A model generated the notes under the pieces. It worked only from the letters and a program-made list of their open reading frames with translations. It made no database searches and was not told the origin of the DNA. A stretch of DNA of 64,000 bases from Dillenia suffruticosa. Its lineage: Eukaryota > Streptophyta > Magnoliopsida > Dilleniales > Dilleniaceae. Numbering within the stretch: position 1 is the first letter of the stretch; every line of letters starts with the position of its first letter. Shown here piece after piece: positions 1 through 64,000 of this stretch. Where the stretch lies: positions 14,969,674-15,033,673 of the forward strand of contig JAVTVX010000002.1 of the NCBI GenBank assembly GCA_033439265.1, written 5' to 3'. A program made the position numbers and the translations under genes.

Positions 1-556
1 GCACTTGGGCTTTAACTAGTTATAGTGTGTACCTGTGGGATATAGCAACATGGGACAGTTTGTTTTCCTTTTCATGCTTTCTATGGTTCTACTGAATTCT
101 GCACTTCTTTCTCAAGGTACGTTCTTTTCCCCTCCCTATATTTCTCTTGGTCTTTTCTGTTTTCTTATTTATCTTTTCTAATCTCTAGTTGCTAGTCTTA
201 CCATGTCAGTTTGAAAAATTAATGAGCAAAATTCATAATTAACTTAAGAATTTTTTTTTTAAAAAAAAAAATAAAAGCGTCAAGAAGGTAAAAAAATAGA
301 ATATATAATAAAGATTATAAAAACTAATTTATTGTAACTAAAATCTAATAGAAGAGAAGAAGATAAGCAAAATCAAAGCCTCAACACATAATTTTTGTTT
401 AATAATTGGATCATAGAAGAATCCTGCCAAGTCAATCATATCGTGTGTATCATCACATGGTTAAAATTAACGTGGTTAAAATTAGCATATCATTACATAG
501 TTGAAATTATCGAAAACTAGAGCAGGTTCCACACTTTACTACTGTTGTGCATTGAA

Positions 557-579
557 GGCACATCCACTCTTCATGTGCC
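557..579 (-). other. Conserved hairpin just 3' of the tRNA (representative)
   Basis: GGCACAT and ATGTGCC form a perfect 7-bp stem with a 9-nt loop, beginning 5 nt after the tRNA discriminator base on the tRNA strand. It is present unchanged in copies 1 to 17, weakened by one pair in copy 18 and partly lost in copy 19. It lies upstream of the first run of four T, so it would be in the primary tRNA transcript. Confidence 0.7.
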
Positions 580-584
580 ACAAA

Positions 585-666
585 CGTGAGCGGCAGGATT
601 CGAACCTGCGCGGGCAGAGCCCACATGATTTCTAGTCATGCCCGATAACCACTCCGGCACGCCCAC
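585..666 (-). tRNA. tRNA-Ser(AGA): tRNA-Ser (AGA), array copy 1
   Basis: Read on the minus strand this is an 82-nt class II tRNA: acceptor GTGGGCG/CGCTCAC with one G-T wobble, 3-bp D stem, anticodon arm CATGA-CTAGAAA-TCATG giving anticodon AGA (decodes UCU), long variable arm GGGC-TCT-GCCC, T arm GCAGG-TTCGAAT-CCTGC and discriminator G. The A box (TGCCGGAGTGG) and B box (GGTTCGAATCC) are good Pol III promoter elements. There is no intron and no encoded CCA. A CAA trinucleotide lies 5-7 nt upstream, the usual plant tRNA start context, behind an AT-rich stretch. Downstream only TTT follows directly; the first run of four T is about 69 nt away. Either this copy or any other may be silent, which sequence alone cannot show. 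Confidence 0.97.
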
Positions 667-975
667 CTGATTGGCCTTTCTAACCATAAAGATCCTATAA
701 TTTTATTTTGTTTATGAGATGTTCATTATATATATATCTCCGTTGCCAATTTTATTGCCAATAATTGCTATTGAAATATTGGTTGTGTGTGAAAATTAAT
801 TTTCACCAATGTAATTATAAAAATGACACAAATATTATATTATGTGCCCCAATGTAGTTGTATTCTAACTAAAACTCGGTATAAAAATATTTAAAAGAAA
901 GACTAATATTGCTTTGAAGGTGAAAAGATATAGTAATATAACGTCAAATGAAAAGATTAATATTGGTTGTTTGCT

Positions 976-1148
976 TATAAATGTTGCTACTCTCTCTCTC
1001 TCTCAAGTCTAACCCTAGTTCACCTCAATTACGCACTTGGGCTTTAACTAGTTATAGTGTGTACCTGTGGGATATAGCAACATGGGACAGTTTGTTTTCC
1101 TTTTCATGCTTTCTATGGTTCTACTGAATTCTGCACTTCTTTCTCAAG
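976..1148 (+). promoter_or_regulatory. Promoter, CT leader and signal-peptide exon (representative of 20 copies)
   Basis: Seen: a TATAAAT box at 976-982, a CT repeat right after it, an ATG at 1082, a 22-codon hydrophobic reading frame beginning MGQFVFLFMLSMVLL and a strong splice donor (CTCAAG|GTACGT) at 1148/1149, leaving one base of a split codon. The spacing suits a Pol II core promoter with a ~75-nt leader. The frame looks like a secretory signal peptide ending near an Ala/Ser cleavage site. ATG positions in successive units are 50, 1082, 2115, 3147, 4180, 5214, 6248, 7265, 8297, 9331, 10364, 11394, 12423, 13457, 14489, 15504, 17571 and 18602. The copy at 16535 has GTG for ATG and the copy at 19603 has a stop at codon 3. 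No indel breaks the frame in the 18 intact copies. Unspliced, the frame would end after 43 codons. Whether it is transcribed is inference. Confidence 0.5.
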
Positions 1149-1615
1149 GTACGTTCTTTTCCCCTCCCTATATTTCTCTTGGTCTTTTCTGTTTTCTTAT
1201 TTATCTTTTCTAATCTCTAGTTGCTAGTCTTACCATGTCAGTTTGAAAAATTAATGAGCAAAATTCATAATTAACTTAAAAATTTTTTTTAAAAAAAAAA
1301 AATAAAAGCGTCAAGAAGGTAAAAAAATAGAATATATACTAAAGAATATAAAAACTAATTTATTGTAACTAAAATCTAATAGAAGAGAAGAAGATAAGCA
1401 AAATCAAAGCCTCAACACATAATTTTTGTTTAATAATTGGATCATAGAAGAATCCTGCCAAGTCAATCATATCGTGTGTATCATCACATGGTTAAAATTA
1501 ACGTGGTTAAAATTAGCATATCATTACATAGTTGAAATTATCGAAAACTAGAGCAGGTTCCACACTTTACTACTGTTGTGCATTGAAGGCACATCCACTC
1601 TTCATGTGCCACAAA

Positions 1616-1697
1616 CGTGAGCGGCAGGATTCGAACCTGCGCGGGCAGAGCCCACATGATTTCTAGTCATGCCCGATAACCACTCCGGCACGCCCAC
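1616..1697 (-). tRNA. tRNA-Ser(AGA): tRNA-Ser (AGA), array copy 2
   Basis: Sequence identical to copy 1, with all arms, AGA anticodon and A/B boxes intact. It sits in a unit of the 'B' subtype (ACTAAAGAAT variant downstream of the tRNA). Confidence 0.97.
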
Positions 1698-2649
1698 CTG
1701 ATTGGCCTTTCTAACCATAAAGATCCTATAATTTTATTTTGTTTATGAGATGTTCATTATATATATATCTCCGTTGCCAATTTTATTGCCAATAATTGCT
1801 ATTGAAATATTGGTTGTGTGTGAAAATTAATTTTCACCAATGTAATTATAAAAATGACACAAATATTATATTATGTGCCCCAATGTAGTTGTATTCTAAC
1901 TAAAACTCGGTATAAAAATATTTAAAAGAAAGACTAATATTGCTTTGAAGGTGAAAAGATATAGTAATATAACGTCAAATGAAAAGATTAATATTGGTTG
2001 TTTGCTTATAAATGTTGCTACTCTCTCTCTCTCTCTCAAGTCTAACCCTTGTTCACCTCAATTACGCACTTGGGCTTTAACTAGTTATAGTGTGTACCTG
2101 TGGGATATAGCAACATGGGACAGTTTGTTTTCCTTTTCATGCTTTCTATGGTTCTACTGAATTCTGCACTTCTTTCTCAAGGTACGTTCTTTTCCCCTCC
2201 CTATATTTCTCTTGGTCTTTTCTGTTTTCTTATTTATCTTTTCTAATCTCTAGTTGCTAGTCTTACCATGTCAGTTTGAAAAATTAATGAGCAAAATTCA
2301 TAATTAACTTAAGAATTTTTTTTTTAAAAAAAAAAATAAAAGCGTCAAGAAGGTAAAAAAATAGAATATATAATAAAGATTATAAAAACTAATTTATTGT
2401 AACTAAAATCTAATAGAAGAGAAGAAGATAAGCAAAATCAAAGCCTCAACACATAATTTTTGTTTAATAATTGGATCATAGAAGAATCCTGCCAAGTCAA
2501 TCATATCGTGTGTATCATCACATGGTTAAAATTAACGTGGTTAAAATTAGCATATCATTACATAGTTGAAATTATCGAAAACTAGAGCAGGTTCCACACT
2601 TTACTACTGTTGTGCATTGAAGGCACATCCACTCTTCATGTGCCACAAA

Positions 2650-2731
2650 CGTGAGCGGCAGGATTCGAACCTGCGCGGGCAGAGCCCACATGATTTCTAG
2701 TCATGCCCGATAACCACTCCGGCACGCCCAC
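2650..2731 (-). tRNA. tRNA-Ser(AGA): tRNA-Ser (AGA), array copy 3
   Basis: Sequence identical to copy 1. Its upstream flank has the CCTAAAATTTT variant that marks most 'A'-subtype units. Confidence 0.97.
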
Positions 2732-3680
2732 CTGATTGGCCTTTCTAACCATAAAGATCCTAAAATTTTATTTTGTTTATGAGATGTTCATTATATATAT
2801 ATCTCCGTTGCCAATTTTATTGCCAATAATTGCTATTGAAATATTGGTTGTGTGTGAAAATTAATTTTCACCAATGTAATTATAAAAATGACACAAATAT
2901 TATATTATGTGCCCCAATGTAGTTGTATTCTAACTAAAACTCGGTATAAAAATATTTAAAAGAAAGACTAATATTGCTTTGAAGGTGAAAAGATATAGTA
3001 ATATAACGTCAAATGAAAAGATTAATATTGGTTGTTTGCTTATAAATGTTGCTACTCTCTCTCTCTCTCAAGTCTAACCCTAGTTCACCTCAATTACGCA
3101 CTTGGGCTTTAACTAGTTATAGTGTGTACCTGTGGGATATAGCAACATGGGACAGTTTGTTTTCCTTTTCATGCTTTCTATGGTTCTACTGAATTCTGCA
3201 CTTCTTTCTCAAGGTACGTTCTTTTCCCCTCCCTATATTTCTCTTGGTCTTTTCTGTTTTCTTATTTATCTTTTCTAATCTCTAGTTGCTAGTCTTACCA
3301 TGTCAGTTTGAAAAATTAATGAGCAAAATTCATAATTAACTTAAAAATTTTTTTAAAAAAAAAAAAATAAAAGCGTCAAGAAGGTAAAAAAATAGAATAT
3401 ATACTAAAGAATATAAAAACTAATTTATTGTAACTAAAATCTAATAGAAGAGAAGAAGATAAGCAAAATCAAAGCCTCAACACATAATTTTTGTTTAATA
3501 ATTGGATCATAGAAGAATCCTGCCAAGTCAATCATATCGTGTGTATCATCACATGGTTAAAATTAACGTGGTTAAAATTAGCATATCATTACATAGTTGA
3601 AATTATCGAAAACTAGAGCAGGTTCCACACTTTACTACTGTTGTGCATTGAAGGCACATCCACTCTTCATGTGCCACAAA

Positions 3681-3762
3681 CGTGAGCGGCAGGATTCGAA
3701 CCTGCGCGGGCAGAGCCCACATGATTTCTAGTCATGCCCGATAACCACTCCGGCACGCCCAC
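3681..3762 (-). tRNA. tRNA-Ser(AGA): tRNA-Ser (AGA), array copy 4
   Basis: Sequence identical to copy 1; its unit is of the 'B' subtype, like copy 2. Confidence 0.97.
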
Positions 3763-4714
3763 CTGATTGGCCTTTCTAACCATAAAGATCCTATAATTTT
3801 ATTTTGTTTATGAGATGTTCATTATATATATATCTCCGTTGCCAATTTTATTGCCAATAATTGCTATTGAAATATTGGTTGTGTGTGAAAATTAATTTTC
3901 ACCAATGTAATTATAAAAATGACACAAATATTATATTATGTGCCCCAATGTAGTTGTATTCTAACTAAAACTCGGTATAAAAATATTTAAAAGAAAGACT
4001 AATATTGCTTTGAAGGTGAAAAGATATAGTAATATAACGTCAAATGAAAAGATTAATATTGGTTGTTTGCTTATAAATGTTGCTACTCTCTCTCTCTCTC
4101 TCAAGTCTAACCCTTGTTCACCTCAATTACGCACTTGGGCTTTAACTAGTTATAGTGTGTACCTGTGGGATATAGCAACATGGGACAGTTTGTTTTCCTT
4201 TTCATGCTTTCTATGGTTCTACTGAATTCTGCACTTCTTTCTCAAGGTACGTTCTTTTCCCCTCCCTATATTTCTCTTGGTCTTTTCTGTTTTCTTATTT
4301 ATCTTTTCTAATCTCTAGTTGCTAGTCTTACCATGTCAGTTTGAAAAATTAATGAGCAAAATTCATAATTAACTTAAGAATTTTTTTTTTAAAAAAAAAA
4401 ATAAAAGCGTCAAGAAGGTAAAAAAATAGAATATATAATAAAGATTATAAAAACTAATTTATTGTAACTAAAATCTAATAGAAGAGAAGAAGATAAGCAA
4501 AATCAAAGCCTCAACACATAATTTTTGTTTAATAATTGGATCATAGAAGAATCCTGCCAAGTCAATCATATCGTGTGTATCATCACATGGTTAAAATTAA
4601 CGTGGTTAAAATTAGCATATCATTACATAGTTGAAATTATCGAAAACTAGAGCAGGTTCCACACTTTACTACTGTTGTGCATTGAAGGCACATCCACTCT
4701 TCATGTGCCACAAA

Positions 4715-4796
4715 CGTGAGCGGCAGGATTCGAACCTGCGCGGGCTGAGCCCACATGATTTCTAGTCATGCCCGATAACCACTCCGGCACGCCCAC
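4715..4796 (-). tRNA. tRNA-Ser(AGA): tRNA-Ser (AGA), array copy 5, variable-arm variant
   Basis: Differs from copy 1 by a single base in the loop of the long variable arm (GGGCTCAGCCC instead of GGGCTCTGCCC on the tRNA strand). The stem still pairs, so the fold and anticodon AGA are kept. Confidence 0.95.
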
Positions 4797-5748
4797 CTGA
4801 TTGGCCTTTCTAACCATAAAGATCCTAAAATTTTATTTTGTTTATGAGATGTTCATTATATATATATCTCCGTTGCCAATTTTATTGCCAATAATTGCTA
4901 TTGAAATATTGGTTGTGTGTGAAAATTAATTTTCACCAATGTAATTATAAAAATGACACAAATATTATATTATGTGCCCCAATGTAGTTGTATTCTAACT
5001 AAAACTCGGTATAAAAATATTTAAAAGAAAGACTAATATTGCTTTGAAGGTGAAAAGATATAGTAATATAACGTCAAATGAAAAGATTAATATTGGTTGT
5101 TTGCTTATAAATGTTGCTACTCTCTCTCTCTCTCTCAAGTCTAACCCTTGTTCACCTCAATTACGCACTTGGGCTTTAACTAGTTATAGTGTGTACCTGT
5201 GGGATATAGCAACATGGGACAGTTTGTTTTCCTTTTCATGCTTTCTATGGTTCTACTGAATTCTGCACTTCTTTCTCAAGGTACGTTCTTTTCCCCTCCC
5301 TATATTTCTCTTGGTCTTTTCTGTTTTCTTATTTATCTTTTCTAATCTCTAGTTGCTAGTCTTACCATGTCAGTTTGAAAAATTAATGAGCAAAATTCAT
5401 AATTAACTTAAGAATTTTTTTTTTAAAAAAAAAAATAAAAGCGTCAAGAAGGTAAAAAAATAGAATATATAATAAAGATTATAAAAACTAATTTATTGTA
5501 ACTAAAATCTAATAGAAGAGAAGAAGATAAGCAAAATCAAAGCCTCAACACATAATTTTTGTTTAATAATTGGATCATAGAAGAATCCTGCCAAGTCAAT
5601 CATATCGTGTGTATCATCACATGGTTAAAATTAACGTGGTTAAAATTAGCATATCATTACATAGTTGAAATTATCGAAAACTAGAGCAGGTTCCACACTT
5701 TACTACTGTTGTGCATTGAAGGCACATCCACTCTTCATGTGCCACAAA

Positions 5749-5830
5749 CGTGAGCGGCAGGATTCGAACCTGCGCGGGCAGAGCCCACATGATTTCTAGT
5801 CATGCCCGATAACCACTCCGGCACGCCCAC
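5749..5830 (-). tRNA. tRNA-Ser(AGA): tRNA-Ser (AGA), array copy 6
   Basis: Sequence identical to copy 1; 'A'-subtype unit following another 'A' unit, which breaks the earlier A-B alternation. Confidence 0.97.
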
Positions 5831-6767
5831 CTGATTGGCCTTTCTAACCATAAAGATCCTAAAATTTTATTTTGTTTATGAGATGTTCATTATATATATA
5901 TCTCCGTTGCCAATTTTATTGCCAATAATTGCTATTGAAATATTGGTTGTGTGTGAAAATTAATTTTCACCAATGTAATTATAAAAATGACACAAATATT
6001 ATATTATGTGCCCCAATGTAGTTGTATTCTAACTAAAACTCGGTATAAAAATATTTAAAAGAAAGACTAATATTGCTTTGAAGGTGAAAAGATATAGTAA
6101 TATAACGTCAAATGAAAAGATTAATATTGGTTGTTTGCTTATAAATGTTGCTACTCTCTCTCTCTCTCTCAAGTCTAACCCTAGTTCACCTCAATTACGC
6201 ACTTGGGCTTTAACTAGTTATAGTGTGTACCTGTGGGATATAGCAACATGGGACAGTTTGTTTTCCTTTTCATGCTTTCTATGGTTCTACTGAATTCTCC
6301 ACTTCTTTCTCAAGGTACGTTCTTTTCCCCTCGCTATATTTCTCTTGGTCTTTTCTGTTTTCTTATTTATCTTTTCTAATCTCTAGTTGCTAGTCTTACC
6401 ATGTCAGTTTGAAAAATTAATGAGCAAAATTCATAATTAACTTAAGAATTATTTTTAAAAAAAAAAAATAAATGCGTCAAGAAGGTAAAAAAATAGAATA
6501 TAAAAACTAATTTATTGTAACTAAAATCTAATAGAAGAGAAGAAGATAAGCAAAATCAGAACCTCAACACATAATTTTTGTTTAATAATTGGATCATAGA
6601 AGAATCCCGCCAAGTTAATCATATCGTGTGTGTCATCACATGGTTAAAATTAACGTGGTTAAAATTAGCATATCATTACATAGTTGAAATTATCGAAAAC
6701 TAGAGCAGGTTCCACACTTTACTACTGTTGTGCATTGAAGGCACATCCACTCTTCATGTGCCACAAA

Positions 6768-6849
6768 CGTGAGCGGCAGGATTCGAACCTGCGCGGGCAG
6801 AGCCCACATGATTTCTAGTCATGCCCGATAACCACTCCGGCACGCCCAC
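6768..6849 (-). tRNA. tRNA-Ser(AGA): tRNA-Ser (AGA), array copy 7
   Basis: Sequence identical to copy 1. Its unit is a third subtype ('C', with AATTATTTTTAAA) and is slightly short because of a small deletion near 6495. Confidence 0.97.
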
Positions 6850-7797
6850 CTGATTGGCCTTTCTAACCATAAAGATCCTATAATTTTATTTTGTTTATGA
6901 GATGTTCATTATATATATATCTCCGTTGCCAATTTTATTGCCAATAATTGCTATTGAAATATTGGTTGTGTGTGAAAATTAATTTTCACCAATGTAATTA
7001 TAAAAATGACACAAATATTATATTATGTGCCCCAATGTAGTTGTATTCTAACTAAAACTCGGTATAAAAATATTTAAAAGAAAGACTAATATTGCTTTGA
7101 AGGTGAAAAGATATAGTAATATAACGTCAAATGAAAAGATTAATATTGGTTGTTTGCTTATAAATGTTGCTACTCTCTCTCTCTCTCAAGTCTAACCCTA
7201 GTTCACCTCAATTACGCACTTGGGCTTTAACTAGTTATAGTGTGTACCTGTGGGATATAGCAACATGGGACAGTTTGTTTTCCTTTTCATGCTTTCTATG
7301 GTTCTACTGAATTCTGCACTTCTTTCTCAAGGTACGTTCTTTTCCCCTCCCTATATTTCTCTTGGTCTTTTCTGTTTTCTTATTTATCTTTTCTAATCTC
7401 TAGTTGCTAGTCTTACCATGTCAGTTTGAAAAATTAATGAGCAAAATTCATAATTAACTTAAAAATTTTTTTTAAAAAAAAAAATAAAAGCGTCAAGAAG
7501 GTAAAAAAATAGAATATATACTAAAGAATATAAAAACTAATTTATTGTAACTAAAATCTAATAGAAGAGAAGAAGATAAGCAAAATCAAAGCCTCAACAC
7601 ATAATTTTTGTTTAATAATTGGATCATAGAAGAATCCTGCCAAGTCAATCATATCGTGTGTATCATCACATGGTTAAAATTAACGTGGTTAAAATTAGCA
7701 TATCATTACATAGTTGAAATTATCGAAAACTAGAGCAGGTTCCACACTTTACTACTGTTGTGCATTGAAGGCACATCCACTCTTCATGTGCCACAAA

Positions 7798-7879
7798 CGT
7801 GAGCGGCAGGATTCGAACCTGCGCGGGCAGAGCCCACATGATTTCTAGTCATGCCCGATAACCACTCCGGCACGCCCAC
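7798..7879 (-). tRNA. tRNA-Ser(AGA): tRNA-Ser (AGA), array copy 8
   Basis: Sequence identical to copy 1; 'B'-subtype unit. Confidence 0.97.
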
Positions 7880-8831
7880 CTGATTGGCCTTTCTAACCAT
7901 AAAGATCCTATAATTTTATTTTGTTTATGAGATGTTCATTATATATATATCTCCGTTGCCAATTTTATTGCCAATAATTGCTATTGAAATATTGGTTGTG
8001 TGTGAAAATTAATTTTCACCAATGTAATTATAAAAATGACACAAATATTATATTATGTGCCCCAATGTAGTTGTATTCTAACTAAAACTCGGTATAAAAA
8101 TATTTAAAAGAAAGACTAATATTGCTTTGAAGGTGAAAAGATATAGTAATATAACGTCAAATGAAAAGATTAATATTGGTTGTTTGCTTATAAATGTTGC
8201 TACTCTCTCTCTCTCTCTCAAGTCTAACCCTTGTTCACCTCAATTACGCACTTGGGCTTTAACTAGTTATAGTGTGTACCTGTGGGATATAGCAACATGG
8301 GACAGTTTGTTTTCCTTTTCATGCTTTCTATGGTTCTACTGAATTCTGCACTTCTTTCTCAAGGTACGTTCTTTTCCCCTCCCTATATTTCTCTTGGTCT
8401 TTTCTGTTTTCTTATTTATCTTTTCTAATCTCTAGTTGCTAGTCTTACCATGTCAGTTTGAAAAATTAATGAGCAAAATTCATAATTAACTTAAGAATTT
8501 TTTTTTTAAAAAAAAAAATAAAAGCGTCAAGAAGGTAAAAAAATAGAATATATAATAAAGATTATAAAAACTAATTTATTGTAACTAAAATCTAATAGAA
8601 GAGAAGAAGATAAGCAAAATCAAAGCCTCAACACATAATTTTTGTTTAATAATTGGATCATAGAAGAATCCTGCCAAGTCAATCATATCGTGTGTATCAT
8701 CACATGGTTAAAATTAACGTGGTTAAAATTAGCATATCATTACATAGTTGAAATTATCGAAAACTAGAGCAGGTTCCACACTTTACTACTGTTGTGCATT
8801 GAAGGCACATCCACTCTTCATGTGCCACAAA

Positions 8832-8913
8832 CGTGAGCGGCAGGATTCGAACCTGCGCGGGCAGAGCCCACATGATTTCTAGTCATGCCCGATAACCACT
8901 CCGGCACGCCCAC
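8832..8913 (-). tRNA. tRNA-Ser(AGA): tRNA-Ser (AGA), array copy 9
   Basis: Sequence identical to copy 1; 'A'-subtype unit with the CCTAAAATTTT upstream variant. Confidence 0.97.
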
Positions 8914-9864
8914 CTGATTGGCCTTTCTAACCATAAAGATCCTAAAATTTTATTTTGTTTATGAGATGTTCATTATATATATATCTCCGTTGCCAATTTT
9001 ATTGCCAATAATTGCTATTGAAATATTGGTTGTGTGTGAAAATTAATTTTCACCAATGTAATTATAAAAATGACACAAATATTATATTATGTGCCCCAAT
9101 GTAGTTGTATTCTAACTAAAACTCGGTATAAAAATATTTAAAAGAAAGACTAATATTGCTTTGAAGGTGAAAAGATATAGTAATATAACGTCAAATGAAA
9201 AGATTAATATTGGTTGTTTGCTTATAAATGTTGCTACTCTCTCTCTCTCTCTCAAGTCTAACCCTAGTTCACCTCAATTACGCACTTGGGCTTTAACTAG
9301 TTATAGTGTGTACCTGTGGGATATAGCAACATGGGACAGTTTGTTTTCCTTTTCATGCTTTCTATGGTTCTACTGAATTCTCCACTTCTTTCTCAAGGTA
9401 CGTTCTTTTCCCCTCCCTATATTTCTCTTGGTCTTTTCTGTTTTCTTATTTATCTTTTCTAATCTCTAGTTGCTAGTCTTACCATGTCAGTTTGAAAAAT
9501 TAATGAGCAAAATTCATAATTAACTTAAGAATTATTTTTAAAAAAAAAAAATAAATGCGTCAAGAAGGTAAAAAAATAGAATATATAATAAAGAATATAA
9601 AAACTAATTTATTGTAACTAAAATCTAATAGAAGAGAAGAAGATAAGCAAAATCAGAACCTCAACACATAATTTTTGTTTAATAATTGGATCATAGAAGA
9701 ATCCCGCCAAGTTAATCATATCGTGTGTGTCATCACATGGTTAAAATTAACGTGGTTAAAATTAGCATATCATTACATAGTTGAAATTATCGAAAACTAG
9801 AGCAGGTTCCACACTTTACTACTGTTGTGCATTGAAGGCACATCCACTCTTCATGTGCCACAAA

Positions 9865-9946
9865 CGTGAGCGGCAGGATTCGAACCTGCGCGGGCAGAGC
9901 CCACATGATTTCTAGTCATGCCCGATAACCACTCCGGCACGCCCAC
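9865..9946 (-). tRNA. tRNA-Ser(AGA): tRNA-Ser (AGA), array copy 10
   Basis: Sequence identical to copy 1; 'C'-subtype unit like copy 7. It is the last copy before the more diverged right part of the array. Confidence 0.97.
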
Positions 9947-10892
9947 CTGATTGGCCTTTCTAACCATAAAGATCCTATAATTTTATTTTGTTTATGAGAT
10001 GTTCATTATATATATATCTTCGTTGCCAATTTTATTGCCAATAATTGCTATTGAAATATTGGTTGTGTGAAAATTAATTTTCACCAATGTAATTATAAAA
10101 ATGACACAAATATTATATTATGTGCCCCAATGTAGTTGTATTCTAACTAAAACTCGGTATAAGAATATTTAAAAGAAAGACTAATATTGCTTTGAAGGTG
10201 AAAAGATATAGTAATATAACGTCAAATGAAAAGATTAATATTGGTTGTTTGCTTATAAATGTTGCTACTCTCTCTCTTTCTCTCTCAAGTCTAACCGTAG
10301 TTCACCTCAATTACGCACTTGGGCTTTAAGTTGTTATAGTGTGTACCTGTGGGATATAGCAACATGGGACAGTTTGTTTTCCTTTTCATGCTTTCTATGA
10401 TTCTACTGAATTCTCCACTTCTTTCTCAAGGTTAGTTCTTTTCCCCTCCCTATATTTCTCTTGGTCTTTTCTTTTTTCTTATTTATCTTTTCTAATCTCT
10501 TGTTGCTAGTATTATCATGTAAGTTTGAAAAATTAAAAGGCGAAATTTGTAATTAAATTAAGAATTTTTTTTAAAAAAATAAAAACGTCAAGAAGAGAAA
10601 AAAATAGAATATATAATAAAAAATATAAAAACTAATTTATTGTAACTAAAATCTAATAGAAGAGAAGAAGATAAGCAAAATCAAAACCTCAACACATAAT
10701 TTTTGTTTAATAATTGGATCATAGAAGAATCCCGCCAAGTTAATCATATCGTGTGTATCATCACATGGTTAAAATTAGCGTGGTTAAAATTAGCATATCA
10801 TTCCATAGTTGAAATTATCGAAAACTAGAGCAGGTTCCACACTTTACTACTGTTGTGCATTGAAGGCACATCCACTCTTCATGTGCCACAAA

Positions 10893-10974
10893 CGTGAGCG
10901 GCAGGATTCGAACCTGCGCAGGCAGAGCCCACATGATTTCTAGTCATGCCCGATAACCACTCCGGCACGCCCAC
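10893..10974 (-). tRNA. tRNA-Ser(AGA): tRNA-Ser (AGA), array copy 11, variable-arm wobble
   Basis: One base differs from copy 1: the variable arm reads GGGC-TCT-GCCT on the tRNA strand, turning a G-C pair into G-U. Acceptor, anticodon (AGA) and T arms are unchanged, so it should still fold. Confidence 0.93.
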
Positions 10975-11923
10975 CTGATTGGCCTTTCTAACCAGAAAGA
11001 TCCTATAATTTTATTTTGTTTCTGAGATGTTCATTATATATATATCTCCTTTGCCAATTTTATTGCCAATAATTGCTATTGAAATATTGGTTGTGTGTGA
11101 AAATTAATTTTCACCAATGTAATTATAAAAATGACACAAATATTATATTCTATGCCCCAATGTAGTTGTATTCTAACTAAAACTCGGTATAAGAATATTT
11201 AAAAGAAAGACTAATATTGCTTTGAAGGTGAAAAGATATAGTAATATAACGTCAAATGAAAACATTAATATTGGTTGTTTGCTTATAAATGTTGCTACTC
11301 TCTCTCTTTCTCTCTCAAGTCTAACCGTAGTTCACCTCAATTACGCACTTGGGCTTTAAGTTGTTATAGTGTGTACCTGTGGGATATAGCAACATGGGAC
11401 AGTTTGTTTTCCTTTTCATGCTTTCTATGATTCTACTGAATTCTCCACTTCTTTCTCAAGGTTCGTTCTTTTCCCCTCCCTATATTTCTCTTGGTCTTTT
11501 CTTTTTTCTTATTTATCTTTTCTAATCTCTTGTTGCTAGTATTATCATGTGAGTTTGAAAAATTAAAAGGCAAAATTTGTAATTAAATTAAGAATTTTTT
11601 TTAAAAAAAATAAAACCGTCAAGAAGAGAAAAAAATAGAATATATAATAAAAAATATAAAAACTAATTTATTGTAACTAAAATCTAATTGAAGAGAAGAA
11701 GATAAGCAAAATCAAAACCTCAACACATAATTTTTGTTTAATAATTGGATCATAGAAGAATCCCGCCAAGTCAATCATATCGTGTGTATCATCACATGGT
11801 TTAAAATAGCGTGGTTAAAATTAGCATATCATTACATAGTTGAAATTATCGAAAACTAGAGCAGGTTCCACACTTTACTACTGTTTTGCATTGAAGGCAC
11901 ATCCACTCTTCATGTGCCACAAA

Positions 11924-12005
11924 CGTGAGCGGCAGGATTCGAACCTGCGCGGGCAGAGCCCACATGATTTCTAGTCATGCCCGATAACCACTCCGGCACG
12001 CCCAC
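11924..12005 (-). tRNA. tRNA-Ser(AGA): tRNA-Ser (AGA), array copy 12
   Basis: Sequence identical to copy 1 although the surrounding unit has many substitutions, so the gene body is better conserved than its flanks. Confidence 0.97.
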
Positions 12006-12955
12006 CTGATTGGCCTTTCTAACCATAAAGATCCTATAATTTTATATTGTTTATGAGATGTTCATTATATATATATCTCCGTTGCCAATTTTATTGCCAA
12101 TAATTGCTATTGAAATATTGGTTGTGTGTGAAAATTAATTTTCACCAATGTAATTATAAAAATGACACAAATATTATATTATGTGCCCCAATGTATCTGT
12201 ATTCTAACTAAAACTCGGTATAAAAATATTTAAAAGAAGGACTAATATTGCTTTGAAGGTGAAAAGATATAGTAATATAACGTCAAATGAAAACATTAAT
12301 ATTGGTTGTTTGCTTATAAATGTTGCTACTCTCTCTCTCTCTCTCAAGTCTAACCCTAGTTCACCTCAATTACGCACTTGGGCTTTAACTTGTTATAGTG
12401 TGTACCTGTGGGATATAGCAACATGGGACAGTTTGTTTTCCTTTTCATGCTTTCTATGGTTCTACTGAATTCTGCACTTCTTTCTCAAGGTACGTTCTTT
12501 TCCCCTCCCTATATTTCTCTTGGTCTTTTCTGTTTTCTTATTTATCTTTTCTAATCTCTAGTTGCTAGTCTTACCATGTCAGTTTGAAAAATTAATGAGC
12601 AAAATTCATAATTAACTTAAGAATTTTTTTTTTTTAAAAAAATAAAAGCGTCAAGAAGAGAAAAAAATAGAATATATAATAAAGAATATAAAAACTAATT
12701 TATTGTAACTAAAATCTAATAGAAGAGAAGAAGATAAGCAAAATCAGAACCTCAACACATAATTTTTGTTTAATAATTGGATCATAGAAGAATCCCGGCA
12801 AGTCAATCATACTGTGTGTATCATCACACGGTTAAAATTAGCGTGGTTAAAATTAGCATATCATTACAAAGTTGAAATTATCGAAAACTAGAGCAGGTTC
12901 CACACTTTACCACTGTTGTGCATTGAAGGCACATCCACTCTTCATGTGCCACAAA

Positions 12956-13037
12956 CGTGAGCGGCAGGATTCGAACCTGCGCGGGCAGAGCCCACATGAT
13001 TTCTAGTCATGCCCGATAACCACTCCGGCACGCCCAC
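12956..13037 (-). tRNA. tRNA-Ser(AGA): tRNA-Ser (AGA), array copy 13
   Basis: Sequence identical to copy 1. This unit and the next share private variants such as ATACTGTGTG and TTTACCACTG, marking a recent duplication of one unit. Confidence 0.97.
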
Positions 13038-13989
13038 CTGATTGGCCTTTCTAACCATAAAGATCCTATAATTTTATTTTGTTTGTGAGATGTAAATTAT
13101 ATATATATCTCCATTGCCAATTTTATTGCCAATAATTGCTATTGAAATATTGGTTGTGTGTGAAAATTAATTTTCACCAATGTAATTACAAAAATGACAC
13201 AAATATTATATTATGTGCCCCAATGTAGTTGTATTCTAACTAAAACTCGGTATAAGAATATTTAAAAGAAAGACTAATATTGCTTTGAAGGTGAAAAGAT
13301 ATAGTAATATAACGTCAAATGAAAACATTAATATTGGTTGTTTGCTTATAAATGTTGCTACTCTCTCTCTTTCTCTCTCAAGTCTAACCGTAGTTCACCT
13401 CAATTACGCACTTGGGCTTTAAGTTGTTATAGTGTGTACCTGTGGGATATAGCAACATGGGACAGTTTGTTTTCCTTTTCATGCTTTCTATGGTTCTACT
13501 GAATTCTGCACTTCTTTCTCAAGGTACGTTCTTTTCCCCTCCCTATATTTCTCTTGGTCTTTTCTGTTTTCTTATTTATCTTTTCTAATCTCTAGTTGCT
13601 AGTCTTACCATGTCAGTTTGAAAAATTAATGAGCAAAATTCATAATTAACTTAAGAATTTTTTTTTTTTAAAAAAATAAAAGCGTCAAGAAGAGAAAAAA
13701 ATAGAATATATAATAAAGAATATAAAAACTAATTTATTGTAACTAAAATCTAATAGAAGAGAAGAAGATAAGCAAAATCAGAACCTCAACACATAATTTT
13801 TGTTTAATAATTGGATCATAGAAGAATCCCGGCAAGTCAATCATACTGTGTGTATCATCACACGGTTAAAATTAGCGTGGTTAAAATTAGCATATCATTA
13901 CAAAGTTGAAATTATCGAAAACTAGAGCAGGTTCCACACTTTACCACTGTTGTGCATTGAAGGCACATCCACTCTTCATGTGCCACAAA

Positions 13990-14071
13990 CGTGAGCGGCA
14001 GGATTCGAACCTGCGCGGGCAGAGCCCACATGATTTCTAGTCATGCCCGATAACCACTCCGGCACGCCCAC
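13990..14071 (-). tRNA. tRNA-Ser(AGA): tRNA-Ser (AGA), array copy 14
   Basis: Sequence identical to copy 1; sister unit of copy 13 at 1034 bp spacing, sharing its private variants. Confidence 0.97.
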
Positions 14072-15003
14072 CTGATTGGCCTTTCTAACCATAAAGATCC
14101 TATAATTTTATTTTGTTTGTGAGATGTAAATTATATATATATCTCCATTGCCAATTTTATTGCCAATAATTGCTATTGAAATATTGGTTGTGTGTGAAAA
14201 TTAATTTTCACCAATGTAATTACAAAAATGACACAAATATTATATTATGTGCCCCAATGTAGTTGTATTCTAACTAAAACTCGGTATAAGAATATTTAAA
14301 AGAAAGACTAATATTGCTTTGAAGGTGAAAAGATATAGTAATATAACGTCAAATGAAAACATTAATATTGGTTGTTTGCTTATAAATGTTGCTACTCTCT
14401 CTCTCTCTCTCAAGTCTAACCCTAGTTCACCTCAATTACGCACTTGGGCTTTAAGTTGTTATAGTGTGTACCTGTGGGATATAGCAACATGGGACAGCTT
14501 GTTTTCCTTTTCATGCTTTCTATGATTCTACTGAATTCTCCACTTCTTTCTCAAGGTACGTTCTTTTCCCCTCCCTATATTTCTCTTGGTCTTTTCTTTT
14601 TTCTTATTTATCTTTTCTAATCTCTTGTTGCTAGTATTATCATGTAAGTTTGAAAAATTAAAAGGCAAAATTTGTAATTAAATTACGAATTTTTTAAAAA
14701 AAAAATAAAACCGTCAAGAAGAGAAAAAAATAGAATATATAATAAAAACTATAAAAACTAATTTATTGTAACTAAAATCTAATAGAAGAGAAGAAGATAA
14801 GCAAAATCAAAACCTCAACACATAATTTTTGTTTAATAATTGGATCATAGAAGAATCCCGTCAAGTCAATCATATCGTGTCTATCATCACATGGTTAAAA
14901 TTAGCATATCATTACATAGTTGAAATTATCGAAAACTAGAGCAGGTTCCACACTTTACTACTGTTGTGCATTGAAGGCACATCCACTCTTCATGTGCCAC
15001 AAA

Positions 15004-15085
15004 CGTGAGCGGCAGGATTCGAACCTGCGCGGGCAGAGCCCACATGATTTCTAGTCATGCCCGATAACCACTCCGGCACGCCCAC
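15004..15085 (-). tRNA. tRNA-Ser(AGA): tRNA-Ser (AGA), array copy 15
   Basis: Sequence identical to copy 1. The stretch starting here and running ~590 bp rightwards matches the stretch starting at copy 18, exactly 3098 bp away. Confidence 0.97.
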
Positions 15086-16036
15086 CTGATTGGCCTTTCT
15101 AACCATAAAGATCCTATAATTTTATTTTGTTTATGAGATGTTCATTATATATATATCTCCGTTGCCAATTTTATTGCCAATAATTGCTATTGAAATATTG
15201 GTTGTGTGTGAAAATTAATTTTCACCAATGTAATTATAAAAATGACACAAATATTATATTATGTGCCCCAATGTAGTTGTATTCTAACTAAAACTCGGTA
15301 TAAGAATATTTAAAAGAAAGACTAATATTGCTTTGAACGTGAAAGATATAGTAATATAACGTCAAATGAAAACATTAATATTGGTTGTTTGCTTATAAAT
15401 GTTGCTACTCTCTCTCTCTCTCTCTCAAGTTTAACCCTAGTTCACCTCAATTACGCCCTTGGGCTTTAAGTTGTTGTAGTGTGTACCTGTGGGATATAGC
15501 AACATGGGACAGTTTGCTTTCCTTTTCATGCTTTCTATGGTTCTACTAAATTTTGCACTTCTTTCTCAAGGTACGTTCTTTTCCCCTCCCTATATTTATC
15601 TTGGTCTTTTCTGTTTACTTATTTATCTTTTCTAATCTCTAGTCGCTAGTCTTACCATGTCAGTTTGAAAAATTAAAGAGCAAAATTCATAATTAAATTA
15701 AGAATTTTTAAAAAAAAATAAAATAAAACCGTCAAGAAGAGAAAAAATTAGAATATATAATAAAGAATATAAAAACTAATTTGTTGTAACTAAAATCTAA
15801 TAGAAGAGAAGAAGATAAGCCTAATCAGAACCTCAACACATAATTTTTGTTTAATAATTGGATCATAGAAGAATCCCGGCAAGTCAATCATACTGTGTGT
15901 ATCATCACACGGTTAAAATTAGCGTGGTTAAAATTAGCATATCATTACAAAGTTGAAATTATCGAAAACTGGAGCAGGTTCCACACTTTACTACTGTTGT
16001 GCATTGAAGGCACATCCACTCTTCATGTGCCACAAA

Positions 16037-16118
16037 CGTGAGCGGCAGGATTCGGACATGCGCGGGCAGAGCCCACATGATTTCTAGTCATGCCCGGTAA
16101 CCACTCCGGCACGCGCAC
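16037..16118 (-). pseudogene. Decayed tRNA-Ser (AGA), array copy 16
   Basis: The anticodon arm still reads AGA, but the T arm is damaged (stem GCATG against CCTGC, loop TCCGAAT), so the B box no longer fits GGTTCGAATCC. The acceptor also has a C-T mismatch (GTGCGCG against CGCTCAC). Loss of the B box argues against efficient Pol III transcription. In the same unit the signal-peptide exon has lost its ATG (GTG at 16535), so both elements of this unit look dead. Confidence 0.85.
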
Positions 16119-17065
16119 TTGATTGGCCTTTCTAATCATAAAGATACTCTAATTTTATTTTGTTTATGAGATGTTCATTATATATTTATCTCTATTGCCA
16201 ATTTTATTGGCAATAATTGCTACTGAAATATTGGTTGTGTGTGAAAATTAATTTTCACCAATGTAATTATAAAAATGACACAAATATTATATTATGTACC
16301 CCAATGTAGTTGTTTTGTGACTAAAACTCGATATAAGAATATTTAAAAGAAAGACTAATATTGCTTTGAAGGTGAAAAGATATAGTAATATAACGTCAAA
16401 TGAAAAGATTAATATTGGTTGTTTGCTTATAAATGTTGCTACTCTCTCTCTCTCTCAATTCTAACCCTAGTTCACCGCAATTACGCACTTGGGCTTTAAG
16501 TTGTTATAGTGTGGACACTGTGGGATATAGCAACGTGGGACAATTTGTTTTCCTTTTCATGCTTTTTATGGTTCTACTTAATTCTCCACTTCTTTCTCAA
16601 GGTACGTTCTTTTCCCCTCCCTATATTTCTCTTGGTCTTTTCTGTTTTCTTATTTATCTTTTCTAATCTCTAGTTACTAGTATTATCATGTAAGTTTGAA
16701 AAATTAAAGGGCAAAATTCATAATTAAATTAAGAATTTTAAAAAATAAAAAATAAAACCGTCAAGAAGAGAAAAAAATAGAATATGTAATAAAGAATATA
16801 AAAACTAATTTATTGTAACTAAAATCTAATAGAAGAGAAGAAGATAAGCAAAATCAGAACCTCAACACATAATTTTTGTTTAATAATTGGATCATGGAAG
16901 AATCCCGGCAAGTCAATCATATGGTGTGTGTCATCACATGGTTAAAATTAGCGTAGTTAAAATTAGCATATCATTAAATAGTTGAAATTATCGAAAACTA
17001 GGGCAGGTTCCACACTTTACTACTGTTGTGCATTGAAGGCACATCCACTCTTCATGTGCCACAAA

Positions 17066-17147
17066 CGTGAGCGGCAGGATTCGGACCTATGCGGGCAGAG
17101 CCCACATGAATTCTAGTCTTGCCCGATAACCACTCCGGCACACCCAC
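17066..17147 (-). pseudogene. Decayed tRNA-Ser (AGA), array copy 17
   Basis: The anticodon stem is mismatched (CAAGA against TCATG, with an altered loop), the T stem reads ATAGG against CCTGC and the T loop is TCCGAAT, breaking the B box. The acceptor has an extra wobble (GTGGGTG). The TCCGAAT change is shared with copy 16, so the two probably descend from one damaged unit. Confidence 0.85.
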
Positions 17148-18101
17148 CTGATTGGCCTTTCTAACCATAAAGATACTATAATTTTGTTTTGTTTATGAAA
17201 TGTTCATTATATATATATCTCCATTGCCAATTTTATTGCCAATATTTGCTACTGAAGTATTGGTTGTGTGTGAAAATTAATTTTCACCAATGTAATTATA
17301 AAAATGGCAGAAATATTATATTGTGTGCCCCAATTTAGTTGTTTTGTAACTAAAACTCGGTATAAGAATATTTAAAAGAAAGACTAATATTGCTTTGAAG
17401 GTGAAAAGATATAGTAATATAACGTCAAATGAAAAGATTAATATTGGTTGTTTGCTTATAAATGTTGCTACTCTCTCTCTCTATCTCTCTCTCAAGTCTA
17501 ACCCTAGTTCACCTCAATTACGCACTTGGGCTTTAAGTTGTTATAGTGTGTACCTGTGGGATATAGCAACATGGGACAGTTTGTTTTCCTTTTCATGGTT
17601 TTTATGGTTCTACTGAATTCTCCACTTCTTTCTCAAGGTACGTTCTTTTTCCCTCCCTATATTTCTCTTGGTCTTTTCTGTTTTCTTATTTATCTTTTCT
17701 AATCTCTAGTTACTAGTCTTACCATGTCAGTTTGAAAAATTAAAGGGCAAAATTCATAATTAAATTAAGAATTTGTTAAAAAATAAATAAAACCGTCAAG
17801 AAGAGAAAAAAATAGAATATATAATAAAGATTATAAAAACTAATTTATTGTAACTAAAATCTAATAGAAGAGAAGAAGATAAGCAAAATCAGAACCTCAA
17901 CACATAATTTTTGTTTAATAATTGGATCATAGAAGAATCCCGCCAAGTCAAATCATATCGTGTGTATCATCACATGGTTAAAATTAGCGTAGTTAAAATT
18001 AGCATATCATTACATAGTTGAAATTATCAAAAACTAGAGCAGGTTCCACACTTTACTACTGTTGTGCATTGAAGGCACATCCACTCTTCTTGTGCCACAA
18101 A

Positions 18102-18183
18102 CGTGAGCGGCAGGATTCGAACCTGCGCGGGCAGAGCCCACATGATTTCTAGTCATGCCCGATAACCACTCCGGCACGCCCAC
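18102..18183 (-). tRNA. tRNA-Ser(AGA): tRNA-Ser (AGA), array copy 18
   Basis: Sequence identical to copy 1 and fully foldable, although the two units to its left are decayed and the one to its right is diverged. The flanking ~590 bp match copy 15, suggesting this gene was replaced by gene conversion. Confidence 0.96.
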
Positions 18184-19094
18184 CTGATTGGCCTTTCTAA
18201 CCATAAAGATCCTATAATTTTATTTTGTTTATGAGATGTTCATTATATATATATCTTCGTTGCCAATTTTATTGCCAATAATTGCTATTGAAATATTGGT
18301 TGTGTGTGAAAATTAATTTTCACCAATGTAATTATAAAAATGACACAAATATTATATTATGTGCCCCAATGTAGTTGTATTCTAACTAAAACTCGGTATA
18401 AGAATATTTAAAAGAAAGACTAATATTGCTTTGAACGTGAAAGATATAGTAATATAACGTCAAATGAAAACATTAATATTGGTTGTTTGCTTATAAATGT
18501 TGCTACTCTCTCTCTCTCTCTCTCAAGTTTAACCCTAGTTCACCTCAATTACGCCCTTGGGCTTTAAGTTGTTGTAGTGTGTACCTGTGGGATATAGCAA
18601 CATGGGACAGTTTGCTTTCCTTTTCATGCTTTCTATGGTTCTACTAAATTTTGCACTTCTTTCTCAAGGTACGTTCTTTTCCCCTCCCTATATTTCTCTT
18701 GGTCTTTTCTTTTTTCTTATTTATCTTTTCTAATCTCTAGTTGCTAGTCTTACCATGTCAGTTTGAAAAATTAATGGGTAAAATTCATAATTAAATTAAG
18801 AAATTTATAAAATAAAATAAAATATAGCCGTCAAGAAGAGAAAAAAATGAAATATATAATGAAGAATATTAAAACTAATTTACTATAATTAAAACCTAGT
18901 AGAAGAGAGGAAGATGAGCAAAATTAGAGCCTCAACACGTAATTTTTTTAAATAATCGGATCATAGAAAAATCCTAGCAAGTCAATCCCATTGTGTGTAT
19001 CATCACATGGTTAAAATTTGCGAAAACTAGAGCAAGTTACACACTTCACTACTATTGTGCATTGATGGTACATCCACTCTTCCCGTGCCACAAA

Positions 19095-19176
19095 CGTGAG
19101 CGGCAGGATTCGAACCTACGCGGGCAGAGCCCACATGATTTCTAGTCATGCCCGATAACCACTCCGGCACGCCCAC
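19095..19176 (-). tRNA. tRNA-Ser(AGA): tRNA-Ser (AGA), array copy 19 (last)
   Basis: One change from copy 1 places a U-G wobble in the T stem (GTAGG against CCTGC). The B box, anticodon AGA and acceptor are intact, so it probably still folds. It lies in the most diverged unit of the array, whose 3' hairpin and signal-peptide exon are degraded. Confidence 0.85.
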
Positions 19177-19501
19177 CTGGTTTGCCTTTATGACGATATA
19201 GATAGTATAATTTGTTTTTTTTTCTGAGATGTTCATTATATATGTATATATCTCCATTGCCAATTTTGTTGTTAATAATTGCTATTGAAATATTGGTTGT
19301 GTGCGAATGGATGAAAATTAATTTTCACAATTGTAATTATAAAAATAATACACAAATATTATATTATTTGCCCTAATTTAGTTGTTTTGTAACTAAAACT
19401 CAATATAAGAATATTTTAAGAAAAGATTAATGTTGCGTGAAAAAATATAGTAATATAAAGTCAAAACAAAAGATTAATATTGGTTGTTTGCTTATAAATG
19501 T

Positions 19502-19740
19502 TGCTACTTTCTCTCTCTCTCTCTCTAATCTAACCCTGGTTCACCTCAATTACACTCTTAGGCTTTAAGTTGTTATATTGTGTACTTGTGGGATTTGGCA
19601 ACATGAAGTAGTTTATTTTCCTTTTCATGCTTTCAATGGTTCTACTGAATTCTCCACTTAAGTCTATAATGCTAGAAAATAAATCCTTTTGTGGTTTTAG
19701 ATTTTGCACCATATGGATAAATTTTAAATTTGCAGGTTCA
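19502..19740 (+). pseudogene. Terminal, broken copy of the signal-peptide exon
   Basis: This is the right end of the tandem array. The CT repeat and leader are recognisable, but the ATG at 19603 is followed by K and a stop, and the exon stops matching other copies near 19658, where the CTTTCTC block and the splice donor are missing. From there the sequence is unlike the rest of the array and leads into the region with the candidate second exon. Confidence 0.6.
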
Positions 19741-19859
19741 GTTTTATATATGACGACTTAAAAATTAAGTTAGCAATCCATTTGTCAATCATACGAAAAA
19801 AGAAGTATATTCTCTATCTCAAGTCTAATGGCTTTCCTTTGGGCTTGCTTGCGGTGCAG

Positions 19860-19979
19860 GACCAACGCCATACGGCAAGAACGAAACTAAGTGGTGCATG
19901 TGGACCAAATGGCTACTTCGAATGCTTTCTTGTATTCAATTCTAAATATGGGGCAACCAAAATGCCAATGAATTGCTAA
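19860..19979 (+). pseudogene. Possible second exon of a small Cys-containing secreted peptide
   Basis: A plant-like acceptor (TTGCGGTGCAG) precedes an open frame of 39 codons ending in TAA. The frame contains SGACGPNG, YFEC and KYGATKMPMNC, so it has Cys at residues 14, 22 and 39 in a spacing reminiscent of plant defensin-like or pollen-coat-type peptides. The last Cys is directly before the stop, where such peptides often end in C-x-C. It lies just past the array's last signal-peptide exon, where a duplicated gene's unduplicated part would be expected. Against this, the acceptor at 19860 gives phase 0 whereas the array exon ends in phase 1, and the adjacent first exon is broken. I treat it as a relic; the family is a guess from the Cys pattern. 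Confidence 0.27.
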
Positions 19980-20061
19980 TGGCAGCAATCACTTTTGCCA
20001 TTGTAACATAGTTTGTTGTAAAAAAAAAATGCTCTCTATTGTGGTTCTTTAGCATTGTTTT

Positions 20062-20228
20062 ATTTTTTCGGTCTCTATGGTTAGGTCACCATCCGGTATT
20101 CAAGGTTTTGTCCCGACTAATCCGGACCGACCTGACTGTCGGGCCTCATTTGAGGAAGAGGTCTCCTAACATTGTTTTTTTCATGCACAGGGGAAGTCGA
20201 ACTCCCGATCTAGTTAAGGGATGAAGGT
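20062..20228 (-). mobile_element. SINE copy (degenerate), left of the U2 array
   Basis: Shares with the other copies the blocks GGACCGACC, GACTAATCCGG and TCGAACTCCCGATCTAG in minus orientation. No clear target-site duplication is visible. It sits between the tRNA-array edge and the first U2 unit. Confidence 0.6.
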
Positions 20229-20409
20229 GTCATTCTCATCTAGAGGTTATTTCTTTTCACCTAGAGGTTTCAAGTTCGAGCTATTGTAGACAACCTGAAG
20301 GCCTCTCACCAAAGGCAATGGGAGGGTCCTACATCTCACATCGTTTGATTGGAAAGATAGCTCAAGACACAGGCTTGTGTATAAGTGAAAGGCTCTTCCA
20401 TGTTTAATC

Positions 20410-20600
20410 ATATCTTTCTTGGCCTTTTGGCCAAGATCAAGTGTGGTATTATGTCATATCGTTTAATATTTGATATGTTGGCTATTCTCTCACATGATAT
20501 TAAATTAATTTTTTAATGGGATGGCCCGCCACGATAGCTTGTTATTGGGGCCTTCATGCGTTGCCCTTGCGTTGCACAATAGCATGAGCCTGGCGCCCCA
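20410..20600 (+). pseudogene. U2 snRNA, copy 1, degenerate
   Basis: It begins ATATCTTTCTTGG and keeps most of the U2 layout, including the 3' box (AGTCCAA). The branch-point-pairing region reads GTGGTATTATG instead of GTAGTATCTG, stem II is altered, and the upstream element at 20333 is ATCTCACATCG, one base off the plant consensus. A change in the branch-recognition bases makes a working spliceosomal U2 unlikely. Confidence 0.8.
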
Positions 20601-21397
20601 ATCAAAGCGCAGTCCAAATATTCTTGAATTGTAAATTTTAATTTTGCTGATTGGCTCAATTTGTAATCTGAGTTTGAAAATAGGAGTTTTTTTATTTAAT
20701 TTTTTATATATTTGGGTTTATATGTATATAATCTTTGTATGCTCAATTTGGGCGCCATTTCTAAGGAATTTTCGTGATCATTTGTTGCTATATGTTATCG
20801 TCCATAAAGCATTTTCCATTATCGATGATCTTTTAGTGGGCTTATACTTCAATTATTTTTCTTAAGGCCAAGGTTTTCTGTCATACTCCGTGGTCAGGAG
20901 CTTGAATTGCTAGTCAAAATAGTCATGAAGGAAAATGCCTTTTTTTTTTATTGTCGAGTCAAAATAGTCATTTGAAAATTTATTTATTTTTTTGTTCAAA
21001 ATCAAATAATCTTTTTCCCATTCTCAGGGTAACTTCTCCTCAAGGCCTAAAAAATTTGATGGGGGTGAAGTTCATAGCTCTGAAAACTTGCCTTGATTAT
21101 CTAATCAAAAATGATACCCAAGATTTCATTTTTTTCTAGTATCCTAAGTTGAAGTTTTGAGTAGTTCTCTCCCTCAAATACTTTATTTATCAGATGTTGA
21201 ATACATCTTTCAGGTTAAAACTTATTCATGCCCCTTAGAAAGCATGTTTGAGTTTGATTTGAAAATGTCAATCTATCTCAGTGGTAATGAACAACGCCAG
21301 TCAGAAGGGGAGGGTCATGTATCCCAGATCATTTGATTGGAAAGATAGCTCAAAACACACGCTTGTATATAAATGAATCGCTCTTCTATGTTTAAGC

Positions 21398-21570
21398 ATA
21401 CCTTTCTTGGCCGTATCTGTTCTTATCAATTTAATATATGATATGTGGGTTATTAGTTCACATGATATTAAATTACTTTTTTATGGGGAAGGCCTGTAAC
21501 GGTAGTTTGCTACTGGGGCTTTCATGCGTTGCTCTTGTGTTGCACTATCGCATGCGCCTGGTCCCTCCAC
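21398..21570 (+). pseudogene. U2 snRNA, copy 2, internal deletion
   Basis: It starts like U2 (ATACCTTTCTTGGCC) and then jumps to GTATCTGTTC, losing about 21 nt that hold the 5' stem-loop half and part of the branch-point-recognition region. The upstream element is also damaged (ATCCCAGATCA at 21321). It is a non-functional copy. Confidence 0.88.
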
Positions 21571-22086
21571 CAAAGTGCAGTCCAAATATTCTTGAATCGT
21601 AAATGTTAATTTTGCTAATTAGTTCTATTTGTAATTTGGGTTTGAAAACAAGAGTTTCTTTCTTAATTTTTTATATATTTGGTTTACATGTGTGTAATCT
21701 TTGTATACTCAATTTAGGCGCCATTTCTAAGGAATTTTCAGAATCATTTGTTACTATATGTTATCCTCAATAAAGCATTTTCCATTATTGATGATCTTTT
21801 AGTGGGATTATACTTCAAATATTTTTCTTTGGGCCAAGGTTTCCTGTCATACTCCATGGTCAAGAGCTTCAATTGCTAGTGAAAGTAGTCACGAAGCAAG
21901 GTGCTTTTTGTTTTTCTTTTTTTTGTCCAAAGTGAAATAGTATTTTTCCCATTACCAGGGTAACTTCTCCTCAAGGCCTAAAAAATTTGAAGGGGGTGAA
22001 GTTCATAGTTTTGAAAACTTGCCTTGATTATCGAATCAAAAATGATACCCATGATTTCATTTTTTTTCTAGTATCCTAAGTAGAAG

Positions 22087-22262
22087 TTTTTTTTTTTTGG
22101 TACCATGTCTTGGATACTGTCTGATATCTGGGGTTTCACCCTGACTAATGCGGACCGACCGTTGCAGTGGCTCCTTTTCGGAGGGCGGGTTTCCTAACAG
22201 AGAACGCTCCATATACATGAGGGTCCGATATTTCCGGTGAGAGTTGAATCTCGATCGTGCTT
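22087..22262 (-). mobile_element. SINE copy inserted in the U2 array spacer
   Basis: In minus orientation it runs from an A-tail (T run at 22087-22098) through GGTACCATGTCTTGG and GACTAATGCGGACCGACC to GAATCTCGATCGTGCTTAA. It replaces spacer sequence that the neighbouring U2 units keep, so it inserted after the U2 array formed. Confidence 0.75.
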
Positions 22263-22376
22263 AAAATTTATTCATGCCCCTTCAAAAGCATGTTTGAGTT
22301 CGATTTGAAACTAAGTTTATCAGTAGTGATGAACAATGCCAACTCTGAGATTAAATCGAGAAGGGGAGGGTCCTGT

Positions 22377-22429
22377 ATCCCACATCGTTTGATTGGAAAG
22401 ATAGCTCAAGACACACGCTTGCATATAAG
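22377..22429 (+). promoter_or_regulatory. Plant snRNA promoter: upstream sequence element plus TATA
   Basis: ATCCCACATCG at 22377-22387 is a perfect match to the plant snRNA upstream sequence element (RTCCCACATCG). A TATAAG box starts at 22424, 30 nt before the U2 start. The 36-nt gap fits the wide spacing of Pol II snRNA genes rather than the ~10-nt shorter gap of plant Pol III U6 genes. Confidence 0.93.
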
Positions 22430-22453
22430 TGAAACGCTTTTCTTTGTTTCAGC

Positions 22454-22646
22454 ATACCTTTCTCGGCCTTTTGGCTAAGATCAAGTGTAGTATCTGTTCT
22501 TATCAGTTTAATATCTGATACGTGAGCTATTAGCTCACATGATATTAAATTAATTTTTTATGGGGAAGGCCTGCTACGGTAGCTTGCTATTGGGGCCTTC
22601 ATGTGTCGCCCTTGCGTTGCACTATTGCATGGGCCTGGCACCCCCC
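22454..22646 (+). ncRNA. U2: U2 spliceosomal snRNA, intact copy (3 of 4)
   Basis: U2 snRNA pairs with the intron branch point in the nuclear spliceosome. This copy begins ATACCTTTCTCGGCC as in plant U2, keeps GTAGTATCTG (branch-point pairing), a perfect stem GTGAGC-TATTA-GCTCAC and an Sm site AATTTTTTA, followed by the 3' stem-loops (TTGCGTTGCACTATTGCATGGGCC). The plant 3' box appears as CA...AGTTCAA at 22647-22663, which sets the 3' end near 22646, close to the usual ~196 nt. With the perfect promoter upstream it is the only copy here I would expect to be expressed. The exact 3' end is an estimate. Confidence 0.93.
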
Positions 22647-23364
22647 ACCAAAGTGCAGTTCAAATATTCTTGAATTGTAAATGTTAATTCTGTTAATTAG
22701 CTCTATTTGTAATTTGGGTTTGAAAATGAGAGTTTCTTTCCTATTTAATATTTTATATATTTGGGTTTACATGTATGTAATCTTTATTCTTAATTTGGGC
22801 ACTAGTTCTAGGGAATTTTCATAATCATTTGAAGCTTATATGCTATCCTCTATAAAGCATTTTCCATTATTGATGATCTTTTAGTGGGCTTATACTTCAA
22901 TTATTTTTCTTAAGGCCAAGGTTTTCTGTTATACTTCGTAGTCAAGAGCTTGAATTGCTAGTGAAAGTAGTCATGAAGCATAGTGCCTTTTTTTTTTCTT
23001 TTTTTCTTTTTTTTTTTTTTGGGTCCAAAGTCAAATAGTCCTTTTCCCATTCCCAGGGTAACTTCTCCTCAAGGCCTAAAAATTTTGAAGGGGGTGAAGT
23101 TCATGGTTCTGAAAACTTGCCTTAATTATCGAATCAAAATTGATACCCATGATTTCATTTTTTTTCTAGTATCCTAAGTTGAAGTTTTGAGTAGATCTCT
23201 CTTCCCTACTTTATTTATCTGATGTGGAATACATCTTTAAGGTTAAAACTTATTCATGCCCCTTTGAAAGCATGTTTGAGTTTGATTTGAAACTAAGTCT
23301 ATCTATTTCGGTAGTGATGAGCAACGCCAACTCGGAGATTAATTCGAGAAAGGCAGGGTCCTGT

Positions 23365-23608
23365 ATCCCACATCGTTTGATTGAAAAGATAACTTAAGAC
23401 ACACGCTTGTATATAAGTGAAACGCTCTTCTTTGTTTAAGTATAACTTTCTCATTCTTTTTGCTAAGATCAAGTATACCATCTATTCTTATTTAATGCAC
23501 AGGATATTAAATTAATTTTTTATAGGGAAGGCTCACCACGGTAGCTTGCTATTGGGGTCTTCATGCGTTGCCCTTGTGTTGCACTATAGCATGGGCCTGA
23601 TGCCCCCT
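23365..23608 (+). pseudogene. U2 snRNA, copy 4, degenerate, with intact upstream element
   Basis: The upstream element ATCCCACATCG at 23365-23375 and a TATATAAG box are perfect, but the U2-like body from 23442 is broken: ATAACTTTCTCATTC at the 5' end, AGTATACCATCT in place of the branch-recognition region and a deletion through stem II. The 3' half and 3' box (AGTCCAA) remain. The promoter may still work, but the product would not be a normal U2. Confidence 0.85.
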
Positions 23609-23757
23609 CCAAAGTGCAGTCCAAAATTTTAATTCTGCTAATTTGCTTTATTTGTAATTTGGGTATGAAAATGATAGTTTCTTTCCTATTTAAATTTTTG
23701 CATATTTGGATTTACATTTAAAACCCTTTAAATACCTAAAAGGTCTCTTTATGTATC

Positions 23758-23901
23758 TTGTGAAAGTCTTTCAGAAGTATATTCAAAACTGTTTGGGTAT
23801 TAATATCGGTCGACCGAAATCCAACATCATAAGATACAATTACTCTTGTCAATCCATACATAAAGAGTTTCGACCGATAATCACATGAAAGACTTTCACA
23901 A
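23758..23901. repeat. Nested inverted repeats (foldback)
   Basis: TTGTGAAAGTCTTTCA at 23758-23773 and its exact complement at 23886-23901 enclose a second pair, TATCGGTCGA at 23804-23813 and TCGACCGATA at 23870-23879. A third pair (CTCTTTATG with CATAAAGAG) would compete with them. It could be a small MITE-like element or a hairpin-RNA locus; nothing decides between these. Confidence 0.5.
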
Positions 23902-24067
23902 TTTTGAACGTAAAGACGATGGTTTTCATTTCCAACACATCTCTCTTTCATTTAATTTTCCCCCTTCTTTTGTTCATTTTTCTTTGTTCTTCTTCCTTTC
24001 TTCTTTTCTGGCGCACAAAGCGATAAAAGTCTCCCATCAATTTACCACTATCTAGTGCACTATGTAA

Positions 24068-24252
24068 TTTTTTTTTGTTACTATACAGATCAGTATCTGA
24101 ATTCATATTTTGACTAATTTAGTCTGAAATTTATAGTGACTCATTTAAAAAACCACAATTCTAATATAATTTACTTCATGCTCAAATCGCGAGTCAAAGT
24201 TAAAATTTTAATTAATAGATCTAATATCATATTTTATTAAACTAACTATTGT
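24068..24252 (-). mobile_element. SINE copy
   Basis: Same family in minus orientation (T run, GACTAATTTAGTCTG, AATCGCGAGTCAAAG). Imperfect flanking repeats TATGTAATTT and TATGCAATTT may be an old target-site duplication. Confidence 0.65.
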
Positions 24253-24452
24253 TATGCAATTTGTAATATATTGTTATCTTCATTTGTTTACTACTACTCG
24301 ACACTTGCACAAAAATGCTCTTACATCGATGTCCCTCTCTTTCTCACTTCGTGTCTACCATCACTTTTTGCATGATTCAGTGCTATCTTGTGCACCTTGC
24401 GATACTACTAAATTTTTTCTTTTTGTTGACACGTAGATTTTGAGGATATAAC

Positions 24453-24637
24453 AAAATTCTTTTGAATTGAGTGATCGAACATTTTTATCTCTTAACCAGA
24501 GGTCTCGAATTCGAAATCTGAAAATGATAAAAAATGATTTGATAGAGTCGATTCTTAAAATGAATTCACAATATTTGAACCGAATTAGTCGAATAAAAAC
24601 TTAAATATGAGTGGTGAAAACAAAAAAAAAAAAAAAA
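24453..24637 (+). mobile_element. SINE copy with target-site duplication
   Basis: Plus-orientation copy with internal-promoter-like boxes (CTCTTAACCAGAGG, TCTCGAATTCGAAATC) and an A-tail. It is flanked by 18-bp repeats at 24435-24452 and 24638-24655 (AGATTTTGAGGATATAAC and AGATTTTGAGGGCATAAC), the mark of target-primed insertion. Confidence 0.82.
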
Positions 24638-24655
24638 AGATTTTGAGGGCATAAC

Positions 24656-27114
24656 TCTTTTGTTTTTGCCTCACGACACTGCCAAATTTTCAGCCCCTTC
24701 TTCCCATGTTCTCCTTCCTACTTCTTTTCCCAAATTTTGAGCCCCGTCTAAAACCTAACACTTTACCTACCAGCATAATAAAATTTCTTGGAAAACAATA
24801 TTGAAAAGCAAAAAAAATAGACTATGTGTTATATATATTATCATTTTTTATTCATTTCATTAACGTTCTTGAAATCATTTGGAAAGGCCAAACAAGGAAT
24901 CTGGAAGATACCATAATAGTTGATCCAAACAAGGAATTACAAATTTTAATTTTGTATAAAATAAGAAAATATGGTTATTTTGTTGTTAGATCAAAATTTA
25001 TTTAAATCGTTAAAATAACTCTTCAAAAAAATTAGTAAATAAAAGCTAAATAATTAGTTACTACAAGATTACTTGTGGTAGAATTCTGAATCATTTAAAA
25101 CTCTATTCCTCCCAACCCTATATATACCCCTATTTCCCATGGAGAGAGAAAACCCATAGAGAGAGAGAGAAAAGACATCGGCTAAGAAGGTGAACTCGAT
25201 TCTTCCTTCGCATTTTTCTTTTGGGTTAGATTGGCCTTTTCCCCCATTTTATTTTCCCAAGTGTTTCTTATCTTGAAAACATGAAGGAAGGATCTTTGTT
25301 TGCAAGAGTACTCTTGATTCCACTCCAGAAATTCTAGCATGAACCCTTCATTATTTTTAACCAATCACCATAAAAGAATGGTCAATGGCTCCATTAAGAG
25401 ATTCTTTTTGTTTTAATTTTCAAATAATATAATAGATTTAAAATTTTGCTTAAAATAAATATAAAATGTTTTTTTATTCTGACATTAATCATCGCATGGC
25501 ATGTGAGTTTATTAAACAGAGTTTAAAGAAAAGGAGTTTATTTTCTTTGACGCTTAACTTGCCGTCCCAATCTTTATCAAGAGAGAGAGAAAGAGAGTGA
25601 GAGAAAGAGAGGGAGAGAAAGAGAGAGGGAGTAGAGCGAAAGAGAGTTTAGAGAGCAAAAAAGTTGGAGATGGATATCAGGGGACAGACGGTTCAGATAT
25701 AATGGAGTTGGTTGAGAACAAACAATCATAGGTTTCAAGAACTTGATTAAGATTGTGGCGGCAAGTTAAGTGTCAAAGAACTTGATTAAAAAGTTAATGA
25801 ATAATTATATTTTTCTTCGTTCCCCTCTTCTTGTCGTAGCTTTCTTTCACCTCTTTTTTTTTTTTGTCGCTTTGGTTATGGCTCCCATTCTATTGCATGC
25901 AAAAATTGAGCTTATAATTATAAGATATAATCACTTTTATTTTTTAAATTATCATATAATTATTTATTTTTATTATGTTAGCATAATTATATCAACCGAT
26001 TAAATCGATCACACGGATTTAACTATACCATTTATTTCACTTGTTTAAGGTTGATATTTAAAATACCACTTATTGTATAGCTTACATAATTATAAGCTAT
26101 TGATATATAACCATTATGACATTGCATAAGATAAATGTGTTAAGTTATTTATTTATTTTTATTATTATTTGTTTGGTACATAGTAAGGATGGAACTCGAG
26201 ACCTTTTACAATGGAGAACAAAGACAATGCCATTCCAATTACAACTCATTAGCCTTATGTTATTTCTATTTGTCTCGTTGTTTTGATTATTTTTAGTACT
26301 TTTTAGTAATGCTTCCCTAGTTTGGATTATTAATGAAAATCATAGGAAGTAGTAAACAGATGAAAAGCAAAGCAAAGCTAATATAGCAAAGCCAATGATC
26401 TCCGCTCTAGTTTATTCTGTAAAAAAAGAAAAAAAATAACACTTTTTGTGAGCAAAATCTAAAAATTAAGATTTTAATTTACAAAATTATTACCGTTGAA
26501 GTGTGTTTAAATTTCATAGATAGTAACTCCTTCGACTTGAGAGTGGAGACGAAGTCGATGTAGTTCTTCACTCTCGCGGAAGCGTACCCACAAAAAACCA
26601 CCAAAATTGGTCCGACAAAGAAAACTCTGAGAAGATTTGAAAATGTTTGAAATCATTTTGACCCGGAAAAACTCAAGTTGAAATGGAAATATTCTACCTT
26701 ATAAGGGTTTCAACTGAAATCCATTTCTTTTGCGGGAGTGACTTTCCCAAGAGTAAAGGAGATTCGAATTTTCAAGGGATTCCTTTCCTAGGTTACATTT
26801 ATCACATAATAAAGGCGCCTGCATGCAATGAGATATGTCCACCAAGAAACAGGATAATTGGAGAGTTCAAGGGGACAGGATTAAGGCGACGGAGAGAGTA
26901 GGAAGTTATGAATTGATGCACGGTCATGTACTCAATTGAAGAGCTGAGAGAGACAAAAGTGTATTCGCTCTTTTATGGGCTTGGTGTACACAGAAAATTA
27001 TGTCCTTTCGATTATAGACTGTTGATCCATATACCGTCAATTACTATTACTCAGCTCTTAACTTTTTTCAGCTTAAACCGATAAAAATATGTTTTTTATT
27101 TAATTAACACAATT
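24656..27114. other. Intergenic, AT-rich; no gene seen
   Basis: Holds the 25.54-25.78 kb foldback and one promoter-like spot (TATATATA at 25119-25126 followed by a GA-rich leader), but no open frame with a recognisable protein follows it. Confidence 0.5.
25543..25780. repeat. Long foldback: 39-bp imperfect inverted repeat around a purine-rich loop
   Basis: The arm at 25543-25581 pairs with 25742-25780 with only four mismatches in 39 positions (core CTTAACTTGCCG with CGGCAAGTTAAG). The 160-nt loop is dominated by GAGAGA/GAAAGA. The size and few mismatches suit either a MITE or a young MIRNA-type hairpin. No flanking target duplication is obvious. Confidence 0.6.
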
Positions 27115-27131
27115 TATATTTAATAACTTTT

Positions 27132-27335
27132 ATCAACGTGTGATGGATCAGTTGGTTCAGGAATTGACGGGAACTGACACCCCTTAACCATGGTCGGAGT
27201 TTCAATCCCTCATAGGAACAGAAAAATCAGCGCTGAGAGACCTGCCCCCCAAAGTGGACCCTGCAAGCGGTCGACCTAGTCGAGACGAAACTCCAGATAC
27301 TGGATTGGTGGCCAAGCCATGGTACCAAAAAAATA
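27132..27335 (+). mobile_element. SINE copy, full length, with target-site duplication
   Basis: A tRNA-like head (GATGGATCAGTTGGTTCAGG, then GGTCGGAGTTTCAATCCC) is followed by a body (TCGACCTAGTCGAGACGAAA) and a 3' end GCCATGGTACCAAAAAAA. The 17-bp direct repeat TATATTTAATAACTTTT flanks it at 27115-27131 and 27336-27352. It is the best-preserved copy here and gives the element ends. Confidence 0.88.
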
Positions 27336-27886
27336 TATATTTAATAACTTTTTATTCTATATTTCTTATTTGGTTTACTTAACCTTTTCAATTCAAAAAA
27401 TAGTTTTCCTATTTCCTAACACATCATACTACAAAAACTACTTTCTTAAGGGTTTAGAGAACAGGTTAGTTTTTAAATATTGAATATATGACATAGAATC
27501 GGTCATGTCTCTCGAGAGTAAATTTACACTTCTCCATAACTTGTTTGCTTGAGTACGACAGAAGATATGCAAAACTCTTGAGCTATGATGCTCATGGTAG
27601 CACTTCCGGTGACTGGAAATTTTGATCATGACATGAGCAGAAGTATTAAAGAATTTATCTTTTTTATTTTAGCTGATAAAAGGAAGCATTTTTTTTAAAT
27701 GAACAACGCCACTCTCTTTTGGTGAAGCTACCCATTAAATACAAAAGACAGATGTTTACGGTAATTCTTAGATAATAATATATTGTCGTTGCACATGATT
27801 AAGAATGAACCCTTCTGAATTACCATAGGAATTATGACGACCTGCAAGAAACTATCAAACTATTCATCCCCCATTGTTTTCCTTGT

Positions 27887-27889
<3 letters not shown>

Positions 27890-27920
<31 letters not shown>
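27890..27920. repeat. (GA)n microsatellite followed by a C13 run
   Basis: About 15 GA repeats, then a degenerate GA stretch; a 13-C homopolymer lies at 27993-28005. Confidence 0.95.
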
Positions 27921-27927
<7 letters not shown>

Positions 27928-28173
27928 CAGAGTGAGTGAGCTCAGATCTGAAACATAAAATTATGCATTGTTTTTGCGCCAAGCTGTTCAAACCCCCCCC
28001 CCCCCTTTTCTTCCTTTTTTGAAAAGTTGAGGTTAATTAATCTGAATGAGATTAAGCGTAATTTTTTAATAAAAATATAATAATAATCAATTGATTTATA
28101 AATAATTTAATTTTTAATTATAAATTCTATGTTTTTGTGGTAAAATTTTGTATAAAAATTAATATATATATAT

Positions 28174-28359
28174 TTTTTGGTACTATATCAACCGGTATCC
28201 GCAGCCATATTATGACTAATTCAGTCTTGGACTTGCAATGACCCATTTAAGGGGATACTCTCCCAATGTAATTTGCTCCATGTCCAAGTCATGAGTTAAA
28301 CTCGAGATCTTGATTAAGGAATTTAGTACGATATTCTATTAGACTAACTGACCGTCGGT
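28174..28359 (-). mobile_element. SINE copy
   Basis: Minus-orientation copy (TTTTTTGGTACTATATCAACC, GACTAATTCAGTC, GTTAAACTCGAGATC, GACTAACTGACCGTCGG). Flanks AAAATTAATATATAT and AAATTATTATATATT may be an imperfect target-site duplication. Confidence 0.75.
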
Positions 28360-28570
28360 AAATTATTATATATTTCGAAAAAAATTAGTCGAGACTTGGA
28401 ACTTCCGCAACTCCAATGGGTAAAGTTAGAATTGAGGGGTTAGAGGGCTTGCCTTGCTTGCCCATGAGTTCTACATTGGGCCAGGTTTAAGGCCTGAACT
28501 GAAGCATCAGACAATTACTTAAATGGCCTAATACATGGCTGGCCCACTGAGCTTGAAAACACTTTTCAAT

Positions 28571-28756
28571 TTTTTCTTTTGTGTACCGGACCACCGGTAT
28601 CTAGAACCGTATTTTAACTAATCCAATTCAATCATCTATGGGTCCCTATTTAGGGAACATCTTTCCTAATACAGTTTTTTCTATTCTGAAATTTCAAACC
28701 GGAGATTTAATTAAGGGATCTAACACCCCATCTACTAGGTCGATTGTCCATCGGTA
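28571..28756 (-). mobile_element. SINE copy
   Basis: Minus-orientation copy about 200 bp from the previous one (TGTACCGGACCACCGGTATC, AACTAATCCAATTC, AAACCGGAGATTTAATTAAG, CGATTGTCCATCGG). No clear target-site duplication. Confidence 0.72.
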
Positions 28757-31700
28757 AAATTTTATTAAAACACAATTTATACTTAATAACTTTTATTCTC
28801 TATTATTTTACTTTACTTTTTCAATTCAAAACAATTCCGATCATATATTATTAAAACACAATTTACAGTAGTATAGCTACACCAATTTCTCTGCAAAATT
28901 TTTTAGAATATAACTGCCAATTAAACAATTCCATCTCAATTATCATTTTTCATATGTATATGCAAACAAAACAATAATTTCAACGATACAAAAAGAATAT
29001 GGTGATTTTCATTGGTCACGGATGGATGGAAGTTTTGGTAAAATGCTTCGGTATTTCCTAGGAGAGTGCATGCTGCGATTTGGATTGATTTTAAGAATAG
29101 ACTCAAATGAAACCAAATTTGATCGGTTTTACAAAATTTAAAACCAAACCTACTAACAACATTGACCAAACCAACTAATACAATCCATTTCAATAGATAA
29201 GAGGATTTTGTTCATGACTTCTACTAATTTATTGAAAGTTTGGGAGAAGACATGAAGAGAGAAGGGTTCAAGCAAATAGAAATTTAGAAGTAGCATAGGA
29301 AAAAAATCTCTAAAAATTCAAGCATTCTTGTTTATTTATTGGCAAGTCATAAATTTATGAAAAACAACTCTTCCCCCGTCAATGCAATGCAAGCCACTTG
29401 ATAAGTGAGATCTAGACCCGAGCACAATGCAAGTCTTTTTTGGTTTACATCCCGGGCCGCGGGCGCCCCGGGGGGAGAGCGAGAGAGAGAGAGAGAGAGA
29501 GTTTTCCATCATCGGAAACCATGAAATGATTAGGCAAGTTGTGAGCTAGCATAAGCTCCCAGAACCGGAACCTTATTTAAATCATTATCACCATCATCAT
29601 GTGCTAATTCATGCTCTTGTCTCTCTTACCAATCATTATAATATCCTAACCTAACCAAACATCGCCCCCTCCAATCAAGTTCCTAAAACCCCTCCTCACC
29701 ATCCAATTCCCAAAATCTGCCCTCCCCTTCCTCTTGTTCCGACCCCATCAAACGTTGTCAAAACAGTCCTTTCTCATTTCATAATTTCTGTCCGTGCACC
29801 CACACACGTGCGAACGTCAACCCTATACTAAGTGGGCAACAACCTATTTTGATTAACTGAAATACCCGAATCACAATCATAAACTAACTGATACATTATT
29901 CTTTATATAAAATTAATAAGGAAACCTCTTTTAATTTTCTTTTTTTTTTTTTAATTTTCACCACGATGACCAGCTAAGCCCGTCACATGGGTCCAGTCAC
30001 GTCGGACCTATTCAGCGCGCACGCACACACATACCCACACAGAACAAAGAAAAGGAAAATTTGATTTTTTATTTGCACACGAATGCCGAGAAAAGCAAAG
30101 CTGTCTTTTACGCACTAAAAAAACCCCCACTTTCTCGGTTTAACAACATTCGCACGTGCGATTACTTTTTTTTTTCAAAAATCAATGCAATCAACGGTTC
30201 CCAATGAAAGAATCCCTGATCTAACGGCTAAGGGTCAGACACACGTGTGACCGCGTTATTATTGCGGGTGTCCACCGACCAAACCCCGTAAAATTCAAAG
30301 GTGGGAGGAGGCAGCAAAATTATATGTTTAATCAAATTAAATTAAAGTAAAATTAAAAATTATGGCCCAAATGATTGGAGTTGTGGGTGTCGTGTTGGTT
30401 TGACGGTGGACCAGATCTGCTGTAGAGAGAGAAAGAGAAGTTTTGACTGGGGATGCACGTGCGGGCGCATGAAGTACACGTGTGATGTGCTGTCGTTGGC
30501 AGTATCGAAAGATTTTGGGAGGGAGGGTGGTAGACAACACGTTGGATCCACATGAGTGGTAATTATAGAACTCCTCCCAACTCCCAACTTGCATTTATTT
30601 TTAACTTCTACGGTTTCCCATTCAATTACTTACTTGCCCTTTATAATTCTCATATAGTCAATAATTACTAAATATTTACTTAATAATAATTATATCTTAG
30701 AAAGTAAAATAATAAAATAACAGCTCATTTAATAAATAGATCTAAAAATTATGTTTATGTTTATCTGATTTAGTTAAATAAATTAGTTAAACCGTAAAAC
30801 TATTATTGAATAATTTTATTTATTTGAAATCCTTGGGTTTTCAAAATTTGGATTCGAATGATTTTATAAATTTAGGTTAGGAATTCAATAATCATCTTGT
30901 AAAACCATCTTTAAAATTTTATTCTACATTATAGTTACTATCCTTTAAATAATCAAAAATATCTTAGAGAATCCGAATCATATATAAAGAAAATCTAAAT
31001 TTTTATTTAAGTCAATATTGTAGCAATCAAATTAAATATATATATCGATCATACTAATATGAAATTTGAGTATGTGGGAGAGTTTTTTCCACGTATTTCA
31101 TATCATTCTAGAGTTTAACGATAAAAATTATAACATATTATATGGGTATTCAACGTTACACCTCATAAGGGAACAAGGGGTTTCTAGTATATGTCTTAAT
31201 CATCGTGAATCTTCAGCAACTCAACAGTTGAGTTTAAGTGTATATCAATCTCAATCTCACGTTGTATTTGTGAGGGTGGGTGGAAATTAGTTGCCAAAAG
31301 AATCCTAGCAATTAATTTAAGGTTGACTTCTTCTTTGGCTCTTAATTACCAAATCTTGTTTGGCAGATTTTCTTTTCATGAAATTACATGAAACTGACGT
31401 TAATAAACACCTGTTTGCTTATCTGCATAATGACAAATTCTATGATTGAATTATTAAGGTATTCAATCATGAAGCATCTTCCACGAAAATTATGGTCGTT
31501 TTTGCCATCTAAGTTCCATCATCATCATCGTCATCAAGTTCAATCATGAAATATCTTCTGGAGGGAGTAATTGTTTCGCTTTCGATCACCAATTAAGATA
31601 TATTATTTTTTTATACGTAAAAAAATTCGAACTCAAAATCTTAAAAGAGAAGAAAAATGATGTCAGTTGATATGTAATTCATTAATAAGATATGTTGTTT

Positions 31701-34700
31701 TGTTCATGAATATGAGCTGTCCCAATGTAGAATTAAGTAGTCAACTAAAAATCTTAGGTTAACAACACCAAGACCAGCTAAATAAACTTTTATGATTTGT
31801 TGAGTCCTAGCCTAGACTTTTAACGACCAACCACCTTATGAAAGGTCCCAATTTGTTAGGGTGCGGTATTCCTTTTTTCCTTTTTTCTCCCTTCTTCTTT
31901 TATGCCATACGACAAAGCAAAGCTCAAGCATGAATGAAGTTTTTATCAGGAATTGAATAGGTCATAATTCTCTTGTTTATCACATCACTTTATGTTGGTA
32001 GCTCTCATCATTTTTCATAAGAAATCACATCGGATCTTATAAACTTCTGCTAAGAGAAAGTAATTCTTATCGTAAAAAGACAATACATAGAGTGTTTTTC
32101 CTTTTCAGGTGCCATTTAAGATTCACTTGTTGCTGTTGATGCTGACATAAATACTAACATACGTATCCAAAAAAAACTAAGTTATTACCTTTATAAACAT
32201 AAAATATGAAATATTAGAAACATTAGAAGATTTTTTCTTATTTTCTTAAATAATATAATTCATTTAAATTAGAAAATATTTGAAAATTTTAATTATTATT
32301 TAGATTTTAATAATTTGATCTATATCATAATTTAAAGACATCATTATCTACTCTTATTTCATACATTATTGATATTGGAGCCCAATCAAACATTAGAGAA
32401 TTTGAGTTGCCTAAGCGAATGAGAAGGAATTTTTTATTTGCTAAAATAATTTTTTGAAGGATAACATAATTTTTAATCAAAATTTACTTATAAATACTTT
32501 TATATTATTTGTAGGTTATAATACAAAAATTTGGTATGACATTATGTTTAGGGCTACAAACAAAATTTTTGAGTTTTTTTTTTTTTTTTTTGGAATTGTT
32601 TTACCACAAGTTCAAAATTACAAGAAAACTTTGGTTATTTTATTAAAATGAACTAAACCCGAATAATTGAATAATATTTTCAATTCAATAATTTTTTCAT
32701 TAATTCAGTTAATCAAAAATTGAACCAACCTAAATAAAATGAAATTGAAAAATAAGAGACTAACTAAGAGTCGTTTTAGTGAGTTTTAGTGAATAAGAAT
32801 ATTAAATCTTTTAATTAACTTAAAATATAAAAATAAAAAATATTATATTAAAAATATTTTTTTAAATTAAGTCTAAAAATATTTAAATTAAATTAGTTAA
32901 AATATCATGAATATAATTATACATATAAAAAAAAACTGAAAAATGCGATGCTCATGCTACCCTCTATGGGTACCAATATCAACCATGGTACTTTCGAAGC
33001 ATGATGGTGAAAGAGGAGAAATGACCCAATTGAGAAGCCAAAAGAACGCTTCCAAAGGTCTGAATCAATGATGAAGAGGACAAGACCAACCCCACCCCCT
33101 CCCCTCCACCACCACACAAGAGAAGTCCAATCGAAAAGGCCTCTCTAGTTGTGGGGACCCCACCAACCCATAGATGGAACAACACCACAAATGAACTCGA
33201 ACCACTTATTGGCACAACGATTTATTACACCACAACATGATTGAAATGAAATGAAGAAGATCGTTTCATTTTTTGTGTAGGGTCATTTCGGTCATCTTAC
33301 ATAATAGCAACACGAGTTGATGGGTAAGGAAGGGCACGAATGTCAAAGGGAAGGGACCGAGTTCACGTGCAATTCACATGGTGTAGTGTGGCATGACACA
33401 GAGAGAGAGAGAGAGAGAGTCTCGTACGGTAGGGTTGGAGGGGGCCCACAATGATGTGGGTAGTGATGGATTTGTCGGGTAGGAAAGGCAGATCCATTAT
33501 TGGGGTTGGGGAACACGTGGGACAGCTAGCACGCACCTGTGGGTATACACTTAATCATCACCCCGACACCATGTCGGACCACTCCCACACACACACACTC
33601 TATCTCCTCTCCCACGCTTCTTCTCTTTCGTTTCCATGTGTACCCTCACTTGCGACCCCCCTCGCGTGTTCCTCACCTCCTCCATTTTTGGAACTTGTAG
33701 TTTTCTTCTTTTAAAAGAAATTGGAACAACACCCTTTTAACTCAATTTTTTTTTTATTTCTCCCCGGAGGAAAATAATCTACATTTCAGAATTTTTGTAA
33801 ATTATTATCCATTAAATCAATTTTACCTTGCTCATGAGAATTTGAAAATAGGTTAAAGTATCATTACTTGGTATTACTTGGTATTGAAGTCATTTATATT
33901 TAAATATATATTTGAATTCATTTAAAAAGAGTAATATATATCTTTTTTATTACACAGATATTTAAATTTGAAATCTTCAGATTGAGGGAAGGGATTGTGA
34001 ACATTAGTCTGTCTCGTTGGGAATAATAATAATATACATCTAAACAGTATTTAATAAATTTAATAGATGGCTAGATTTTTTTTATATATTTAATATCATT
34101 CTATGGAATTTATTTTCGATATTTGTATGTGGCCATTAATTATGAGCTTGTATTTTCTAAAATCAATAGACAAAAAATGGTCCTTTAAGAGATTTGCAAA
34201 TTGGCCAAATTATAATGTTCTATATGGTAGTATGCATTCATAACATACTAGGTATTTTGAATAACCAATATTGTAAACTTATTACTTAATGGGCTCTTAG
34301 TGAGAGCCTATTAGGATTAATTAGTGTTAAATATTAATATAAATCAAATTTATTTAAATATTAAACATGAATTATAATTTAATTATCATCAAATTTAAAA
34401 AAATCTCGTACCAAAATCTTTCTTTCATTAAAAAAAAATCGAATCTAACATTCCATTTGACTTTTTTACTCTTGGGGTGTGTACGTCACGCGCATGGTGT
34501 CTTGGTGCGAGGACTTTCAATTTCTGGGAATTTGAGTCGTGTTTGACCAAAATATATGGGGAGGGCGTGGCAAGTCACCCATAATTTGGCACATCTTTTT
34601 CCTAGAAGGGTGCCCATATGTCTGGTCACAAACTAAATGATTGCTTTTCGAGTGCCTTATTGCTTAATTGTATGGTTCCCAATGAGTTCATCATGGCTGG

Positions 34701-37700
34701 CACCTCTTTCTAATTTTAGCACGAGCCCACCATTTAGTACTCGTCGTAATCATAATTTTCGATTAGTATAACCATGATTTGAGGTGGCCCTTTATTGTTT
34801 TTCTAATTAAGTAGTTGAATTCAGTACACGTTTCAAGATTTGAGGGATATTTTTTTTATTATTAGTTGGGTTGTGTCCAATCATTTAAATTGAATCTATG
34901 CTCTTATTTTAAGTCATTTATTTAAACATATATATAATCTTGGGGTAATGGGATCCTAGTGGGGTTACCTAGTGCACTCCTTGATCGAGGAACAAATCAT
35001 TATCATATCTTATGTGATTAAATTTTTACATTCTCTTTTTATTGTTTCCACGGTCAATTTTCTCAAATGGGTTGTGATTGTGAAAATTATTTGACGGCGA
35101 CGATAAGGAACGTGGGATCCTCAAAATAATTATCTATTATCAGTTTAATGAGAGATTTTTGTCTTTTTTTCAGGGGTATTAAGTAAGAAAAAAGAAATAG
35201 AGAAAAATGATCTTATTAGTTATCGTTTTTATGAAAATGAATCATCACGAAATCATTAAATTATTAGATTATTTTAAATAAATTTTAGATAGGATGTCTG
35301 AATTAGGGTAAAAGAACTTGTTATTGTCCGCTAGATGACAAAGGTGCCAGAAAATTATAAAATTGAAAAGAATGGGAAATAATAACATTGACCCACTCAC
35401 CATTGGAATAACTTCATTAGTAAGAAAGAAATGAAATGGAAGAACAAAGCAAAACAAAACTTATGTACTCCATTCTACCACCCTATATACACATAAACTA
35501 TTAGTAATACAAACTCCTAATGACATAATTGAGGATGAACCCTTCTCATGGTTTCACCATTGTAGATATTTGCAGACTGTTACCAAACTGCATTCCAAAT
35601 ATCATCAAGCAGGCAATATTAATGTTCTCTTTTGATCTAAAATCATGTTTACTAAGTCCATTAATTGAAGTATTATTAAAGGTGGAGTATTTACGCCTAC
35701 ATGCATGCAAAATAGTCAGAGGAGTTAGATAAAGTGAAGAGTTAAGCAGGTAAGACTATTTAATGAAGAGGTTAGGGGTGGGATAGTATAGGAATTTCAC
35801 AAGAGCAAAGGGGGAGAGTAATTATAATATTTTTTTTATTAATATTTGAATTTTATTTGATTAATTTAATTTAAATATCGTGAGATTTATTAAAGAGTTA
35901 ATTTTTTAAAATTTTATTTTTTTATTTTTATAATTTAAATTTAAAATTTATAATTAAGGGCGTAGAATATTATAAGACTATATTCATGGGAGTCGGATGA
36001 TTAATTATATATGTCATTCAGATACAATGGATTAGAAGGGGACCAGATTGCATGGAAACATGGAGAGAAAAGATGTAAATAATGATTCGTAGGTGCAGAT
36101 AAATTCGTCAAACTAGAAAATCAAGACCCACTCCCTCTCTTCTCGCGTGAACGAAGAACCTGTCCGCGAAAGAGAGAGGGGGCGGGGGGAGTCCTCTCTG
36201 ATTATTGAGCGGGCGAGTGATGAAAGAAGGTCGAGACAGAGAGATGATGGGGTGGAGAAGTTCAAATGATTGTGGGTGGAGTGAGTGTCGGGTCAAGCAG
36301 GGACAACATTACATGCTCATCTCTGTAATCTGCATGTTAGATAGAGAGAGAAAAAGGTTGAGAGAGAAAGTAGGGAGAGAAAAAGTATGGTGTGTGTATT
36401 GTTTGTATATGTGTGCGTATGTGTGTGCGTAAGGGTGTTGTGTGCGTAAGGGTGTTGTGTGAAGAAAGTGGGACCTACAAAAATGCAAGATGTGAGAGGG
36501 AGCACGTGTAGAAGCAGGGAAAGACATATAGGGAGGTGTTGGTCCACGTGAGGGTTCGACACCCAGGTTGTCTCCCTCACGCTTCTCTCATTTATTTCCC
36601 TTTCATCCCACGTGAACTCCACTCTCCCTTGTCTCCTTCCCCCCTCCCCCAGCCCACCCCTCTCTCTCTCTCTGTGCCCCAACCCCCTGCCCCGCCTCGC
36701 CTCGCCTCGCCTGGCCTCGCCTCGGATCCACGCTGCAGATACTCGCAACCCATCAAATTTTGGATTTTTCCTATGTCCGCGCATGGCATTATGTGCTTCT
36801 TTGGGTCTAAAATTTTCACCTAATCATTGTTCCACATTCAACATGTACAGTCTATATTCATGTAAATTTACAGTTGAAAAATAATATTCCCAAAAATGAA
36901 TTATATTTTAAATTGAGTGATGTTTAGTTTAGTCATGCACTTACAAAATTGATGTTATTAAATACCATTTTAATTCTAGTGTAAAGCTTTTGACCAATGA
37001 TATAAGAAAATAAATGACGTTATATAGAATGATATTCGCTTGAAAACATTAAAATTTAGAAAAATTCCCGATTTTCATGAAAAAGGTTTCAAAAATAGAT
37101 ATTGAAAAACGTTATGATTTATTGAAAAAAATATAATAATACTGGTTTTGTGGGAAACAATGATTTTTTTAAGCAAAATGACCGAATGTTACGACCATCT
37201 TTGTTCTCTCCTCTCTATTTTTCATTCTCTTGATGACTTTTTTTTTTTTTTAATTTATCATCTCTATCAATCAAGATCTGGTCTTATCACCCTCTTCTCT
37301 TCTCGATAACAATCAACTAGATAATGTCTTATTCGACCGATCGACAGGAGAGAAAAAATAAGAGATCATGAAGCAAAGAAAGAGGAGATGGGATAAGTGT
37401 GAGAGTAACTAGACATTCTAGTCATTACAGAATGAGTATTTTTTTTATTATTCTTTTACATGCATTCATGATAATTTGGTGATTGTTCTTAAAATTCTAG
37501 CTAATTTTTAATTCTTGAAATCATGATTTTCTATTAAAAATTTTGAACAAGCATGCTAATTACAATTATAAGATTGTAATAAAATGGGTCAATTTTTATT
37601 CTGCAATTGTCAAACAAATGAAAGTTTTCGACCCTTTTTGTTTACTTTTATAAGGAACCAATTTGTGTAGTGGGGTACCATTGTTATGCTTCTTGGCATG

Positions 37701-37827
37701 TTCATCAAAGTGTGTGCTCCTGCGCTTTTTTTAACCATGGTGCACAATTTTCTGTCAAAAGCTTCAAAAGTGGAAGCCATAAAAGAAAATGAAAAATAGA
37801 AAAATAGAGAGTGAACTTTGTCTCACC
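28757..37827. other. Long intergenic stretch; no gene supported
   Basis: Nine kilobases of mainly AT-rich DNA. It contains a 25-bp G/C-only block at 29451-29475, GA microsatellites at 29476-29501 and 33401-33419, several ACGT (G-box-like) motifs between 29.8 and 30.5 kb, and a strongly strand-biased GA/CT-rich block at 36.1-36.75 kb. The open frames in these blocks are low-complexity and lack family features, so I call no gene. Confidence 0.5.
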
Positions 37828-37844
37828 AACATTCTTACCATGAT

Positions 37845-38044
37845 ATCAATATTTGTCGGCGTAAGTGGGTGGACACTTTTATCTCTTAACTAGGTCAGGA
37901 GTTTAACTTCTCTTAAACACAAAAAAAAAACAATATTGAGAGATCTACTCTCAGTCGAGTTCTACAACGATCAATTCAGATTAGTCGGGATGAAACTACG
38001 GATACTGAGTGGTGACCAACCCAAGATAAAAAAAAAAAAAAAAA
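37845..38044 (+). mobile_element. SINE copy with perfect target-site duplication
   Basis: Plus-orientation copy (GTAAGTGGGTGG, CAGGAGTTTAACTTCTC, GATTAGTCGGGATGAAACTA, GGTGACCAACCC, A-tail). Flanked by the identical 17-bp repeat AACATTCTTACCATGAT at 37828-37844 and 38045-38061, so the insertion is probably young. Confidence 0.87.
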
Positions 38045-38061
38045 AACATTCTTACCATGAT

Positions 38062-41000
38062 GTAAAGAGTTCCACAACTGTTTGCCTTTTTCCTTTTACT
38101 CATCTCTATTTTTTTTGATAAAAAAGATAGGGTAAATTGGCTAGATTTGGATAATATTATTTGATATCCATGAAATTAAAAAAAAAAAAAAGCATTATCT
38201 CACTAAAAAATTTTAAATACTTATATTTTAATTTTAAATATTAATTAATTATTATAGTTATTATCATTTTTTGGACAAATTTCATAATTTTGCCCCCATT
38301 GACCGAGCAAGGACAAAGGAGAGAGATTGATGATGATGAATTTATGGGACTATGATAGAGGAGCAATATTCACCGTACACGTGGAGAATATGAAAGGAGG
38401 AGATGTGGGGGACCATTACAACCCAGACAGCATCATAACCATCAGTGATCTCAGTTGAGCTTTGTCAGACAGATCTATGCAGTTATAAGCCCAATAATTA
38501 CGCACCCCCACTTGCCATCCACGCGCTTCCCCTGGTCTCTGAACTCACGTCTCAAATCATTGTTTTGTAGTGCATAGTACACGCTGAGATTGAGAGTAAC
38601 TATGCTGCCTAAAGACGTAAAGGCAGTGCAGGGTACAGAAAAGGCTAACAAAGCGACGCTTTTGTCCTCCGGAGTGAACCCCCTCGTGGTAATCTAATGG
38701 GGAATTTTTTTTTTCCCTCTAATTATTATTATTTTTTAAAGATTAAGGAATATTCTTTTCGTTTTTTTAAGTTAAATAAAAAAAACATCGCCAAATGATT
38801 TGAGGCGAGTGTCTGAGTCCCATAAATATATATTTCATAAATATATATTTTATAATCGATAGATATTTAAAATTATATTTTAATTAATTTGATTTAAAAA
38901 TTATCAAACTTAATTTAGACAATTTAATCTTATATATAATTTATTATTTTTAAATTTTAAATTAATAAATAACATATCTTTAATTAATTTATATTTCAAT
39001 ACATTTTTCAAATTAGGATTTAAGCAACACTTTAAGAGGGTTTAAAATATTTGAGTTATAAAATAAAAGGTGCACGTGATATATTTTGGGTGACACAATT
39101 CTATTATAGTGTTATATAAAATAACTAATTGATGCAATAATTAAACTAATATGATAACATATTTTAGTTATTGTAAATTTGTTTTTAATTAAAAATATAA
39201 TATATTATTTTAATTAACATTTAATTGGTCAAGTAATTAAATATTAAATTTTAAATTCAAGTTTTATATATGAAAAAAATATTTTTAGAAAGAATTTTGT
39301 TTTAATTCAATTAAATTCAAAAAAAAATTTAATGTAATTAGTGATGATTTATAAAAAAAAATTATTTTATAACATATTACATATTACTATTTGTGGAAAA
39401 GTATTTGATATTTGAAATCAAAAAATATAAAATGTAAAGACTATGCAAGCAATTTTCACCCATATTTTTGCAGATAATGGCCAGTGGCGATGGTGGTGGG
39501 GTCAGCATGACGAGTGATAAGGATTATCTGTCTGTTCCAATCATAGCCCATCTACTCAAAACCACTGGTTGTGATTTGATGGCGGCTTCAGTGTACCCCC
39601 ATTCTCGATTTGGCCTCTTTTGGGTCCTCTTACTTTCACCTACGTTGCCCCCAAAAGCCTCATGGACAATGTGGGACCCTCGACGTAGCTCAGTGAGGAT
39701 TATTTGTGATGTGATTATATCATTTATGGCCGTTCGATCAACTGAGTCAGGTGCTATTGTCTCTGATGTGGGCCCTTTATTTGGAAGTGGCGTTTGACGG
39801 ATCTGATGTATCTTGCTTGGGTTGAGAATGACGCCGTTGGACGAAATTAATCTCAACCCATCAATCCATCTTGTGTGGACCAAATTTTATTTTAGGATAA
39901 TTGATTAGTCATACCCAATTCCTTAGTGCCCCATCTCTTTCTTTCTTAGTACTCAATGTTCATAGGTCATTTGAGGTTATCAAAGTATACCAACCTTAAA
40001 CGAATCTACTTTTTTTTTTTTTTTTTAAAATTAAGAATTTGTTTGTCTAATTGTATTTTAAAGAACTTATAAAATCTTAAAACCTATAAGTTCTAGAACT
40101 TGTCATGAACTATTTTAAGCAAACAGTCTAAAATGATGGAAATCAGTATTAGAATGACTTTTATCAAATGTTATATTGTTGCGATTGCGTCTAAGTTTTG
40201 AAAAAGTAATAAGAAATAAATTGCATGGAAGGAAAAAGAAAAGGGGGATTGCATGATTCAAGGTGGGGGTTTGAAATGAGGAGGGAGTATGTGCCCAAAT
40301 AAAGAAAGAATGGTGGTCGAGTAAATGTGAAAGTTGATTTTTGCAAGTGGGAACTGACATTTTTGGTCAAACCTCACCTAAAACACCTAAACATTTAGTC
40401 ATTTACTTTTAATTAACACCTCCTTAATGTACACATCTTTGATTTCAAGTACTAGGATGGAAGGAAGTAGCATTAACTTGCTTTTATAAATTCCCCATTA
40501 TTTCAAATAACGTTTTACAATCTCAAATTACAAACTAGAAATATAAAGACAAGTGTGAAGTGAACTTTATTTTTCTTTTCTTTTCTTTTTTTTTTTTCGT
40601 CTTTAGAATGTCTGGAATATTTATTATTTTTTAGGAAATTTTCTCAAATTAACTCATAATACCCAAAAAAGATATGAATATTTTTTAACCAAAATAGATT
40701 GTAATTAAACATATCTAATTTGAAATCTAAGTATTACTAAGAAAGAAAATGAAGTGAATGATTTGAAAATTTTCTATGTAATTTATATTAAGTGCAGAAA
40801 AATACCAAAATTATTGCCGAAATGAAAGACGGTAGAAAAATAACTGTGGCCGGGGAAAAATAAAAGAGGTAACAGTTATGGGGTCCCATAGTTGGTGACA
40901 GACACAGTAATTCAAGGTTTGAAACAGTCAGAAGGAAAGAAACTGTAAAAAGAAATAAAAATAATAATAAAAAAGGGTAAACGCTTGGGAGAGTAATGTA

Positions 41001-41197
41001 AACGCAAATGCAGTGGAAGTCAAACAAAGAAGATGTACTTATAAAAGTGGTTTGTTTCTGTGACTTTTTTGTGTTTTACTTTTTTACTGTGGTTAAGTTT
41101 GGAAATTACAAATCCAGGAGAAAAAACCAGAGTTAGGTAACATGGGAACAGAGCTATGATTGGGATAATAGCCACTCTCCTGACACAAGTCATCATT

Positions 41198-41200
<3 letters not shown>
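38062..41200. other. Intergenic DNA upstream of the HD-Zip gene
   Basis: AT-rich with A and T homopolymers. A more GC-rich patch at 39.46-39.89 kb holds open frames on both strands with no family resemblance; it might be a conserved regulatory block or an old insertion. No other feature seen. Confidence 0.45.
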
Positions 41201-41245
<45 letters not shown>

Positions 41246-41249
41246 AAAT
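41201..41249 (+). promoter_or_regulatory. (CT)21 repeat abutting the TATA box of the HD-Zip II gene
   Basis: A pure (CT)21 run at 41201-41242 leads directly into TATAAAA at 41243-41249, about 140 bp upstream of the ATG. Further short CT runs follow in the leader. This predicts a start site near 41275 and a ~110-nt 5' leader. Confidence 0.8.
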
Positions 41250-41386
41250 GCCTCCTTACCCCTACCATTTACCCTCAAGAGCTTCACACCCTTCAAAACC
41301 TCTCTTTCTCTCTCTCTTTCTATTAAATCTGTGAGGAGTGAAGAGATCTTTTTGCTGGTTTTCAGTTTTGAAGAAGAAACTGCAAA

Positions 41387-41575
41387 ATGATGGTTGAGAA
41401 AGAAGATTTAGGTTTGAGCTTAAGCTTGAGTAGTACTAACAGCTTTCAGGAAAGCAACAACACCAACAACACTCATGCTTCTTCTCTAAAGTTGAATCTT
41501 ATGTCTTCTCCCTTCAATCTTCAGAAGTGTTTATGGAATGATTCGTCCTTTCCGTCTTCCGGTACAATCTTTCCC

Positions 41576-41627
<52 letters not shown>

Positions 41628-42854
41628 CCTCCCTCCCCTCCTCTAGATCTGCATGGAGTTTGAGCTTAAAGATCTGCTTCATATTCATCAATTGAAAACG
41701 AAAAACCTTTTTTTTTCATTTTCTTTTTCTTTGATCGATTCCATCGAAAAAAAAAATCGAGTAACAGAAAAGGCCGATTTCTGTTAATGTAACGTCTTTT
41801 TGGCGCGGATGTGTGTAAAGCGCGACTTTCCCTTTTTCTTTTTTTGGGATTTTTAATATTCAAAGGGATCTGTGCTTTTAATTTCTCTAATAGATCTGAA
41901 GATTTTTAATGGTTCTTTACACAGATCGAGCTTCGGAGACATTGAGAAGCGAGACGAGATCGTTTCTTCGAGGAATCGACGTGAATCGGTTACCGTCGAA
42001 CGTAGATTGCGAAGATGAGGTCGGTGTTTCGTCTCCGAACAGCACGATCTCCAGCATGAGCGGAAAGCGAAGCGAGAGAGAGGCCATCGGAGACGATCAC
42101 GAGAACGAGCGAGCTTCTTCTCGAGGAATTAGCGACGAAGAGGATGGCGACGCTTCCAGGAAGAAGCTGAGACTCACCAAAGATCAGTCTGCAATTCTCG
42201 AAGAGAGCTTCAAAGAACACAACACTCTCAATCCTGTAAGTGCTTTGATTGTTTCTGTCAATTTTGGGAGACCTTTAGCGGCATTTTGGTGAATCTGATG
42301 GGAGTCTTCGGGGTTGATATTTGCAGAAACAAAAGCAGGCTCTGGCGAAGCAGTTGAATCTCCGTGCTCGACAGGTGGAGGTGTGGTTTCAGAACAGAAG
42401 GGCAAGGTAGGAGATCTACTACTCCAGATTCAAGGGTATTCTCGGAATTAGAAAGAAATTACAAGTTGAAATGACACTAATACCCTTATTATTTGGTCTT
42501 TTTTACAGGACGAAGTTGAAGCAGACAGAAGTTGATTGTGAGTTTTTGAAGAGATGCTGTGAGAATTTGACGGAAGAAAACAGGAGGTTACAAAAAGAGG
42601 TTCAAGAACTGAGGGCATTGAAACTGTCCCCACGATTTTACATGCAGATGACCCCACCAACCACCCTCACCATGTGTCCCTCGTGTGAGCGTGTCGCGGT
42701 CCCACCTACGGCCGTTTCGGGCTCCGCCGTAGAGCCACGGCCCACCCCAGCTCACCATCGGCCCGTGCTCATCAATCCGTGGGCCGCCGCGGCCTCCGCC
42801 ACACCCATCCCCCACCATAGGTCGCTGCTGGATGCCCTCCACCCTCGATCGTAA
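41387..42854 (+). CDS. HAT4: HD-Zip class II transcription factor, HAT4/ATHB-2 type (four exons)
   Basis: Exons 41387-41561, 41925-42235, 42327-42406 and 42509-42854 join in frame to a 303-residue protein; all introns are GT-AG. Residues ~7-13 (LGLSLSLS) form an EAR-type repressor motif. The central part has [10 protein letters not shown] and [11 protein letters not shown], shared with Arabidopsis ATHB-2/HAT4. The homeodomain spans ~137-193 with WFQNRR in helix 3. A leucine zipper follows directly (L202, L209, L216, L223), and CPSCE, the HD-Zip II redox motif, is at 245-249; the end is LHPRS. Known role of the family: nuclear dimeric repressors binding CAATNATTG-type sites, acting in shade avoidance and auxin-linked growth. 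HAT1/HAT2 are close relatives, but the N-terminal half matches HAT4 better. Intron 1 carries a long CT/CCCT microsatellite (41574-41642). Confidence 0.96.
41574..41642. repeat. CT-rich microsatellite in intron 1 of the HD-Zip gene
   Basis: Mostly (CT)n with CCCT/CCTC ends, starting a few bases after the splice donor at 41562. Together with the (CT)21 at the TATA box it brackets the first exon. Confidence 0.93.
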
Positions 42855-44164
42855 ATATAGGGCATTTTGGGAATCTAAAAGGTTTCCTGTGCTATTATGA
42901 GGAATTTGAACGAAGTTAAAAGGAATTAACAAGGTTTTATTTTAATTAGCGTACTCCGAGATTATTCTCAGGCTCCCGAAGTCAGAAGATATTGTCTGGT
43001 TTGATTGGAAATGATTTGGTGGGTCATAAATGTTTTGCAATATTGACCCATCTTCTCCGGAGTGAGTGAACCCCCTTTTTTTTTAGTCTTCTTTTGTTTT
43101 GTAGTAAGGGCAACAAACTTTGAATCATAGGAGGGGCAAGAAGTGAACGACCCTTTTGCCTTTGTAAAGTGCTTTTGTCTAATTATTAATTTATAATCGA
43201 AAGTTTTAAGGATCTTCTCGTCTCTGTCCTCCAATGTCTTCTTTTCCCATTTTCCTTTTCTTTTTCGCAGTTGAACAACATATTCCGAGAATGACTGCTA
43301 TGATGACGATGTGATTATTAAATAATAATTTAATAATTTTAAATTTTATTTATAGAGGTATCAACATTCATGAAGATCGTAAAATAAATCTCGTGGAAAA
43401 TAATTTTGATTATGTTTTTATTTTGTTACATATAAGATTTGATTTATCTATATCTTGATTTAGCCGATTTATTTTGAATTTATTTCACTTGGAATTGATT
43501 TTTAAATAATATCATGTGTATCATGGATGAATCGATGATCAAATTAATCGAAATATATGTGAGAATTCATGTCAATATATTTTTTTATCAATTTTAATCA
43601 AATTATTAATATATTTCAATAAATTTAAATAAAAGCATGTTAATATAAACTAACATTAATATAAATATTTGATCTGATTTTGATTTATAATATATTTTAT
43701 CTATTTAACATTACTTTTGATTGTTTTTTATAAGTAAAATTTGATTTATCTCATAAATTTGGTGTTACTTTTATAAATTTTTATAATTCTAAGTGAATTA
43801 GCTTTTGATCTTGGTTATAAAGGGTTCAGTTTATTTATATTATTGATCTTAATTCCGTTATTAATAACATTCGATTTATTTCACGTATTTAATATTATTA
43901 AAGAGATTTTATTAACATAGTTATATATGAAATTTGATTATTCTCTTGAATTCATCCTCATTATGTAAGAAGAATCTCATTGATTCGACTCTTTTCACTC
44001 TTAACTTGTGCTTGGACAGTTGGGATTTAGTGGGGACAAGTTACGGATTCTTTGTTGGAGTGTTGGGATTTTAGAATTTCATATTTGTCTTCAAATCATT
44101 GTGTTTGTGTTTGTAATCAGGGTTTATTATTATTATCGGGGCAACACTTGGGCCGTGCCAATTA
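42855..44164. other. 3' flank of the HD-Zip gene
   Basis: The first few hundred bases are presumably 3' UTR; I see no unique polyadenylation signal I would commit to. The rest is AT-rich with no gene. Confidence 0.4.
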
Positions 44165-44174
44165 GTGAAACTTT

Positions 44175-44370
44175 TTTTTTTCTTTTATTGAAGTAGAGTC
44201 ACCGCTTGATATCTAAGATTTTATCTTGATTAATTTAAATCGATTCACTATTAGACTCCCTTTTAGAAGGATCTTTCATTATAATTTTTTTCATTCCTAT
44301 ATCTACTCAAATTTGAGTATGATTAAGGGATCTTAACGCCCTTATTGTTGAACCAACTAAACGTTGGTCG
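44175..44370 (-). mobile_element. SINE copy with target-site duplication
   Basis: Minus-orientation copy (T run, GATTAATTTAAATCG, GAGTATGATTAAGGGATCTT, AACCAACTAAACGTTGGTCG) flanked by GTGAAACTTT at 44165-44174 and 44371-44380. It lies ~1.3 kb downstream of the HD-Zip gene. Confidence 0.8.
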
Positions 44371-44380
44371 GTGAAACTTT

Positions 44381-46876
44381 CTCTCCTTAGTTTCTGGAAT
44401 TGTTTAAGGTTATCTTGCTTTGCTTGTTTGAGGGCTTTGGTTTCTTCGACTGAACGAAATTTTGTATCTTAATGGTGGGAAATTTGGGAGCATAAATTAC
44501 TGAGATCATGAATGATTTGTTTAAGGAAGAAATCTTTGAACAATCCGCATATTATGCATGAACATGGGGAGCTTTTGGTTTGTCTGAAAGCGGCTAAGCA
44601 AATGATTATAGAAAAGAATTAAGCCGTTTGCCTTTCTCTATCACATTAGTGTTTTATGATTATGTTAATTAACTTGATAGATTCTTAAATCAGAGTTAGA
44701 AAATGAAAGTTAGATGAAAACAAGTAGTCAATGGCTGAATATAAATCTTGTGCTAAGAATTTCCTTGACAAGGCTCCCAATTGTATTTTTCTTTGTTTAT
44801 TATTTAAGTTGTGTGTGTTTTTAAATTATTCATACATTAAAGAACATTTGGTAGATTTCATGCTTATGTCAATTTTTTTTACTTGACTTGACTGCTGGTA
44901 TTTGAATTACCAGAGTAATTAGTATTGAAGAGTTTAATTCAGTGATAAAATTTTTCGATATTTATTTTTATATTTTTAATATTTAAATTCGAGATTTTTG
45001 TTACTAAACTCATAGAAGGGTGGAATAATTGTGAAGAATGACTTAGAGAGTGAGAGCCAATGTTTTCATACTAAAATTAGCGCGACTAACAATATCAAAT
45101 AAAATCTTTAAATCGAAAGATATAAAATTTCATAAAAAATTAATATATTTTAGCATCCGTCGTATGTACATTTTTAAAAAGTATTTATGTTAGACACGCG
45201 ACTATATGCGTTCAAACTAAAAAATTGTGTACCATAACATGTATCACCGAAATGATGAAGAGACAACGTTAGAACCACAAATTCTCATTCCGATAATGAA
45301 TGAATAAGAGGGGTAAGAAGGAATAACCAGAGATAGGGACCACGACCACAAAGGGGAGATAGGATAACATCCTGGGTGTTCTATGATCCACAATGATTGG
45401 ATCTTTTTAATTTGAAAACCTTGACATTGTTTTGTCTACTTTCATTTTTCAACTATATTCAAAAGCTGATCCAACAAAGGTTGATTTCTCAAGTTTTTTC
45501 AATGTGTATCATGAATTTTGTAGCTGAATTTCTATGGCTTGGAACTGTTAAGAAATGGGTCCCCCCCCCCAACCCCACTGTACCTATATCGAGTTGTCTA
45601 CTTCATGGGTTCCTTTTCTTTGCACCTGTGAATGTCTTGCACATTCGTTTGCAGGACCAATTAATGCCTCTTTTAAGTGACACAAAGGTCCAATTCAGTG
45701 AACTTGTCCCATAGATAACATGTGTGTTTGAACAGATTGCAAAGATGGCCGCCATGTCATTTTTTTCACATGGTTCTTACCAAAATGTGGGATAAGTTTG
45801 CACTTCATTTTGAAAATACTCTATCAACACTACGTTGAATCCTGAAAATGATATTTAAATTAATCAGTGGAAAATTCATTTCTCGTCAAACAATGTGCAA
45901 CTTCAAATTTTCATAGTTGCATTCCGAAACATTCAAGGTTTGCCAAGTGGCTTATAGATTTTATTTTTTATTACACGAAATTAGAATCCTGAATCACAGA
46001 ATTAGAAAAAAGGGTTGTGATCACTAAACTCTCACTCCCCTCGGAGACCAAATAGCTTATAGATTATTGTATACATTTGATACTAAGATCTATGCATAGG
46101 TTTAAGCTTGAGCTTGTCATTTAAACTTGAGTATTAAATTTGGTTGAACTTAAATCTCGAATTCAAGTTTTGAGAATAGAAAAACAAGTATTGACAGAGA
46201 CAAACTCTAAATGGGTCTCATGGTGATGAAAACGGATTAGTAGAGTAAATCGGATGTCGATTAATTAATACCATAAAAAAATTTGGTTCAATTCAGTTTG
46301 AAAAATTTTAAGATGGATTTAAACATTCTTATTAGAAACCTAATTTCATTTGAAAACTTCATACAAATTTCAGTTTACCTTGCGTTAGGTTGGGGATTGA
46401 GCCTAAGAATAGACTCAACCCTTTGTGGTTCAATTCAGCTTTTGTATTTTAATATTCTCTTTAATTCCGATCCTTACTCATATCTATATATTATGGCTAA
46501 GATGTGTACCATTATCATAAAGAAAAATGTAATAGAAGTTCAGCAATATTCATGGCTAAACTTGGGAAAGTGTTTTACCCTTTTCCTGTCCCCCATGTGT
46601 TTATATCACACCGTTTTCTTTAGCTTTAATAAGATTTTGGAGATTCCGCAAAGCCATTTGGGTTGGCTTTCACAATACAACAATGGAAGGTGAAGGAGCT
46701 CAAGAAACATAAACGTTGAAAGCAAGAAGAAGCTTCTAAATTATTTATGCTCAATCAATCGATCACCAGATCAAAACCGACGTAAAAGACAACAAAAAAC
46801 AACCAAAAACGAAGAAGTTCTTTCATTCATATAATGCAACACATGTTTTGTTAATTGTCGGGGATCACAAGGGGGG

Positions 46877-46937
<61 letters not shown>

Positions 46938-49309
46938 TGTCATCTCTTTCAGGTCTTTGGACATGTCCCTTGTGTTGTTGGGGCAAAACAATGCGTTTCA
47001 TCAATTAGTGTCTCATCTCTCATCTTTTCCTTGGTCACACAAATCTCGTGTGTTTATGTCGGTTGTGGACCCCACTTCATTGGAGGTACATGTCGCGGCC
47101 CACGTGGGTCCAACCAAAACCAAATTGGACTGGGCCGGGCTTGATGCATTACCATCAGAACCAACCCATCTTTGTAGTCCCTGGCTATTCAGACGATCGG
47201 TAGGCCCATAATGAGAAGCCTATATGCAATTCTTCATGGGCTCCAACCTCATTTGGGCCACTCCCCAATGCAGAATCTAAGTTTACATGCACTTATTAAT
47301 ATACATATATTTATACATATGATTATAATATTTTTATGTTGGACTCCAATTTTATAAATTATATAGTTTATTTTTTGATACCTGTAGCATTATTTATATA
47401 TATAAAAAAAAAACATATAGCAGAATTTTGATGAACGAAATAAAAAAGCGAAGGGAATTAATGCGAATACTTGGTGGTGATGACTAAGAAAGTGGGATAT
47501 TGCAAATCATGCCTTTTCTTGTAATAAAGGGAAGGTATTGCTAATAACAACAGGTTTGGTATCGCTGATCGTTTTTTGTTAATTCCCCCAACCCATAAAG
47601 TAATGAGGAGAGATGCTTATTTCTCAAGAAGTGAGCTCCAGCTCCACCTTTAGCAGAAAATTACAAGTTTTGTTTATAGCTTCCTGATATACTTTTCAAA
47701 TATTGCAGAAAATTGAAAATTATTTGTGAAGCTTTTCCACAGGTCATTAGTAAGCATAGAGACAGAGATACCCCGAATGGTTAAATCCTTATTGAATACT
47801 CTTTTCTAATGCCAAAAGGAATGTCTAAACAGAGCAAAGATTGGCATGCTGGAAACAGTCAAAAAGGAAGAGGGCACCTGATCCTTTGTTTGGTCTTCTT
47901 TGCAACATGACTTTCGGTCCATTGAATTTTAGTTAAGATTAACAATTTGCATTTGCACTGTAACCTAAGTCCTCTTGTGATGAGGATTTATTCCTCTCAA
48001 CTTTTTGGTCTTTTGTTTTTAATCCCTTTTTTAGATTACTCTTCTTATCTGTAAATAACGATAAGAGAATGATAATGATGGTTTTCTTCAAAGCACAAAT
48101 CAGCACTTTCACATAGAAGTTTTGGATTTGACTGCGCTTTCACAAAAACTAGTTCCCACGTTTGAAACCTGTCAAAAGTGTTTTGGAATGTGTCATCAGA
48201 CCATTGTTGGGTATGTTTCTTCTGGATGCTTCTGAACATGAAAAATATTAATAATAATAATAAAGAGAGAGAGATAGAGAGAGAGATGAAAAAGAGTATG
48301 AGAAGTAATAATTATTCTTCTTAATAAATGGTATAATAAAATGAAGAGGTAAAAATTTTTTTTCAAGAAAACTATGTTAATTAGCCAATGCAGTCTCGAA
48401 CTTGAGACCCCGATATTAGCACGAAGCTCCTCATGTAATTTTTCTTTTTTAATCAAAACTCTTGTATATCTTGTATTTCTAAACCAAGAAAATTCTATCA
48501 ACAGAATTTGAAACGGTGTAAAAAGGGCATCTAGGATCTTCCCCAAGTATTAGCATATGGAGGGGCGACAAAGAAAGAAAAGAAAAACAGTCCCACCATG
48601 GTTGTGGTTGCACACCAATTTTATAAGATTTTACCTCACCCGCATAAAAGCTAGCGTACGCATCCCAAAAGAGGAATCCTGACCATATCCCACGCAATCC
48701 AATTGCCACCTCCTTCATGTCTTTCCTCTTCCCATATTTACCCCCTCCTCTTTTGCCCTTACGCTTGAGTCCTTATGTTGCTTACCCTTTGACTATGAGA
48801 GACTAGAGGACTATGTTGTACACCGTACAATAATCCAAAATTTATAGCCCATACAATAACACAATATTAATAAGCATATGAAAAAAGAAACACGCCATTT
48901 GATTATGGGTCAAAGTGACCAAAATCTCATGGCTAATGTCTACCGGTTAATCTTATACATATAATTTCGTAGAAAGACAAAGTGAATGGGTCGAGTCATT
49001 GAGTGCTTGGGCTAATCTGAAAATTGGAAAGGAATTAGTTGCATAGGAGACCAAGAGAGAAGGAAAAGAAAAGTTGCTACGATCTCTGGGCATAAAGGTC
49101 ATTTGATCCATAACTGTAGACGTGCTTAAAAGAGCTTGAGATCTTCACCCACCATCTCATTCTCATGCTTTCCCTTCTGTTCTTTTCCTTTCTTTCTTCC
49201 TATGCTTTTCCTTAACCCCTAAGTCTTCTCTCCTTCTGCTTGCTCTTCTTCTTTGCCCTCTCTAGTCTCTCACATTATAACTACAAACAAAGCTTTTCTT
49301 TGCCCTTCA
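44381..49309. other. Intergenic stretch before the DUF761 gene
   Basis: Contains a G9 run followed by a long (GA)28 repeat at 46871-46934, then a GGCCCA-rich patch near 47.09-47.28 kb. Frames of up to 136 codons (e.g. 46283-46693) are AT-rich and look random. The last few hundred bases are the CT-rich leader region of the DUF761 gene. Confidence 0.5.
46879..46934. repeat. (GA)28 microsatellite after a G9 run
   Basis: The longest uninterrupted dinucleotide repeat in the window, likely hypervariable in length. Confidence 0.95.
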
Positions 49310-51160
49310 ATGGCTGATTCAGATTATGTAACCAAACCACAACGGCTAGTTTCGGAGACTGGCCCTCCCAAACAAAACCAACGGAACTCAAGTAAGTTCT
49401 TCACACAGTTCTTGTACAAAGTTCTGTTCATCATTCTTTTTTTTGTTGTTCTTCCTCTATTTCCTTCCCAAGCTCCTGAGTTTATAAACCAAACAGTGTT
49501 TATAAGAAGTTGGGAGCTTCTTCACCTTTTGTTTGTTGGTATTGCTGTCTCTTATGGTCTTTTTAGTAGGAGAAATGATGACGTAGAGAAAGAAAATTAC
49601 TCGAAGTTTGATAATGCGCATAGTTATGTTTCTAAATTTCTTGAAGTTTCGTCGGTTTTCGATGATGAGGCTGAAAGCCCGTCTGGTTCTGACGAAAGCA
49701 AGGTTCAGACATGGAGTTCTCAGTACTATAGGGGTGAACCAGTGGCTGTGGTTGCTCAAGAACAATCTGTTCTTGAAGAGCATAGAGGTTTGGACTCTAG
49801 CATTAGTGAAAAGCCTCTTATTTTGCCTGTTAGAAGCTTGAAATCAAAGGTTTCAGACCCTGATGGTTTTGAATCTGCTGCTGCACAGAATGGTTCGTCT
49901 AAGCCTTTTAGGAGGTCTAAATCTAGCTCAGGTTCCAAGAGGAGTTCAAGAAATGGAGAGAGATCTCGATCTAGGTCCTGGAGTTTGGAATCCGATGGTG
50001 GCCAATTTTCAAAGGAGGTTAATGTTAGACCTATCTCAAATTCAGGCTCTAAGAGGTCTCCAAGCAATGGCGAAAAAGCTAAGAATGGGGAAGTTGGAGG
50101 GTTTGATGCGCCAAATGTGGTGGAGAAACTGGAGGAAGCTGTTGTTCTTAGGTCCCCAATTCCATGGAGATCAAGGTCAGGAAGAATGGAACTGAAAGAG
50201 CAGACTGATCCTCCTCTCCTTTATTCTCTCCCTCCTTCAATAGATGAGTTGGAAATCAATCCTTTCGACTCTAGCTCTTCTAGGTCTCAAACTTTTTGTA
50301 CATCTCGGTCCAGTTCCACATCTTCAACACCACAAACTCTATCACCTTCACCTTCAATGTCTTCACCAAAGCTTTCCCCTTTGCCTTCTCTATCTTCAGA
50401 GTCTCAGGCCAAGAGTGTTGAAGATTTTGTGAGGAAGAAGAGCTTTCACAGGTCCCCTCCACAGCCAACACCTCCACCTCCACCTCCTCCACCACCGCCA
50501 CCACCACCACCACCATCATTTAGTCGCAGATCACCATTGATGAAATCAAACCTTAATTTGGTAGATGAGGAAGTTTCTTCTGTGGAGTTGAACCTGAGGT
50601 ATAGAAGTGAAGTGGAGGACCTGAAATGGAGCAATGAAGATGACTGGCCCAACAGATTAGGTCCAGCAATGGAGGTGAAACCCAGAGCATACATTGATGG
50701 TTCATCAAATGGAAAGCCGGGCAGAATTCTCAGAGCTGGTGAATCAGGCTCTTTGTCAAGGCAAGCTAGAGATTTTGGCGATGGAGTGAAGGGCAGAGCT
50801 GAAACAAGAAATGAGTTTAAGGGATATGATGAAACATCCATTAGAGCTGAGAAGAAGAATCGCAATGGTGTTTCCTTTTTGCCAAGGACAATTTATACGC
50901 AGCATTGGAGAGATGAGAAGAAAGAAGTTGATGAAATGGTTACTATGGAAACTGAAGATGATTCAGATGAAAATGATGAGATTGAGAGAAGTTCAGACAA
51001 AGAAGAAGCAACTTGTGCCACGGCAGTTACTGATGGGGGACCTGATGTTGATAAGAAGGCAGACGAGTTTATAGCTAAATTTAGGGAGCAGATAAGACTT
51101 CAGCGGATAGAATCAATAAAGAGATCAAGCGGGCAGCTTAGTAGAAACTCGACAAGGTAA
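49310..51160 (+). CDS. DUF761 membrane-anchored, proline-rich protein of unknown function
   Basis: A single exon encodes 616 residues from the ATG at 49310 (MADSDYV, G at +4). The frame is open further upstream but has no ATG there. Residues ~34-52 (around VLFIILFFVVLP) and ~68-86 (around LLHLLFVGIAVSYG) are two hydrophobic membrane segments. The middle is Ser/Arg-rich and probably disordered, with a run of about 15 prolines near residue 390 (coded by nt ~50462-50515). The C-terminal 36 residues (VDKKADEFIAKFREQIRLQR) match the short DUF761 motif. Relatives in Arabidopsis are annotated as hydroxyproline-rich or DUF761 proteins without a firm role; I infer a small-family membrane protein and nothing more specific. 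The proline tract lacks the Ser-Pro repeats of true extensins. Confidence 0.88.
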   Translation: MADSDYVTKPQRLVSETGPPKQNQRNSSKFFTQFLYKVLFIILFFVVLPLFPSQAPEFINQTVFIRSWELLHLLFVGIAVSYGLFSRRNDDVEKENYSKFDNAHSYVSKFLEVSSVFDDEAESPSGSDESKVQTWSSQYYRGEPVAVVAQEQSVLEEHRGLDSSISEKPLILPVRSLKSKVSDPDGFESAAAQNGSSKPFRRSKSSSGSKRSSRNGERSRSRSWSLESDGGQFSKEVNVRPISNSGSKRSPSNGEKAKNGEVGGFDAPNVVEKLEEAVVLRSPIPWRSRSGRMELKEQTDPPLLYSLPPSIDELEINPFDSSSSRSQTFCTSRSSSTSSTPQTLSPSPSMSSPKLSPLPSLSSESQAKSVEDFVRKKSFHRSPPQPTPPPPPPPPPPPPPPPSFSRRSPLMKSNLNLVDEEVSSVELNLRYRSEVEDLKWSNEDDWPNRLGPAMEVKPRAYIDGSSNGKPGRILRAGESGSLSRQARDFGDGVKGRAETRNEFKGYDETSIRAEKKNRNGVSFLPRTIYTQHWRDEKKEVDEMVTMETEDDSDENDEIERSSDKEEATCATAVTDGGPDVDKKADEFIAKFREQIRLQRIESIKRSSGQLSRNSTR

Positions 51161-54100
51161 TAGGAAAGTAATTCTTAACTTCAGCATTTATGTTGTTGAA
51201 AGATGTTGTGGACTTCAATCTTGTTCTTATGTCAACTTTATATTTCTCCATCTACTTGTACTAAGAGTTTTTGTTTTTTCAAATTTACTGATATGATATA
51301 CAATGATTTGTATGGCATGAATATTTTGTTCCAATGCCAAATCTTTGGAGCATTGATTAATGCTGAAATGGCTAAAAATATGCAGACTGATGTTCACAAA
51401 CACATAATCCAAAAGCTTTACAGCATATGGTATATGAGTTTTGCAAACATGTCATTATGTTAGACTAGATCTTTGAAAAATGCTTCGCTATTGAATTCTG
51501 AAAGCCTGCATATCATTATGGTTGAACAATGAGCCTTTTCTGCTATCGGGGAGTATGTGTCGAGCAAACTGCTCCATGCTGGAATGGAAGCCCTTTTCAG
51601 CAAACTGTTTTCGCTGCTGGGCAAACAACAAATTTCTTTTTAAGAAAATTTCTTTGTAAGAACCTCAAGACCTATACTTTTTCCCCAACAAATATCTAAT
51701 AGAGGGACAAGGGCGTATGCCGTATGCAGTTTAAGGAAGAAAATATGATAGTTGAACGAAAAAAAAAAAAAATCCGAAGGAATTCCACCAAAAGGTTGTC
51801 AATAAGGTGAGGCAATGTTAGTGCTGGTCATGAAAGCAGCAATATATGGGTTTTGTTTAGGATTGGAAGACACTCCTATTCCCTAATAACCTATTCTTTA
51901 TTAAAATTACCAAAAGTTGTTTCACTCTCTTAATTGATCTACAAAGACATTAAGAAAGGTATTAATGCTATGCTCCTCAATAAGATATGATCATTTTTTA
52001 AGTTGAACTGGCTGCTTAAACTGGCGGGATGCATGATTGCCTCAGAGATCTCACTTCTTAATATGCATTACTTTCGTAAACAGCATATTCCTTTTCTCCC
52101 CTCCTCAAAATGTTCCTTTTGAGCACACTATACATGAGAAAAGCATCAGAATTCAGATCTTCAACATTGAGAAAAAAATAAGTTCCTCTTGGCATTAGCA
52201 CTGCAATTTTTGCATCAGTTAGTTCAGCATTAGATTCTATGCCCACTTGGTCAAAAACAATCCACCTAGCCATCACAAAAAAATTTAAGAATATAAACAG
52301 ATTCTAAATTTTAATGAAAGGTAATGTAATGCAGAAGCTATTTTAAGAAAAACATTGATGACTAAAGCAATAGTGGGAAAGGAAAGTTCTTACCAAAATA
52401 GGCTTCTCTTCTACAACTCCAGGACCTGGCATTGAGCCACAAATAATGACAAAAATCATTAGAATGGTCAAAAAGATTTGTGTTATTATGATCAACTTCA
52501 TTCGCCAGTAGGCTAGCCTAGAATTGTACTACAAAAGCACAAGTGGGTGTAATGAAAAATGCTTCATTTGAGTGGTAGCACTTGTGCTGTTTGGAGGTTC
52601 CATGTTTGTACAGAAGCAGCAGCCAAGCTCTAATAAGCCTGTATGCTTTTTAAGTTGATCAAAATGCCAAATGGTGACACACCCGAAACTATGTGCATGA
52701 CGTAACTTTTTCCGGTTTAAGCCGGGCTAAAAAATAGGTCAAATAAGTTTTTTAAAAACTGTTTAAAAATTCTTTTTTAATGAAGAAAATAGAAAAAAAA
52801 AAAAAAAGGGAAAAGTGACTTTTTTTTTTTTTTTTTTTATAAAAATAACTATATTGACGTAATTGCTCATAATTATTTCAAATATTATAACTAATCCCGG
52901 GAGCTATTTTCAAAATGAAGTTCATGCCATCATCCCCCCCCCCCGGCGGCGACAATGAGATATTCAAATCGTAATCGCAACAACCCAATTGTCTCAAAAG
53001 GCCAGTAGTCTAAAGCCAACTTTGATCTCGTGGGAACATTTTGAAAATAGCTCTTTGAATTGTTGGTCATGGTTGGATTTGTTCTAATTCTACAGTTGAA
53101 TAACAACTTGAGGCCATATCTAATCTAACGTTACTAAGTATATATTTTTTAATTTGGGATTTTCAACTTTTTTTTTTTTTTTATCTTTTTCCAATATTAT
53201 GTTTGGAGATGTACTGATACGTGATGAAAAGAAGAGATTATGAGAGAGTTTTATATAGAAAGAAAATAAATGAAATGATTTGATTTTTTATTCTTAAAAA
53301 CATAAAAATTTTTCTTACCAAAAGTGAGAAGAAAAGAAGGGAAGAGAAAATTTGACTAACTTTAATTTTTTAATATACTTAATTTATCCTAAAAAATATG
53401 ATAAAGAAATATTTAATTCTTGGTGAATCCCACATCATTTGCAGCTTGGCTTGTGCCAGTTGGGTTGGTTGGTTTTTCAACTGGTCGACCGGCAGCGTTT
53501 TGTAGCCGGCCTCCAGTCGCAAGGCAGCACCTTTGCTTCAGTGACCCCTCCTCTCTCTCTCTCTCTCTCTCTTTACTCTGTTTTCTGTTCCGTAGATACC
53601 TCTGATGAGAGAGAGAGCGAGAGAGAAGGAGAGAGCAACAACTGCTCTTCTATTTATACTCATTTCCTTTGCACTCGCTTTCTCGCTTTGTTGTTCTCTC
53701 TGTTTGACAAGAGAGGAAGAGCAAGCTTTTTCCACTTTCTTTAATGTGTTTGATTGATTATCAATAAAAAAATTACTTGATATTATATGAATAAATTGAT
53801 TATAATCGTTAAATACCATAAAACGACCGATTTTTCCTTATTTTTTCGATAATCAAGATATCATTATTAATTATTTTCCTAATCGTAAAACAACCCAAGA
53901 GACTATTTAATATTCTGACATTATTACGATCTAAAGAAATCTAATTCTAACTAGTAAATTTCAACACAGATTTATTTAAATTATATTATCTAATCTCTTG
54001 ATATAAGTTCTACTATTTGCGATACTATAAAATTATATCAATCGCTATTCTATTAAAAACACACAAAGTTTACTGTTTTTAAATGGTCGTAAACTATTTT

Positions 54101-55379
54101 AGAATTATTAAATATAGTACTCTATTTAACAAATCCAAAACAATTATAAACATTAAATATAGAGATTAAATAAATATCAAACCAATAAAATTATTTAGAT
54201 TTCATAATTATCATTTATTAAGATTTTAATAATTGTTTGACTAAAAAAATTAATTAAAAATGAAACATGAAGAAAAGAAAACTCACTAAAATAAATAATA
54301 ATTGAAAGAAAAAACTTGAACTATATGATCGAAAATGCATCTTGACTACTGCTGTCTTCTCCCAAGATATGTCCCATTTTCAAGCCCAAAAGCAAAAAAA
54401 AGATTTCTCCTGAGCGCGGCTGCAGCCCTCTCGGGCTACACACCAAAAGTGCCTTCAAACAATATGAAATACTTATATATGTATGTCCATATATATATAT
54501 ATGTATAAGAAAATGAAAAATTTCCTATTTGTGAAAAATAAATCTTTCTGACCTTAAATAACTACTAAAAAAATAAAAAATAAACTTCTTAAAAATAATA
54601 TTATGTTCAAAAATTTATTTTCCTAAATATTAGGAATAAAATTTTTTATATTTTCGATTCCATCATAATTTTTTCTTGAACGTGTAATTGGTAAAAGAAA
54701 TTTTACTATAATAAATTTTCAAAACTTTTTGTTTGTCTTTTGTGATCAACGTACCCACGTGTTAATAAAAGAGTATTGCTATCCAATTTTCTATATTTCA
54801 TAAAATTGTTTCAATTTAATTTGTTTTTCTTCCCTTTTCATAATAAGTTTTTTTCTAAATCAAATATTATAAAATATAAATATTAATGTAATATTTATTT
54901 AAAAATAATAAAAAATCAATTATAAATATTACACATATTTAATCTTATGATTCTTTCAATGGGACTAATTTTCTTATAGCTTCTCGATTTGCTGGTTGTT
55001 TTATTGGTTATCTAATTCTAATATGTCCTTTGCCAAACCACTTAAGGGGGTATTTTTACAAACATGAGTTATAAATAAAATTTTTTCTCTGTATTTCTCT
55101 CTATTTTCAAAACTATTTTTTCTTTCTTCTCCCGAACAAAATAAACAAAATAAGAAGAAAATTCGTTCTGTTCTTTTCTTTTGTACTCCCAAACTAATCG
55201 CAAAGGTGCTCTTAGTCGCCCGTCCAGAGACTTGCCCGTCGAGAGTTTAACAGACGGAACGCCGAAATTTTCGCCGTCGCGTCACCGACGCTTCACGCCG
55301 TAAGCCTCCCTCCATGTGAATTCATTTCTCCTGTAAGGGTTTCAAACCCTAATTCCTCTCAGATCAGTTCGCATAACCG
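51161..55379. other. 3' flank of DUF761 gene and intergenic DNA
   Basis: Contains a C11 run at 52934-52944, A and T homopolymers, and a facing CT/GA repeat pair at 53549-53636. AT-rich DNA from 53.75 to 55 kb shows nothing recognisable. A minus-strand frame at 52058-52276 has no family resemblance. Confidence 0.45.
53549..53636. repeat. CT repeat facing a GA repeat (potential hairpin)
   Basis: (CT)12 at 53549-53572 is followed 34 nt later by a GA-rich block at 53607-53636, so one strand can fold on itself. Open frames on both strands here are side effects of the repeats. Confidence 0.75.
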
Positions 55380-56770
55380 ATGTAATTTCTCTCGCTATCT
55401 CGACTCCTCTCATCATCCACATTTCACCACCATTTCTTCCCTGCAGAGAAGTTATGGTCCAACTTACGGAACAACAATTTCACCAACATAGAAAAAACCC
55501 TTTTGAATGTTAGGGCTAAATTAGACTCCAAAGGGGTCAACGGTGTTTTGCAGTGGTTTTCTGTGAACCAATCTCAACTGGGTCTCAGATTTTTCATCTG
55601 AGCTGGTCTTCAACCCAATTGTACACAGTTCTTACATGTATTCCGAGGCTTGCAAATTGTTCGACCTTGAAAAAAGGCCTAGGGTCGTTACTGATGTTAT
55701 TGATGGCCATACAGTTGAGGGTTGTGTTTTCAGTATTAAAATGTTTAAGATGGTTTTGGATTTGTGTAGAGAATCTAAATTGGGTGAGGAGACTTTGTGG
55801 GTACTAAGAAAAATGAAAGAATTTGGGGTTAGACCGGATGCTAATGCCTACAATGTTGTGATTAGGTTGTTTTGTGAGAAGAATGAGTTGGATTTAGCTG
55901 AGGAGCTGATGAAGGATATGAGTTTGAGTGATTTGTATCCCGATGTAATCACGTATGCTTCTGTGATTAAAGGGTTTTGCAATGTTGATCGGTTGGAGGA
56001 TGCAAATGGTTTGATTAGTGTGATGAAAGAACATGGTTGTTCTCCCAATGCTATGGTATATTCGGCATTTCTTGATGGGGTTTCTAGGTTTCGGAGTTTG
56101 GACAGAGTGTTGGAGTTGTTGGGAGAGATGGAAAAGGAGGGTGGAAGTTTACTTATACTAGTATTAATTCAAAGTTTGTGTGAGAAGGGCAGGTTGATGG
56201 AGGCATTGCAAGTTCTGGATCAAATGGAAGATTGGGTGTTGCCCAGATCGGGTCACTTATAGAATTTTAGTTATGGGACTTTGTAAGGAAGGTTGCTTGG
56301 AAGAGGCTTATAAACTGATTGATAAACTAGTTGCAGGAGGTAATGTTTCAAGCGGCGAGTGTTATGGTTCTCTTGTGGTGTCTTTGATTCAAATTAATAA
56401 TGTTGATGAGGCAGAGAAGTTATTTGAGAAAATGTTGGCTTGTCAGGTGAAGCCTGATAGTTTGGCATCTAGCCTCATGATGAAGGACCTTTGCTCACAG
56501 GGGCGGATCCCGGATGCATTCAACTTTTATAATGAAAAGGAGAAGAAAGGATTCTTATCTTCCATAGATTCTGATATGTACTCTATTCTTTTGGGAGGGC
56601 TCTGTCAAAAAGATCATTAAGTGGAGGCTTCAAAATGGAGGCTTCAAAACTTGCGAACTTACTGGTCAAAAGGGTGGGGGGTTCGATTGAAGGGTCCCTA
56701 TGTTGAAAAGATAATTGAGCATCTTCAGCAATCTGGGGTTGATGAAATAATTTTGTTACTTGTTTGAAAT
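55380..56770 (+). pseudogene. PPR protein pseudogene (P class, At5g47360-like)
   Basis: Pentatricopeptide repeat proteins bind organelle RNAs as arrays of ~35-residue helical hairpins. Here repeats such as PDANAYNVVIRLFCEKNELDLA and PDVITYASVIKGFCNVDRLEDA, preceded by QSQLGLRFFI and followed by DSDMYSILLGGLCQ, are clear, but the frame is broken throughout. The likely ATG at 55380 is followed at once by TAA (55383). A TGA at 55599 stands where relatives have Trp. There is a frameshift between 55620 and 55635, lost codons near 56145, an extra base near 56245, a TAA at 56618 and a tandem 14-nt duplication at 56622-56649, after which the frame is lost. The longest intact pieces are 55636-56262 and 56273-56620. 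The assignment to At5g47360 is from memory of its layout. Many independent lesions make assembly error an unlikely cause. Confidence 0.88.
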
Positions 56771-59700
56771 GTTGTTGAATGAAAGTTGATCCATCTGAGT
56801 TCCTCATGAAGGACACTGGGGGATTTAAGGGGTGAAAGTTCTACCTGGAAGGCGTGCCTGATTTTGGGCTGTATTGCATTTGCTTTCATATTTTAAGAGA
56901 GCAAATAATGAGCCAAGCTGCTCAGGGTTTTTGAAAGCATGTGGAATGGAACCTGAAAGCAAAACTAGGGCATTCCACTTCAAGATACAAAAAATATTCA
57001 GATACTTCATATTGATTATTCTCATATTGCAGAGTGCCTAAACGATGCAGAAACAATCACTGGGCAAAAGACTTTTGTTCTGTTAATAAGATATACCTTT
57101 TTGGCATGTTCTGAACTATGAATACATTCCTTTGTGTGAACCTTGCATTGGCCTCAGTTTAGGCGTCCCTCAGTTGCAATTCATTCATTGTTTATTGGTT
57201 TCCTGGAATAAAGATGTATGTTTCTGTATCCATTTTATGTGACCCCTGGTGATGGTAGGCATAAATTTTTCCTTGTGCAACAGAGAAAAGCTTCAGTTTC
57301 CAGCTGCATCACGAGAAGGTATAAAAACATTTTCCGTGGTTCTTTACATCTTTTGGAACTTGTAAGATGTGAGAGAAAAACCAATGTGTTTATCATTTTC
57401 TTCGCCATTGTGTGCTTTTGAGCACAAGAGGGGGGGGGGGGGGGACAAGAACAACAACCTGTACAATATACGCATGTAAACCTTTTTTAGGAATTTGATG
57501 GCCTAATACGATGCATATTGCGCTGCTTTGCTGGTTTTATTAATTGATCACAACCATTCAATACTTGTTTGGCAACACAGTTCTTGTGAGAATGCTCAAA
57601 CGCGGTTGATATAATACAATTGAATTAAGTGAATTGAAGTCTCCGTTATAGGCCTTGACTCAATTTATTGACGATGTCTATTATGACAACTACTGATGCA
57701 TTGTCAAACCATGCCAGTAAAGGTGGCCTTAATTGTTTTGTAATGATGTACAATAAGATAAATAATTCACTATTGATCCTTGACGGAAAGGAGGTGCAAG
57801 AGAAAATATGCATGCCGCACTAGGAATGATTGACAGTTTATCCATTCTCAGTGCACAATATGTTTGTCAATTATACTTGAGCACTAGTCTTGAAAACTCT
57901 CTCTGAATAGTGGGGTTTGGCTTGTAACTCGACATGAATCCCCTGTAGAAGGAAGAAAAGAAAGAGCCTTTTTGGTTCCCATCCTGCTAGACAGCATCAT
58001 CAAAATTTTCAGAGGACCTTGTCTTACTGCAGAATTACAAACCATGCATTGAAACCTTGTCTTCTGGTACTTCATTCAACTTTAATGTTGACACTTATTC
58101 GAATAAATTTTAATTTACAAAAGAAATTTTATCTTTTTGTGCGTGAAAATTACAGTATGATCAATTGCGCTAGAAGTGTTTATGCTGCTTTTTAGCTAAC
58201 AATTCTTGCAGATTCTTGGGATGAGAACAGCCTTTCCGCTTTGTGATCTACAAATGTGTGATCTCGTGGTTTTCTGCTTTCATTTGTGTGACATGTTGGC
58301 TGTCCTTTAGAAGCACCAAAGTTGTATTGTAGACATCAGATTTTTTCCCCGCCAGTATGTTTGATTGTCATCACGCTTTTTGAATGAAGTAAACCCTTTT
58401 TGATGAACAATTTGAAGAAACTGGATCTATGAAACCTTATACTCTTGAGTACTGTAAAAGGTTGTGATTTGGCATATCATCCTCCATTAGTTCTGCCAGT
58501 CCTCCCACCATCTTGATGCAGGTAATCCCAAGATTTTTATGCACTCAAATCTGTTTTAGTGTTAAAATTTTTCTATTCGTCTGTTTAATCTTGTGGAGAC
58601 TTATCGCTGAATGGCGCCCTTTATTATTAATTGATTTTTGGTTGTTGCATTTTTATTTGTATAACAATAGATACATCAGTTGTATTGAGAAGGTTGTCTT
58701 TTGTCACAAGAAACCGAGACTTTATTATTCTGGGTTTAGCTTCATTAGTTGAAGAAAATACTTGCTTGTCTTCTTCGGTGGTAGGGAAAACAGTCCTTTT
58801 TCCCCCCCTCTTTTCCTGTTTTTGTCTTGTGGGATTATGGTACCCTACCATGTTGTCAAAGTTACCTTTGCATGCCTTTAATAAGATTGACGTTGGCATT
58901 AGACTGCTGGCCTTTTAGAGACACGGGTTTTATGCAATTACGGTTTGGATGTCTCATTGTTCGGGGAGTGATGATAGTACCTTGTACGTGAACCAGTGGC
59001 TCACTTTTTCTATGTAATGGAGATGAGGACCAAAACATGTCATTGAAAGTCTCTACCGAGACAAAGACCTTTCTGTTTCTTCTGTTACCGTGGAAGCTAA
59101 TCCAAGCATTATCAGCTGTTCTCTTTTGTTTCGACTATTACCTCTTAGGCTTCTTGAGTATGATAATTGTTTCTTTTGTAGGTCATTTTCTTGTGTTTGA
59201 CACGAAAAAGAAAAGATAACGCTGTTCTATGAACAAGTGGAGGACTTTGGGATCGACTTGTTTCTATTCAAGTAGCTAATGCCCGATTGTTTACCTTCAG
59301 CTGACTTGCTGTTGAGGCAAGATTTTCAGAGCTTGCTCTCTTTATTTTTTATTTAGTGGGATGGAATTTAGGCAAAACTAGATGGACACTCCATTTGCAC
59401 ATGTGATGCACATACCTATGCATATCACAATGCAAGTTTCCTAGAACTTTAAAGCTGAAGAAGCAAAATTTATCCTGATGGTGTGGAGATCCCTTACCCA
59501 TTAACTGTGCCTATTTGGTTGTTGAGACTGAGGGTAAGGGTACTTCACACTTGCACAAATCCACCACTAAAGAGGTTAATTTCGCAAGTAAACTCCAAAT
59601 AATCAGACTGGATCTATTGGGTTAATCTCTGATCTTATTCTTTTTATACACAAAAATGGCGCAGTTGGGTCATGAGATGTAGTGCTTTTTAAACATTTAA

Positions 59701-61518
59701 ATGAAGGTGAGGAGGTCCATATCATTGCTGGCACTTGGGGAGGAAGCAAAAGGCTGAATTCTCCAGCCTGTTATGAAGTATTGAGGATGACGACTTGAAT
59801 TAACCATTGAGGTAAAGCATTACTGCCATTACCATTTGGCAATTTGATCTCTTACTTCTCTTATCTCACTTTCGTTCTCTGACAATATACACACATACAA
59901 ATACACATACACGTACCCACACGCATACATGCTTTGTATACCCATACGTAGCTATTGGTCCTCTTTTAATAGCCAAAGAAGAGAGATGTGGTATATTATA
60001 GCCCCCATTGAACGGTGAAGCAACAAACAATCTTGAAAAAAGTAGTTTTCTTAATTAAAAAATATCATCCAAATTTGCATGGCAAGAAGACATTTGATTT
60101 TTTTTAAAAAAAATAAAATCACTCGAGAAATGAAAATGAAAAGTAAAAGTTTATAGAAGAATTTTTTCAGGTGTATATATATATATATTACTCCTTTCTT
60201 TTAGTTGTGCGTTTTTTTTGTTTTAATTTCTTGTTAAAATTTTGAAAATGAGGTTATATTTATTTTGTTTTTGAAAAAAAATCTTTATATTGATGTTTAG
60301 CTAATAAAAGATATTTCTCCATGGATGAAAAAAATAAGAAAAATTCAAGCTAGGGAGCTCCGTTGCATGCAATGGGGAGCACCGTTGGTTGCAAACAATT
60401 GGGCGGGGCGTTGCAAGGGGGCCGCACTTGCGTGCACGTGAGAAAAAGAAAAAGGGCAATTTGATGTTGTAAAGAGTCCAAAGTGAGAGATATTCGTGGA
60501 TATCCGACTTCTCAAGAGGGATCACGTGGGTCCATAACACACGCCCATGCACATGGGTACCTTGTGCGCGCGCACTGCAAGCCCATCCGCGCGCAAATGC
60601 GCACGGGCGACATTGTGTCCGTGCGCATGAGCACCGTGGCATACTCATTGCTAGTGTCTCATCTGGGGCTATGGTGCACAAACATTTGGACATTTGAATG
60701 CAATCTGGAATAAGGTGCTTGCTAAAATGTCCGTAACGAGGTGGCCACCACTTGGGCTATGGCGACTTTCAACAAAAAGAAAAAAAAAAGGTAGGGAAGA
60801 ATGAAACGCCCTCACCCCAACCTTCCGCGTGAGATACCTGTTGTTTTTGGGATGTCGGGGAGGAAACCTTCTCCGCGAGAAACCATTATCATTTTCCTCC
60901 GAAGGGTCACCTTCCGCGAAAGTGCTTCAAAATTTTCGTCTTCTTCTTTCAGTGTGCCCGTGACGTGGATACACTACTTCCAGAGAACCATACACGTGGC
61001 TTACGTACGCTACCGTGATACCACCTCCTAACCAACCCGTCACAGGGAACTTTCACGGCTTAAGCTTATCTATCACATCAAAATCCAGGAAAAAAAAAAA
61101 AAAAAAAACCAACCTGGGAGGGAGAGAGAGAGGGGGGGGGGGACAGAGAGAGAGATCACCAAAAAAAAACAGAGAGAAGGTTTTTTTTTTCAAACGCTTC
61201 TTCCGTTCAGATTCCAAATCCTCTAATCCAACCGACGAATCACGGTGGCGATCGTACGAATTTCAATCTATTTCTCTTCCAATTCTCTGATCCGTCACTC
61301 ATTGTAAATTTTCTAGGGTTTTCACCTATGATGGGGCTTGCGATTGTTTTGATTAATTCTTATTCGAATTTTAGGGTTTGCGATCTGACTTAATTTCTTT
61401 TTTTTCATTGATGTTCTACGCTGTTGATGAAATTTATAAGTATCTGAAGGGATTGATTCTGGAATAGTTGTGTAGATCGTTGTATTGTAGTAACACAGTG
61501 ATTGATTATTGGAAGGAG
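56771..61518. other. Intergenic, then 5' region of the PTPMT1-like gene
   Basis: Contains a G15 run at 57430-57444, otherwise ordinary sequence without a recognisable gene. A GC-rich block at 60.36-60.65 kb is full of alternating purine-pyrimidine CGCGCG/CACG steps. From ~61.1 kb the sequence resembles a 5' leader (A and G homopolymers, GA repeats, CT-rich stretches). It includes a short upstream open frame starting ATGATGGGGCTTGCG at 61328 that would end before the main ATG. Confidence 0.45.
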
Positions 61519-61749
61519 ATGCATATTGAAGAATTGAAAGGTGTTGATGAACCGGCCGTTGGGGATGAGACCGTTGATGATTGTTTGACAAGTTTTGGAA
61601 GCGAGGGTTTGGGGATTGATAATGTCTCGGAGATGAAGAGGGCTTTGATTGGAGCTGGTGCTCGTGCTCTTTTTTACCCAACTCTTGTTTACAATCTGCT
61701 CAGGAACAAGCTTCAACCCGAGTTTCGCTGGTGGGATCCTATTGATAAT
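61519..61749 (+). CDS. PTPMT1: PTPMT1-like dual-specificity phosphatase, first coding exon (gene runs off window)
   Basis: The exon encodes 77 residues from ATG at 61519 (MHIEELKG) and ends in phase 0 at WDPIDN before a GT donor at 61750. The segment MKRALIGAGARALFYPTL followed by YNLLRNKLQPEFRWWD is typical of the N terminus of plant PTPMT1-type phosphatases (Arabidopsis At2g35680), which remove the phosphate from phosphatidylglycerophosphate in mitochondrial lipid (cardiolipin) synthesis. In relatives the next exon begins LLLGAVPFP; I find nothing like it up to 64000, so the first intron is at least 2.25 kb and the catalytic HCxxGxxR loop lies outside the window. The frame is open upstream of this ATG, but homologues start at this methionine. 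Confidence 0.88.
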
Positions 61750-64000
61750 GTATGTTATTCAGTTCCTTTCCCTTTTGGGCATTTTAATTTTTCTCATGCT
61801 TTTGGTTTTATGGCATATTGTCGCTCTTGTTTTATCTTATTGGTTCTATTTTATCATCGAGTGTGAAGTTTGGGGTGTTTTATTTTTAATTTTTTTTAAA
61901 GATAATTTGGGAGCTGATTTGCTATTAATGACAAACTATATAATGGGTCACTCCATGTGGTTTAAAATTTATGAGTTAGTCAATCCTTTTGTATGACCTT
62001 GTTACCTGAAAATTAACATCGTTCAAAAGTATGTGTTTCACACATTTTCTTTGGGTTCTATGCCAAATTACTGAAATGATTAATTTGGGTTCATTCATCT
62101 TTAGGTTTTTCTTTGTCTCTCAGATGTATTTGTTGGATTATATATAATTAAGGGGAATATTTGGTGTCAGATGAGTGCAATTTTAAGGTGGAAAAGTTGA
62201 CAAAGTGTCCAACTTCTCGCAATGGATTGAATTGGAGCTGTTTGACAGATTTTTGAGCCAAGAAAATTCAATTGCTTTAATTAGTGAGGGACTTTCCCCG
62301 TTATAATCTATCACTTAGTGTTTTTTATTTTCAGATGTAGAATATAATTCTTCGTAGCATTGTAGTAAATTGCCATGTCAGATAGCCAAAGGGCTTTTAG
62401 TGGCTTGATAAAGATTTTGGATGCAGCTTGTTTAATTGCCAATGAGATCATGGGTGATTTAAAAGGGCCCAACAGGGGCATGATGGCATTAGTTGGAGCT
62501 TCTTGCGGAGAAAAGGGCTTTTATATGAGATGGAAATGGGTTAGAGGTTGCTTTTTTAAAGTTGTTCTCTTGTTTTCTTTTTACTCATTGATGGTAGACA
62601 CATTGAAGGAGTAATGGACAGGAAATCTATATAAAATTTTTGTTTAGTCTTGAGATAGGGGATGAACATATTGTTTTCTTTGAAGGATTACTATGAATTT
62701 AACATTAGTATGTCTGAAAGTATCACTTTTGGATTAATATTGAGGACTAAGTTTCCTAATCGGTGGGTCGCGCCTTATTAGGAGTTCCTTTAGGATGTAA
62801 CATCTTGGGTCATTCCCTTTTTGGGAACCTATAGTTGGGTTTTCTTTTTTTTAAATAAATCTAAGAGACTAGATAGAAGGGTACTTCTTTTCTTTAGGAG
62901 TTGGAATCACTCTTATTCATTCTTGGATTCTGATTATTGTGATATACCTTTTTCCTTATTTAACATCTCCACAAAGGTTGTTAATGCCTTTGGGTAATTG
63001 GTCCAGACTTGAGTTTAGGGATCGAGAAGGAAGACAATCTTGTGAATTGGAAGATTGTGTCGAGAGCTAAGCAAAGATGATCTGGGCTGCAGAACCTGGT
63101 CCAAGGTAGGATTATGTTTGCTGGGAAATGGTTGTGCTCTGCTTCTTTAGAGTAATGCTTTCTTGCAGAAAGTGATAAAGAGTAAATTGGGCCTTTGCAA
63201 GAGTGGATGTGATATAAAGGCAGTTTTTATCAATACCTATGCTCATATGAAAATTTGTTTCCCAGATTCATTGTCCCTTCATTACTTTAATGAAATTTAA
63301 AGCAGAAACTGTTCTTGTATCTGGTACTGAATATATTCTTTTTTCAATATCCCTTTAACTTTGCTTTCCTTCTTTTGTGTGTTCTAGCATCTGTCTATAT
63401 TGTCTCTTTTTAACACAATATTCAGGAATTTTTACTTTGCCAATATCTTAGGTCAAGGGTCTTTTTTCTGGAGTGGTCTCTTTTGTGTCTTTTCAACCAT
63501 CTCTCAGCTCGCTAGAGAGGAGGATTAGCACCACTAACAATTTGGTTCTTCTCTCTTGTGAATCTTTTCTTGATCATCTTCAAACTTCAAATATCACCTC
63601 TTTTCCTTTGGACCAACTTCTTTTGGAAGGTAATTGTTTCATAATAGATTAAGGCTTTTCTTTGACCATGATCCTCAAGGCTTATTCTAATAATCTGTAG
63701 TAGGTTAGTAGACTTAATATAGCTTTCTCTTCGGAGATTGGTAAGAGGTGTCTGAGTAGCAGGGAATCTAGAGAACACATATTCTTGACCTGCCCTTTAA
63801 TACTTTTGATGGCCATTGATTTACCCAAGAACTGTCTAGGATTTTTTTTTTTGGTGGATGATGTTCGAAAGATTTGATAAGGAAAAAGAGACAAAATTGG
63901 TGAAAATGTGTAGGTGATGGTATCTTGCTATGGTTTCCAGGGTCACACTGCTCTACAAGGTCCCCCTTGGAGATATGACTATTTTTTTAATTGTTGCAAT
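61750..64000 (+). other. First intron of the PTPMT1-like gene (incomplete), with a possible LINE relic
   Basis: T-rich intron sequence with no further exon visible. Around 63750-63810 the frame reads CLSSRESREHIFLTCPL, like the zinc-finger tail (HLFLxCP) of plant LINE reverse transcriptases, but it is short and without a supporting frame. Confidence 0.5.

What the first reader, a model, noticed from the sequence alone, without database searches (positions are those of the whole stretch)
1..19730. Recently expanded tandem array of at least 19 tRNA-Ser(AGA) genes
Nineteen tRNA-Ser(AGA) loci sit in ~1.03-kb tandem units, all on the minus strand, continuing past the left edge. Clustered tRNA arrays are known in plants (for example the Ser/Tyr and Pro clusters of Arabidopsis chromosome 1), but a Ser(AGA)-only array with such long units that carry a second gene fragment is unusual. 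Fifteen of the loci are identical in sequence.
Basis: partly seen in the sequence, partly recalled or inferred. Interest (0 to 1): 0.7.

Follow-up and report, generated by a model that had tools for sequence, protein, structure and literature searches.

The report
Tandem serine tRNA gene array
A plant chromosome carries a real, repeatedly rebuilt row of near-identical serine tRNA genes; such rows are a known kind of plant repeat, but this genome holds more than one, and in another of them about every second copy has a switched anticodon.

Summary
ARAGORN finds 19 tRNA-Ser(AGA) genes, all minus strand, start-to-start 993-1036 bp. Fourteen, not fifteen, are identical; 17 of 19 pass Rfam's tRNA cut-off. 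Four more lie upstream and about five are expected in a withheld 5 kb: roughly 28 units over about 29 kb. Each unit pairs the tRNA with the divergent 5' end (signal-peptide-like first exon) of a small protein gene. 'Recently expanded' holds only for the core: nine units differ by 0.66% on average, core to edges by 5-10%, and one unit shows a clean exchange breakpoint. It reads as an older array repeatedly rebuilt by unequal exchange. It is not alone: the same genome holds another serine row on contig C29, where AGA and CGA anticodons alternate every 740/1741 bp, and Cys and Ile rows. Plant tRNA arrays are known (Arabidopsis SYY and Cys, Pro rows, maize Ile), so I file it as a new member of a known kind. 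Expression was not testable; that most copies are redundant and mostly silent is inferred by analogy.

The parts
1..19659 (-). tandem array, window part: 19 tRNA genes, ~1.03 kb units; continues left of the window
585..666 (-). tRNA-Ser(AGA), commonest sequence
1616..1697 (-). tRNA-Ser(AGA), identical to 585
2650..2731 (-). tRNA-Ser(AGA), identical to 585
3681..3762 (-). tRNA-Ser(AGA), identical to 585
4715..4796 (-). tRNA-Ser(AGA), 1 substitution
5749..5830 (-). tRNA-Ser(AGA), identical to 585
6768..6849 (-). tRNA-Ser(AGA), identical to 585
7798..7879 (-). tRNA-Ser(AGA), identical to 585
8832..8913 (-). tRNA-Ser(AGA), identical to 585
9865..9946 (-). tRNA-Ser(AGA), identical to 585
10893..10974 (-). 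tRNA-Ser(AGA), 1 substitution
11924..12005 (-). tRNA-Ser(AGA), identical to 585
12956..13037 (-). tRNA-Ser(AGA), identical to 585
13990..14071 (-). tRNA-Ser(AGA), identical to 585; its unit is an exchange mosaic
15004..15085 (-). tRNA-Ser(AGA), identical to 585
16037..16118 (-). tRNA-Ser(AGA), 4 substitutions, not over the Rfam cut-off (decayed)
17066..17147 (-). tRNA-Ser(AGA), 6 substitutions, not over the Rfam cut-off (decayed)
18102..18183 (-). tRNA-Ser(AGA), identical to 585
19095..19176 (-). tRNA-Ser(AGA), 1 substitution, right-most copy
667..9946 (-). homogeneous core: nine complete units, mean pairwise divergence 0.66%
8188..8363 (+). example of the divergent gene fragment in each unit: TATA-like site at 8188, ATG at 8297, exon 1 to 8363, then a GT donor
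19603..19979 (+). right-most gene copy: exon 1 with an early stop, and a downstream Cys-containing frame 19860-19976 plus stop (weak Pfam SCRL match, below cut-off)

Best explanation
This is a satellite-like tandem array of genuine nuclear tRNA-Ser(AGA) genes. SHOWN: units of about 1.03 kb, each a tRNA gene plus the divergent 5' end and first exon of a small protein gene; a homogeneous core, diverged edges, a clean exchange mosaic, intact tRNA bodies in most readable copies, and the same tRNA sequence at dispersed sites. INFERRED: a duplication caught the tRNA and the neighbouring gene's 5' end, and unequal crossing-over and gene conversion grew the row and keep homogenising its centre. INFERRED: intact copies could be read by Pol III from their internal promoter, but most are redundant and probably held silent, as reported for Arabidopsis clusters, perhaps with use in some tissue.
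For: Nine core units 0.66% mean divergence; core to right edge 5.1%, core to left edge 10.3%. Exact repeat of 1778 bp at an offset of 6182 bp, so several units moved together. Unit 13990 has 29 diagnostic sites of unit 12956 then 11 of unit 15004, break between positions 606 and 649 (one of four triples tried, the others were mixed). Among 18 complete window units divergence rises with distance (Mantel r 0.42, p 0.0004). The same 82-nt tRNA occurs exactly at seven dispersed places. CAA within 12 nt upstream in 22 of 23 copies. Relatives of spacer parts lie about 116 kb left of the array (84% over about 140 bp) and on contig C4 (mostly 70-81% over about 107-238 bp).
Against: No expression, methylation or long-read data. 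T4 within 15 nt 3' of only 1 of 23 copies; in 20 of 23 the first T4 is at +68, so clean Pol III termination is doubtful. Singleton changes are no rarer in the tRNA (18 in 82 columns) than in the spacer (190 in 936; p 0.78) over 21 complete units, so purifying selection is not shown. Inside the core divergence does not rise with distance (r 0.01, p 0.41). On silence: the Arabidopsis SYY cluster is expressed in root tips despite high CG methylation (PMC12308677, passages).
Confidence: 0.82

Rival explanations
1. The array is a selected dosage amplification: many identical tRNA-Ser(AGA) genes supply a high serine demand in some tissue.
For: 15 of 23 readable copies are identical and match seven dispersed copies; a second serine row exists; the Arabidopsis SYY cluster is reactivated in root tips (PMC12308677, title, abstract start and passages).
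Against: Singletons are no rarer in the tRNA than in the spacer; about 4 of 23 readable copies look decayed; no T4 within 15 nt in 22 of 23.
Confidence: 0.2
2. The row is an assembly artefact of a few real units.
For: Some unit pairs are 100% identical (1616/7798, 2650/8832); no reads were available here.
Against: Ordered variation, edge divergence and a mosaic unit are not what simple false repetition gives; the window has no N and the contig is 17.8 Mb.
Confidence: 0.07
3. The amplified thing is chiefly the small protein gene, and the tRNA is a passenger.
For: 18 of 19 matched first exons in the window are open up to the donor; a TATA-like site precedes the one examined.
Against: The unit consensus holds only the first exon; the only downstream exon-like frame found is outside the last unit, behind a broken exon 1.
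Confidence: 0.08
4. The units derive from a tRNA-carrying mobile element (SINE or Helitron-captured tRNA) arranged in tandem.
For: Spacer relatives are scattered over contig C4, by coordinates beside 8 of the 9 tRNA-Ser copies there; the Arabidopsis Cys cluster overlaps Helitron annotations (PMC10701932, passages).
Against: Full-length unit matches were found only in this array (capped candidate lists); no element ends were identified or searched for.
Confidence: 0.12

Closest known systems
Arabidopsis thaliana chromosome 1 SYY (tRNA-Ser/Tyr/Tyr) cluster
   Same: Tandem rows with serine tRNA genes, a core region and variable flanks richer in pseudogenes (PMC12308677, passages)
   Different: Here one tRNA per ~1.03 kb unit, no Tyr genes, and each unit carries a protein-gene 5' fragment
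Arabidopsis thaliana chromosome 5 tRNA-Cys cluster
   Same: Single-isoacceptor tandem repeat (PMC10701932, passages)
   Different: 4-6 units of ~0.42 kb there, about 28 of ~1.03 kb here; the Cys row on contig C11 of this genome, with subunits of about 0.39 kb, is closer in unit length (sequence not compared)
Maize tRNA-Ile row (28 copies) and plant tRNA-Pro rows
   Same: Long single-amino-acid tandem tRNA rows (PMC11700998, passages)
   Different: Different isoacceptor; unit anatomy was not compared

Membership tests
plant tandem tRNA gene cluster | several tRNA genes of one or a few kinds repeated head-to-tail at one site | tested here: met
   19 in the window, 4 more upstream
plant tandem tRNA gene cluster | whole units shared, spacer included, with exchange between units | tested here: met
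plant tandem tRNA gene cluster | at least three tRNA genes per kb (definition used in PMC11700998) | tested here: not met
   about one gene per 1.03 kb; definition read; I take it as a survey threshold, not a biological criterion
plant tandem tRNA gene cluster | neighbours under 1 kb apart (definition used in PMC12652284) | tested here: met
   start-to-start 993-1036 less 82 nt gives gaps of 911-954 bp in the window; definition read
Arabidopsis SYY-type cluster | Ser-Tyr-Tyr order | tested here: not met
   only tRNA-Ser found in the window and the readable upstream (ARAGORN without introns, and plant tRNA-Tyr genes have introns, so intron-bearing Tyr genes were not sought; Rfam over the window also gave no other tRNA)
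functional Pol III tRNA gene | tRNA score above the curated cut-off | tested here: met
   17 of 19 window copies; upstream copies not scored with Rfam
functional Pol III tRNA gene | T-run terminator close to the 3' end | tested here: not met
   T4 within 15 nt in 1 of 23; not decisive, as a survey found poly(T) in only a fraction of plant tRNA genes (PMC11700998, abstract)
silenced clustered tRNA genes | DNA methylation and lack of Pol III occupancy | not testable with these tools
   no epigenomic or RNA data
SCRL (plant self-incompatibility response) peptide gene, for the gene fragment | Pfam SCRL above gathering score | tested here: not met
   14.3 bits against 23, E 0.047, on the downstream frame of the right-most copy; exon 1 alone gave no family

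The most novel reading that the evidence does not exclude
This genome tends to turn single tRNA genes into satellite-like arrays, and such arrays can be nurseries of new isoacceptors: of 46 near-identical serine tRNA places on contig C29, 19 bear a one-base anticodon change (AGA to CGA), and in the main row of 41 the two kinds mostly alternate at 740 and 1741 bp. If transcribed, a remoulded tRNA-Ser(CGA) would have been multiplied and fixed by array homogenisation rather than by selection on a single gene.
Probability: 0.2. Interest if true: 0.68.

Novelty: new member of a known kind. Interest (0 to 1): 0.42.

Why it matters
It adds a long serine-only array with protein-gene 5' ends to the described plant tRNA rows, in a genome where several isoacceptors have been amplified. 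That makes it a natural test of whether such rows are driven by demand or by repeat turnover, and the alternating AGA/CGA row on C29 would let anticodon switching be studied inside a homogenising repeat. Of the two survey definitions read here, the three-per-kb one (PMC11700998) would not count arrays with units near 1 kb.

Tried and rejected
Hairpin-trailer idea: by eye the trailer next to the tRNA has a short inverted match, but the 152-nt fold gave z -1.83 with 7 of 200 shuffles as good, and the minimum-energy structure was not a tRNA plus a separate hairpin; dropped.

Lack of terminators as a mark of the big rows. T4 within 15 nt: 1 of 23 (Ser C2), 1 of 32 (Ile C1), 2 of 20 (Ile C13), 1 of 42 (Cys C11, four sampled stretches), 2 of 7 (Lys C29); against 5 of 5, 11 of 13 and 2 of 3 in small Cys groups (C2b, C30, C8), 2 of 2 Ile on C10 (L007, L008), 3 of 3 Lys in L001, and 0 of 2 Lys in L002/L003 (L004, L005 and L006 overlap the groups and are not counted again). 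But a T4 directly abutting this serine tRNA's 3' end occurs at only two places in the genome, one inside this array and one dispersed, so abutting T4 is rare among dispersed serine copies too. The wider test (T4 within 1-12 nt) did not complete. Left open.

Methylation decay: 19 of 32 tRNA substitutions are C>T or G>A, 8 of them at CpG; not tested against expectation, not claimed.

Purifying selection on the tRNAs: not shown (18 singletons in 82 columns against 190 in 936, p 0.78). Leaving out units 16037 and 17066 after seeing the data did not change this (11 in 82 against 164 in 936, p 0.44); in those two units alone the tRNA had more singletons than the spacer (7 in 82 against 26 in 936, p 0.013). 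Units U51016 and the partial 585 unit were left out of these counts.

Exchange tests: four triples were tried; one gave a clean break (13990 against 12956 and 15004), the same unit against 12956 and 10893 a nearly clean one, 16037 a blurred change-over, 18102 no break.

A blastn self-comparison of the array printed no rows under my filter; the exact-run scan in the same call was used instead.
Full report
WHAT IS THERE. The window lies in an unnamed 596 Mb genome of 37 contigs, at G000:C2:14969674-15033673. It reads as a plant: HD-ZIP N-terminal, PPR and DUF761 (cotton fibre expressed protein) matches, and U2 snRNA copies preceded by what I recall as the plant upstream element (sites). ARAGORN reports 19 tRNA-Ser(AGA) genes from 585 to 19176, all minus. 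Rfam's tRNA model accepts 17 of 19; 16037 and 17066 are not listed at its cut-off. Spacing is 993-1036 bp, mean 1028.

EXTENT. Of the 60 kb fetched upstream, 55 kb is readable and the 5 kb next to the window is withheld. The readable part has four more tRNA-Ser(AGA) genes, with 8, 2, 0 and 9 substitutions from left to right. The gap fits six intervals, so about five copies are hidden: 4 + ~5 + 19, about 28 units over about 29 kb. On the left the array meets a retroelement-like sequence (seen; identity recalled, not searched). On the right, unit homology ends at 19659.

UNIT ANATOMY. Each unit holds the tRNA gene (minus) and, facing away from it on the plus strand, a leader exon that reads like a signal peptide (by eye; no predictor was run) and ends in a splice donor; in the unit examined a TATA-like site lies at 8188 and the ATG at 8297. 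Of 19 such exons matched in the window, 18 are open up to the donor and one, at 19603, has an early stop; the pattern missed one unit near 16.5 kb. Upstream, two exons were matched and both are altered. After the last unit a frame at 19860-19976 encodes a short Cys-containing peptide with a weak match to Pfam SCRL (E 0.047, 14.3 bits against a cut-off of 23). I therefore say only 'small protein gene fragment, probably secreted'. A relative of this gene region lies about 116 kb left of the array on the same contig.

HOW IT EVOLVED. Mean pairwise divergence is 0.66% among nine core units, 3.2% core to middle, 5.1% core to right edge and 10.3% core to left edge. An exact repeat of 1778 bp recurs at 6182 bp, so several units moved together. 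Unit 13990 carries 29 diagnostic sites of unit 12956 followed by 11 of unit 15004, a clean exchange; of four triples tried this was the cleanest. Divergence grows with distance over 18 complete window units (r 0.42, p 0.0004) but not inside the core (r 0.01, p 0.41). This is the picture expected of unequal exchange with a homogenised centre and ageing edges. So 'recently expanded' fits the core; the array itself is older. I give no date, since the species and its rate are unknown.

ARE THE tRNAs GOOD GENES? For: 15 of 23 readable copies are identical, the same sequence occurs exactly at seven dispersed sites, and a CAA lies within 12 nt upstream in 22 of 23. Against: T4 within 15 nt downstream in 1 of 23, at +68 in 20 of 23, and over 21 complete units singletons are as common in the tRNA (18 in 82 columns) as in the spacer (190 in 936; p 0.78). 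Fifteen of the 18 tRNA singletons are in three decayed copies (U54272, 16037, 17066), so copies look either intact or decaying, but selection is not shown. A published survey found poly(T) signals in only a fraction of plant tRNA genes (PMC11700998, abstract).

THE REST OF THE GENOME. Within 3 mismatches the tRNA has 86 places: 19 in this array (the more decayed and the withheld copies cannot appear), 46 on C29, 9 scattered on C4, 4 close together on C16 and 8 elsewhere (tallied by hand from its list). On C29, 19 of the 46 bear a single A-to-C change that turns the anticodon AGA into CGA; in 14 it is the only difference. In the main row of 41 (22 AGA, 19 CGA) the two kinds alternate at 740 and 1741 bp with a few breaks over about 51 kb. 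That CGA is a serine anticodon is recalled. Neither the spacer nor the 5' flank with the gene fragment gave a C29 match, and the C29 spacings differ, so the two rows were probably amplified separately; but one search scored only 19 candidates, skips very common words and did not even list the window's own units, so its silence is weak, and C29 spacers were not read. Other rows in fetched samples: tRNA-Ile(TAT) on C1 with units of about 819 bp; Ile on C13; tRNA-Cys on C11 with a 1160 bp repeat made of three subunits of about 0.39 kb, about 70% alike. If the C11 row is unbroken it holds about 100 repeats between 12583912 and 12700017, but I read only parts of it. How many rows the genome holds is not known: one search scored 63 of 49706 candidates.

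COMPARISON WITH WHAT IS KNOWN. Tandem tRNA rows are established in plants: the Arabidopsis SYY cluster with a core region and variable flanks (PMC12308677, passages), the Arabidopsis Cys cluster of ~0.42 kb units varying by whole units among ecotypes and described as apparently silenced (PMC10701932, passages), 28 tRNA-Ile in maize and tRNA-Pro rows (PMC11700998, passages), and, in a 50-species survey, up to 26 identical genes in one cluster and up to 110 genes in clusters of non-identical ones (PMC12652284, abstract and passages). The main paper on silencing of Arabidopsis clusters (Hummel 2020) is not held and was seen only as cited by others; PMC12308677 reports SYY expression in roots despite high CG methylation, which it contrasts with that paper. 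Nine paper searches were answered. I saw no serine-only array of this unit type in their listings or in the passages read; supplementary tables were not read, so this does not show that none is in print.

VERDICT. A real array of a known kind, with an unusual unit. The rows elsewhere in the genome, above all the AGA/CGA row on C29, are more interesting than the one in the window. What the row does is inferred: probably surplus copies kept by repeat turnover, mostly silent, perhaps used in some tissue.

Noticed in passing
G000:C29:8319168-8369968 (outside the window): Serine tRNA row of 41 near-identical copies (22 AGA, 19 CGA) mostly alternating at 740/1741 bp; five more AGA copies lie outside it.
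   Followed up: partly
G000:C11:12579001-12709720 (L026-L029, L035): tRNA-Cys row with a 1160 bp repeat of three subunits of about 0.39 kb; perhaps 100 repeats if unbroken, only parts read.
   Followed up: partly
G000:C1:4318484-4343452 (L017-L020): tRNA-Ile(TAT) row, units about 819 bp; T4 within 15 nt in 1 of the 32 tRNA calls in this stretch and its surroundings.
   Followed up: partly
window 20410-23610: Four U2 snRNA copies on the plus strand beside the array, about 1 kb apart; the one at 22454 scores far best (169 bits against 69-96). Copies 22454 and 23442 have ATCCCACATCG upstream, which I recall as the plant upstream element.
   Followed up: partly
window 20080-20290, and upstream near C2:14961.2 kb: Similar inserts with a tRNA-promoter-like motif, seen by eye, one inside an upstream unit and one between the array and the U2 genes; possibly a SINE.
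   Followed up: no
G000:C4:5709503-15860914: Nine scattered tRNA-Ser copies, 8 of them by coordinates beside stretches like the array's spacer: a dispersed family that may be related to the array's source.
   Followed up: no
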